Shown here piece after piece: positions 1 through 39,739 of a DNA stretch of 39,739 bases (position 1 is its first letter; every line of letters begins with the position of its first letter). The position numbers and the translations under genes were made by a program. The stretch covers positions 1 to 39,739 of IMG/VR virus record IMGVR_UViG_3300030116_003716; one strand, given 5' to 3'. The notes below the pieces were generated by a model, which was not told where the DNA came from, ran no database searches, and worked only from the letters and a program-made list of their open reading frames with translations. The DNA is from a virus.

Positions 1-78
1 TATGGCAACCATGTACAACAATGTTTCTGTGGGTAACGATCAGCCAACGATCATCATTACAGATCAAGACGAATACGA
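1..78. repeat. Terminal redundancy, left copy (circular closure)
   Basis: The first 78 bases are identical to bases 39662-39739. The repeat lies inside the major capsid gene, which reads through the junction without a frame break. It is therefore most simply an overlap left by assembling a circular or circularly permuted molecule, not a physical end repeat. The unit genome is 39,661 bp. Confidence 0.95.
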
Positions 79-388
79 AAAGTATGAGTCTCTTCTCACT
101 GGAAACATTCGGTACACAGATACTGATATGGCTGACAGTGGGTTCCAGAACCTTCTATTCAAGGGTGCGCCTGTAACGTTTGATGCTGATTCAAACCTTG
201 ATGGCAAAATGTACTTCTTGAACACGAAGTATCTACAACTCGTTGCACATAGCGATGTTTGGTTTAAGCCAACACCGTTTGTACGACCAACCAACCAAGA
301 CGCTGTGTTCTCACAGATTCTTTGTTACGGTGAGCTAACCACAAGCAACCGAGCACGCCAAGGTCTGCTCTACGGTCTAACCGACTAA
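1..388 (+). CDS. Major capsid protein, C-terminal part
   Basis: This is the 3' part of the coat gene that begins at 39087. Codon 192 is split by the contig ends (39660, 39661 and base 1), and reading continues in frame from base 2 to the TAA at 386-388. The joined protein is about 320 aa and should form the icosahedral shell. The position directly after a scaffold-like gene and the length fit a tailed-phage coat protein of HK97 fold. No single catalytic motif exists for this family, so the call rests on context, size and general resemblance. The next gene starts 7 bases after the stop. Confidence 0.85.
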   Translation, partial: MATMYNNVSVGNDQPTIIITDQDEYEKYESLLTGNIRYTDTDMADSGFQNLLFKGAPVTFDADSNLDGKMYFLNTKYLQLVAHSDVWFKPTPFVRPTNQDAVFSQILCYGELTTSNRARQGLLYGLTD

Positions 389-395
389 GTTGCTG

Positions 396-647
396 ATGGG
401 TAGAGAATACGCTTACGCATATAAGTCAAACGCAAGACCTTATGGGCAGCCTAAGGATAACTTTCACGAAAGTACTCCTCGGCCTGAAAGTGTCGGTTTG
501 AATAGAAATGTCCGTCAAGTTATGGACACTAGCGTAGTCGTTGCATCCCCTGAAGTTAGCAAATGCAGTGCGCTAACCCGAAGTGGGGAACCCTGTAAAG
601 GGCGACCTGCTTCGGGTAGCGACCTGTGTAATTTCCACAGGAAGTAG
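396..647 (+). CDS. Small zinc-finger-like protein
   Basis: This encodes an 83-aa protein if started at the ATG at 396; an in-frame TTG lies at 390. The first two thirds are polar and low in structure. The C-terminus carries a compact Cys/His motif of the form C-x9-C-x11-C-x2-H, ending CNFHRK. This resembles the short zinc-binding motif found at the ends of many phage and bacterial small proteins (DUF5763-like). It sits between the capsid and adaptor genes, so it may be a minor virion or assembly factor, but no function can be assigned. The Shine-Dalgarno site is weak. Confidence 0.7.
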   Translation: MGREYAYAYKSNARPYGQPKDNFHESTPRPESVGLNRNVRQVMDTSVVVASPEVSKCSALTRSGEPCKGRPASGSDLCNFHRK

Positions 648-649
648 CC

Positions 650-1363
650 ATGCAGATTCAAGACATGAGAACCTACATTCGTGGGTTGCTCGACATCGAC
701 TCTTCAGACATTTCTGGTGATATTCTTAACCGCTTTATTGGTGAAGGCTATGACCAGGTTGTCTACTCTGAAAAGCGTTGGCCTTTCTATGAAACAGAAG
801 ATACGTTCCAAACTGTCAATGGGACATCTGACTATGATTTGAAATCTTCTTCAACTACATTGGTGACAAATACTAATGGTTTGAGAGACATAGCTGCGAT
901 AAGGACAGAGAGCCATGTCGTAACGTATATTGGCCGTGATGACGGCGATGTTGTCTATCCGTTAGATTCTAATGGGTCAGGGGAACCATACTATTGGTCT
1001 GATTGGGCTGAGAAGATACGGTTATATCCTACGCCTTCTTCAGCTTTGACTATTTATGTTAGAGGGTATAAAAAACCTACGGCGTTTGGTGTTGGTTCGG
1101 CAGATGGCACAGAACCAAGTGATTTCCCAGATCCTTTCCATATTTTGTTTGCTACTTATGGAGCTGCTAGAGCGTATGAGCAACAAGAAGATCCGCAGAT
1201 GGCTCAACAGTATTATGGAATTTTTTCTAGAGAGCTCGACAATCTCAGAGCGAGACATATCGACGTTCCTACGCCTCAGCCGCTTGTCTTGAATAATCGT
1301 AACGTTTCACGGTGGCGATCACAAACTTATATGCCTGACCGTTTGCGTTACAGTTGGGAGTAG
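650..1363 (+). CDS. Head-tail adaptor protein, SU10-like
   Basis: This encodes a 237-aa protein. An N-terminal helical segment opens with a short helix-turn (MRTYIRGLLD) and continues to about residue 45. A beta-rich middle follows, including an RLYPTP segment near residues 125-130, and then a long C-terminal helix (about residues 165-205). This order matches the adaptor or gp6-type connector proteins that dock under the portal in SU10-like and related podoviruses. It lies two bases after the zinc-finger gene and just before the nozzle-like gene, the expected position. The family call is by pattern recognition and is moderately firm. Confidence 0.7.
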   Translation: MQIQDMRTYIRGLLDIDSSDISGDILNRFIGEGYDQVVYSEKRWPFYETEDTFQTVNGTSDYDLKSSSTTLVTNTNGLRDIAAIRTESHVVTYIGRDDGDVVYPLDSNGSGEPYYWSDWAEKIRLYPTPSSALTIYVRGYKKPTAFGVGSADGTEPSDFPDPFHILFATYGAARAYEQQEDPQMAQQYYGIFSRELDNLRARHIDVPTPQPLVLNNRNVSRWRSQTYMPDRLRYSWE

Positions 1364-1366
1364 CGC

Positions 1367-2980
1367 ATGGCCAAACAAGGCTACAAAACGGAAGTTCTTG
1401 AAAGTTTCTCAGGGGGCTTGAACTTTCGCACTGACCAATTTAATTTAGAGCCGAATGAATCTCCTGATTTGTTAAATGTTGATGTTGACCCTCGTGGTGG
1501 TGTGAAGTTACGTAACGGCATTACAGCTATTAATGGGACTGCTTTGGGCGCTAATGTGGAAGGTATCGCTTCGTTCTTTACGGATGGCGGCACTTCTCAG
1601 ATTATCGCTAATCATGGAACAGCGGTTGTGCAGGGTACAGGTGGTAACTTTACTGCGATAACAGGCCAGACAGCGAGAACTGCTGGTTCTCGCATGTATG
1701 GCGTAACCATGAACAACGTGTTTTATGGTGTGTCAGGTGATAAGGTTTCGTTTAAGTGGACTGGCACTGGGAGTGGTAGCGATCTAGGAACTACTCTTGA
1801 TGGCTCTGCTGGTAATTTCCCTATAGCCCAGTATGTTACTTTCTGGAATAACTTTGCTTGGGTAGGCAAAACGTATGAGAATGACGGTGGGTTTGCTTAT
1901 CATAATTCCAGGGTTCGTTGGTCGAACGCTAACCAAGCTGAGAAATGGACCAACACAGACTATGTAGATGTAGACATAGGGGAACGTGGAGATGTTATTA
2001 CAGGTTTAGTTCCTCTTGCTGACCGTTTGCTGATTTTTAAGAACAACAGTGTTCATGCTATTTATGGTTTTGATTCTGAGTCGTTTCAGTTAACTGCGTT
2101 GTCAAGAGATGTGGGCTCTATCGAGAAATCTACTCCTGTTTCGACACCCTATGGCGTGTTTTTCTGGCATGGCCGTGACGGTGTGTATTTATATAACGGA
2201 CAAGGATTTATTAATGTATTTGAAAAGCTACGCCCAGCTATAGATAACGAAAGGATTAGTTTCACTACTCCTCCTCAGTTGGCTTGGTATGAGAACCGTT
2301 TGTATGTTTCTGTAGATATGTTGCAGTATTACAAATCTGGGGCGCAGGCAACGAAACGTCATGTATTTGTTTATGATCCCAGTATTCAATCTTGGAGTTT
2401 GACAGACATAGACGCTGCGACGTTGCATGTGCATACTCCTCCAGGGGGTACGCCGTTATTGTTGGGTGCGTGTGATTCCACTTCAAGTCCTGACCACGAA
2501 GGTCGTGTTATTAAGTTGGAGCAGTCTACGTCTACTGATGCGTATGATGGTTCTACCGCTGCTCGCATTGAATCGCATTTTACGACCCCTTGGTTGTCTG
2601 GCAGAAATCCTGTTACAAAGAAGCGTTGGGGTAGGCCTCAAGTTGTTATTGATGCTGGTAAAAGTTTGACAATGCAGGTTGAAGTCTACACGGATTATGA
2701 CAAGGCTTCTTCTCGTAAGATCGTCGATATTGACATAGAGGGAAGAGAGTCTGCTTCTGTTTGGGATACTGCTCGTTGGGGTAACGCTGATGGTTCTACG
2801 CATACTGCCCCTGTTGGTGTCTGGGGGGCTGAGTCAGCTAACAAGATAACTGATGTTGTTCGTGTGCAGAGTCTTGGCAACGCCAAGTCTGTTGCGTTAA
2901 AAATTAATGGCCCTAGCCAATCAAGTAGCTGGGAAATTAATGGAATTATGTTTACCTATAAACCAAGGAGATTACGGTAA
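1367..2980 (+). CDS. Tail nozzle / DNA-stabilisation-like protein
   Basis: This encodes 537 aa. The N-terminus (FSGGLNFRTDQFNLEPNES, then NVDVDPRGGVKLRNG) is the signature opening of phage proteins related to T7 gp12 and P22 gp10, which build the hexameric nozzle or plug of short tails. The middle has repeated beta-propeller-like blades, for example FKNNSVHAIYGF and GRDGVYLYNGQGF. It follows the adaptor gene, as in other short-tailed phages, and ends in a TAATG overlap with the next gene. This is the main reason for calling the particle podovirus-like. Confidence 0.7.
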   Translation: MAKQGYKTEVLESFSGGLNFRTDQFNLEPNESPDLLNVDVDPRGGVKLRNGITAINGTALGANVEGIASFFTDGGTSQIIANHGTAVVQGTGGNFTAITGQTARTAGSRMYGVTMNNVFYGVSGDKVSFKWTGTGSGSDLGTTLDGSAGNFPIAQYVTFWNNFAWVGKTYENDGGFAYHNSRVRWSNANQAEKWTNTDYVDVDIGERGDVITGLVPLADRLLIFKNNSVHAIYGFDSESFQLTALSRDVGSIEKSTPVSTPYGVFFWHGRDGVYLYNGQGFINVFEKLRPAIDNERISFTTPPQLAWYENRLYVSVDMLQYYKSGAQATKRHVFVYDPSIQSWSLTDIDAATLHVHTPPGGTPLLLGACDSTSSPDHEGRVIKLEQSTSTDAYDGSTAARIESHFTTPWLSGRNPVTKKRWGRPQVVIDAGKSLTMQVEVYTDYDKASSRKIVDIDIEGRESASVWDTARWGNADGSTHTAPVGVWGAESANKITDVVRVQSLGNAKSVALKINGPSQSSSWEINGIMFTYKPRRLR

Positions 2981-3624
2981 TGACTCTTTCAGTCAATGAT
3001 TTTACAGCAGGGGATGTTATTACTGCTTCTGCGATGAATACTAACTTTGCGACCATTGAGGGCTATGTGAATAGTTCTCCTGGTTTGGCGCAGCTTACTG
3101 GCGCTACTTTTTCTGGTGCTGTGACGTTTAGCGCTGGTCTTACTTCTACTGGTGGTACTACGGCGTTAGGGACTACGAATATAACTGGTGAAGTGAATGT
3201 GGGGACAAGTGGTTCTGGCCATGATGTTTATTTTCATTCTGCTACAGCAAGTGATAATTTGCATTGGGATGCGTCTGATGAGAAATTGGTTATTACTGGT
3301 ACTGCTGGTCAAGATGCTTTGCATGTAGCTGCTGGAAATGCGACGTTTGCAGGCTTACTTACTGCTAACGGTGGTTTAACTCTTCAGGATGGTGACACGT
3401 TTACGTTTGATGGGGAGTCATTAACTGACTGTATTGACACAGGCGAGACATGGACTAGAACCAATAGTGCTATTGCGACTGTTGGAGCGATTATAGATCA
3501 ATTTTTACAGTATGACGTAGACGGTGGCACTGCCCAAGGAGCAACTTTATACATACAGGCTTCTGCGCCTTATTCTGATGGGGACGGAGCAGGAGTTAAG
3601 GGCGATATTTGGATTGATACATAA
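2980..3624 (+). CDS. Tail fibre / structural protein
   Basis: This encodes 214 aa, rich in Gly, Thr, Ser and Ala, with beta-helical fibre composition. The opening FTAGDVITASAMNTNF is common at the start of phage tail-fibre and tail-associated proteins. Around residues 73-95 there is a GHDVYFHSATASDNLHWD segment that recurs, diverged, in the collagen-like fibre gene at 4376. The C-terminal AGVKGDIWIDT resembles the end of trimeric fibre modules. It overlaps both neighbours by a single base (TAATG), so translation of the three tail genes is probably coupled. Confidence 0.65.
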   Translation: MTLSVNDFTAGDVITASAMNTNFATIEGYVNSSPGLAQLTGATFSGAVTFSAGLTSTGGTTALGTTNITGEVNVGTSGSGHDVYFHSATASDNLHWDASDEKLVITGTAGQDALHVAAGNATFAGLLTANGGLTLQDGDTFTFDGESLTDCIDTGETWTRTNSAIATVGAIIDQFLQYDVDGGTAQGATLYIQASAPYSDGDGAGVKGDIWIDT

Positions 3625-4376
3625 TGGTAGCGTTGAAATACTATAACGGTTCTGCATGGACTACTGTAGCTGACGGTACAGCTTTTAAGTATTACAGCGG
3701 TAGTGCTTGGACTAACCCGACTAAGGTTCAGTACTATGATGGCAGTAATTGGCAGACTGTGTGGAACAAGTCTGATCCTTTGACGCTTGCATTTACATGC
3801 AACGGATCACAAGGATGGCGCAATAACGCTTGGAGAACAGATAAAATAATTCGCTTTGGAGCGTATCTAAATTTCGGAGATAACTTAAGCGTTTTAGAAT
3901 TTAGCGCTGACTCTACTACGAGTGGGCATACAAGCACATCATTAGCTGAAGCTCTCGCTGTAAGACCTAACGTTACTAGCGCAACATTATATCTTTATAG
4001 AAAGTCAGGGTATGGCTCAGGAACCATTAGCGGTTCTACTAGCGAAACGTTACTTGTTGGACAGTTAAACAAAGCAAATGGAACGTCTATGTCTAGCTAT
4101 AACGCTGGATCGTTCGTGCAAACCACGAACATGCAGACTATCCCTGCTTCTGCGTTGCAGAGTTGGGGTTCTAACGCTGCTAAAACATTTACGTTACCTT
4201 CTTCTGGTTTAACTGATTTCATTACGCATGTATCAACTAAGCAAATGTGGATTTCTGAGAAATCAAGCGGTTGGATAGCTAGTGGTGGAGGCACAAGCTC
4301 TTCTGATATTTACAGTGGTTGCGATGCTTACGATGATTCTAACCCACCTGTATTAACTGTGACACTGGACTACTAA
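3624..4376 (+). CDS. Tail protein with YYxGSxW repeats
   Basis: This encodes 250 aa. The N-terminus has three short tandem units: [22 protein letters not shown] and [11 protein letters not shown]. The rest is Ser/Thr/Gly-rich and predicted beta; it contains a [11 protein letters not shown] strand and ends [10 protein letters not shown], like DNRLRE or carbohydrate-binding beta-sandwich domains. Position between two fibre genes and single-base overlaps on both sides make it a minor tail or receptor-binding component. The binding role is inference. Confidence 0.6.
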
Positions 4377-6658
4377 TGCCTAAAGACATTCAATACACCA
4401 AACTACTAGGACCACAAGTCGAAATAACAATGACTAACGGCCCTGACTACGAAGGAACATATGCTTCTGGCACAACATATGCTGCTGGCGACGTTGTAAC
4501 CTACAACGGTTCTTCGTATGTCGCTAGACAAGCGACGACAGGTAACACTCCTGGCGATACTGCTTATTGGCAGACGTTAGCTTCGCAAGGTTCATCTGGT
4601 GGTACAGGCCCAACAGGGCCAAGTGGACCTACAGGGCCAACAGGACCAAACGGCCCCACAGGGCCAACTGGCCCAACTGGTCCGACTGGACCTACAGGGC
4701 CAGGTGGTACAGGTCCGACTGGACCTACTGGACCTACTGGACCTACAGGTCCAAGTGGTCCCACTGGCCCATCAGGTGCTGATGGTAAGACGGTATTGAA
4801 TGGTTCTGGTGATCCTTCTGGACCTACTGGAGCTGATGGCGATTTTTATATTCAAACAAGCGACAATGAGATCTTTGGTCCCAAGTCGAGTGGTTCTTGG
4901 GGTTCAGGAACTTCTCTAGTTGGTCCCACTGGTCCCACAGGGCCGACAGGCCCGACTGGGCCGAACGGCCCCACAGGTCCGACTGGTCCCACAGGACCAA
5001 CTGGGCCTGGCGGTACTGGACCTACTGGCCCCACTGGGCCTACTGGACCTACTGGACCTACAGGTCCGACTGGCCCAACTGGGCCTACAGGCGCACAGAT
5101 TCTTAATGGTAGTGGTGACCCTTCTGGTCCCACAGGTTCTAACGGTGACTTTTATATAGATACTGGGGATAATGAAATCTTTGGACCTAAGTCAGGTTCT
5201 GGCTGGGGTTCTGGTACTTCGTTGGTAGGGCCGACTGGACCAAGCGGTCCGACTGGTCCTACAGGGCCGAGCGGACCTAGTGGTGGGACTGGTCCTACTG
5301 GGCCAACAGGCCCAACTGGACCTGATGGTCCTAATGGTCCTACTGGTCCTGCTGGCCCTCCTGGTCCGTCTGGTGGTACTGGTCCTTCTGGTCCAACTGG
5401 TCCTGCTGGACCAACTGGACCTACTGGGCCGACTGGTCCTTCTGGTACTCCTGCTGGTTCAGATCATCAGGTGCAATGGAACGACGATGGTAGCTTTGGC
5501 GCTGACGCTAATCTTACTTATGACGGTTCAACGTTAACTGCTAAGGCAGCGTTAACTGTAGGTCAAGATGATACTGGTCATGATGTTATTTTTTACGGTG
5601 CTACTGCTAGCGCTAAATTATTTTGGGATGAATCCGATGATATTCTCTATGCAGAGAATAGCCAAATAAAAATCAGAAAGGATTCAGGCAATGCACTGTT
5701 ACAACTGCGAAGCGCTCATGACACTGAATCCTCCACAGGCATGATTGAGTTTCTGAAGGAAGATGGATCTCTCGCTTCACCTGCGGCAGTCGATGACGAG
5801 GCAACTTTGGGTCGTTTGGACTTCTATGGCTACGACGGTGACAGTTATGCACTCGGTGCTCGGTTCCGAGTTATGGTTGATGGCACTCCTGGTGATGGCG
5901 ACATGCCAACAGAGATGCTTTTTCAAGTTAGTCCTGATGGTTCTGCAAGCCCTGTCACCGCTGTGACGATAAAGCCGACTGGAGAATCACGCTTCACAGC
6001 AGACAAAGACATCACAAACTTTGCTCCCAACACTACTTCAACACCCACTGGGATAGTTTCGTTGTACAACTCAGATGGCGCTGTTGACGATTTCACTTGT
6101 CTAGATTTCATAGGAAATGGAACTGATGCTGCTGCTCGCATAGGTATGAAGTACACAGGGTCAGGTTCGGAGCTTCACTTCGGAACTTCCAACTCTTATG
6201 GGAATGGAATCACTCATACTGGAATGAAGATTTCACCGACAGGTATTGTTTCTCCAGTGGCAGGGGCGTGGCAGTCGTGGACACCAACTCTGAACAATAT
6301 CACCATAGGTAATGGGGCGGTACTTGCTTATTACTGCCAATTCGGAGATGTGGTTCATTACATGTTTAGGTTGACTTTAGGTTCAACGACTTCTTTCAGT
6401 GGCAGTATTTATTTTTCGGCTCCAGTAGATCCAGATAACGGTATTCTTTATGCACCTGCTGGTCGTTCTTGGTTAAGGAATATGGGGAGTTCTATCTATA
6501 ACGGCCATCAGATGACTGTTGGTGGCAACATTTATATCTACCATGAAGATGAAACAGGTGGGTCTACAAGATCTCAAAACGTAAACGCTACTGGGCCTTT
6601 TACTTGGGGAAGCACAGACGTAATTTACGCTGCTGGTTCTTATGCTGTGGAGTTTTAG
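4376..6658 (+). CDS. Collagen-like tail fibre
   Basis: This encodes 760 aa. Residues about 25-65 ([20 protein letters not shown], then TPGDTAYWQ) resemble a small CBM5/12-type carbohydrate-binding domain. Residues about 75-358 are Gly-Pro-Thr/Ser triplets of collagen type. They are interrupted by two near-identical cassettes near residues 137-181 and 240-285, each with an [11 protein letters not shown] segment, a GDFYI strand and an EIFGPK motif. [19 protein letters not shown] segment then echoes the gene at 2980, and the C-terminal 150 residues look like a beta-rich receptor-binding tip. Collagen triplets in phage fibres form rigid trimeric rods. Host surface binding is the likely role. Confidence 0.8.
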
Positions 6659-6666
6659 GAGATGAT

Positions 6667-6954
6667 ATGAACATTCAAATTGGTTTAGAGCCTATACACG
6701 GAATCTACAATTCAGAAAAAGAAGAATGGGAAGAAGGTGTAGAAGAAGTAACTAACGACCAATGGGCAGCAATGTTACGAGGAGTACGAGATGGTTTGCT
6801 TGCAAATTCTGATTGGACTCAAGTAGCGGATAGTCCTTTGAGCGATTCTAAGAAAGCTGAATGGGCTGCATATAGGACAGCATTGAGAGATTTACCTGCA
6901 ACTGCTACTTTAGGTATGGTTGTAGATTTCCCTGATTCACCTGAAGGAGCGTAA
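6667..6954 (+). CDS. Tail fibre assembly chaperone-like protein
   Basis: This encodes 95 aa. The start at 6667 is chosen because TTTAGGAGAT precedes it, whereas a longer in-frame start lies inside the fibre gene without a good site. The segment SDWTQVADSPLSDSKKAEWA followed by YRTALRDLP is the hallmark of small phage tail-fibre assembly proteins encoded directly after fibre genes. It should help fold or attach the collagen-like fibre. It overlaps the next gene by one base. Confidence 0.7.
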   Translation: MNIQIGLEPIHGIYNSEKEEWEEGVEEVTNDQWAAMLRGVRDGLLANSDWTQVADSPLSDSKKAEWAAYRTALRDLPATATLGMVVDFPDSPEGA

Positions 6955-7121
6955 TGGAAGAACAAATACCGCAAGAAACAATACTGAAAGAAATACAAGC
7001 ACGTTACCCACAGGAGTTCCTTATTTCTGTGCAAGCGGTGCGTATAGCTGCGTTGCTTAACCACATGAGAGACTGTGAATGTGAGCATTGTAGGGCGCAC
7101 GCTGGGACAATAGAGGCTTAA
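6954..7121 (+). CDS. Small Cys-containing hypothetical protein
   Basis: This encodes a 55-aa protein that begins in the TAATG overlap with the fibre chaperone gene. It starts with a charged helix and ends with CECEHCRAHAG, a C-x-C-x2-C cluster that could bind a metal. The function is unknown. Gene-packed context, an open frame and coupling to the upstream stop support it as real. Confidence 0.6.
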   Translation: MEEQIPQETILKEIQARYPQEFLISVQAVRIAALLNHMRDCECEHCRAHAGTIEA

Positions 7122-7134
7122 TATAGGAGACATT

Positions 7135-7584
7135 ATGGCATTAAACTACCAAGATATAGCTTCTGCGGCTATGGGGGGTACTGCTAGTCAAACAGCACCA
7201 AAATTCCAACAGGCTAGTTGGAACACGATGAAAAACCTTGGCTGGAACGAGTATAACCGTGACCAAGAAAGAAGGAATTGGGCAAGGACCGAATCTGATT
7301 TTAACCGTGGGTTTGAAGATTTAGCGAAGGCGCTGCCTGGCCAGTACAACAGGAAAGGAATGTTAGACAGCGGTGTCTATCAAGCTGGTGCTAATAAGGC
7401 TATGACGGATCAGTTGCGGAATTATGAGAGATCTTTTCAGGACTATAACCAGAGGATGGATCGTTCTCGCTTGATGGATGACATTATGTTGGGTGATTTA
7501 TCTAATTTGCGTAACCAGCTCAATACTCAAGATTACCAGTCTTTGGTGGCCTCAATGGTCAAAAATTCAGGAGGTGTAGCGTAA
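7135..7584 (+). CDS. Internal virion / ejection-type small protein
   Basis: This encodes 149 aa behind a good ATAGGAGA ribosome site. It is rich in Gln, Asn, Arg and aromatic residues, and mostly helical, for example RNYERSFQDYNQRMDRSRL. Composition and place at the head of a run of 149, 499 and 1,787-aa genes match short-tailed-phage internal virion protein operons (T7 gp14-16 type by analogy). The stop overlaps the next start (TAATG). No domain is recognised. Confidence 0.55.
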   Translation: MALNYQDIASAAMGGTASQTAPKFQQASWNTMKNLGWNEYNRDQERRNWARTESDFNRGFEDLAKALPGQYNRKGMLDSGVYQAGANKAMTDQLRNYERSFQDYNQRMDRSRLMDDIMLGDLSNLRNQLNTQDYQSLVASMVKNSGGVA

Positions 7585-9083
7585 TGGCCCATGAAGCAGG
7601 TCACGAGAAAAAACCAGACTGGGATGATGACAATTTAACTTTTGGAGCGGGCGGTGCCAAGGTAGAGGGACTTTTCAGGAGTATTCTACCTGGTGGTGGT
7701 GATGGCACTGGTGGTACAGACCTTGACCAGTTTGTAGGCGTAAATTTAGGTGGAGCTGAACGAAGCCCTGAAGCGGAACTTGCCCTCCAAAACGCAGCGA
7801 AAGAGCAGAACCAACAACAGCTCCGAAATGCAGGCATTACACATGCTTTCGATAGGGGTATGGGTGGTGCGTTTAATCCTGAGATAGGGGTTAGGAATAT
7901 GGGGGTCCAGCATGGCTTTACTCCTACAGCTTCGACAAACCCTTGGAACCCTGCTAAGAGCGCTACCGATCCGTTTGATTTAACCGCAGCTAACATTGCT
8001 GCTGGTATGACTCCTGAAGATCTTGAGTATTACCAAGGGATAGAGCAATTTGTTCAAGGGTTTAATCAAGACCCTTCGGCAATGAAACCATATGACACAG
8101 AAGGTGAATATGGTGGTAGCCAAACTGATCCTTTCCAGTATGGCGAATCTGCTTTAACTAACTTACAGAATCAACGTGCGGCGATGTACGCTGATTATTT
8201 TGCGAATCAAGAAGGTTTTGCTCAAGACAAGTATGATTCGATAACTTCTTATTTGAACGAACTTCAAATTGGCGCTGACGCACAGTACCAGAAAGACATG
8301 GCAGACATGTCGGCGCAGTACGATTCGATGCAGAATTCAAGAAATGAACGTTTCGCAGAAGCTTACGCTAGGGGCGGTGATCGTAGCGGTTTAGCTATGG
8401 ATACTTTGGCGAGTTTGGGAATTACTCCAGATGCTACTACGTTTGATTCTGTTACTGGCGAGACAGATAATATGTTGTTCTCTCAGCAGCAAAGCGGAGC
8501 TGACATGCTTAACACGATGCGGTTTATAAGTAATCAGATGCTTGATTTCGGTAAATCTGCTTCTTCTCGAAGTATTAGTGCAGGTTTGCAGCAATCTGAA
8601 ATGGCTTTGGCTCAAGAGATGGCTAATATCCAGTTGGCTAAAGATTCCTTTGCGATAAGCGAGATAGAAGCTGCGATAGCTCAAGAGAAAGCTACTGCCG
8701 AAGCGAACGCTGCTCTAGCAAGAGCTAGTGAAGCTGAACAGAAGATGAACGCTTACTTTATTACTGCTGGGCGTGTGTACGCTCCTGAAGCTACTGACGC
8801 TGAGTTGGTGGCTATGGGTAATACTGGGCTGTTAGATCCACTTGTTCAAGCTGCTATGCAACCAGGGGTTCCTGAACCTGTAACTATTCCGTGGGGTGCG
8901 ACTCCTGAAACAGGTTCTCCTATGACTCAAGAACAACTACAAATGATGGCGACGATGCACGCAATGACTAATCAGGGCCAAGCGCCGCAGTACTATCAAG
9001 ACCCAGTAACAGGTTTGACAGTTCCTGTGGAATCTCCTTCTGATTTGTTGAACGTCATACAAGCCCAGACCCAACAAAGTTAA
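7584..9083 (+). CDS. Internal virion protein (putative ejection protein)
   Basis: This encodes 499 aa. The N-terminal third is Gly-rich and disordered. Residues about 170-380 are alpha-helical, Gln/Ala/Met-rich and coiled-coil-like, and include a GDRSGLAMDTLASLG turn. The C-terminus is rich in Pro, Gln and Met. It is encoded between two other putative internal proteins and ends one base before the giant gene. Composition and order suggest a structural protein that leaves the head with the DNA. This is inference, since no catalytic motif is visible. Confidence 0.55.
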   Translation: MAHEAGHEKKPDWDDDNLTFGAGGAKVEGLFRSILPGGGDGTGGTDLDQFVGVNLGGAERSPEAELALQNAAKEQNQQQLRNAGITHAFDRGMGGAFNPEIGVRNMGVQHGFTPTASTNPWNPAKSATDPFDLTAANIAAGMTPEDLEYYQGIEQFVQGFNQDPSAMKPYDTEGEYGGSQTDPFQYGESALTNLQNQRAAMYADYFANQEGFAQDKYDSITSYLNELQIGADAQYQKDMADMSAQYDSMQNSRNERFAEAYARGGDRSGLAMDTLASLGITPDATTFDSVTGETDNMLFSQQQSGADMLNTMRFISNQMLDFGKSASSRSISAGLQQSEMALAQEMANIQLAKDSFAISEIEAAIAQEKATAEANAALARASEAEQKMNAYFITAGRVYAPEATDAELVAMGNTGLLDPLVQAAMQPGVPEPVTIPWGATPETGSPMTQEQLQMMATMHAMTNQGQAPQYYQDPVTGLTVPVESPSDLLNVIQAQTQQS

Positions 9084-9084
9084 C

Positions 9085-12000
9085 GTGTCGGAGAAAAGAT
9101 TCCAGCGCTTGGAGCAGGTCAAGGATGCTAGCCATCCTAAGTTCGGGCGCATAATGGAGTTGAAAGATGCTGGTGACCCTGAGATACTAGAAGCTCCACG
9201 AGCTGCTGCTGCGAGGTCTTTGTCTAGCAAGGACAAGCCAAAGCAACATAGGATTAAGACGAGGGAAGAAATACTTGCAGATATGGGGATTGCTCCTACT
9301 GCTCCTGTTGCTAAACCTATCCAATGGAAAATTGCACGCCCGATTGAACCGTATGTGTATACTCCACCTCCTCCTAAAAAGGGCGGCGGTGGATTCTTAG
9401 GTTTCTTGGGTGACGTAATTGATGTTATTGACACTCCACGTGCTGCCATAGTTTCCACCATCAAAGAAACAGGCGATTTGTTTCAGGGTGAAGGGTTTAG
9501 TGCTTCTGATTGGTGGAAGCAAACTAGTGACAATATGATGATGGGTGAAGTGCTACGTGATTGGGGTGTTGACCTTCCTGGTCCTTTGCATTTTGTGGTT
9601 GGTCTTGGCCTTGATATAGCTCTTGATCCATTGACGTATTTGGCTGCTGGTACTTTGTCTGCTAGGTTCGCTAATCCTAATAAGGTTGCTGATGCGTTGT
9701 CTTCTGCGTCTAAGACGTATAGGGCTGCTGGTAAGATTGATGAGGCAGATATGTTGTTGAAAGCTGCTGGCAATGTTACTTCAAAGCGCTCTGTTCTTTC
9801 TGCTGGAGATGAAGCTCTCAGTCATATAGGTATGGGTGTTGGTTTACGTATGACAGTGCCTGGAACTGGTCGTATTGGTCGTACCATTATTGAAAAGCCT
9901 TTAAGGGCTATCTCTAAGAAAGCTGGGGCCGCTCTTGATGCTAGGCGTGTGCGTCAGTTACCTGAAGCGAATCTTCCTGATCTTTTGAAAGGCCCAAATA
10001 ATCCTTGGGCCAAGCAAGGTAAAAGGTCTTATGATTTTTCTAAGCCTGGGAATCAGAAAAAGCTGGTGCAGAAGATTAATACGATACGTACAAATAAGTT
10101 GGCTCCTAGGACTGCTTTTACTGATCCTGCTAGACAAGCGATGAGAATGCCTGTTGAGTTGGTTAGGATACCTATTCCTGGAAATAAGGCATTTATTAAA
10201 CTTTCAGCAGGTCTTGTTGGGACTGCGTTTGCGGCTTCTGCCAGTACGAAGTTTGGTCGTTCGATGGGTAATTTGTTTGGGACTCAGGGTGAGTATAACA
10301 GAGCTATTCGTGAAATTGGTAAGGGGATGGCTAAGGGCGATCAGAATGCTTTGAACATGTATGATTATTTGCGTGTGGCTAAAGGTGCTGCTGATACGGC
10401 TAATGTTCGTGTTGGTACTTGGCAGCATTCTACTCTTGAGGAGCTTAGAGATGTTCATACTATGGCTGATAGTCTTGGTGTTAATTACGATGATTTGATG
10501 TGGCGTGCTGCTGAGGAACCTTGGCAGCTTGTAGATGAAGCTGGTAATTCTTTTTTTAATCCTCGTTTGGCAGATATTGGTTTAACTGAATCTGATGAAG
10601 TTATGGAGTTGCACGCTAGGGCTCAAAAGTTCTGGGAAAACGCTGGGCAACGCCTCCAAAAAGAGTTGGAGCCATTTGGTGTTCGTGTTGATCTCATGGA
10701 CTTTAGGGACGAGTTTTATGTTCCTCGTTTCCTTGATGAGGTGGAAGCTGAAGGGGTAGTTAAGGGTGTTCAGGCAGATGGTAGCAGGGTAACTATAAAT
10801 ACCGCTATTGGGAAGTCGAATGCTTCTGGTCTTGTAGGCAACGCTTTTTTAAGATCACGCCAGTACGTTACTCCTAAAACCATGAGAAATAACTTTCGAG
10901 CAGACAAGTCAGATGTTGCTGGTCGAATGGGTATTGGACCTAATAACGCTGACATGATTACTGATGAAATGGTTCATAAGGCTGCTGTCGCTCAAGGGCT
11001 TGATGGGGCAAAGAAAGGCACTTTCAAAGTTGGCATGTACACTCCTGAGCAGCTTGATGCGTTATTTGACGATTTGTTACGTAGCCCAACTGGTGTTTCG
11101 TTTGAATATGCGAATGGTGGTAAAGTGTCTAACAGCTACCTTGGAAGGCAACTGGATGATGTTGAAAGAGCTGGCGGCGTTAGAAGCCAAATGGAAAGAA
11201 TAGGTGCAGAAGAACTAGGGGCAGACTACAAGAAAATATACAGTGAAGACTTTAATCAGGCTATGGAACGTTATGTTAATCAAGCTTCCCATAGGTTGCG
11301 TGAAAATATGTATATGGCGGCTTTGGATAACGCTGGTATAACAATCAGGGTCCAGGATCTTGACGGAGCAACAATGTGGTGGGGTCAAGAAAGTAGAAGG
11401 ATTAGTTCTCAATTAAATGGTTTCCTTAATGACATTGGTAAGGGTTTAGATGGCGCTGATGCTAGGTTGGCTCGTGAAGAACCTTTACTGGATCAAGCTG
11501 CTAAACGCAAAACTGCGTATGAAGAAGCTACTGGCGGTGAAGGCATTGATGCCGCAAGCGCACGAAAATTTGACCGAGCAAACGAAGAGGTAACTGAAGC
11601 TACTCGTCAAATTGCGGAAATTAAAAATATCATAGCTGCTATCAATGACCCGAACATTAAGAATTTGCCCGAAGGTATTAGCGTTGACGTTTTTGAGTTG
11701 CTTCGACCACCTACGAACAATCCGAGTAGGGGATCAAAGATATTCAATAAAGCCCTTGTAGATCATGCTGGCTATTTAGATGACGCTGAACAAGCTGTTC
11801 TAGTCGTTAACGATATGGCTGAAACAATTAATGATATTACTCAGATGAGAATTAGCATTCAGCAAACGTTAGACGCTATGACTGACGTTAGCCCTGCAAC
11901 AAAGCAACAATTTAAGAACTTGCTTGATGAGTTGGACGAAGCTATTGAATCAGGGACTAGAGGGGTTCAAGAATTGAACTTGAACTATATGGATAACATT

Positions 12001-14448
12001 TTGAAAAACGATCCTGGTGTAACCTTTCTCAACCATTATGATGAGTTGGGCGAAATTGTTACAAAGGATACGACGTATAAGATAACGAGGAATGGTCGTA
12101 AACTTTCTTCTAAAACGTTTACGACACCTGTTGAAAGGGAGTTGCGTAACTTTGTGAAACGTATGGCTACTGCCGCTAAGAACGCTAAGGATCCTGTCGT
12201 TAAGGCCAACATACTTGCAGATGCTAAACGTGTTGAACAGTGGCTTGACCGTGTGTCTTCTGCTAAGAAGTTATCTTCTCAGTTGGGTGAGCAGCGTATT
12301 TATTCTGGTGTGCTTAATTTAATTAAATCTGTTGATGAAGGTGTTGTTAAGATTGATGAGATAGCTGGAATTAATGTTATCCAAAATCAGATCGACGAAG
12401 TAGATCAGTTAATATCGAGTAGCTCTGGTATTAATAACCTTGATCCTCAGTCGCAAGCTTTAAGAGATACGTTAGAGTCTGAGCTGCGGTATTTGGAGGA
12501 TGTTAACGAAGCTAATAAAGCTGCTCTTATCGATATACAGACTGAGTGGGAGCAGAAAGCTGCGTATTGGAATGACTTGTATCAAAATAGGAAAATAACT
12601 GTTGAGGAGCTCACGGCAAGGATAGAAGCTTTGAATGATGCTAGACAGGTTATGTTGGATCGGGTCCAGTTGGAGATAATTCCAAGAGGGCAGGTCACAG
12701 GGACTCTTTCAGATAGGTTAGCTAATTTAGGTCGTGTAGATTTGGAATATGCGGATGTGGGCCGTCAGGGAGAGATACCTGTTGGTGCTAAATTTGCTGC
12801 TGGGGACGCTCAACGCAAAGCGATAAGTATGATTCGTACCGCTAGGGGCCAGCACCAGCTTTTTGATGCGTATGGCGGCGCTTTGAACGAGTACATGTTG
12901 AAGCATACTTCTATGGAGTTTAAGAATGGGACGACAGGAGTTCGACGCACAATAGGGCCAGGTGGTAAGCAAACCTATGGACGAGCTGAGAGGGCTTTTG
13001 CTGGCAGGGCTGTTGTTGGTGAATTTACTGATGATGAGATGGAATTGTTATTGAATGGGATGGCCACTCTTGGGAAAATGCAGGATCCGCAGCAGCTAGG
13101 TGAATTTTGGAAGAAGTACGATAAGTTTCTTAATTGGTGGAAGGCTCAGGCTGTTACTAGCCCTGGTTTCTTTATGCGAAACCAGATGGGTGGAATGTGG
13201 ATAAATAATCAGTTGAACGATGTCCCTATGCACACTCATGCACGTGTTCGACAAATTAGGAAACTTGCGGTGCAAGAAGGAGACGGTAATGCTCTTGTAG
13301 GTTTGGAGCGGTTGATTGCCAAAGGAAAGCATGTTGATTTGGGCGGCTTGTATGGCAATTTAATTTCTGGCGGTACAGGTATGCGAACTGTAAGTATCGA
13401 CGAGTTGCGGACTTTCAAGAGTTGGTTTGAAACTGGGATGGCTGGTCAAGGTCAGGTGACGATGGAATTACCTACAGCGTTTGCTGGGGTAAGAGGTGGC
13501 GCTTGGAAACAAGGGTCTTTGAAACCTTGGGACGTTGATTGGAAGCCTATGAACTGGGTTCGTGCTAGAAACGCTGATTCAGAGTTTATGCTTCGTGGTG
13601 CTTTAGCGCACCATAATATGATGACAGGCGCTACCGTTGAGGACGCATGGAACTCCGTTAGGAAGTTTCATTTTGATTACGGCGATTTAAGCATGGGTGA
13701 ACGTCGAATAAAGAAAGTTATCCCTTTCTATGTCTGGCAGAGAAATATCCTTCCTGTGCTTGTGGAGTCTATAGGTAAGAATCCTAAAGCTTGGGGAAGG
13801 TTGCAGCAGGTTAAGGGCGAGCTGGAATTGTATTCAGACCAAGAGGGGATGGTCCCACATTGGTTTGGTGAGAACATGGGGATAAGGTTACCTTTTACTA
13901 GGGGTGGCAATCGAGTTTATGTGATGCCTGATCTTCCTTTCCGTGATTTGAATAAAATTACGAAAGACATGGATAGCGCTGTAGATGTTAAAGGTTTGAC
14001 TGAGGGAGTGTTTAGGCTTGGTATGGAATCTGCTCTACCTCCTGTAAAGCTTCCAATAGAGCTCATGATGGGTAAGCAAGTGTTTCAAGGTATTCCTTTT
14101 AGTGGAAGATACCAGCAGGCTCCTTTCTGGGCGCAAATTCCTGGAGTTAGCCAAGCTTTGATTACGACAGGTTTAGCTAAACGAGCGAAAAATGGTCGTT
14201 TGGTTATGAGAGATAACCATATTTATAGCTTCGACCAGTGGTCACCGTTGATAGGGAGAATGCGAAGGTTAGTACCTAACGAAAGATCTAAGGAAGAAGC
14301 CGCCTTTACTACGTGGATGAATACTATGCTGGGTACTGGCATTAGGGTTAATACTCCTAGGATGAAATATAGCGAGTTTATACGTCGCCAAAAAGAATTT
14401 CAACAAACTTGGAGAGACAACATAGATATTGAAATGAGGGTCAGATGA
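9085..14448 (+). CDS. Giant internal virion / DNA ejection protein
   Basis: This encodes 1,787 aa from a GTG start and is by far the largest gene. The N-terminus has a Pro-rich stretch (YTPPPPKKGGGGFLGFLGD), followed by long helical, charged regions. Near residues 1352-1375 the segment TSPGFFMRNQMGGMW, and near 1525-1555 KFHFDYGDLSMGERRIKKV followed by IPFYVWQRN, match motifs I recall from very large internal proteins of environmental short-tailed phages. A role in crossing the host envelope, as for T7 gp16, is inferred. No lytic transglycosylase motif was spotted; wall lysis may instead come from the amidase gene that overlaps its stop by 4 bases. Confidence 0.65.
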   Translation: MSEKRFQRLEQVKDASHPKFGRIMELKDAGDPEILEAPRAAAARSLSSKDKPKQHRIKTREEILADMGIAPTAPVAKPIQWKIARPIEPYVYTPPPPKKGGGGFLGFLGDVIDVIDTPRAAIVSTIKETGDLFQGEGFSASDWWKQTSDNMMMGEVLRDWGVDLPGPLHFVVGLGLDIALDPLTYLAAGTLSARFANPNKVADALSSASKTYRAAGKIDEADMLLKAAGNVTSKRSVLSAGDEALSHIGMGVGLRMTVPGTGRIGRTIIEKPLRAISKKAGAALDARRVRQLPEANLPDLLKGPNNPWAKQGKRSYDFSKPGNQKKLVQKINTIRTNKLAPRTAFTDPARQAMRMPVELVRIPIPGNKAFIKLSAGLVGTAFAASASTKFGRSMGNLFGTQGEYNRAIREIGKGMAKGDQNALNMYDYLRVAKGAADTANVRVGTWQHSTLEELRDVHTMADSLGVNYDDLMWRAAEEPWQLVDEAGNSFFNPRLADIGLTESDEVMELHARAQKFWENAGQRLQKELEPFGVRVDLMDFRDEFYVPRFLDEVEAEGVVKGVQADGSRVTINTAIGKSNASGLVGNAFLRSRQYVTPKTMRNNFRADKSDVAGRMGIGPNNADMITDEMVHKAAVAQGLDGAKKGTFKVGMYTPEQLDALFDDLLRSPTGVSFEYANGGKVSNSYLGRQLDDVERAGGVRSQMERIGAEELGADYKKIYSEDFNQAMERYVNQASHRLRENMYMAALDNAGITIRVQDLDGATMWWGQESRRISSQLNGFLNDIGKGLDGADARLAREEPLLDQAAKRKTAYEEATGGEGIDAASARKFDRANEEVTEATRQIAEIKNIIAAINDPNIKNLPEGISVDVFELLRPPTNNPSRGSKIFNKALVDHAGYLDDAEQAVLVVNDMAETINDITQMRISIQQTLDAMTDVSPATKQQFKNLLDELDEAIESGTRGVQELNLNYMDNILKNDPGVTFLNHYDELGEIVTKDTTYKITRNGRKLSSKTFTTPVERELRNFVKRMATAAKNAKDPVVKANILADAKRVEQWLDRVSSAKKLSSQLGEQRIYSGVLNLIKSVDEGVVKIDEIAGINVIQNQIDEVDQLISSSSGINNLDPQSQALRDTLESELRYLEDVNEANKAALIDIQTEWEQKAAYWNDLYQNRKITVEELTARIEALNDARQVMLDRVQLEIIPRGQVTGTLSDRLANLGRVDLEYADVGRQGEIPVGAKFAAGDAQRKAISMIRTARGQHQLFDAYGGALNEYMLKHTSMEFKNGTTGVRRTIGPGGKQTYGRAERAFAGRAVVGEFTDDEMELLLNGMATLGKMQDPQQLGEFWKKYDKFLNWWKAQAVTSPGFFMRNQMGGMWINNQLNDVPMHTHARVRQIRKLAVQEGDGNALVGLERLIAKGKHVDLGGLYGNLISGGTGMRTVSIDELRTFKSWFETGMAGQGQVTMELPTAFAGVRGGAWKQGSLKPWDVDWKPMNWVRARNADSEFMLRGALAHHNMMTGATVEDAWNSVRKFHFDYGDLSMGERRIKKVIPFYVWQRNILPVLVESIGKNPKAWGRLQQVKGELELYSDQEGMVPHWFGENMGIRLPFTRGGNRVYVMPDLPFRDLNKITKDMDSAVDVKGLTEGVFRLGMESALPPVKLPIELMMGKQVFQGIPFSGRYQQAPFWAQIPGVSQALITTGLAKRAKNGRLVMRDNHIYSFDQWSPLIGRMRRLVPNERSKEEAAFTTWMNTMLGTGIRVNTPRMKYSEFIRRQKEFQQTWRDNIDIEMRVR

Positions 14449-15212
14449 GTAAAACAATTATTAGTAGAAAAGGTTGGGGTTCAAGAGGGCCACGAAAACC
14501 TTTTAGCTGGTTAAATAAGCGGCGTGTGCAAGGCATTGCTTTGCATCATTCTGGTGTGAAGAATGGTCCGAAGGGTGTGGCTGCTGTTAAGGCGTTTGAG
14601 CGTCATCATATGGATGCTAATGGTTGGAATGCGATAGCTTACAACTGGTTGGTTGATGAAGATGGCGTTATTTATGAGGGGCGTGGCGCTGGCGTTATTT
14701 CGGCTGCGACACGACCATATAACAGTAGGACTGAATCTATTTGTTATACAGGGGATGGCGATAAGGCTGTTCCTGAGAAGTCGTTGGAGTCTATTCGTTG
14801 GCTTATTGGCGATATTCAGGAGCGTTACGGTCAGAAGTTGTGGGTTAAGGGCCATCGTGATCTTGCATCTACGTCTTGTCCTGGTACTTGGTTGTATAAC
14901 TGGTTGCAGAGCGGTATGGGGATTACTCGTATGCCTGAACCTCAAGAGTGGGATGGTATTAAAGCCCAAATAGAGCGACTTGGAGCTATTGTGGCTAGGA
15001 AGCCACTGTCTAGGCGGCGTAGAAGCCGTGGAGAGGCTGTGAGGGTCGCTCAGGAGCGTCTGAAGGCAATAGGGATAGACCCTGGCCCTGTAGATGGCGT
15101 GTTTGGAGGTCGTACACGTATAGCGGTATTGAATTTCCAACGGAAATATAGAGACGTGTTGTCAGTCGATGGAGTCATTGGCCGCAACACTTGGAAAGTG
15201 TTATTCTCGTAG
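14445..15212 (+). CDS. N-acetylmuramoyl-L-alanine amidase endolysin (PGRP-type)
   Basis: This encodes 255 aa. Residues about 25-155 form a zinc amidase of the Amidase_2/PGRP type. LHHSG supplies His34, GHRD supplies His137 and STSCPG supplies Cys145; the YNWLVDEDGVIYEGRG core strand pair lies between them. A linker rich in Arg follows. Residues about 192-255 form a peptidoglycan-binding domain 1 (DPGPVDGVFGGRT ... FQRKY ... VDGVIGRNTW). It cleaves the bond between muramic acid and the stem peptide. The gene overlaps the giant virion gene by ATGA, so it may act as a virion lysin, an endolysin or both. Confidence 0.92.
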   Translation: MSKTIISRKGWGSRGPRKPFSWLNKRRVQGIALHHSGVKNGPKGVAAVKAFERHHMDANGWNAIAYNWLVDEDGVIYEGRGAGVISAATRPYNSRTESICYTGDGDKAVPEKSLESIRWLIGDIQERYGQKLWVKGHRDLASTSCPGTWLYNWLQSGMGITRMPEPQEWDGIKAQIERLGAIVARKPLSRRRRSRGEAVRVAQERLKAIGIDPGPVDGVFGGRTRIAVLNFQRKYRDVLSVDGVIGRNTWKVLFS

Positions 15213-15237
15213 TGGGACAGTCGCTACATTAAATAGG
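15213..15237 (+). promoter_or_regulatory. TGGGACA-type element, copy C
   Basis: TGGGACAG is followed after 11 bases by AATAGG. It begins at the base after the amidase stop codon, in one of the few gaps of the rightward block. The same element with the same 11-base spacing to TATAGR occurs at 35806 and 38291. Here the downstream half merges with the AGGAGG ribosome site, so a promoter would give a very short leader. Confidence 0.4.
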
Positions 15238-15245
15238 AGGCTATT

Positions 15246-15431
15246 ATGCCAGAAGGAAAAGGTTACGGAGATTTCGAGGATACGTTTGGTTCTCAGAACG
15301 AACAACCCTATGATTCTACGTCAATTATGAACAAGGCAGACGTAAGTGAAGCTGCTAAAGCTAATGCAGCGTACTTGCGGTCTACTGGATTAGGGAATGC
15401 GACCAGTAATGGTCGGCCATTCGGAAAGTAA
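15246..15431 (+). CDS. Small hypothetical protein
   Basis: This encodes 61 aa behind a strong AGGAGG at 15235-15240. It is polar and probably disordered at the N-terminus (Gly, Asp, Gln, Asn), with a short Ala-rich helix (SEAAKANAAYLRS). It lies between endolysin and the basic repeat protein. The function is unknown. Confidence 0.6.
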   Translation: MPEGKGYGDFEDTFGSQNEQPYDSTSIMNKADVSEAAKANAAYLRSTGLGNATSNGRPFGK

Positions 15432-15437
15432 AGGGTC

Positions 15438-16292
15438 ATGCCTAAGAAAAAATCAGCACCGTACAAGAAACCTAGCGCAAAGAGGCCTAAACCGCCTGTT
15501 AGAACAATGCCTATTCGAGGCAACGTAGATCCTAGAACAGGAAGGCCGTCTAAGCCTAGGCCTAAACCTCAACCTATAGGGCCAAGGAAACCTGGCACAA
15601 AGAAACCTAAGAAACCTCTGCCAAGGAATCCTCGCACAAAGCCTCGTGGTACTGCTGATCCTAGAACGGCTAGTCCAACTCGTAGAGGTGGTACAGTAGC
15701 AGCTCGGCCCAAGAAAGGTACTAAACCTAAAGTAGTGAAAGGGAAGATGGGTAAGGTAGCAGCTAAACGTAGCGGTGGAACAGCAGCAGCTAGGCCTAAA
15801 CGAGGTAAAGCTAATCCAGCTACAGCTAGTCCAACTCGTAGAGGTGGAACGGCAGCTAAGAGAGGCACTACCCCTAAAAAAGGTCCAGCAAAAGGAAGTT
15901 CCGCTAAGCGAGGTAAGGCAGATCCAAGAACGGCTAGCCCCTCAAAGAGAGGTGGAACTGTAGCAGCTAGGCCTAAGAGAGGTACAGCAGATCCCAGAAC
16001 AGCTAGTCCCACAAGAAGAGGTGGAACAGTAGCAAGACGGAAAAACTACCCATCAAGAGGTAACGTAGATCCTAGAACAGGAACTCCTAAGCCACGACCT
16101 AAACCTCGTATTGAGCATACTCAGAGGAAGCCTAAACCTAAAGCACCTAGAAGAGCGCCTTCACGAAATGTGGTGCATGGATCTTATGGTCCTGCTGGGC
16201 TTGAGTCTTGGCGAAAAGGTTTGGATCAGGGGCTGAAAAAAGCTGCTAGGTCCAAACAGCAAGAGCACAAGTTCAAGAACTATAGGCCGTAA
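15438..16292 (+). CDS. Hyper-basic repeat protein, protamine/histone-tail-like
   Basis: This encodes 284 aa made mostly of Arg, Lys, Pro, Gly, Thr and Ala, with no Cys. Four to five imperfect units of about 20-27 residues share the pattern ADPRTASPTRRGGTVAARP. Flanking RGNVDPRTG segments occur at both ends (near residues 30 and 205). The predicted pI is extremely high. The C-terminal 40 residues (VHGSYGPAGLESWRKGLDQG) look like a separate short folded or binding segment. The likely role is electrostatic binding, for example to DNA or to an acidic cell-wall polymer. The neighbours are lysis genes, and a TAATG overlap links it to the holin. Confidence 0.65.
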   Translation: MPKKKSAPYKKPSAKRPKPPVRTMPIRGNVDPRTGRPSKPRPKPQPIGPRKPGTKKPKKPLPRNPRTKPRGTADPRTASPTRRGGTVAARPKKGTKPKVVKGKMGKVAAKRSGGTAAARPKRGKANPATASPTRRGGTAAKRGTTPKKGPAKGSSAKRGKADPRTASPSKRGGTVAARPKRGTADPRTASPTRRGGTVARRKNYPSRGNVDPRTGTPKPRPKPRIEHTQRKPKPKAPRRAPSRNVVHGSYGPAGLESWRKGLDQGLKKAARSKQQEHKFKNYRP

Positions 16293-16477
16293 TGACAGAG
16301 TTAGCTAAATTCAGTTTAGCCAACTGGCTTGAACGCACCTTATGGACAGCGGCTCAATCTTTCCTAGCCATATTCGTAATAACTGATCTATCTACCTTGA
16401 CGGCAGCAGCTACTGCTGGTGGAGCAGCGCTGCTATCTGCTGTTAAAACTTTAGCTCAAGAACGACTTAAATCGTAG
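16292..16477 (+). CDS. Holin-like small membrane protein
   Basis: This encodes 61 aa. A polar start (LANWLERTLWTAAQ) leads into one hydrophobic helix (SFLAIFVITDLSTLTAAA), then a GGAALLSAVKTLAQERLKS tail. This layout resembles the short actinophage holins related to the r1t family. It is two genes downstream of the amidase and coupled to the preceding gene by TAATG. Holins make the membrane pores that time lysis. Confidence 0.7.
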   Translation: MTELAKFSLANWLERTLWTAAQSFLAIFVITDLSTLTAAATAGGAALLSAVKTLAQERLKS

Positions 16478-16482
16478 CCCTC

Positions 16483-16824
16483 ATGTCATATGAGGAGTAC
16501 TACAGCGGTCCATCAGATGAGTTTGAAGACCGTTGGGCTGACTTCATGGCTATTGAGGGGTTAGACATCGAGGTAGAGGTCGCTGAAGAAATACGATCTA
16601 ATTTAACGAAGTTAGATATTATGGATGGCACTCACGGCCAATGGCATGACGGACGACTAGGTGTGCTTATTGTTTTTGACAATGAAGAAGCACGCAACAT
16701 AGTTAGACATTGGAAAGAATCAGCTAAGGGCAATCTTATTTCTTTGACTTGTATTCTTAATTGGGTTGAAGGTTTCTCTTACTTCCTTCAAGATTGCATT
16801 GATACGAGGGATTTAGAATCCTAG
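16483..16824 (+). CDS. Hypothetical protein at end of rightward block
   Basis: This encodes 113 aa, acidic, predicted alpha/beta. An N-terminal EEYYSGPSDEFEDRWADF helix precedes a beta-hairpin region (WHDGRLGVLIVFDNEEA) and a terminal helix. No family is recognised. It is the last rightward gene, and its 3' end overlaps the convergent sigma-like gene by 12 bases, leaving no room for a conventional terminator between the two blocks. Confidence 0.6.
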   Translation: MSYEEYYSGPSDEFEDRWADFMAIEGLDIEVEVAEEIRSNLTKLDIMDGTHGQWHDGRLGVLIVFDNEEARNIVRHWKESAKGNLISLTCILNWVEGFSYFLQDCIDTRDLES

Positions 16825-17232
16825 CTTATCTCTGACTACTTCATGTTCTAGTAGTATTCGTCGCATCTTATTTGCGAGTGCGTCTCTTCTGCGAGCAAAC
16901 GTTGTCTTGGGTATGCCTAGTACTTTAGCTACGAACCTCATGGACAATCCTATGTCTACCAGCATGTGGTATATCCATTGTTCTTCTTCTGTGAGCCTTG
17001 AGAACATATCTTCAACAGCTTTGTAAAGCTCGTCGTGTTGACGTTCCATTAGCTCTTGCGAGACTTCTGGCTCTTGGCCAGGTTTAGCGTTTAGGATCGC
17101 TTCTATTTCTGTAGAGTAGTAAGACGATATAGAATTAGCTCCTTTGCGTGTACGCACAGGAGCTAGGGAGGGGAACTTGAGAAGCTTTAGCCTATTAAAT
17201 AACTTTTCTCCCTCGCTTACTTCACTCGTCAT
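16813..17232 (-). CDS. Sigma-factor region-4-like regulator
   Basis: This encodes 139 aa. Residues 77-127 have the layout of a sigma-70 region 4 or LuxR-type helix-turn-helix: RLTEEEQWIYHMLVD, then GLSMRFVAKVLGIPKTTFA, then an Arg-rich recognition end. No region 2 is present, so it is not a complete sigma factor. It could redirect host RNA polymerase, perhaps toward late genes. The N-terminal 75 residues are unassigned. It is the last gene of the leftward block, overlaps the nuclease-like gene by 11 bases, and runs tail-to-tail into the last rightward gene. Confidence 0.7.
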   Translation of the reverse strand: MTSEVSEGEKLFNRLKLLKFPSLAPVRTRKGANSISSYYSTEIEAILNAKPGQEPEVSQELMERQHDELYKAVEDMFSRLTEEEQWIYHMLVDIGLSMRFVAKVLGIPKTTFARRRDALANKMRRILLEHEVVRDKLGF

Positions 17233-17680
17233 TCCAAGGGAGTAGCTTGGAACTTATAGAGAAGTATTTTTTACCTTCTTGAAAGTTGCCTAGCGGAACA
17301 TCATTCTTATTAATGATATTCATTAACTCCCTAAATTTAACTTCAGCATAATTTTGCCTGGTAGACGACCAGACCCATAGGTATAGCGGAGCTTCTAGTC
17401 CGTCCCACCATTGCATGGCTGCGATTTTTTCCATCTTTATTTTCAAAGGTGTTCTACCCATGCCCATTACTTCTACTAGTCGTGTAGGGTCTGCCTGCAC
17501 GTAATCTGGAGTGTAGCGTATAACGTGGGGGAGGTAGTGAAATTTGGTCATTCCTTCTGGCCTGTTAAAACCAAAACGAGCCCACTGTATGTTGTGGGCT
17601 TCAAATTGAGATTCTGCTTCGTCTCCCATAGAAACAAAACGCTCTGCGTATGTTCCTTGGTGGAATGGTTTGTCTGTCAT
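17222..17680 (-). CDS. Degenerate PD-(D/E)XK nuclease-like protein
   Basis: This encodes 152 aa. The order GDEAESQFE (Glu23), RYTPDY (Asp59), RLVEVMGMG (Glu70) and a final strand APLYLWVWSS follows the PD-(D/E)XK endonuclease plan. The Lys normally found two residues after the second acid is Met72. It may be inactive, use a displaced Lys (TPLKIKMEK follows), or be structural. It overlaps RusA by 4 bases, has an AGGAAGGA ribosome site and belongs to the replication cluster. Confidence 0.55.
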   Translation of the reverse strand: MTDKPFHQGTYAERFVSMGDEAESQFEAHNIQWARFGFNRPEGMTKFHYLPHVIRYTPDYVQADPTRLVEVMGMGRTPLKIKMEKIAAMQWWDGLEAPLYLWVWSSTRQNYAEVKFRELMNIINKNDVPLGNFQEGKKYFSISSKLLPWNDE

Positions 17681-18024
17681 TTTTTCCTTCCTACTAAGCG
17701 GTGTATTTGACGGTCATCGTCATAGGCAAGACCGTTTAATGCATCCTCTATGCCCTTAACATAATTAGATATGTCGCCCCTTAGAGGAGAAGATTCACAA
17801 TCCATTTCTGTGATTGTGACAATAGCTCGTTTCTTCGACAAAGTTATTGTCATTGAAACTGGGCCATCGAATTTTGGACCTTTGTAATAGTCACGTACTG
17901 CTTGTTCATAGTCCCTAGTTCCCTTTGGCGTGTAGGCCCATTGTTTACCATTCTTGCTGGTGACCCTGGGCCTTCCTTTGCTTTTGGGTCTTATAGGGAT
18001 CGAGAACTTGTATGTTTTAGTCAC
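17677..18024 (-). CDS. rusA: RusA-family Holliday junction resolvase
   Basis: This encodes 115 aa from a GTG start. It opens with a basic KGRPR patch (residues 16-20). The family active-site region lies near the C-terminus: GDISNYVKGIEDALNGLAYD, with Asp84, Lys90, Asp94 and the DDD at 102-104 before RQIHRL. RusA dimers cut four-way junctions, here to debranch replicating or recombining phage DNA before packaging. It overlaps the primase gene by 8 bases. Confidence 0.92.
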   Translation of the reverse strand: MTKTYKFSIPIRPKSKGRPRVTSKNGKQWAYTPKGTRDYEQAVRDYYKGPKFDGPVSMTITLSKKRAIVTITEMDCESSPLRGDISNYVKGIEDALNGLAYDDDRQIHRLVGRKK

Positions 18025-18931
18025 GGACTTGCACCCTAGACGCTGCTAGTTCGACAAGCTCTCTGATCCGTGTCTCTCGATCTGCACGTCCCACGTATTT
18101 ACCTACCCTGTCGTCTAGTCTTCTTACCCAATCTATAGTAGCTTGGATTGAAAATTCTTGCCATATAAGGCTACCAGCAAACGCCAATAGCGTCGCTGAA
18201 CGGTCAGTAACAGGCTTCCCACGCTTACTTGTTGGGTCTTCCCATATCTCTTTAGCTACTCCTTGGAACTCTCCGTCGATGCGTGTCCCCTTATCCTTTA
18301 TGCGTAAAGGAGCTGGTTCTGTAGCCCGATGTAATGCCAGTAGCTTTCGATAGACAGAAGGTGTGGTCCTGGATTCCATTGCTGCTTCTACAAACTCGTT
18401 CAGGTTGTATCCTGCTACGACTTGTCTTCCCTTGGTCCTTATCTTTGGGTATGGGAGTCGTAGGCAGTTTCCTATCTTGCCTTTTTCTAGGCTTGTTTGT
18501 TTCGGGTAGACTTCTCTTATTGGTACGTCTACTGTTCGGCAGGCTCCGATCATTCCGTTTCTAGCTACCGTTGCTGATAATGCTTCTTTGAGGTAGACCC
18601 ATACGTGGTAGCCTTTGCTCCTTGAAGGTTCTTTCCAAGCTGTTATGTTCATCTTGGCTAGTAGCGCAACTAGGTTATCTGCGTGTACGTCGCTGATGTC
18701 GCCTTCGTCTAGATCGACTGCGGCCCAGTTGACCATCCACACGTTGTTGCGTTGCCATAATGGGTAGACACCGATTGGTGTGTCCCCATTGAGATGCTCG
18801 GCAACGTATTCAAGGTAGTCTTCTGGTGTGACATTTTTACTTAAAGGATGTACCTTGTCTTTGACTGATGCGACTGCGCCTCCTTCGTGGAGGGTGGCGA
18901 AGTCTTCTAGTAGTTGTTTTACTCTAGCCAT
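18017..18931 (-). CDS. Archaeo-eukaryotic-type primase (PrimPol)
   Basis: This encodes 304 aa. AVDLDEGD gives the metal-binding Asp73 and Asp75, SRSKGYHVW (103-111) gives the sxH nucleotide-binding motif with His109, and the later REVYPKQ ... GNCLRLPYPK block (139-163) completes the AEP fold as seen in TOTE-type and phage PrimPols. Residues 170-304 are a helical C-terminal region. It would lay primers, and possibly short DNA, for replication. It overlaps the helicase gene by 13 bases, and the two probably act together. A GAGGATG ribosome site precedes the ATG. Confidence 0.88.
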   Translation of the reverse strand: MARVKQLLEDFATLHEGGAVASVKDKVHPLSKNVTPEDYLEYVAEHLNGDTPIGVYPLWQRNNVWMVNWAAVDLDEGDISDVHADNLVALLAKMNITAWKEPSRSKGYHVWVYLKEALSATVARNGMIGACRTVDVPIREVYPKQTSLEKGKIGNCLRLPYPKIRTKGRQVVAGYNLNEFVEAAMESRTTPSVYRKLLALHRATEPAPLRIKDKGTRIDGEFQGVAKEIWEDPTSKRGKPVTDRSATLLAFAGSLIWQEFSIQATIDWVRRLDDRVGKYVGRADRETRIRELVELAASRVQVRD

Positions 18932-19893
18932 CGGTCATCCTCTGGGATGTCGGATTCGTAGTATTCTCTAACGAATCCGCAGTCTGGGTCCATAAAGTAA
19001 TCTATGGGGGGCGAAGTTATCTTACACGGTGGCCTCTTGTTCTTACATAAATCAAGTGAAACACTCACGCTGTGTATCCTTCGTTCTTCGTCTGATAGCT
19101 TCGGGTTGTCCCTCTTCCTAAATACGTTTAATTGAAGTATAGCATATTCGTCGGCGTTGAATTTACCGTCGTCCATCCCTCTGCTGGAACCTCTATGGGA
19201 TTGCTTGCCTGATTGGTGTATCAAGCCCACTGGTAGGTTCTCTGCTTCGGCCCATTCCTTCATGCCCTTGAGGACATTTGATACGCCTTCGTATCCTGAA
19301 GCCTTGGGTAGCTGTTCCAGGAAATCCACCATGACGAAACGTGGCTTGTGTTGCCAGTAGTCTTCGCATTCTCGCATGGCTTCGCTCATGTCATCGAAAC
19401 TTAACGCCGTCGGAAAGATCTTGACACGATCTAGGAAGCCATCTCTGGCTTCTTTGATCTCTGAGATCACATCTCTATCTTCTGTCCGTAAAGCTTCTTC
19501 TACTTGTGCGAGGTTTCTGCGGTAAAGCAAAGCATATAGCTTTGACACAACCAAGATCTCTGGCTCGTCTGGGGTGTAGATCACACCGTAGAAGTCAGGG
19601 TCTTCCTGTAGGTTACGAGCGATGCTAGACAACAAGACGGCGCTTTTACCTGAGTGCGCTCTGCCAGTTACGACTAGTACATCGCTTGGCCACACTCCTC
19701 GCATCTTCTCGTCTATCGCTTGCAATCCCATGTGGAAGCAATCGTGGGAAGCTTGAGCGTAGTTTACCCATTTGTCCACTGCTTCTGATGTGGGTCTAAA
19801 GAATTTGTATTGCTCTCCCTCTTCTGGAAGATCAAGGCCAGTCAATCTGGCCTCAATCTCCTCTTCGGTGAGAGCTGTTACGCTCTCCTCCAT
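18919..19893 (-). CDS. DnaB/RecA-type replicative helicase (SF4)
   Basis: This encodes 324 aa, shorter than full DnaB because the N-terminal primase-binding domain is missing. Walker A is GRAHSGKS (77-84) and Walker B is FVMVD (186-190). IYTPDEPEILVV fits motif H1a and GLIHQSGK (223-230) motif H3. LQLNVFRKRD and SLDLCKNKRPPC near the end match the final strands and Arg-finger region. It should unwind the fork as a ring. The start overlaps the preceding stop (TAATG). Confidence 0.9.
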   Translation of the reverse strand: MEESVTALTEEEIEARLTGLDLPEEGEQYKFFRPTSEAVDKWVNYAQASHDCFHMGLQAIDEKMRGVWPSDVLVVTGRAHSGKSAVLLSSIARNLQEDPDFYGVIYTPDEPEILVVSKLYALLYRRNLAQVEEALRTEDRDVISEIKEARDGFLDRVKIFPTALSFDDMSEAMRECEDYWQHKPRFVMVDFLEQLPKASGYEGVSNVLKGMKEWAEAENLPVGLIHQSGKQSHRGSSRGMDDGKFNADEYAILQLNVFRKRDNPKLSDEERRIHSVSVSLDLCKNKRPPCKITSPPIDYFMDPDCGFVREYYESDIPEDDRWLE

Positions 19894-20657
19894 TATGACC
19901 TAGGCTTGTAAGCGTAGTCTTGGAGCTCTGCTCGACGAGCTACCCAATCCCACTCAATAGCATCATCCTCGGTCTGTCCCCCAACGACATCCCAGACAGT
20001 GAGAGGTACATTACTGTCGCCTTCTCGTATCCATATGCCGTGGTTCTTCTGGATCTCAAAGCCAGCGTAAGCAAGGGCTTCAGGTGATATGGAGAAGTTC
20101 GGGAAGTTGTTCCCACTCTTAGCCACATCAGTTGAACCATCTGCTCTTTCCTTGACTTCATAAACGGTTGTTTCAGTTCCGCTAGTAGAGTCATTCCACT
20201 TGTTGGGGTGGAAAGCCAGGATATTAAACGCTGCTTGGTTTATCTCAGCGTTCTTCCCAACACATGTAGGTAGACGCTTGTAAACCCTGCCGCTCATTTT
20301 ACCACCTGCTGGCTTCTGTGGCGGTGCAGCTACGGATTGAGCTGTTGGACCACTTTGGCTACTATTGGTGGGTGCTTTCGCAGGGGCGCTTGGCGCATTA
20401 CTTGCAGGTTTGGAAACAGCACTTTTGAGTTTCCGCATCACCACGCCAGTATCACTTATGTCAAATTCTTGACCTGCCTGCTTTAACACTTCGCTCTTTG
20501 CTAATTCAAAAAGTGAAGCTGCTTCGGCAGCGATACCTTCATCACCCATTGACACAGGAACTACTCGCTCAATCATGAGGGAATAATCCGCTGTCTCATA
20601 ACTTTGTTCACTCACCTTTTGGGCGAAATGAACAGTAATTTTAGATGTCTCTGTCAT
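19893..20657 (-). CDS. Putative ssDNA-binding / recombination accessory protein
   Basis: This encodes 254 aa using the ATG at 20657, which follows the RecB-like stop by 19 bases and a GGGAGAAAGAAGA stretch; a longer in-frame start lies inside the upstream gene. An N-terminal domain of about 85 residues (ITVHFAQKVSEQSYETADYS) is joined by an Ala/Pro/Ser-rich linker to a C-terminal domain (FNILAFHPNKWNDS ... YAGFEIQKNHGIWIREG). I do not recognise the family with confidence. Position between nuclease and helicase, and the linker layout, suggest an SSB-like or annealing role. Confidence 0.6.
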   Translation of the reverse strand: MTETSKITVHFAQKVSEQSYETADYSLMIERVVPVSMGDEGIAAEAASLFELAKSEVLKQAGQEFDISDTGVVMRKLKSAVSKPASNAPSAPAKAPTNSSQSGPTAQSVAAPPQKPAGGKMSGRVYKRLPTCVGKNAEINQAAFNILAFHPNKWNDSTSGTETTVYEVKERADGSTDVAKSGNNFPNFSISPEALAYAGFEIQKNHGIWIREGDSNVPLTVWDVVGGQTEDDAIEWDWVARRAELQDYAYKPRS

Positions 20658-20676
20658 CTCTTTCTTCTTTCTCCCT

Positions 20677-21450
20677 TTACCAGGGGTCTTCTCCGAGGTG
20701 TTCTCCTCGGCATTTACCTGCCTGCCATACTGGACACCATTTAGGTGAGCAATGCCACCCTTCCCATCGTTGAGGCCACGTTGTTGCCTCGTCAATGGTC
20801 AATAGTGTCGGCACTATGGACCAGCAAAGTTCTATAAACGCCGCCTTGTCCTGCTCTGACCTGTAGATCTCTATGACCTGCAAGTCTCCATCCGCAAAGA
20901 CGGCTAAATTAAATTGTTCTTTCTCCAAAGCCCAAGTATAGGCGTGGCTTTGTATATCCCAACGTTTTTTCTCCCAAGCAGGATAATGTCTAGAGGGATT
21001 CTTCCAGTCCCAAAGCACGCCGCTTTTATCGTTCCAATCGGCAGTACCAGTTAGAATGAGCTGAACCCCATGCCTAACACCCATCGACTTTTCAAAAGTC
21101 TGTTCAACCCCAACTGGATCTAAGATGGGGTTCAGCTCGTTGTACCAAGTTGTGACATTGGCACGACATATATCGACCACTTGCTCGTAACTGTGTCGCC
21201 AGACATCAACCAAATTTCCGTTCTCCGCTAAGAATGTATCTGAAACATCTATGAGCTCATCGTAGTCAACTTCTTCGGATCCCCCCATTCTAACTAAACC
21301 AGCATGCTCTATTGCGGCATGTACAGCGTTACCTCGGATCAAGTCACTTGTTTGTTTCTGCGTGACTAGCCCAAGCCGCTCTTGCCTGGCTTGCTCAGGG
21401 CATCTCAAGAAATTATTTATCCAACTTTGACGTAACCTAATTTCTTGCAT
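20677..21450 (-). CDS. RecB/Cas4-like PD-(D/E)XK nuclease with Fe-S cluster
   Basis: This encodes 257 aa. The QSWINNFLRCPEQAR start carries Cys17, RGNAVHAAIEHA is the family helix, and GTADWNDKSGVLWDWKNPSR supplies the Asp and D-x-K residues. WDIQSHAYTWAL is the QxxxY motif. Cys234, Cys239 and Cys247 (CSPKWCPVWQAGKC) with Cys17 form the four-Cys cluster typical of Cas4, AddB and Dna2. It is probably a 5'-3' exonuclease for recombination or end processing. GGAGAGAG precedes the ATG directly. Confidence 0.9.
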   Translation of the reverse strand: MQEIRLRQSWINNFLRCPEQARQERLGLVTQKQTSDLIRGNAVHAAIEHAGLVRMGGSEEVDYDELIDVSDTFLAENGNLVDVWRHSYEQVVDICRANVTTWYNELNPILDPVGVEQTFEKSMGVRHGVQLILTGTADWNDKSGVLWDWKNPSRHYPAWEKKRWDIQSHAYTWALEKEQFNLAVFADGDLQVIEIYRSEQDKAAFIELCWSIVPTLLTIDEATTWPQRWEGWHCSPKWCPVWQAGKCRGEHLGEDPW

Positions 21451-21517
21451 CTCTCTCCTTTAATGTTGAGGCCAAGTGCAAGGGAGAGTTAACACTTGAC
21501 CTCAACGGTGTTACCTT

Positions 21518-21563
21518 GGGGGGTAAGGTAGGGCCACCTTTGAGGTGGCCCCCCTTACCCCCC
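21518..21563. other. Large imperfect hairpin upstream of RecB-like gene
   Basis: GGGGGGTAAGG (21518-21528) pairs with CCTTACCCCCC (21553-21563). An inner stem GGGCCACC/GGTGGCCC (21531-21538 with 21544-21551) closes a five-base loop. The two stems are separated by a 2-base and a 1-base bulge. It has no T run after it on the leftward strand, so it is not a standard terminator. It may be an attenuator, a protein-binding RNA or a DNA cruciform site. Confidence 0.75.
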
Positions 21564-21591
21564 ATTATAGGGTTTACGATAGACAAAGCAA
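21564..21591 (-). promoter_or_regulatory. Probable sigma-70-type promoter
   Basis: On the leftward strand TTGCTT (21586-21591) is followed after 16 bases by TATAAT (21564-21569). It lies in the 143-base gap between WhiB and the RecB-like gene and would drive the replication cluster. The spacer contains TGTCTATCGTAA, which is also present at 30729-30740 in the main control region. The start point would fall inside the large hairpin. Confidence 0.5.
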
Positions 21592-21593
21592 CG

Positions 21594-21869
21594 TCAACCA
21601 TAATTTTTTCTTTCCCTTCTGACTCTTGTATAGCCATAGTGCGGCTCTAGGACAATTCCTTTCAAACGCCGCTGGGCCTCAATTTCCTTGCTATTTAGAC
21701 CTCCCCACACCCCAAAAAATATGTGATTATTGACTGCGTAATCCAAGCATTCTGCTTTCTTGTCACATTTCCTACATATTGTTTTGGCGTGGTATTGCCC
21801 TCGCCTGGTCCTTTCATTGAAGAAGAGCTCTGTCTTCCCCTTGCAAGGAACGTTTGATGTATCAAACAT
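21594..21869 (-). CDS. whiB: WhiB-family Fe-S transcription factor
   Basis: This encodes 91 aa if begun at ATG 21869, which overlaps the upstream gene by 8 bases; a longer start at 21935 would add 22 residues inside that gene. Cys9, Cys32, Cys35 and Cys41 (PCKG ... CRKCDKKAEC) bind a 4Fe-4S cluster. FFGVWGGLN (51-59) is the family turn, followed by a basic tail (RVRRERKN). WhiB proteins bind the host sigma-A C-terminal domain and are known from actinobacteria and their phages such as mycobacteriophage TM4, where WhiB blocks septation. This marks the host as an actinobacterium. Confidence 0.93.
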   Translation of the reverse strand: MFDTSNVPCKGKTELFFNERTRRGQYHAKTICRKCDKKAECLDYAVNNHIFFGVWGGLNSKEIEAQRRLKGIVLEPHYGYTRVRRERKNYG

Positions 21870-22239
21870 CTTCGCAATAGAATTTAGGGGTGAACTGTGA
21901 TAGTCGTTCAGACTCTGCTTCCTTGTACATGTCATGAGCTCGCTGCCTAGTTACACCTAGCACTTTCGCTGCACTAGCAATACCGCCGTGGCCATTCTCA
22001 GTTGCATATGTGTAAAGAGATTGCCGCTTAAAGTATGAAGCTATCTTCATCCAGCGTTCGAGCCGCTTATACCAAGCATCAAACTGTTTCATCCTAAAGA
22101 CAGGTTGTCTACCATCGTACTGGCAGGCATCAATGAAATCCTCGTCAGTCCAATGTGCCGAAGTTTCATCTATACCTAGGATGCTACTCACCTCCTGGAA
22201 TAGGCCTCTATGTGATTTGTATTCTGGTTCCAAACTCAT
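21862..22239 (-). CDS. HTH-containing hypothetical protein
   Basis: This encodes 125 aa. Residues about 83-110 (GHGGIASAAKVLGVTRQRAHDMYKE) read as a helix-turn-helix of Fis/Xre-like spacing. The N-terminal region is Trp/Asp-rich and helical. Its start codon overlaps the previous stop (TAATG) behind GGAGATG. It may regulate or assist early transcription together with the neighbouring WhiB; the target is unknown. Confidence 0.65.
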   Translation of the reverse strand: MSLEPEYKSHRGLFQEVSSILGIDETSAHWTDEDFIDACQYDGRQPVFRMKQFDAWYKRLERWMKIASYFKRQSLYTYATENGHGGIASAAKVLGVTRQRAHDMYKEAESERLSQFTPKFYCEDV

Positions 22240-22490
22240 TATTCATCTCCTTTGTTGTTGTATATTTCATTTGGGTCTTTACGAAGCCTTTGCCGCTGCT
22301 CTTCCATGTTTATCACGTTCTCGTCATCTTCTATGGCGATACTAAGTGCTCCACACATAAGCCCGAAGGCTTCATCCACAGCTTCAAAATGGTCAACCAT
22401 CGTAGAAATGCGGTCAAGCAAAAGCATCAAAGCTTCTACGAATTGGCCTTCTAAGGCTCCAAAATTTATTCTAGTTTCATCGTTGTTCAT
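22239..22490 (-). CDS. Small acidic helical hypothetical protein
   Basis: This encodes 83 aa from the ATG at 22490, placed 5 bases after GGAG; a longer frame lies inside the zinc-ribbon gene. It has an amphipathic helix (FVEALMLLLDRISTMVDHFE) and a charged C-terminal end. No family is recognised. It overlaps both neighbours. Confidence 0.6.
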   Translation of the reverse strand: MNNDETRINFGALEGQFVEALMLLLDRISTMVDHFEAVDEAFGLMCGALSIAIEDDENVINMEEQRQRLRKDPNEIYNNKGDE

Positions 22491-22656
22491 CTTCACTCCA
22501 ATTCGCACCTGCACAAAATGGGCAAGTGTCATACCTTTCCGTCACACGATCTGAAATGATCGCACGACAATCTAAACATTTGTTCCACCACTTTGGCTTC
22601 ACATACGAAGGCTTACGCCTACGACCTTTATTAAAATCTTCTGTATCAAAGTCCAT
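22477..22656 (-). CDS. Zinc-ribbon small protein
   Basis: This encodes 59 aa from the ATG at 22656 (GGAG five bases before it); an upstream GTG frame exists. A basic stretch (KGRRRKPSYVKPKWW) precedes a ribbon with CLDC and CPFC about 17 residues apart. Such ribbons bind zinc and often nucleic acid. It overlaps the transglycosylase stop by 11 bases. Confidence 0.65.
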   Translation of the reverse strand: MDFDTEDFNKGRRRKPSYVKPKWWNKCLDCRAIISDRVTERYDTCPFCAGANWSEDEQR

Positions 22657-23041
22657 AACAACTCCAATGCTGCCAACCTCCACCCCTTGTGGTTAATAGC
22701 CACGCTGACGCATAGATATTAGCCACAGGGTCAAAGGGCGAGTATCCTGGCATGCCTATGGCGGCAGCCCGATCATCCCAATAACGAGGCATGTGTTGCA
22801 TCAAACCTGATGCCTGATCGACAGGGTTAGAGTACACGTCCGTGTTATGAGCATACGGATCGCCACGACTCTCGCAATGGAGCACCCTCATGAAGGTGTC
22901 TAACTCTTCTGGTATCCCATAATCCTCTAAAGCTTCAGCAACTATAGGAGCCCACCTGTCGGTTTGCCATCCCCATACTTCAGGGACAGGTTCTACCACA
23001 GGAACCCACGGAATGGTAAAGAACCACAGTAAATTAATCAT
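22646..23041 (-). CDS. Lytic transglycosylase-like murein hydrolase
   Basis: This encodes 131 aa. A hydrophobic N-terminus (INLLWFFTIPWVPVVEP) may act as a membrane or signal segment. HCESRGDP holds the likely catalytic Glu57, ASGLMQHMPRYW is the family GLMQ motif, and DPVANIYASAWLL closes the SLT fold. It would cleave glycan strands of peptidoglycan. It is unusual in lying in the leftward block, away from the amidase. AGGAGGATAA precedes the ATG, inside the end of the methyltransferase gene. Confidence 0.82.
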   Translation of the reverse strand: MINLLWFFTIPWVPVVEPVPEVWGWQTDRWAPIVAEALEDYGIPEELDTFMRVLHCESRGDPYAHNTDVYSNPVDQASGLMQHMPRYWDDRAAAIGMPGYSPFDPVANIYASAWLLTTRGGGWQHWSCYGL

Positions 23042-23831
23042 TTATCCTCCTAAACAAATCAGCGTAAGCATACGCAGCTTGCAACGGAACGACAGCATTG
23101 CCCAAACAGCGAAGCATGCCCCGATAGGGCAAGTCGTTCCCTGTCACCCAACCTTCGGGGAATCCCATCATCCACTCGATAAACGCAGGGTTCATCTTCC
23201 AGTTGATGGCAGGGACAGGGGCTGGCCTACCTAAGATGGCTTCCCATCTTCGTATAGCTCCATCATAACGACCCCAGGTAGTCTCCTTTTCTTCCACGCA
23301 TGGTTCCAGTTCATGTTTTTCCCATAGTCCTTCCAGTCCCTTGCCGTTGGTGTTGGTAGCAACGCAGAACCATCTATCCCTACGGTGAGGCGCTCCGACT
23401 TCTGCCGCATATAAAGTGCGCCACTCCCATCTGACGAAACCTCTGTGGGCCATTTCTGCACAGACTCTGGCGAGAGCGTGTCCATTGTTAGTGGATAGAA
23501 GTCCTCTGACGTTTTCGAGGAGGAGCCATTTCGCCCCTGCTTCTTGAGCCAGCTTGCAAATATCCGCAATGATGAATCTTTCATCTTCTGTACCTTTCCT
23601 TTCTCCAGCTATGGAAACAGGTTGGCAGGGGAACCCACCAACCACCAAGTCCACCTTTGGGGGATCCTGGATTTGTGTTAAGTCACCTAGATTAGGCACA
23701 CCAAAGTGCTCATCTAGGATCTTGGATGCAGCCGCATCCGTTTCGCTCACCCATTGAAGGTCAGTGTCAGCTATCATTCCTAAGCCGAGCTCTAAACCTC
23801 CTATGCCTGAGCATACTGAACCTACTTTCAT
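23034..23831 (-). CDS. dcm: DNA (cytosine-5) methyltransferase
   Basis: This encodes 265 aa using the ATG at 23831 behind GGGAG; an upstream in-frame ATG at 23936 would add residues unlike the family. SVCSGIGGLELGL is the AdoMet loop, GGFPCQPVSIAG holds catalytic Cys69, LLLENVRGLL is the ENV motif (106-108) and APHRRDR (147-153) the QRR-type motif. A short target-recognition region leads to RCLGNAVVPLQAAYA (motif X). No partner restriction enzyme is seen, so it probably protects phage DNA from host nucleases. Confidence 0.95.
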   Translation of the reverse strand: MKVGSVCSGIGGLELGLGMIADTDLQWVSETDAAASKILDEHFGVPNLGDLTQIQDPPKVDLVVGGFPCQPVSIAGERKGTEDERFIIADICKLAQEAGAKWLLLENVRGLLSTNNGHALARVCAEMAHRGFVRWEWRTLYAAEVGAPHRRDRWFCVATNTNGKGLEGLWEKHELEPCVEEKETTWGRYDGAIRRWEAILGRPAPVPAINWKMNPAFIEWMMGFPEGWVTGNDLPYRGMLRCLGNAVVPLQAAYAYADLFRRIND

Positions 23832-23857
23832 ATATTCTCCCTTCGGTAGTAGGGGCA

Positions 23858-23874
23858 GGCGAGTGGCACTCGCC
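23858..23874. other. Short hairpin before methyltransferase
   Basis: GGCGAGT and ACTCGCC form seven-base arms around a three-base loop. It lies in the 86-base gap upstream of the methyltransferase start, after a terminator-like stem. It may shape the leader of that transcript. Confidence 0.5.
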
Positions 23875-23890
23875 CTTAACCGCCGAAAGG

Positions 23891-23924
23891 AAAAACGACT
23901 AGCCCCATCTACCAGAGCTAATCG
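23891..23924 (-). terminator. Possible intrinsic terminator
   Basis: On the leftward strand CGATTAGC (23924-23917) pairs with GCTAGTCG (23903-23896) with one G-T wobble, followed at once by TTTTT (23895-23891). The stem overlaps the last codons of the 23918-24133 gene. It would separate the small-gene cluster from the methyltransferase, although leakiness must be assumed since no clear promoter follows. Confidence 0.4.
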
Positions 23925-24133
23925 TCCTTCCTCCATGCGTCATTTTCTCGAAGATCCGCAAATGATACTTCTGGATCTTCAACAGTTTCGTCAAGGATTA
24001 CCTTGTACGCCGAGTTCTCTACGCTGTCTAACAAATTTAATGCCCTAGCGTATTCGCCCTCGTATATTGCATGTCGAATTAGACCTGTCCATTTAGTGAT
24101 AAATGTGGCTAACGACTTCAGTGTGTGTTTCAT
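23918..24133 (-). CDS. Small helical hypothetical protein
   Basis: This encodes 71 aa from the ATG at 24133, 8 bases after GAAAGG; a GTG at 24142 is in frame. It begins with a basic amphipathic helix (KHTLKSLATFITKWTGLIR) and ends in an acidic half. No family is recognised. It is preceded by a good extended -10 box. Confidence 0.55.
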   Translation of the reverse strand: MKHTLKSLATFITKWTGLIRHAIYEGEYARALNLLDSVENSAYKVILDETVEDPEVSFADLRENDAWRKDD

Positions 24134-24156
24134 ATAATACACCTTTCTTGTTACAC

Positions 24157-24165
24157 TTATTATAT
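24157..24165 (-). promoter_or_regulatory. Extended -10 promoter (TGATATAAT)
   Basis: On the leftward strand TG-A-TATAAT lies 24 bases before the start of the 24133 gene, in an AT-rich gap. The -35 position is weak, as is usual for extended -10 promoters. A similar TGATAGTAT is found before the first leftward gene (30351-30359). Confidence 0.45.
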
Positions 24166-24209
24166 CAAAACAAAGTCATCTTCTTGTTGACTTGGGGTGA
24201 ACTTTTTCG

Positions 24210-24473
24210 TTATTCATCATCATCTTCAATAAAATCTTCCCCCACTGAAGACCAACATGAGTCACAAATATGGTGTCCAGAACGTATGCCGATAATCTGT
24301 TCCCTGTACGCAAGGGTAGCTTCAGGCCAGACATCTTGGACCAGCGCAACCCATTCCTTACTGGTATATATATCCCATCGGTAAGGGTCTATGAGCACGC
24401 CTGAAACCGTGTAACATGAGTTGCATTGTACTTCTTTATACAACCAGTCTTCGGTTATCTCATTTCTCTCCAT
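24210..24473 (-). CDS. Small Cys-pair protein
   Basis: This encodes 87 aa. AAAGGAGAAA precedes twin ATGs; the second (24473) has the better spacing. Two Cys pairs, CNSC near the N-terminus and CDSC near the C-terminus, suggest one zinc site bridging about 50 residues. The tail is strongly acidic (EDFIEDDDE). It overlaps nothing and follows the gp88-like gene. The function is unknown. Confidence 0.55.
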   Translation of the reverse strand: MERNEITEDWLYKEVQCNSCYTVSGVLIDPYRWDIYTSKEWVALVQDVWPEATLAYREQIIGIRSGHHICDSCWSSVGEDFIEDDDE

Positions 24474-24486
24474 CATTTTCTCCTTT

Positions 24487-25269
24487 CTATCTTGGATTAA
24501 TAGCGAATCGGACATTGCCCTTACCTACAGTGCAGTAATCGCACTTAGCGCAAGCGCCTTCCCCGATATATTTGCCTGCCTTTGTAGTCTCTTCAGACCA
24601 CTCGACAAGATCTATACGCCCAACTTGTTCTGGGCATTTAAGGCCTCTGGGTTCACCACATAGCTCTGCTACAGCCTGTGTCTCTGCCCAGTCCTTACCG
24701 TTGAAAGCAAACATTACATGCGGATTCTCGGATCGAACTTGCACAGCCCATTCCCAATTCCACATGTCAGTGCTCATATACACGGCCAGGTTCTCAGCAG
24801 TCAGCGTCGGCACATACTGGAAGCATCTGGTGTATACCCAGAACTTCACATCAGGGTAAGCTATGGCGATCATGTCCATCGCTTCCGCAAATGCGTGCGA
24901 TGGGATGTCCCCATCCCAGAACCAACGAAACTGCCATTTGTCCACTGGCACGTTACGCTTGATCTTCTGGTCGATAGATGCCTTCACCCCAACCTCAAGC
25001 AGCTTATATAAAGCTACCTTGTCGTTTAGATGTGGTTCTATCGTTTTCCAGTTGTGCTCTAGCGCATTCCGCACAGTAGTCCATTGGCGCTCCGTAGCTT
25101 CCGCATAACACGAATCACAGAACGGTGTCCTATTGGTGCATCTGCTGGCAGACAAGCCGAAACTATTCTTGTCGTTGACAGTAGCCTCTGTACCCAGCTC
25201 ACCCTTTTGGGTGGCGTGGTTCGTGACCTTCCTGTCTCCTGCAAATTTAACTGGTGTTTCTAACATCAT
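24487..25269 (-). CDS. gp88-like Cys-cluster protein
   Basis: This encodes 260 aa. CTNRTPFCDSCYAEATERQW near residue 44 and CAKCDYCTVGKGNVRFA near the C-terminus are two Cys clusters. Between them RWFWDGDIPSHAFAEAMDM and FWVYTRCFQYVP fit the pattern of the phage gp88/Gp37-Gp68 family, whose fold resembles radical-SAM or TIM-barrel proteins. The biochemical role is unknown; metal or Fe-S binding is likely. Twin ATGs follow AGGAGG, the second at 25266 being better spaced. It is the largest gene of the 24-29 kb cluster. Confidence 0.65.
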   Translation of the reverse strand: MMLETPVKFAGDRKVTNHATQKGELGTEATVNDKNSFGLSASRCTNRTPFCDSCYAEATERQWTTVRNALEHNWKTIEPHLNDKVALYKLLEVGVKASIDQKIKRNVPVDKWQFRWFWDGDIPSHAFAEAMDMIAIAYPDVKFWVYTRCFQYVPTLTAENLAVYMSTDMWNWEWAVQVRSENPHVMFAFNGKDWAETQAVAELCGEPRGLKCPEQVGRIDLVEWSEETTKAGKYIGEGACAKCDYCTVGKGNVRFAINPR

Positions 25270-25463
25270 TCACCTCCTTTCGTTATTTTGATAGTTTGCC
25301 AAGCCTCTACGCTAGGCCAAGCATCCGCAGGGATGCCTGACTTATCTATTAAGGCAGCGACTATCGCTTCACCTTGTTCTTCGGCCTCAAAGACATCATC
25401 GCAGTCACGTGCAACGACATTAACTTCAAAGCTGACTGTTACATCTACCTCATAATCAGGCAT
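25266..25463 (-). CDS. Small acidic hypothetical protein
   Basis: This encodes 65 aa with AAGGA five bases before the ATG. It is strongly acidic, with an N-terminal beta strand (YEVDVTVSFEVNVVA) followed by a helix containing EAEEQGEAIVAALI. The same strand-then-helix plan is seen in the genes at 26328-26510 and 25956-26162, hinting at a small paralogous family. Its stop overlaps the gp88-like start. Confidence 0.55.
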   Translation of the reverse strand: MPDYEVDVTVSFEVNVVARDCDDVFEAEEQGEAIVAALIDKSGIPADAWPSVEAWQTIKITKGGE

Positions 25464-25465
25464 GG

Positions 25466-25786
25466 CTATCCTTCAGGCGTGTGCTTGATGGATCCACTTA
25501 CAGTGAAGGACTCGTGCTTAAAGAAGTCCTTGATCTCATCTTGGACATACGACTCTAACTCGTTATACAAGTCGTAGGAATCAAGACATGACTGAACTTC
25601 GGAAGCTATTTCTGACATGTCAAGTTCGTACCTAACTTCGCTAGCTAACGTACTTAGATCTATGTCGTCAGAGTTCCCTTTGTAATGGTCTTCGAGGTAG
25701 GGTGCCAGGTACGGAGCGATTGCCTGAGCGCACGCTTGCAGTATCTTGTCCAACCCCCTCGCTGCATTAGGGTTTACTTCTCCCAT
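25466..25786 (-). CDS. Hypothetical acidic helical protein
   Basis: This encodes 106 aa with AAGGA six bases upstream. It is helical throughout (KILQACAQAIAPYLAPYLED; SEIASEVQSCLDSYDLYNEL) and acidic, with repeated Ser-Glu-Ile/Val units. No family is recognised. It ends two bases before the next gene. Confidence 0.55.
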   Translation of the reverse strand: MGEVNPNAARGLDKILQACAQAIAPYLAPYLEDHYKGNSDDIDLSTLASEVRYELDMSEIASEVQSCLDSYDLYNELESYVQDEIKDFFKHESFTVSGSIKHTPEG

Positions 25787-25813
25787 TGTTTTTCCTTTCT
25801 CCCTTTCGGGGTT

Positions 25814-25963
25814 TTATTGTTTAACTATTTCACCTTCGTCGGGCGTACCCTCGAAGTCCTTATTGGCGATTGGAGCCAGCTTTCTGCTGTCAACCATTTC
25901 ATCGCCGAACGCCCTTCTCATGCGGCGTTCGTAGATTAATTTATCTGTCCAATAGTCACTCAT
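25814..25963 (-). CDS. Small hypothetical protein (49 aa)
   Basis: This encodes a 49-aa protein behind AGGTGATAACAG. A mixed charged helix (DYWTDKLIYERRMRRAFGDE) precedes a Pro/Gly/Asp tail. It starts in an 8-base overlap (ATGAGTGA) with the upstream gene and fills an otherwise empty gap. The function is unknown. Confidence 0.55.
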   Translation of the reverse strand: MSDYWTDKLIYERRMRRAFGDEMVDSRKLAPIANKDFEGTPDEGEIVKQ

Positions 25964-26162
25964 CTGTTATCACCTCCTCCATATCCTCTAGAGCGTCCAT
26001 TATCATTTCAGCCTGTTTCCGCTGATCTTCGGGGCCATTCGCATACACGTTGACACTTTCCTCACCTCGCTCAAAAGCTTTGAACGCAGTAGTCAGAGCT
26101 GTGAAGAAGTCTACTTCTTCCGCTTCGATGGAATGGTTCACCCATACTGTAAAGCTATTCAT
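25956..26162 (-). CDS. Small acidic hypothetical protein
   Basis: This encodes 68 aa with a perfect AGGAGGTGAT nine bases before the ATG. The N-terminal strand (SFTVWVNHSIEAEEV) and helices with Ala/Glu resemble the 60- and 65-aa neighbours. It is probably a member of the same small acidic family. The function is unknown. Confidence 0.55.
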   Translation of the reverse strand: MNSFTVWVNHSIEAEEVDFFTALTTAFKAFERGEESVNVYANGPEDQRKQAEMIMDALEDMEEVITDE

Positions 26163-26328
26163 TTGTAATCACCTCCTCGTGCTCAACTGCGACCAGCCTG
26201 AATCCCCAGCTAACCGCATCATTCAGATAATCTACAACGAATTGAGCTAAGCTCAATCCTTCCAGACCATCACGGCGACCTAAGTCATCAGGGTGGACCC
26301 ATACTTCTACAGGTATTTTATGTATCAT
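26155..26328 (-). CDS. Small hypothetical protein (57 aa)
   Basis: This encodes a 57-aa protein. Its ATG overlaps the preceding stop (TAATG) behind GGTGAAAGAG, and its own end overlaps the next start by 8 bases. A strand (IPVEVWVHPDD), a helix (LAQFVVDYLNDAVS) and a last strand (GFRLVAVEHEEV) suggest a compact alpha/beta fold. The function is unknown. Confidence 0.6.
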   Translation of the reverse strand: MIHKIPVEVWVHPDDLGRRDGLEGLSLAQFVVDYLNDAVSWGFRLVAVEHEEVITNE

Positions 26329-26510
26329 TACTCTTTCACCTCTTCAATGTCTAAAACAGTTGTGCTGGTGTGCATAGCATGGTCGTGAGCATTGTTAATG
26401 TTTGATTCATTCTCCGCTTTGTCATAAGCGGTATGCTCGTCATCTGCCTCTACCTCTACCCACTCGTCATCCTCGTAGGTATGGTTGAGATGTACTTTAT
26501 ACGTTGGCAT
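26328..26510 (-). CDS. Small acidic hypothetical protein
   Basis: This encodes 60 aa with GGGAGGTGA five bases before the ATG. The YKVHLNHTYEDDEWVEVEAD strand pair is followed by a helix (EHTAYDKAENES) and a final strand (TTVLDIEEV). This YxVxV ... VEAxDExxA plan is common in tiny phage proteins of unknown role. Confidence 0.55.
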   Translation of the reverse strand: MPTYKVHLNHTYEDDEWVEVEADDEHTAYDKAENESNINNAHDHAMHTSTTVLDIEEVKE

Positions 26511-26715
26511 TATTCACCTCCCCGAAGCTGTCACCCTCAAGAGGCAACATAGACAAAGAAGACCCATTGTCCCAATCAATACAGACAGACCAACAGTTCT
26601 CGTTGTCTATCTCATACTTGATAGTACCCAGGTCTCCCTTCTTTAATCTGGTATAAGGATCAGACGAATGATGGAACTCCACCCTTCGACCAGCCCTTGA
26701 TTTATCTATAGCCAT
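26497..26715 (-). CDS. DUF4314-like small protein
   Basis: This encodes 72 aa with AAAGGA seven bases before the ATG. GRRVEFHHSSDPYTRLKKGD and GTIKYEIDNE, then CIDWDNGSSLSMLP, match the SH3-like DUF4314 pattern (DpyT-lk-Gd-GtV ... WDnGs-L) widespread in phages of Gram-positive bacteria. The fold is probably a small beta barrel; the role is unknown. It overlaps the next gene by 14 bases. Confidence 0.7.
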   Translation of the reverse strand: MAIDKSRAGRRVEFHHSSDPYTRLKKGDLGTIKYEIDNENCWSVCIDWDNGSSLSMLPLEGDSFGEVNNANV

Positions 26716-26738
26716 ATAAATATCCTTTCTCTAAATGT

Positions 26739-27008
26739 TTACATGAACTTTATTTTTATTTCAGCGACCCTACCGCCATCCATTTTGGCGTACACAGGGT
26801 AACAGCCGTCGCCCCAGCCAGTGCTAGTAGCACAGCCCAAGTCGAACTCTCCAGCTCTTTCAGCTATGGTCATCTCACAAATCTCCTTGTAAAGACCGTT
26901 AAGCTTCTCGTCTGTAGTGTTGTTATCTGCCAGCACATAGCATGGGTCAACCATCATGATTTGACCTGAATCTACAGGGCAGTTTCCTATCAATTTCCAG
27001 TTAGGCAT
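26739..27008 (-). CDS. Conserved phage protein with VDSGQ/DPCY motif
   Basis: This encodes 89 aa. PVDSGQIMMVDPCYVL near the N-terminus, then STGWGDGCYPVYAKMDGG and RVAEIKIKF at the end, match a small beta-sandwich protein found in many phages (DUF4241-like). No enzyme activity is known. GGGAGGTGAG precedes the ATG. Confidence 0.65.
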   Translation of the reverse strand: MPNWKLIGNCPVDSGQIMMVDPCYVLADNNTTDEKLNGLYKEICEMTIAERAGEFDLGCATSTGWGDGCYPVYAKMDGGRVAEIKIKFM

Positions 27009-27021
27009 ACCTCACCTCCCT

Positions 27022-27165
27022 TCATGAAGCCTCATCTAACGAATCCTTGAGCGTCGGCTCAAAGTACTTATTCCCCCAAACAATGGACCTCAATACGTCC
27101 TGCATATAGCTTGGCGAATCTTCGATCACCTGTTCCAGGTCCTCATCTACATGTTTGTCAGGCAT
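27022..27165 (-). CDS. Small acidic hypothetical protein (47 aa)
   Basis: This encodes a 47-aa protein behind GAGGAGGTAAGTC. It is acidic and helical (DEDLEQVIEDSPSYMQDVLR), ending TLKDSLDEAS. It begins in an 8-base overlap with the upstream Cys-rich gene. The function is unknown. Confidence 0.55.
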   Translation of the reverse strand: MPDKHVDEDLEQVIEDSPSYMQDVLRSIVWGNKYFEPTLKDSLDEAS

Positions 27166-27496
27166 GACTTACCTCCTCTGGTATCAGCCCTCGCTCCGTG
27201 TAGTGCTCAATAAACATATTGTTGCAGTCCTCACACATGATCTGCCCCGACGCATTGATACACTCAGGTTCCAACGTCTTGCCAGTGCAGAAGTCGCAAT
27301 CCACCTCACGACACTCCCAGCACAGCCAGCCATCCACCTCTATTTCTTCTTCTGTCTCATAACAGAAAGCAACAGCGTCCGCACCTATACGGTTAACGAA
27401 CTTACCGCTGCCCATAGATGTATCTTCAGTACATCCAACGCAGATGTCATCAAAGAGATCATCCAACGTTTCTACAGTAAATGCTACGTCTTCCAT
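27158..27496 (-). CDS. Cys-rich zinc-binding protein
   Basis: This encodes 112 aa with AGGAGGTGAG four bases before the ATG. Four Cys pairs, CVGC, CWEC, CDFC and CEDC, plus isolated Cys, imply two zinc sites. The protein is also strongly acidic (ETEEEIEVDG). This composition suits protein-protein rather than DNA contacts, for example a host-factor inhibitor, but that is speculation. Confidence 0.6.
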   Translation of the reverse strand: MEDVAFTVETLDDLFDDICVGCTEDTSMGSGKFVNRIGADAVAFCYETEEEIEVDGWLCWECREVDCDFCTGKTLEPECINASGQIMCEDCNNMFIEHYTERGLIPEEVSHA

Positions 27497-27508
27497 AGCT
27501 CACCTCCT

Positions 27509-27769
27509 TCAGGTGTTTGACATATCTCTTATAGGTCTAACGAATCCTTTAGACCTCCTATTAAAGTCTTCGTTAGCTTCACTAAGTCCGACAATGTAGT
27601 TACCCCACGCTGCATCAAGCAACATGTCGTCATCACATGCAACCCTCCAAGTAACATACTCTTCTGGGTCTATGTTTCCGTGATGGCACAGAACCACACC
27701 TTCCCATCTGCCATTCGGCGCTTGGGTGAGCTCAATCCTGACGATTGGTGCATCATTTCGCATCCTCAT
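27509..27769 (-). CDS. Small hypothetical protein
   Basis: This encodes 86 aa with GGGAGGTGAAAAT before the ATG. Beta strands (IVRIELTQAPNG, RWEGVVLCHHG) are followed by a helix. The gap upstream holds palindrome copy 1. An 11-codon micro-frame beginning in that palindrome overlaps this start codon by ATGA. The function is unknown. Confidence 0.55.
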   Translation of the reverse strand: MRMRNDAPIVRIELTQAPNGRWEGVVLCHHGNIDPEEYVTWRVACDDDMLLDAAWGNYIVGLSEANEDFNRRSKGFVRPIRDMSNT

Positions 27770-27787
27770 ATTTTCACCTCCCTCCTT

Positions 27788-27801
27788 ATGTCACGTGACA
27801 T
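27788..27801 (-). promoter_or_regulatory. TCACGTGA palindrome, copy 1
   Basis: ATGTCACGTGACAT is a perfect 14-base palindrome in the 39-base gap between two small genes. On the leftward strand it is preceded by GTTCTC and followed by AAGGAGG. Four more copies lie at 28819, 29157, 29440 and 30420, all in the same orientation as judged by the GTTnTT flank. Confidence 0.8.
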
Positions 27802-27808
27802 GAGAACC

Positions 27809-28021
27809 CTAGCCAAACACATGATGTGGATAGCTCTGTATCGCTTCCCTACAAGCATCCTGTAGGTTACGTAACCACTGCACATCCTCTGTGCATGTGG
27901 GCTGATACTGCTCCTCTGCAAGAGCTAAACCAACCCACCAGTTAAAGTCATAGAGGCGGTCCAGGAGATCCTTCGGTTCGTGAATCTTCACGCCGACCTC
28001 TACATTTCTGCTGTCTTTCAT
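27809..28021 (-). CDS. Small hypothetical protein
   Basis: This encodes 70 aa with AAGGAGGTGAGA before the ATG. It is mostly helical with several Trp (YDFNWWVGLALAEEQ; DVQWLRNLQDACREAIQ), and acidic overall. The function is unknown. Confidence 0.55.
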   Translation of the reverse strand: MKDSRNVEVGVKIHEPKDLLDRLYDFNWWVGLALAEEQYQPTCTEDVQWLRNLQDACREAIQSYPHHVFG

Positions 28022-28033
28022 ATTCTCACCTCC

Positions 28034-28354
28034 TTAAAGGCATGGGTATTGTTTGCTGTATCGCTTCCACGCTTTTTTGAAGCGTGGGATAACGTATTCT
28101 TCAAACCACGGCATGTTGTTATCAAAAGTCTCGAATGTCTGTGGTTTTATATTTGCCAATTTATCGCTTATGGCTACCGCTTTTTCTTCTACCTCCTCTG
28201 CGGAATACGCAGGGTGTAGCACTAGAAAAGCGTCGTGGAATAGATGGAGCGCAAACGTGTACGATGCGACCTCCTTAGCAAGATCTAGGCTATGGGCCTT
28301 CTGTCGTTCAAGCTGCTCCTCCAGCTCTCTAATTCGTTTAGCCTTTTTCAGCAT
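28034..28354 (-). CDS. Coiled-coil hypothetical protein
   Basis: This encodes 106 aa with AAGGAGGTGAGA before the ATG. An N-terminal charged coiled coil (KRIRELEEQLERQKAHSLDL) leads to a helical middle and a basic, aromatic end (PRFKKAWKRYSKQYPCL). The function is unknown. Confidence 0.55.
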   Translation of the reverse strand: MLKKAKRIRELEEQLERQKAHSLDLAKEVASYTFALHLFHDAFLVLHPAYSAEEVEEKAVAISDKLANIKPQTFETFDNNMPWFEEYVIPRFKKAWKRYSKQYPCL

Positions 28355-28357
28355 GTC

Positions 28358-28399
28358 TCACCTCCTTCTACAAGCTTTACATTTACCGCAATTACACAT
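28358..28399 (-). CDS. Micro-gene: 13-aa Cys-rich peptide
   Basis: This encodes MCNCGKCKACRRR, with a C-x-C-x2-C-x2-C arrangement and a tri-Arg end. AAGGAGGTAAGAC gives it as good a ribosome site as any neighbour, and its last codons and TGA contain the AGGAGGTGA of the next gene. Leftward genes on both sides abut it. The peptide could bind one metal ion, or its translation could simply couple ribosomes into the next gene. Confidence 0.5.
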   Translation of the reverse strand: MCNCGKCKACRRR

Positions 28400-28402
28400 G
28401 TC

Positions 28403-28561
28403 TTACCTCCTTATGCTCTCTTTGTTGAGATCCAAATAATCCAATAGAGCCTTCCATACGAACACGTACAGAAGACCAGCCATAGTCACATAGGCCAATA
28501 GATCGACCATGTTCCAAAATGTGATGCCAAGCGAGGCCTGCCATGTAATATCACACTTCAT
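28403..28561 (-). CDS. Small membrane protein (52 aa)
   Basis: This encodes a 52-aa protein that starts in an 11-base overlap with the upstream gene. Residues about 12-43 form one hydrophobic segment (NMVDLLAYVTMAGLLYVFVW) flanked by polar ends. The stop codon region carries the ribosome site of the micro-gene. Its own ribosome site is weak, so it probably depends on coupling. The function is unknown. Confidence 0.55.
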   Translation of the reverse strand: MKCDITWQASLGITFWNMVDLLAYVTMAGLLYVFVWKALLDYLDLNKESIRR

Positions 28562-28832
28562 GGTTCAGGGCCATTTCATCCTTGAGCTCGATTGCCATTT
28601 CTGACATCTGCTCAAGGGCATCGCAAAGCTGCGTAAACAGCTTGTCATTTTCATCTTTAGCCATCTTCCGACTTAGCTCATAAGCGAACCGTAGAGAGAT
28701 AACTTCCGAACGTAGGTTCGTGTTCTCCTCAATCAGCTCGTCTATCCTTTTAGACAAGGCCTGCATTGCAAGCAATGGGCTGAAATTGCCCTGCTCATCG
28801 TATCCCTTAGGGGTTCCTATGTTACGTGACAT
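28551..28832 (-). CDS. Coiled-coil hypothetical protein beginning MSRNI
   Basis: This encodes 93 aa. The central region (KRIDELIEENTNLRSEVISL) is a coiled coil. The start codon sits inside palindrome copy 2, so the first five residues, MSRNI, are encoded by it. AGGGG lies five bases before the ATG. The function is unknown. Confidence 0.6.
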   Translation of the reverse strand: MSRNIGTPKGYDEQGNFSPLLAMQALSKRIDELIEENTNLRSEVISLRFAYELSRKMAKDENDKLFTQLCDALEQMSEMAIELKDEMALNHEV

Positions 28833-28842
28833 AACAACCCCT
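28809..28842 (-). promoter_or_regulatory. TCACGTGA-type palindrome, copy 2, with outer arms
   Basis: ATGTTACGTGACAT (28819-28832, one mismatch from the consensus) contains the start codon of the downstream gene. AGGGGTT (28809-28815) and AACCCCT (28836-28842) extend the inverted repeat outward. The GTTGTT flank keeps the same orientation as the other copies. Confidence 0.7.
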
Positions 28843-29140
28843 ACCAGGCAGCCCTAGAAACACGATGGGCATTCGATAAGTCCCACCTCAAATGGCGACC
28901 TAACGTATACTTGAAATGCACAACAGCGCTGCAATCCACCAGCACTTTATGCCAATCCATCATTACAATTTGAGCCTGACCCAAAGAACCATCATCGTGA
29001 ACCTCAATAGCTGTAACCTCTCTAATCTTGTTACATCTAGGATGTTCGTAGAAGTCACCAGCCGCCTCTTTAAGCAGCTCCTTAACTTCTAACGTGATAG
29101 CCTCTGGGATACCAGACTTACTGTCTATCGTCAACAGCAT
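28841..29140 (-). CDS. Small hypothetical protein
   Basis: This encodes 99 aa if started at ATG 29140, behind AGAAGGGAGAAAG. An in-frame ATG at 29170 inside palindrome copy 3 would add MSCDIREGRK, echoing the MSRNI start of the next gene. The protein is alpha/beta (LTIDSKSGIPEAITLEVKEL; LVDCSAVVHFKYTLGRH). It is the first gene of the long small-gene cluster. The function is unknown. Confidence 0.55.
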   Translation of the reverse strand: MLLTIDSKSGIPEAITLEVKELLKEAAGDFYEHPRCNKIREVTAIEVHDDGSLGQAQIVMMDWHKVLVDCSAVVHFKYTLGRHLRWDLSNAHRVSRAAW

Positions 29141-29152
29141 CTTTCTCCCTTC

Positions 29153-29174
29153 TCTTATGTCACATGACATAAGA
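29153..29174 (-). promoter_or_regulatory. TCACGTGA-type palindrome, copy 3
   Basis: The core ATGTCACATGACAT occupies 29157-29170, with arms extending to a 22-base inverted repeat mismatched only at its centre. The leftward flank is GTTCTT. It lies just before the ribosome site of the first small-cluster gene. Confidence 0.7.
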
Positions 29175-29237
29175 ACTGTATCTACGCTCCAGAAGTGCAA
29201 TCACACAGATCAAAAGCCTTCTTCAAGCGTTAATACC

Positions 29238-29268
29238 ATCTTAACACACGCCACTAGGTAGTCGTCAA
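29238..29268 (-). promoter_or_regulatory. Candidate leftward promoter
   Basis: On the leftward strand TTGACG (29263-29268) and TAAGAT (29238-29243) are 19 bases apart (TTAAGA would give 18). They lie about 100 bases before the first gene of the small-gene cluster, with palindrome copy 3 downstream of the expected start point, where a repressor could act. Confidence 0.35.
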
Positions 29269-29402
29269 GCCATCGCCCCAAAGTCTAAGTGAAATCCTAT
29301 GCACCCGACAAACCAGCCAACCCTCCAAACACGCACCAAACCGAGTTCCAGGGGGTCTCCACTATCACTATCGGCCCCACCCCCAAAGACAATTCACATA
29401 AA

Positions 29403-29421
29403 TGTCAGGCCAGGCCTGACA
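29403..29421. promoter_or_regulatory. Perfect 19-base palindrome
   Basis: TGTCAGGCC and GGCCTGACA are separated by a single A. It lies in the non-coding gap, 18 bases from palindrome copy 4. Its sequence differs from the TCACGTGA family, so it may be the site of another regulator. Confidence 0.65.
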
Positions 29422-29439
29422 AATAAGACAAGGGCTATT

Positions 29440-29453
29440 AAGTCACGTGACAT
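29440..29453 (-). promoter_or_regulatory. TCACGTGA palindrome, copy 4
   Basis: AAGTCACGTGACAT keeps the full GTCACGTGAC core and differs from the others in one arm. The leftward flank is GTTGCT. It is inside the non-coding region, not next to an annotated start codon, although AGGA precedes its ATG by 8 bases. Confidence 0.7.
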
Positions 29454-29593
29454 AGCAACGGTCCTAACAACACTAAAAAGCAAACCTAACGACACAAACC
29501 ACTATCGGCCTGGATCCCCAAGAATCCGTGATCTCCAAATAAGAGTCAACCTGGCCGTGACAAATGGAAAAGGAAATAGAGACAAAAAGAAAA

Positions 29594-29619
29594 GAGCCAC
29601 GGCCCTAAGGCCGTGGCTC
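29594..29619 (-). terminator. Intrinsic terminator of first leftward gene
   Basis: GAGCCACGGCC (29594-29604) and GGCCGTGGCTC (29609-29619) form a perfect 11-base stem with a four-base loop. On the leftward strand it follows the stop codon of the 29632-30306 gene by 12 bases and is followed by TTTTCTTTTTG. It makes that gene a separate transcription unit. Confidence 0.9.
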
Positions 29620-29631
29620 AATTTCTACTGA

Positions 29632-30306
29632 CTAGCTAGTTTTGGTACTAGCTGAAAAGTAGTCAGGCCAAGTTTTAATGATGGCCTTGGCACAAGCGGT
29701 TTTACCCTTGGCCGATAGTTTCTCAAATGACTTCGAGAAACGCTTTTGTAGTTTGGTATGTTCACTTGATGACGGTTTTTCGTCTCTTGTTTCGATACCG
29801 TGATCGCGGGCAATCTTACTAAATGTCTTCTTGCCTGATCCGTTTTTATTCCAATCATCGACGATTGCCTTTTTAGCTTCGCCATCCTTGGAATCTGCTA
29901 CTGCTTCCATGATTGCCGCGTTACGCTTCCGCAACTGCTTGGTTACCTTGGTAATAGGTAAACCTTGAGCCTCAAGGGATGCTAACGCTTCACCACTCTT
30001 GATAATGGCAGGCATGTAGCCATGGACAAAGTCACTAATCATGGGAGTCAATTCCCCTAGCTCATTACTGAACGCTTTGTGGTATGCGTCGTAGTCTGCC
30101 TTAATTAGTCCTAGCTCATTAAAGGCCGCGGTAAATGTCTCTTCTAAATTCTTGAGTGCCTCTAGTGATTGCTCACCATGAACAGCCATGAATTCCGAAG
30201 CTTCGACTACTGCCTTTTCTTGTGCTTGCTTCTTTGTGCTTGGGACTTCCAAGTCTTTGTTATCCTCAGTGCTTGCCATCGCACTGGCCTTAGTTGATGA
30301 ACCCAA
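29632..30306 (-). CDS. First leftward gene: helical, possible DNA-binding protein
   Basis: This encodes 224 aa from a TTG start; AGAAAGGGA sits five bases before it, while the in-frame ATG at 30279 has no such site. The N-terminal 60 residues are charged and acidic, the middle is helical (SLEALKNLEETFTAAFNELG), and the C-terminal third is basic, with KKTFSKIARDHGIETRDEK resembling a helix-turn-helix. No family is recognised. It is transcribed alone, from a promoter overlapped by a palindrome, and ends at a strong terminator. This is the usual profile of a highly expressed early protein or self-controlled regulator. Confidence 0.6.
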   Translation of the reverse strand: MGSSTKASAMASTEDNKDLEVPSTKKQAQEKAVVEASEFMAVHGEQSLEALKNLEETFTAAFNELGLIKADYDAYHKAFSNELGELTPMISDFVHGYMPAIIKSGEALASLEAQGLPITKVTKQLRKRNAAIMEAVADSKDGEAKKAIVDDWNKNGSGKKTFSKIARDHGIETRDEKPSSSEHTKLQKRFSKSFEKLSAKGKTACAKAIIKTWPDYFSASTKTS

Positions 30307-30328
30307 TTTGGTCCCTTTCTCTAAATTC

Positions 30329-30343
30329 GTGGAAACTTTCCAC
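30329..30343. promoter_or_regulatory. GTGGAAAcTTTCCAC palindrome (operator-like)
   Basis: This is a perfect 15-base inverted repeat with a one-base centre, about 22 bases before the TTG start of the first leftward gene and just downstream of its extended -10. The place is right for a repressor acting on that gene, perhaps its own product. Confidence 0.55.
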
Positions 30344-30350
30344 TAACTAC

Positions 30351-30359
30351 ATACTATCA
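30351..30359 (-). promoter_or_regulatory. Extended -10 promoter (TGATAGTAT)
   Basis: On the leftward strand TG-A-TAGTAT lies about 45 bases before the TTG start of the 224-aa gene. The -35 region is not clear; a TTGACG lies too close upstream to pair with it. It resembles the TGATATAAT box at 24157. Confidence 0.4.
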
Positions 30360-30417
30360 CCGTCAATGGGTAATAGACGAATCATAGGCTTCATATTCCA
30401 ACATTTTCTTAGGGTGC

Positions 30418-30435
30418 TTATGTCACGTGACATAA
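30418..30435 (-). promoter_or_regulatory. TCACGTGA palindrome, copy 5
   Basis: TTATGTCACGTGACATAA is a perfect 18-base palindrome, the best of the five, with near-symmetrical GGGTG/CACCC outer flanks. It lies upstream of the first leftward gene. Reading leftward from its ATG gives an open frame of 28 codons (30347-30433) beginning MSRDI. Confidence 0.8.
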
Positions 30436-30468
30436 CACCCCCAAAACCAAAAACACATATTGGGATAG

Positions 30469-30520
30469 CCAACATTCAAGCTTCGGATACCCAACATTAG
30501 ACGACGGAAAAACCAACAGT
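30469..30520 (+). repeat. Three iteron-like direct repeats, 22-base period
   Basis: CCAACATT at 30469 and 30491 and CCAACAGT at 30513 recur at exactly 22-base intervals; the last two share CCAACA-T-AGAC. A further CCAACATT at 30398 is out of phase. Two helical turns of spacing is typical of iterons bound by a replication initiator or of stacked regulator sites. Confidence 0.55.
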
Positions 30521-30757
30521 AGACATTAGGTACACCTCATCAGTTACGTTCGTAACACTGACACCCTATGTAAGGTGCGCCTAACAAAATAAATAGGACG
30601 GCCCAAGCCCTCCGACGACGGGAAATCGGTCACTATCGCACCCTAAGGGGGGGTGGCCCTGCCAAACCTCCGTATGTATAGATATTAAGAGCCAGGGAGA
30701 GAGTTTTTTGTTTTCTCTTCTTTCACACTGTCTATCGTAAGTATTAAAAAAGGAAGG

Positions 30758-30786
30758 TTGTTATTGATAGACAAAGGGTGTAAGGT
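30758..30786 (+). promoter_or_regulatory. Candidate rightward promoter
   Basis: TTGTTA (30758-30763) and TAAGGT (30781-30786) are 17 bases apart, pointing at the small terminase gene. The spacer includes GATAGACAAAG. The match to consensus is only fair. Confidence 0.3.
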
Positions 30787-30800
30787 GGGGAGGGTAGGTG

Positions 30801-30827
30801 GGGGAAAATCGTGGGGCGATTTTCCCC
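30801..30827 (+). other. 11-base-stem hairpin upstream of small terminase
   Basis: GGGGAAAATCG pairs with CGATTTTCCCC around a TGGGG loop, followed by only TTT. It may be a leader structure, a weak terminator or part of a packaging site. Confidence 0.6.
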
Positions 30828-30851
30828 TTTACCCATACACTAATAAGTGGC

Positions 30852-30890
30852 TGTGTCCCACATTTTTGCTACATTTTTTAGTGGGACACA
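30852..30890 (+). promoter_or_regulatory. TGTGTCCCAC inverted repeat containing TGGGACAC element, copy D
   Basis: TGTGTCCCAC (30852-30861) and GTGGGACACA (30881-30890) form ten-base arms around 19 AT-rich bases. The right arm carries TGGGACAC at the same 22-base distance from AGGAGG as copy C. Here the downstream TATAGR half is absent, so the element may be a protein site more than a promoter. Confidence 0.55.
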
Positions 30891-30915
30891 AAAATCTTTT
30901 GGCAGGAGGTATTTT

Positions 30916-31359
30916 ATGGCGCAGAATGGTGGCGGTAAAGGATGGAAGACTGATCCTGAAACAGGTGAGAAGGTTATGCCTGATACCTGGAAGAAGTATC
31001 TGGATTGGTTGTTGTCGGAGGTTCGTGAGCCTGCTACGTCGAAGGCGTGGGCTGCTGAGAATGGGTTTAATGATCGTACTGTTCGGCGGTGGAAGGCTGA
31101 TCCTCGTTTTATTCGTGAGTGGGACCGTAGGGCTGCTGAATTAAATGTCCACCCTGAACGTACTCAGAGCGTGGTTGATGCGTTGCATGCTGCTGCGGTG
31201 GCTGGTGATGTGAAGGCTGCTTCGTTGTATTTGCAGTATATTGAGAAGTTTACTCCTAAGCGTCGTTTGGTTGTTGATGATGATAGGGCTGTGTCTGGTT
31301 TGTCTGATTCTGAGCTACATGCTGAGTTGGAGTCTTTGATGGAGGGGCTTGATGTCTGA
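30916..31359 (+). CDS. terS: Terminase small subunit-like protein
   Basis: This encodes 147 aa using the ATG at 30916, six bases after AGGAGGT; an upstream in-frame ATG at 30847 lacks a site. A helix-turn-helix near residues 40-65 (KAWAAENGFNDRTVRRWKAD) precedes a helical middle (VVDALHAAAVAGDVKAASLY) and a LEQYIEKFTPKRR-like end (here YLQYIEKFTPKRR). This is the usual plan of small terminases, which recognise the packaging site. It is the first gene of the rightward block. Confidence 0.78.
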   Translation: MAQNGGGKGWKTDPETGEKVMPDTWKKYLDWLLSEVREPATSKAWAAENGFNDRTVRRWKADPRFIREWDRRAAELNVHPERTQSVVDALHAAAVAGDVKAASLYLQYIEKFTPKRRLVVDDDRAVSGLSDSELHAELESLMEGLDV

Positions 31360-31450
31360 TCCTGTAGAATTTGATGATGTTGATTGGGGTGATGATGAAC
31401 CGTTGGAGTGCGGTTTGGAGAACCCTGAGTATTGTGAGAGTTGTCAGTAA
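31352..31450 (+). CDS. Small acidic protein (32 aa)
   Basis: This encodes a 32-aa, strongly acidic peptide (SDPVEFDDVDWGDDEPLECG) with a C-terminal CESC pair. It starts inside the end of the small terminase gene (GGAGGGGCTTG is the ribosome site) and its stop overlaps the next start (TAATG). Position between two coupled genes supports it. The function is unknown. Confidence 0.55.
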   Translation: MSDPVEFDDVDWGDDEPLECGLENPEYCESCQ

Positions 31451-31734
31451 TGGCTCCTCCTAAGACGAAGAATCCTAAGAGGTCTGCTAAAGCGTACAGG
31501 AGTAATCCTGGTTCGTATGCCAAGAAGATGGCGTATGATAAGAAGTTTAATAGAAAGCCTGAGCAGATCAAAAAGCGAACTGAGTTGTCTACTGCTAGAC
31601 GCAAAGCGAAACGTAATGGCTTTGCCTTATCTGGTAAGGATTTGTCCCATACGAAGGGTGGGGGTCTTGTTGTTGAGGACTCAAGCGCTAATAGGGCTCG
31701 CAATAGTCATGGTAGGAATGGTCGTTTGAAATAG
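31450..31734 (+). CDS. Conserved basic phage protein near terminase
   Basis: This encodes 94 aa from the ATG at 31450. It is very basic (KTKNPKRSAKAYRSNPGSYA; ARRKAKRNGFALSG) and has a motif GKDLSHTKGGGLVVEDSSANRA. I recall similar small basic proteins with a D-x-SH-x-GG-L ... NRARN signature beside terminase genes in many marine phages. It probably binds nucleic acid; the role is unknown. Confidence 0.65.
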   Translation: MAPPKTKNPKRSAKAYRSNPGSYAKKMAYDKKFNRKPEQIKKRTELSTARRKAKRNGFALSGKDLSHTKGGGLVVEDSSANRARNSHGRNGRLK

Positions 31735-31751
31735 TCTGACTGGGGGGTTGG

Positions 31752-33236
31752 GTGTCTAGAGTTTTTAAGGCTCTTGGTCGGGGCTTGCTTGCTTCTTTGC
31801 TTGTTATTGTTTGGTTTGCGCCGCCTGCGGCTGCGGAAACGGTGTGTGAGCTCACGGATGAGGGTTGGGATTGCAACATTGTTGTTGAGACGTTTAACCA
31901 GGGTCCGCAGTTTACGTTTACTTTAACGGAGCAGACTGAGGTTACTGTAACAACGTATACGAGCCTTACTTGCCAGCAGCACGGAGAGGAAAGTGCAAGC
32001 GCTGATCCGTATATTTACATTTATGATGATGATGGAACGTTGTTGTATCAGGATGATGATTCAGCTCCGCACAATAATGGAACAAACTTCTGTTGGGATT
32101 CGCATATACAAGAGACGTTAGAAGCTGGGACGTATGTTCTTAGGGCTGATGTGTATGACGAGGATACTGTTGGAACGTATTCTATGGATATATCTGGTGG
32201 TGAGTGGTCTGTTCCATTACCAGAGCCGACTGCTACTCCTAACCCGACACCTACCCCAGAACCTACTCCTGAGCCTGAGCCAACTCCAGATCCTACTCCT
32301 ACGAGTACACCCGAACCTACACCGTCGCCTACACCCGAACCTACACCTGTACCTACTCTTCAACCTGATCCCACTCCTGTAGAGGTTCCTGAAGCAACCC
32401 CAGAAGAACCAGAGCTACCAGAAGTCCCAGAATTACCAGAGGAACAGCCCACACCAGAAGAATTGCCACCAGTAGAGGTATTTGAACCCCCAGTAGAAGA
32501 AGAGTGGCAACCACCACCGTTGATACTAGAGTTAGAGGAAGAAGAAGAATACCCATATGATGATGGTATCATATTTGATGATATAGGTTGGGAGGAATTT
32601 GATTTTGACGAAGAACTCTTTGTTTTAGAGGAATTTGAGGAGTTTGATGAGGGACAAGAAGAGCTATTAGTAGAGGAAGAAATTTTTGATTTTGACGAGG
32701 AATTGGTGGATGAACCTATACCAGAAGAAGATGAGGCAGAAACGGAAGAAGAAGTTGCTTTTGTTGATGAGGGAGAACAAGAGGAACCTTTCGTACTCGA
32801 AGCAGATGTGGGATTAGATGAGCAAGATTTTGAAGATTTGGAGGTGGAAGATTTAGATGATGAAATTATTGCTGAAATACTACAAGAGCAAGATGCTGCT
32901 GAGGAATTTTTTCAAGAAGTCATAGAAGACAATCCTGATTTTTTTGAGGAAAGCAGCGCAGAAGAATTAGAAGAGGTTTTTGAGGCAGCTCCTGAGCTGT
33001 TTAATGAAGCGCCTGATGAGGTGAAGGAAGAATTTGAGGAGGAAGTGAATATATTTGCTGGGGGATTTGAGGATTACCAGGCTGAGGATAGCACTATTAC
33101 TGTGCAGGAACGGCGTGTTGTTGTGACTGCTTCTACTGTTAGTGCTGTTGCTGCGGCTAGGCCAACTGTTCGTGTTGCGCCTTCTCCGTCTGTTGGTGGT
33201 CCATCTGTTCCTCAAGGGGGTAGAAGAAGACGATGA
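31752..33236 (+). CDS. Secreted hyper-acidic protein with PPC-like domain
   Basis: This encodes 494 aa from a GTG start. Residues 1-28 are a clear signal peptide ([15 protein letters not shown], cut after Ala). Residues about 29-150 resemble a PPC/jelly-roll domain ([32 protein letters not shown]) with several Cys. Residues 155-215 are Thr-Pro-rich repeats ([19 protein letters not shown]), as in cell-wall linkers. Residues 215-445 are dominated by Glu and Asp. The end is basic (GGRRRR). A Sec-exported protein is unusual in a structural block. Host origin and a cell-surface role are likely; the function is unknown. Confidence 0.7.
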
Positions 33237-33406
33237 AATTTTGGAAAAAAGTATTTTTTGAAACCAGTGCATTAAGCTGGACAATCGGTGGAACTGGAAT
33301 TGTTTTGATAACTCTTTCAGGAGAAACTAGAGAAATGGGAATTTGGATTTCTGTTGCTAGTTTTGTCTTTCATATGATTGGTGTTTTGTTAGACAAGGAG
33401 TCATAA
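33233..33406 (+). CDS. Small membrane protein (57 aa)
   Basis: This encodes a 57-aa protein. It begins in an ATGA overlap with the acidic secreted gene and ends in a TAATG overlap with the next. Two hydrophobic segments ([15 protein letters not shown] and [18 protein letters not shown]) are separated by a charged turn (GETRE). A holin, antiholin or envelope-anchoring partner is plausible. Confidence 0.65.
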
Positions 33407-33666
33407 TGACAGATAATTTAAGCGTATTTTTTAATACTTGTTTGCGTATCCTGAGTGTGTTTGGCATTCAGTGTATGGCGATTATTGGGGGAGCGAGTAT
33501 GATTGGGGATATACCTGTGTACAAGGCTGCGATACTTAGCGGTGTTGCTGCTGTGGCTCAGGTATTGCAGAAATTAGCTATTGCTTTTGCAGATGATGGG
33601 AAATTGACGCAAGCTGAGTTAGACGCAGCGTTTGCTAATGTTTCTAGCGGATCGGAGGACCGTTAA
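33406..33666 (+). CDS. Holin-like / membrane protein with EF-hand-like tail
   Basis: This encodes 86 aa. Two hydrophobic stretches (FGIQCMAIIGGASMIGD and AAILSGVAAVAQVLQKLAIA) are followed by DDGKLTQAELDAAF, which looks like half an EF-hand. This form of small membrane protein is common beside terminase genes in aquatic phages and is often called a holin. With the gene at 16292 there are two holin candidates. Its end overlaps the oxygenase gene on the other strand by 23 bases. Confidence 0.6.
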   Translation: MTDNLSVFFNTCLRILSVFGIQCMAIIGGASMIGDIPVYKAAILSGVAAVAQVLQKLAIAFADDGKLTQAELDAAFANVSSGSEDR

Positions 33667-34264
33667 CCCACATTACTGCTGATTTTCTGATTCCTTCAGT
33701 GACAGGTGTTATCCTATGATGTATGAAACTTGGAAAAATAACGGCAGATCCTTTGGGCGCTCGTTCAATGAACGTGTGGTGTTGGTTATGGAACAGGAGC
33801 TCTAGTGTTCCACCTTCGTAATCTTCTGGGGAGCTTAGATTCACGGTCACTGATAACTTCCGCACTAACCCTGCTAGCAATGGGTTTGTTGTTTGGTTTA
33901 GTGGCATTGGGTCTGTGGCTGTTCCGACCAGATGTTTTGCGGCGTATCGGTCTTGGTGGCCGTCAGTGTGCCAGTTATACTCGTCGCCTTCTTCGTAAAC
34001 CGTGTACTGTACGGCTTCTGGGCGAACCAGGTCTAGTACCCATCCAGCGTCAACATTTGCGGAGAAGGCAAGATCTTCGACCATTTGGAGAGCGCCGTGG
34101 TCGTGTATCCAGCTTATTTGTGAAGAACGTTTTGATGGATCTTCACCGAAGTGAAAGCCGTCTTTAGCGTGGGCCTCGAACGATTCCTCGCCTTTGTCTT
34201 TCAAATAATCGCATTCGCTTTCCGTAAATGCGTTAGGGATGTACCAGTAGTGGTTAGTAAGCAT
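33644..34264 (-). CDS. 2-oxoglutarate/Fe(II)-dependent oxygenase
   Basis: This encodes 206 aa. YNWHTDGH gives the iron ligands His99 and Asp101. FIHHRITPVTEGIRKSAVMW gives the distal His (183) and the Arg (193) that binds 2-oxoglutarate. The fold is the prolyl-hydroxylase/PiuC-like double-stranded helix (VQYTVYEEGDEYNWH; VNLSSPEDYEGGTLEL). The substrate is unknown; protein or nucleic-acid hydroxylation are both known in the superfamily. It is alone on the leftward strand inside the rightward block, tail-to-tail with the holin-like gene, and shares the bases of its start codon with the terminase start. Confidence 0.88.
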   Translation of the reverse strand: MLTNHYWYIPNAFTESECDYLKDKGEESFEAHAKDGFHFGEDPSKRSSQISWIHDHGALQMVEDLAFSANVDAGWVLDLVRPEAVQYTVYEEGDEYNWHTDGHQDRYAAKHLVGTATDPMPLNQTTNPLLAGLVRKLSVTVNLSSPEDYEGGTLELLFHNQHHTFIERAPKGSAVIFPSFIHHRITPVTEGIRKSAVMWVNGPPIR

Positions 34265-35150
34265 GGCTTATAGCTTATCAGAGTTGCGGCAGGAAGCCGA
34301 GTGGAGAAAGTGCAAAAAAGATGAATCTTATTTTTTGCGTAATTACTGGCATATAGCGCATCCTGCACATGGGCGTATTTTGTTTGATTTACGCAAAGCG
34401 CAATCAACAGCGTTAGAGCATTGGGAAGAACATAGGTATTCATTAACGTTAAAAGCTCGGCAGATTGGGTGGTCTACACTTGTAGCAGCCCACCAATTTT
34501 GGTTAGCGTTTTTTCATTCAGATCAGAACATTATTGATTTGTCTAGGACTGAACGTGAAGCGGTGTTATTGCTGCGTAAGACTAAATATGGGTTTAAGCA
34601 TTTACCTGAGTGGATGACTGAACGTGGGCCTAAATCGATAATGGAACATCAACAAAGAATGGGGTTTGACAATGGGTCACAAATTACATCAATGCCATCA
34701 GCTTCTGACCCAGCTCGTGGCGAATCAGCATCGCTTATTGTCGTGGATGAATGGGCTTTTCTCCCTAATCCTGAAGAAGCTTGGGCTTCTATCGAGCCTG
34801 TTGCTGATATTGGTGGTCGCATTATTGGTCTTTCCACTGCGAATGGTAGTGGGAATTTCTATCATCAGCTTTGGGTTGGTGCTACTGCTGGCGCAAATAA
34901 GTTTGCGCCTATGTTTTTCCCGTGGTCAGCGACTGAAGATAGAGGTGAAGCGTGGTACCAGGAAAAAATAGAAAGCATGCTGCCTTGGCAGCTAGCGCAA
35001 GAATACCCAACTACTCCTGAGGAAGCGTTTGTGAAGTCAGGTAACCCTGTGTTTGATTTGGATATTTTGCAAGAAATGGATAGGCGCACGACACGTGGAG
35101 AAATGGGGTATATGTGGCGGCAAGGAAACGCTGTGGAGTTTAGGCAATGA
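34263..35150 (+). CDS. terL: Terminase large subunit, ATPase part
   Basis: This encodes 295 aa. TLKARQIGWST (62-72) is the variant Walker A of terminases, SLIVVDEWAF (157-166) is Walker B with the catalytic Glu, and IIGLSTANGSGNFYH fits the coupling motif. The protein stops just where the nuclease domain should begin, and that domain is encoded by the next gene in another frame. Its ATG overlaps the start codon of the divergent oxygenase gene, and no strong ribosome site is visible. It powers DNA packaging at the portal. Confidence 0.88.
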   Translation: MAYSLSELRQEAEWRKCKKDESYFLRNYWHIAHPAHGRILFDLRKAQSTALEHWEEHRYSLTLKARQIGWSTLVAAHQFWLAFFHSDQNIIDLSRTEREAVLLLRKTKYGFKHLPEWMTERGPKSIMEHQQRMGFDNGSQITSMPSASDPARGESASLIVVDEWAFLPNPEEAWASIEPVADIGGRIIGLSTANGSGNFYHQLWVGATAGANKFAPMFFPWSATEDRGEAWYQEKIESMLPWQLAQEYPTTPEEAFVKSGNPVFDLDILQEMDRRTTRGEMGYMWRQGNAVEFRQ

Positions 35151-35818
35151 GTTTGGAAGTTTGGGAAACCCCTGACCCGATGAGCGCTTACGTTATGGGA
35201 GTGGACACAGCGGAAGGTTTAGGGCATGGAGACTACTCTTGTATCCAGGTTATTTCTGTTGGTACTGGGGAGCAGGTAGCTATTTGGCATGGCCATATTG
35301 CGCCTGATTTATTAGCTGAAGAAGTCCATGCTCTAGGATTGTGGTATCGAGATGCCTTGTGTTGTGTAGAATCCAACAATCATGGGCTTACGACTATTAC
35401 TGAGTTGCGGCATTTGGGGTATCCTAACTTGTTTAGGCGTAGACAACTTAATAATGTAAATAATAAAATAGGCCAAGAGTACGGTTGGAAAACTACACGA
35501 ACGTCTAAGCCGTTAATGATCGACGATTTAAGTTCTGCACTGCGTAATTGGGAGTTGCAGATTAATGATAAGCACACAGTTGCTGAGTTGCGTACATTTA
35601 CTAGAAACGAGAGGGGCTCTATGTCAGGATCTCCTTATGATGACCGAGTGATGGCTCTTGCTTTAGCTAACCAGATGAGGAAATTTGCTTATGAACCAGA
35701 ATATGCACCGCAAGTGGACGATTATTGGACTGTTGATTGGTTTGCTCGTTTGGGTGGTGATACGCCGCAAGATAATCCGCTTCAAATAGGCTTGCATAAC
35801 ATTCGTGGGACACTGTAG
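35147..35818 (+). CDS. Terminase large subunit, nuclease part
   Basis: This encodes 223 aa. VMGVDTAEGLGHGDYS (Asp20), CCVESNNHG (Glu75) and SPYDDRVMALALA (Asp165/166) are the three acidic motifs of the RNase H-like terminase nuclease. It begins in an ATGA overlap with the ATPase gene, in a different frame. GGAG and AGG precede its ATG, so it looks like a genuine separate gene. The nuclease cuts concatemers to start and end packaging. Its last codons contain TGGGACAC element copy A. Confidence 0.88.
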   Translation: MSLEVWETPDPMSAYVMGVDTAEGLGHGDYSCIQVISVGTGEQVAIWHGHIAPDLLAEEVHALGLWYRDALCCVESNNHGLTTITELRHLGYPNLFRRRQLNNVNNKIGQEYGWKTTRTSKPLMIDDLSSALRNWELQINDKHTVAELRTFTRNERGSMSGSPYDDRVMALALANQMRKFAYEPEYAPQVDDYWTVDWFARLGGDTPQDNPLQIGLHNIRGTL

Positions 35819-35830
35819 GTTGTTTATAGA
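35806..35830 (+). promoter_or_regulatory. TGGGACAC-N11-TATAGA element, copy A
   Basis: TGGGACAC spans the last codons of the nuclease gene and is followed after 11 bases by TATAGA in the 39-base gap before the next gene. Copy B at 38291 has the same layout. It could be a promoter recognised by host polymerase with a phage factor. Confidence 0.5.
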
Positions 35831-35857
35831 GCATATGTATACATGGAAGGTGCTTTA

Positions 35858-36145
35858 ATGGCAAGTAAATTTGTATCGCACACAAGTGCGTCAGAAACAG
35901 TAGACGGAAAGTCAGGTCAAAACAACAAAATGGAACGTGGTTCCAGCGTTGTTGCTAATCCGATTTGGCAACCAGGTGGACCTAACAGTCCTCGTCAAAG
36001 GTTTGAAGAGCCTATGTACGCTAGTCAAACAAGTGATGAAGGAAGCATTAGTGTTCGTGAAACTCCTGAAAACCAACACGGTCAAACAGGAAACGTTGAA
36101 CCTGCTCCGTATCAGCCAAATTATTCTGGTTCAGACGCTGGTTAA
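35858..36145 (+). CDS. Small hypothetical protein
   Basis: This encodes 95 aa using the ATG at 35858, behind GGAAGGTG; an in-frame ATG at 35843 lacks a site. It is polar and disordered (Ser, Gly, Asn, Gln, Pro), ending EPAPYQPNYSGSDAG. It is probably a minor virion or assembly protein by position between terminase and portal. TAATG links it to the next gene. Confidence 0.6.
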   Translation: MASKFVSHTSASETVDGKSGQNNKMERGSSVVANPIWQPGGPNSPRQRFEEPMYASQTSDEGSISVRETPENQHGQTGNVEPAPYQPNYSGSDAG

Positions 36146-36402
36146 TGGCTATCTTGCCTAGAGGGGCAAGCTACGAAGAATTTGTAGAGTACGTCATTGA
36201 TTTGCGTGGCGAAGTCCCTGAAGAAGAACTGAAGGAACTGTACGAACGCCGATTAAAGCTTCATGGCATTACTTTTGACATGAAGCGTGGCTGGAAAGCG
36301 GTTGCTCTTGCTCCTGACGAGCAGGATTTAACTGATAATCAGCGTGAGCAGAAGATAGTTGCTGAGGCTAAGGCTCAGGGCAGAAACATAGCAAGGGTTT
36401 AG
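36145..36402 (+). CDS. Small charged hypothetical protein
   Basis: This encodes 85 aa, helical and charged (EEFVEYVIDLRGEVPEEELK; LTDNQREQKIVAEAKAQGR). It ends one base before the portal gene and is translationally coupled to the gene before. No family is recognised. Head-assembly context only. Confidence 0.6.
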   Translation: MAILPRGASYEEFVEYVIDLRGEVPEEELKELYERRLKLHGITFDMKRGWKAVALAPDEQDLTDNQREQKIVAEAKAQGRNIARV

Positions 36403-36403
36403 T

Positions 36404-38290
36404 ATGGCTAAAAAAACACGTTTCGAGCTACTTACTGATTACCAAGAAAAAGTGGAAAAATGTCATGAATGGCGTGAATCTGAAAATTTAGATCGTACTT
36501 GGCGTAGGCTTAATGACCTTTATAGGGGTAAACATTGGCCATCAACTACTTTGAATAACCAGGATCTGATCGCTGTCAATTTAGCTTTCTCAACTATTAA
36601 TGTCATAGCACCTTCCGTAGCAGTTAACTATCCAAAGATAGTTGTCCAAGCTAATAACGTTGAAGATAGAGATAGGGCTATTTTTGTAGAGGCTATTATC
36701 AACCATCTATGGAGGCATCACGATTTTAGAACGCCTTTTAGACGAGCTGTAAAAGATTTCCTTATTTATGGTCATGGTTGGGTTAAAGTCGGTTGGAAAT
36801 TTGTAGAGCAAGAACAAAGCGTTACTGAAAATGAACGTGAAATACTGTTAGATCAAGCTTTTTCTGAAGCTGATTTATTCGCTCAAGAAGCGCCTTTGAT
36901 GGCTGGTGACATCGCTTCAGATCAAGATATTATTTCTAATATCCCTGAAACAGTTATGCGAATTGTTGAGGATCAACCATTTGTAGAACGTGTAAGCCCA
37001 TTTGATGTCTACGTAGATCCTGAAGCTACTTGTATCGAAGATGCTAAATGGATAGCTCAAAAAATTGTTAGGCCGTTATCTGTAGCGCAAAAAGACAAGC
37101 GGTATAAACCTTCTGCACGTAAACGTTTAAGTGCTTCTGCTAGGTACAATCTATACGATTCAAGCAGTTACTCAGAAGAAAAAAGTGAATACGTTGATGA
37201 ACGTGTCATCATCTGGGAATTTTACAATATGATGGATAACACCATCGCTGTATATGCTGACAAAGCTAACGAATTTCTCATAGATCCGTTAGCTATGCCA
37301 TATGCGTATGGGCAACCGTTCGTCATGTTACGGAACTATGATGTTCCAGATCACTTTTACCCTATAGGTGATCTAGAAGCTATTGAGCCCTTGCAACTGG
37401 AGTTAGACAAGACGAGAAGCCAGTTGATGAACGATAGGAAGCGCTATGCGAGAAAATACCTTTACCACGAACGTTCCTTCGGGCCTGAGGGCCGTGAGGC
37501 GTTGGAATCAGATGAAGATGGCCGCCTTGTACCTGTTGTGGACGAGAATAAACCGCTTTCTGAAATAGTCATGCCGATGCCACAGGTTCCGTTATCACCT
37601 GAAATATACAATTATTCAAACATAATCGAAGAAGATATTAATACGGTTTCTGGTATATCTGAATATGCACGTGGCGCTATGCCTGAAATACGGCGTACAG
37701 CTACAGAAGCTTCTATTGTCGCTGATGCACAAAACGCTAGATCTGCTGACAAGCTAGCTATCGTCGAATTGTCTATCTCTAAAGTAGCTAGACGAGTTAT
37801 CCAATTAATGCAGCAATTCATGACTGGGGAACATGTCGCAAGGCTTAATGTCAAGGGTGGAGAAACAATGTGGATTCCGTATTCTCGGCAAGAAATTGTA
37901 GGGGAATATGATTACAGCGTCCAAGCTGGTTCGACACAACCTATGAATGAAACAATTAGAAAACAACAAGCTATTTCTTTAATGAACGCTGTTGCTCCTT
38001 TAATAGGGAGTGTCATAGACCCTACAGCTATAGCGTTGCACGTTTTAGAAGCTGGATTTGGCATTAAAGATCCAGAGAAGTTCTTAGCGCAACAGGCTCC
38101 ACCGCCTCCTCCTGAGATGGCAGCGGAACAAGGACAAATGCCTGTTGCTGGTGGGCCACCTCCTGGAATGGGGAATGTTCCACCGCCTCCTTCGCCTGAA
38201 GCAGGGGCTTTTGCGCCTACTGGAGGTGTCCCTCCAGAGCTGCTGGCACAGTTACAAGCACAAATGGGTATGGAATTGCCTTCCCTTTGA
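36404..38290 (+). CDS. Portal protein
   Basis: This encodes 628 aa, typical of short-tailed-phage portals. The N-terminal wing includes RTWRRLNDLYRGKHWPS and INVIAPSVAVNYPKIVV. HGWVKVGWKF and RVSPFDVYVDPEATCIEDAK are characteristic portal segments. The helical stem follows (LQLELDKTRSQLMNDRKRYA) and then the crown region (RRTATEASIVADAQNAR). The C-terminal 70 residues are Pro/Gly/Met-rich (PPPPPEMAAEQGQMP). It forms the ring through which DNA enters and leaves. Confidence 0.88.
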   Translation: MAKKTRFELLTDYQEKVEKCHEWRESENLDRTWRRLNDLYRGKHWPSTTLNNQDLIAVNLAFSTINVIAPSVAVNYPKIVVQANNVEDRDRAIFVEAIINHLWRHHDFRTPFRRAVKDFLIYGHGWVKVGWKFVEQEQSVTENEREILLDQAFSEADLFAQEAPLMAGDIASDQDIISNIPETVMRIVEDQPFVERVSPFDVYVDPEATCIEDAKWIAQKIVRPLSVAQKDKRYKPSARKRLSASARYNLYDSSSYSEEKSEYVDERVIIWEFYNMMDNTIAVYADKANEFLIDPLAMPYAYGQPFVMLRNYDVPDHFYPIGDLEAIEPLQLELDKTRSQLMNDRKRYARKYLYHERSFGPEGREALESDEDGRLVPVVDENKPLSEIVMPMPQVPLSPEIYNYSNIIEEDINTVSGISEYARGAMPEIRRTATEASIVADAQNARSADKLAIVELSISKVARRVIQLMQQFMTGEHVARLNVKGGETMWIPYSRQEIVGEYDYSVQAGSTQPMNETIRKQQAISLMNAVAPLIGSVIDPTAIALHVLEAGFGIKDPEKFLAQQAPPPPPEMAAEQGQMPVAGGPPPGMGNVPPPPSPEAGAFAPTGGVPPELLAQLQAQMGMELPSL

Positions 38291-38315
38291 TGGGACACTG
38301 TGCTTAACTTATAGG
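38291..38315 (+). promoter_or_regulatory. TGGGACAC-N11-TATAGG element, copy B
   Basis: TGGGACAC starts at the base after the portal stop codon and TATAGG follows after 11 bases. The scaffold gene starts 35 bases further on, leaving a normal leader with its own ribosome site. Scaffold and coat are the proteins needed in greatest amount, so an extra promoter here would make sense. Confidence 0.55.
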
Positions 38316-38350
38316 AACAACTTATTCATTAAGACTCCAAGGAGGGCATT

Positions 38351-39067
38351 GTGCCTGAAGAAACAGAAGCCATAGAATCCACTGAACCAGCGGACAACCT
38401 AGAAACTTCAACAGAAGTACCAGAGGAACCTGGATATACCGTCAAAATTGATGGTGAGGAACAACAGGTCAGTCTCGAAGAACTTCAAAACGGTTATCAA
38501 CGGCAAGCGGATTACACTCGTAAGACGCAGGAGATAGCTGCTGAACGTGAGCGTTTGCTCCAAGCGGAAGCGATTGTGTCTGCGCTGGAAAAAGATCCAG
38601 TAGGGACATTGGATACTTTAGCTCGTTCATTTAATGTTAATACTCCAGCTAATGCTCAAAATGAAAATTTTGAGTATGAGCAGGATCCGACAGAACGTAA
38701 ACTAGCTGAATTAGAAAACAAAATCGCTGCACAGGAGCAAGTGCAAAGGGTTCAAAAAATAGAGCGTGAAGTTAGCACTTTGCAAGAAAAATATGGAGAG
38801 TTCGACAGACAAGAACTTCTGAATCATGCGTTAAAGAACGGTATACCCAACCTTGAGGCTGCGTATACGCATATGAGATTTAACGAGGTTAAGACCACAG
38901 CGGATAAACTTTCGCAGGAACAGGAAATAACCAACAAAAAACGTGAAGCAGCGGTAGTCACTCCTGGTGGTTCCACACAAACTGGAACTACTCCTGAACC
39001 AACTCCTGAGGTTTCAAGTCTTAGAGAAGCTTTCGCTTTAGCCAAAAAACAATTAAGCAACAATTAA
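38351..39067 (+). CDS. Capsid scaffolding protein
   Basis: This encodes 238 aa from a GTG start; AAGGAGGG ends four bases before it. An acidic N-terminus (ETEAIESTEPADNLETSTEV) leads to VKIDGEEQQVSLEEL and QADYTRKTQEIAAERERLL, a pattern common to phage scaffold proteins. A long coiled coil follows (RKLAELENKIAAQEQVQRVQ) and then a helical C-terminus likely to bind the coat (LREAFALAKKQLSNN). It lies between portal and coat, as expected. Confidence 0.8.
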   Translation: MPEETEAIESTEPADNLETSTEVPEEPGYTVKIDGEEQQVSLEELQNGYQRQADYTRKTQEIAAERERLLQAEAIVSALEKDPVGTLDTLARSFNVNTPANAQNENFEYEQDPTERKLAELENKIAAQEQVQRVQKIEREVSTLQEKYGEFDRQELLNHALKNGIPNLEAAYTHMRFNEVKTTADKLSQEQEITNKKREAAVVTPGGSTQTGTTPEPTPEVSSLREAFALAKKQLSNN

Positions 39068-39086
39068 CCTCTAAGGAGATAAGAAT

Positions 39087-39739
39087 ATGGCTGGAAACAG
39101 CAATTTTGATGAGATTCTTTCTACTACCTTAAATAACTATGTTCCTAAATTGGTTGACAACATTTTCACAGCTAGGCCTCTGTTCTACGCTTTGACAAAT
39201 GGTCAAACAATTCGGCGCATCAATGGTGGTGCAAAGATCGTTGTTCCTGTAATTTATGGAACGAACTCAACCGCTTCTTCTTACAGTGGAACAGATTCTA
39301 TTTCTACGACTGCTCAAACAGGCATTTCTGCTGCTGAGTACAACTGGAAACAGTATGCTGCTACTGTAACCATCAACGGCTTGGAAGAAGCTAAAAACAA
39401 TGGTGAGGCACAAATCATTGACCTTCTCGAAGGCAAGATTTTCCAAACCCAAGAAACAATTATTGAAAACATGAACTCCATGTTCTATGCAGACGGAAAT
39501 GGCAACAGCCAAAAAGACTGGATGGGCATTGGCGGTATTGTTGGAACAGGCAACGACGGCGGTGGCGGTGCAGCCATTGGTAACATCGATGCTTCTGGTT
39601 CTAACAACACATGGTGGAGATCATCAACTACTAACGTAGGTGGTGCTCTAACCGTGGCTGCTATGGCAACCATGTACAACAATGTTTCTGTGGGTAACGA
39701 TCAGCCAACGATCATCATTACAGATCAAGACGAATACGA
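39087..39739 (+). CDS. Major capsid protein, N-terminal part
   Basis: This is the first 217 codons in this copy, continuing at base 1 of the window. GAGATAAGAAT precedes the ATG. The start NFDEILSTTLNNYVPKLVDN and the beta-rich TARPLFYALTNG and KIVVPVIYG segments agree with coat proteins of the HK97-fold class that have a long N-arm and need a separate scaffold. The full protein is about 320 aa. There is no break in frame over the join. Confidence 0.85.
   Translation, partial: MAGNSNFDEILSTTLNNYVPKLVDNIFTARPLFYALTNGQTIRRINGGAKIVVPVIYGTNSTASSYSGTDSISTTAQTGISAAEYNWKQYAATVTINGLEEAKNNGEAQIIDLLEGKIFQTQETIIENMNSMFYADGNGNSQKDWMGIGGIVGTGNDGGGGAAIGNIDASGSNNTWWRSSTTNVGGALTVAAMATMYNNVSVGNDQPTIIITDQDEY
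39662..39739. repeat. Terminal redundancy, right copy (circular closure)
   Basis: These 78 bases are identical to bases 1-78. Any analysis by genome position should drop one copy. Confidence 0.95.

Follow-up and report, generated by a model that had tools for sequence, protein, structure and literature searches.

An unnamed gene pair of uncultured phages encodes an exported modular protein and its small membrane partner, with a possible role in lysis

The window analysed here is a viral contig of 39,739 bases whose gene content includes an SU10-like portal and adaptor as well as terminase, scaffold and capsid genes. A WhiB gene on the minus strand (21594-21935) points to an actinobacterial host, and an integrase search of the window gave no match. 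An open reading frame (ORF) on the plus strand encodes an exported modular protein, for which we use the working name EXP, and is followed by genes for two small membrane proteins, TM57 and TM86. The features considered below are:

31752..33236, plus strand: EXP, exported modular protein of 494 aa
31752..31835, plus strand: signal peptide, residues 1-28, with conserved WFAP..AxA (direct reading; AlphaFold2 helix 2-22; motif kept in relatives)
31836..32216, plus strand: PPC / DVUA0089-like beta-sandwich, residues 29-155; its core (65-155) represents allele A, which phage lineages exchange
32217..32411, plus strand: Pro/Thr-rich linker, residues 156-220
32412..32831, plus strand: disordered Glu/Asp-rich stretch, residues 221-360
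32832..33101, plus strand: conserved helical juxtamembrane domain, residues 361-450
33102..33158, plus strand: short hydrophobic helix, residues 451-469, probable C-terminal membrane anchor
33159..33233, plus strand: basic tail, residues 470-494, with RRRR end
33233..33406, plus strand: TM57, two-helix membrane protein of 57 aa and obligate partner of EXP, with which it shares an ATGA overlap; phrog_29041 (unknown function)
33406..33666, plus strand: TM86, r1t-holin-like membrane protein of 86 aa, phrog_26427
14445..15212, plus strand: endolysin with Amidase_2 and PG_binding_1, which in this phage lies apart from EXP
16292..16477, plus strand: r1t-type holin candidate of 61 aa, which aligns with the r1t holins found in relatives, at 41% with that of L076

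The EXP gene begins with GTG downstream of a GGGGGG Shine-Dalgarno-like run, and its GC content equals that of the window (45.6% and 45.7%). None of 500 shuffles of the gene reached its ORF length (longest shuffled ORF 275) and homologues are kept across many viral contigs, from which we conclude that the ORF is real. The exported layout proposed in an earlier, sequence-only reading of the locus, with a signal peptide, a PPC-like beta domain, a Pro/Thr linker and a Glu/Asp-rich stretch, was confirmed. Pro and Thr account for 65% of residues 156-220; residues 221-450 contain 43.5% Asp+Glu and 0.4% Lys+Arg, and the whole protein has a net charge of -126 and a pI of 4.05. That reading had described over 200 residues dominated by Glu/Asp; about 90 of them (361-450) make up a predicted folded, conserved domain. 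Its basic tail is likewise net basic (eight Lys/Arg against one Asp/Glu in residues 451-494, with a terminal RRRR) but begins with the hydrophobic helix.

Signal-peptide and topology calls were based on hydropathy and AlphaFold. The signal peptide has three Lys/Arg residues, a hydrophobic core and a cleavage site between PPAAA and ETV. In an AlphaFold2 model built with 29 relatives, residues 31-153 form a confident beta-sandwich (pLDDT about 90) and are followed by disorder at about 190-354; helices make up a domain at 370-431, and residues 451-469 form a further helix. Foldseek groups the sandwich with PPC, subtilase C-terminal and carbohydrate-binding folds. The Pfam PPC family (PF04151) scores 24.6 bits, just below its gathering cut-off of 25.9, and the NCBIfam DVUA0089/FDP family NF038127 scores 49.9 bits against a cut-off of 29, covering residues 49-143 only. 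The exported N-terminal part contains four cysteines, which are conserved in marine relatives. For the juxtamembrane domain, Pfam matches to Glycos_trans_3N and GatB_YqeY and weak Foldseek matches to phosphorylases (best E above 2) were dismissed, being helix-bundle look-alikes.

Helix 451-469 contains 14-15 hydrophobic residues, with KD15 values of 1.5-2.1 and KD19 values of 1.0-1.6 in the window and relatives. KD19 is 1.05 in the window and 1.3-1.6 in the relatives measured; for a membrane span these values are weak and the helix is short, and because of its shortness anchoring could depend on TM57. In proteins in which EXP and TM57 are fused, the Lys/Arg-rich segment KRKFSPWGFIKKF precedes the TM57 helices and should be cytoplasmic according to the positive-inside rule, which implies that the hydrophobic helix should cross the membrane. 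As modelled, EXP is an exported, probably membrane-anchored surface protein. Its C-terminus was also considered as a sorting signal; we ranked this reading second because the fused forms continue into TM57 after the hydrophobic stretch and because neither inspection of the EXP sequence nor the TIGR01167 test revealed an LPXTG motif.

Two membrane helices are predicted in TM57, with an N-in/C-in topology as the likely arrangement, and its LVLITLSG turn is strongly conserved. In a first set of 94 EXP loci, TM57 was encoded directly downstream in 87, mostly with a junction of -4 or -1 bp (overlap), and was fused to EXP in the other 7. The reverse test, with TM57 alone as query, found it at no fewer than 519 viral loci; among the 77 examined, EXP lay directly upstream in 75, and the remaining two end at a contig edge. 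With lineages defined at 70% identity of the EXP membrane-proximal domain, TM57 stands beside EXP in all 31.

That membrane-proximal domain occurs at about 170 viral loci; an N-terminal EXP query matched 24 viral loci and a C-terminal query 80. The constant part of the family is the C-terminal domain followed by the basic end. The N-terminal domain varies and is PPC in many relatives and elsewhere PA14, fibronectin III, jelly-roll, SUEL-type lectin or others; outer-domain matches among 51 EXP proteins were to PA14 (8), fn3 (6), PPC (2) and SUEL lectin (1). Signal peptides are present in relatives whose N-terminal domains are unrelated. In many loci these peptides share an unusual motif, P-V/A-A-x-L-A-W-F-A/S-P, despite the unrelated domains behind them. 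Marine relatives have an acidic linker, whereas in many others it is neutral and rich in Thr; hyper-acidity is therefore a trait of one branch.

All EXP relatives are metagenomic. Full-length EXP had no match among 50,697 phage records or in plasmids, and PHROGs holds no family for it. The sole phage record with the EXP-TM57 pair is the metagenome-assembled DSL-LC01, in which the two are fused and annotated as 'hypothetical protein' (PMC10611076); our literature searches found no earlier description of the pair. Judged from sequence, EXP-TM57 is an unnamed, widespread gene pair in uncultured phages of aquatic actinobacteria.

Different phages have exchanged the outer domain. Compared with the close relative L017, TM57 and the flanks of the PPC core are 86-98% identical, whereas residues 65-155 reach only 56%; compared with L001, from another phage lineage, the core reaches 86% and the flanks 49-69%. 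Conversely, L031 and L032, of the L001 lineage, carry the L017-type core. This pattern indicates that the PPC core undergoes intragenic allele exchange, as in recognition proteins. A collagen-like tail fibre with CBM_5_12 is encoded at 4376-6658 on the plus strand of the window; its C-terminal half is foreign to the window's own clade and matches the fibres of L010 and L024 (53% over 114 aa to L010, an allele-A phage of another lineage). Co-variation of fibre and EXP allele amounts to one suggestive case, among fibres that are mosaic anyway.

Eleven loci have LPXTG proteins within the EXP cassette, as separate genes. In L124 and L127, such an exported protein lies between TM57 and TM86, and its C-terminal end consists of LPKTG followed by a hydrophobic stretch and basic residues; the N-domain of this protein matches the EXP of L095 at 51% over 290 residues. 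Neighbouring proteins score 22.3 bits in L124 and 17.7 bits in L119 against TIGR01167 (cut-off 15.9). Because LPXTG proteins carry them, EXP-type N-domains appear destined for the cell surface. The LPXTG proteins in the cassettes of L075, L111, L119-L122, L159, L170 and L174 have Big_1-like domains and a His-rich, HDHSSHDHG-type stretch before the sorting signal, and L091 encodes an unanchored relative of them (8732-9964).

TM86 is the only lysis-type gene adjoining EXP-TM57 in the window. Its match to the r1t-holin profile in hhalign has a probability of 96.5% (E 9.4e-10), and neither TM86 nor its L088 copy gave a direct Pfam match to PF16945 above the cut-off; the r1t holin of L076 matches PF16945 at 3.3e-5. 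Cassette HMMs were built from identified genes, with members verified by Pfam and PHROGs. Across the 31 lineages, whose contigs are often incomplete, these HMMs, several of them run on the loci from which they had been built, placed TM86 beside EXP in 23, an endolysin in 21 and any lysis gene in 24. The last count is a lower bound because the HMMs are narrow; in L148, which entered the count as lacking lysis genes, a VanY-type endolysin is encoded about 3.4 kb downstream. The endolysins and PF16945 holins that were identified run in the same direction as EXP. Gene order is endolysin, r1t holin, EXP, TM57, TM86 in L009 and L023; EXP, TM57, TM86, r1t holin, endolysin in L047, L057 and L087; and endolysin, EXP/TM57 fusion, TM86 in L093 and L096. 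L047 (6301-6981) and L057 (3262-3870) also encode, immediately 5' of EXP, an exported protein that weakly matches the lysozyme-like SLT_3. In the clade to which the window belongs, EXP-TM57-TM86 separates the small terminase gene from the large one and the endolysin is 16.5 kb from EXP. In several freshwater lineages EXP-TM57 adjoins tail-fibre-like genes and an endolysin is absent within 4 kb. Between the endolysin and the r1t holin candidate, the window encodes an extremely basic 284-aa protein with imperfect repeats (RGTADPRTASPTRRGGTVAARPK; 15438-16292, plus strand), which had no Pfam or PHROG match; this polycation shares a phage with the polyanionic EXP.

That the gene pair displays a recognition domain on the cell surface is well supported. 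The earlier reading is borne out in part: EXP is exported, and its display on the surface of the infected cell is very likely, given the signal peptides in front of unrelated N-domains and the LPXTG version of the same N-domain type. Beyond display, we tentatively prefer the reading that EXP and TM57 form an envelope-spanning lysis accessory, LysZ- or spanin-like in layout and not in family, because the constant, conserved part would sit at the membrane, tied to TM57, with lysis genes as its usual neighbours. In this working model, EXP would be a late, Sec-exported type-I membrane protein that forms one working unit with TM57. Its beta-sandwich, of a glycan- or envelope-binding type, would sit outside the cell, the disordered Pro/Thr- and Glu/Asp-rich linker would traverse the wall, and the juxtamembrane domain and short hydrophobic helix would hold the protein at the membrane with TM57, leaving the basic tail in the cytoplasm. 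EXP would thereby join the outer glycan layer to the membrane and, once the holins (TM86 and the r1t type) and the endolysin have acted, may help to disrupt the loosened envelope so that progeny can exit. The terminase position in the window's clade, the fibre-side freshwater loci and the weak membrane helix speak against a lysis role.

Among described systems, LysZ of the corynebacteriophages CL31 and Cog is close in concept. It is described as a 177-aa protein with one TMD and an N-in/C-out topology, whose exported part acts in lysis outside the membrane of a Gram-positive actinobacterium and is proposed, in a spanin-like manner, to engage lipid-anchored glycans (PMC13056207). By description, EXP shares with LysZ the phage-coded exported part outside such a membrane and the spanin-like idea, and differs in its 494 residues, cleavable-type signal peptide, N-out/C-in orientation, C-terminal hydrophobic helix, long linker and obligate second protein. 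The same source describes the LysF1a/LysF1b holin-like pairs of actinobacteriophages, two small membrane proteins of lysis cassettes (PMC13056207). LysF1a has two TMDs in an N-in/C-in topology, which by description resembles that predicted for TM57, whereas a large exported partner is not described there. Unimolecular spanins such as T1 gp11 (PMC6139136) resemble EXP in their N-terminal export signal, beta-rich outer domain and lysis cassette, and their C-terminal membrane segment has a possible counterpart in helix 451-469 of EXP. The u-spanin exported domain is, by criterion, free of cysteine (PMC6139136), whereas EXP has four cysteines in its exported part and, like its relatives, no lipobox Cys at the cleavage site; it therefore lacks defining u-spanin features. 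EXP also differs in its host, which has no Gram-negative outer membrane, and in its extra partner TM57. LPXTG sortase-anchored proteins share the signal peptide, outer domain, T/P-rich linker, hydrophobic segment and basic tail with EXP, which does not have their LPXTG motif.

The main rival explanation, which we consider somewhat doubtful, is receptor masking or superinfection exclusion: EXP held by TM57 would coat the infected cell and its debris and cover or mimic the receptor used by the phage, which would keep sister phages and released progeny from re-adsorbing. A variable outer domain on a constant anchor and the position beside tail-fibre genes in some lineages would fit this, as would the window fibre's C-terminal match to allele-A phages of another lineage, a single event. 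It also accounts better than a lysis accessory does for the LPXTG version and for the swapped PPC core, in which the window shares 86% with L001 and 56% with L017; the wall-anchored form in L124 and L127 is unable to bridge wall and membrane and so speaks for simple display at the surface over a lysis tether. Masking alone, however, leaves the strict need for TM57 and the strong juxtamembrane conservation unexplained, and the late-type gene order would afford late protection only. Receptor-blocking proteins are likewise made by the phage and placed on the host surface; Llp of T5 is a small lipoprotein that stands alone, without linker, partner or lysis-gene linkage. We regard as unlikely a lysis-timing sensor, T4 RI-like in logic, in which EXP would bind an outside cue and, via TM57, restrain or trigger the neighbouring holin. 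Its receptor-like combination of a constant membrane module with a variable ectodomain, the usual placement of holin-like TM86 directly next and the existence of EXP-TM57 fusions favour such a sensor, but the pairing with the holin-like gene (23/31 lineages) is looser than that with TM57 (31/31), and we know of no antiholin with an EXP-like layout.

The sequence-only reading had itself suggested a gene of host origin that alters the cell surface, blocks superinfection or binds cations, with a C-terminal layout that may match host secreted proteins; the corresponding rival is a captured host gene whose product renders the surface acidic or serves to bind cations. The N-domain does belong to a cellular family (DVUA0089/NF038127), the only such match in EXP, and the PT- and Thr-rich linkers resemble those of secreted proteins. 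Two profile scans that covered 84,980 genomes of bacteria and archaea, run with strict patterns, found no C-terminal relatives, which leaves the proposed C-terminal match unsupported and limits any sequence support for host capture to, at most, the N-domain. The replacement of the acidic stretch by neutral Thr-rich linkers in relatives argues against cation binding and, like the constant phage partner TM57, makes the host-capture explanation very unlikely. We give still less credence to a virion structural protein, fibre or decoration, whose export is only apparent: EXP lies within the packaging/structural block here and beside fibre genes elsewhere, but the signal peptide is kept with unrelated N-domains, an LPXTG variant exists and the partner is a membrane protein.

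Little is settled about how phages complete the lysis of Gram-positive bacteria once holin and endolysin are accounted for, and LysZ is a very recent first case. EXP-TM57, a unit without annotated function that most likely comes from phages of abundant aquatic actinobacteria, is a concrete candidate for this step. In its broadest form, which we advance as a speculative possibility, the lysis reading would make the two proteins a lysis system for Gram-positive hosts, in which a head that grips glycans can be exchanged while the membrane engine stays constant; it would be the counterpart of spanins for actinobacterial envelopes and be present in hundreds of uncultured aquatic phages. If receptor masking were true, the pair would be a very widespread surface-coating device of phages with exchangeable recognition domains. 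Either way, it is recognisable in viromes and testable in laboratory strains.

Several observations concern the genes that follow the cassette in the window. A 2OG-Fe(II) oxygenase gene on the minus strand (33644-34264), kept in the window's clade, overlaps the end of TM86 and touches the terminase gene. The large terminase (34263-35818, plus strand) is split into ORFs at 34263-35150 and 35147-35818 with a 4-base overlap, which is no sequencing error since L014, L017 and L019 are split too. In L025, an extra frame at the split point (about 2620-3450) looks, by eye, PAPS-reductase/ATP-pyrophosphatase-like (LSLGAGVQSSALLLLA), and the spacing at the split in L021, L026 and L035 resembles that of L025 with its extra frame.
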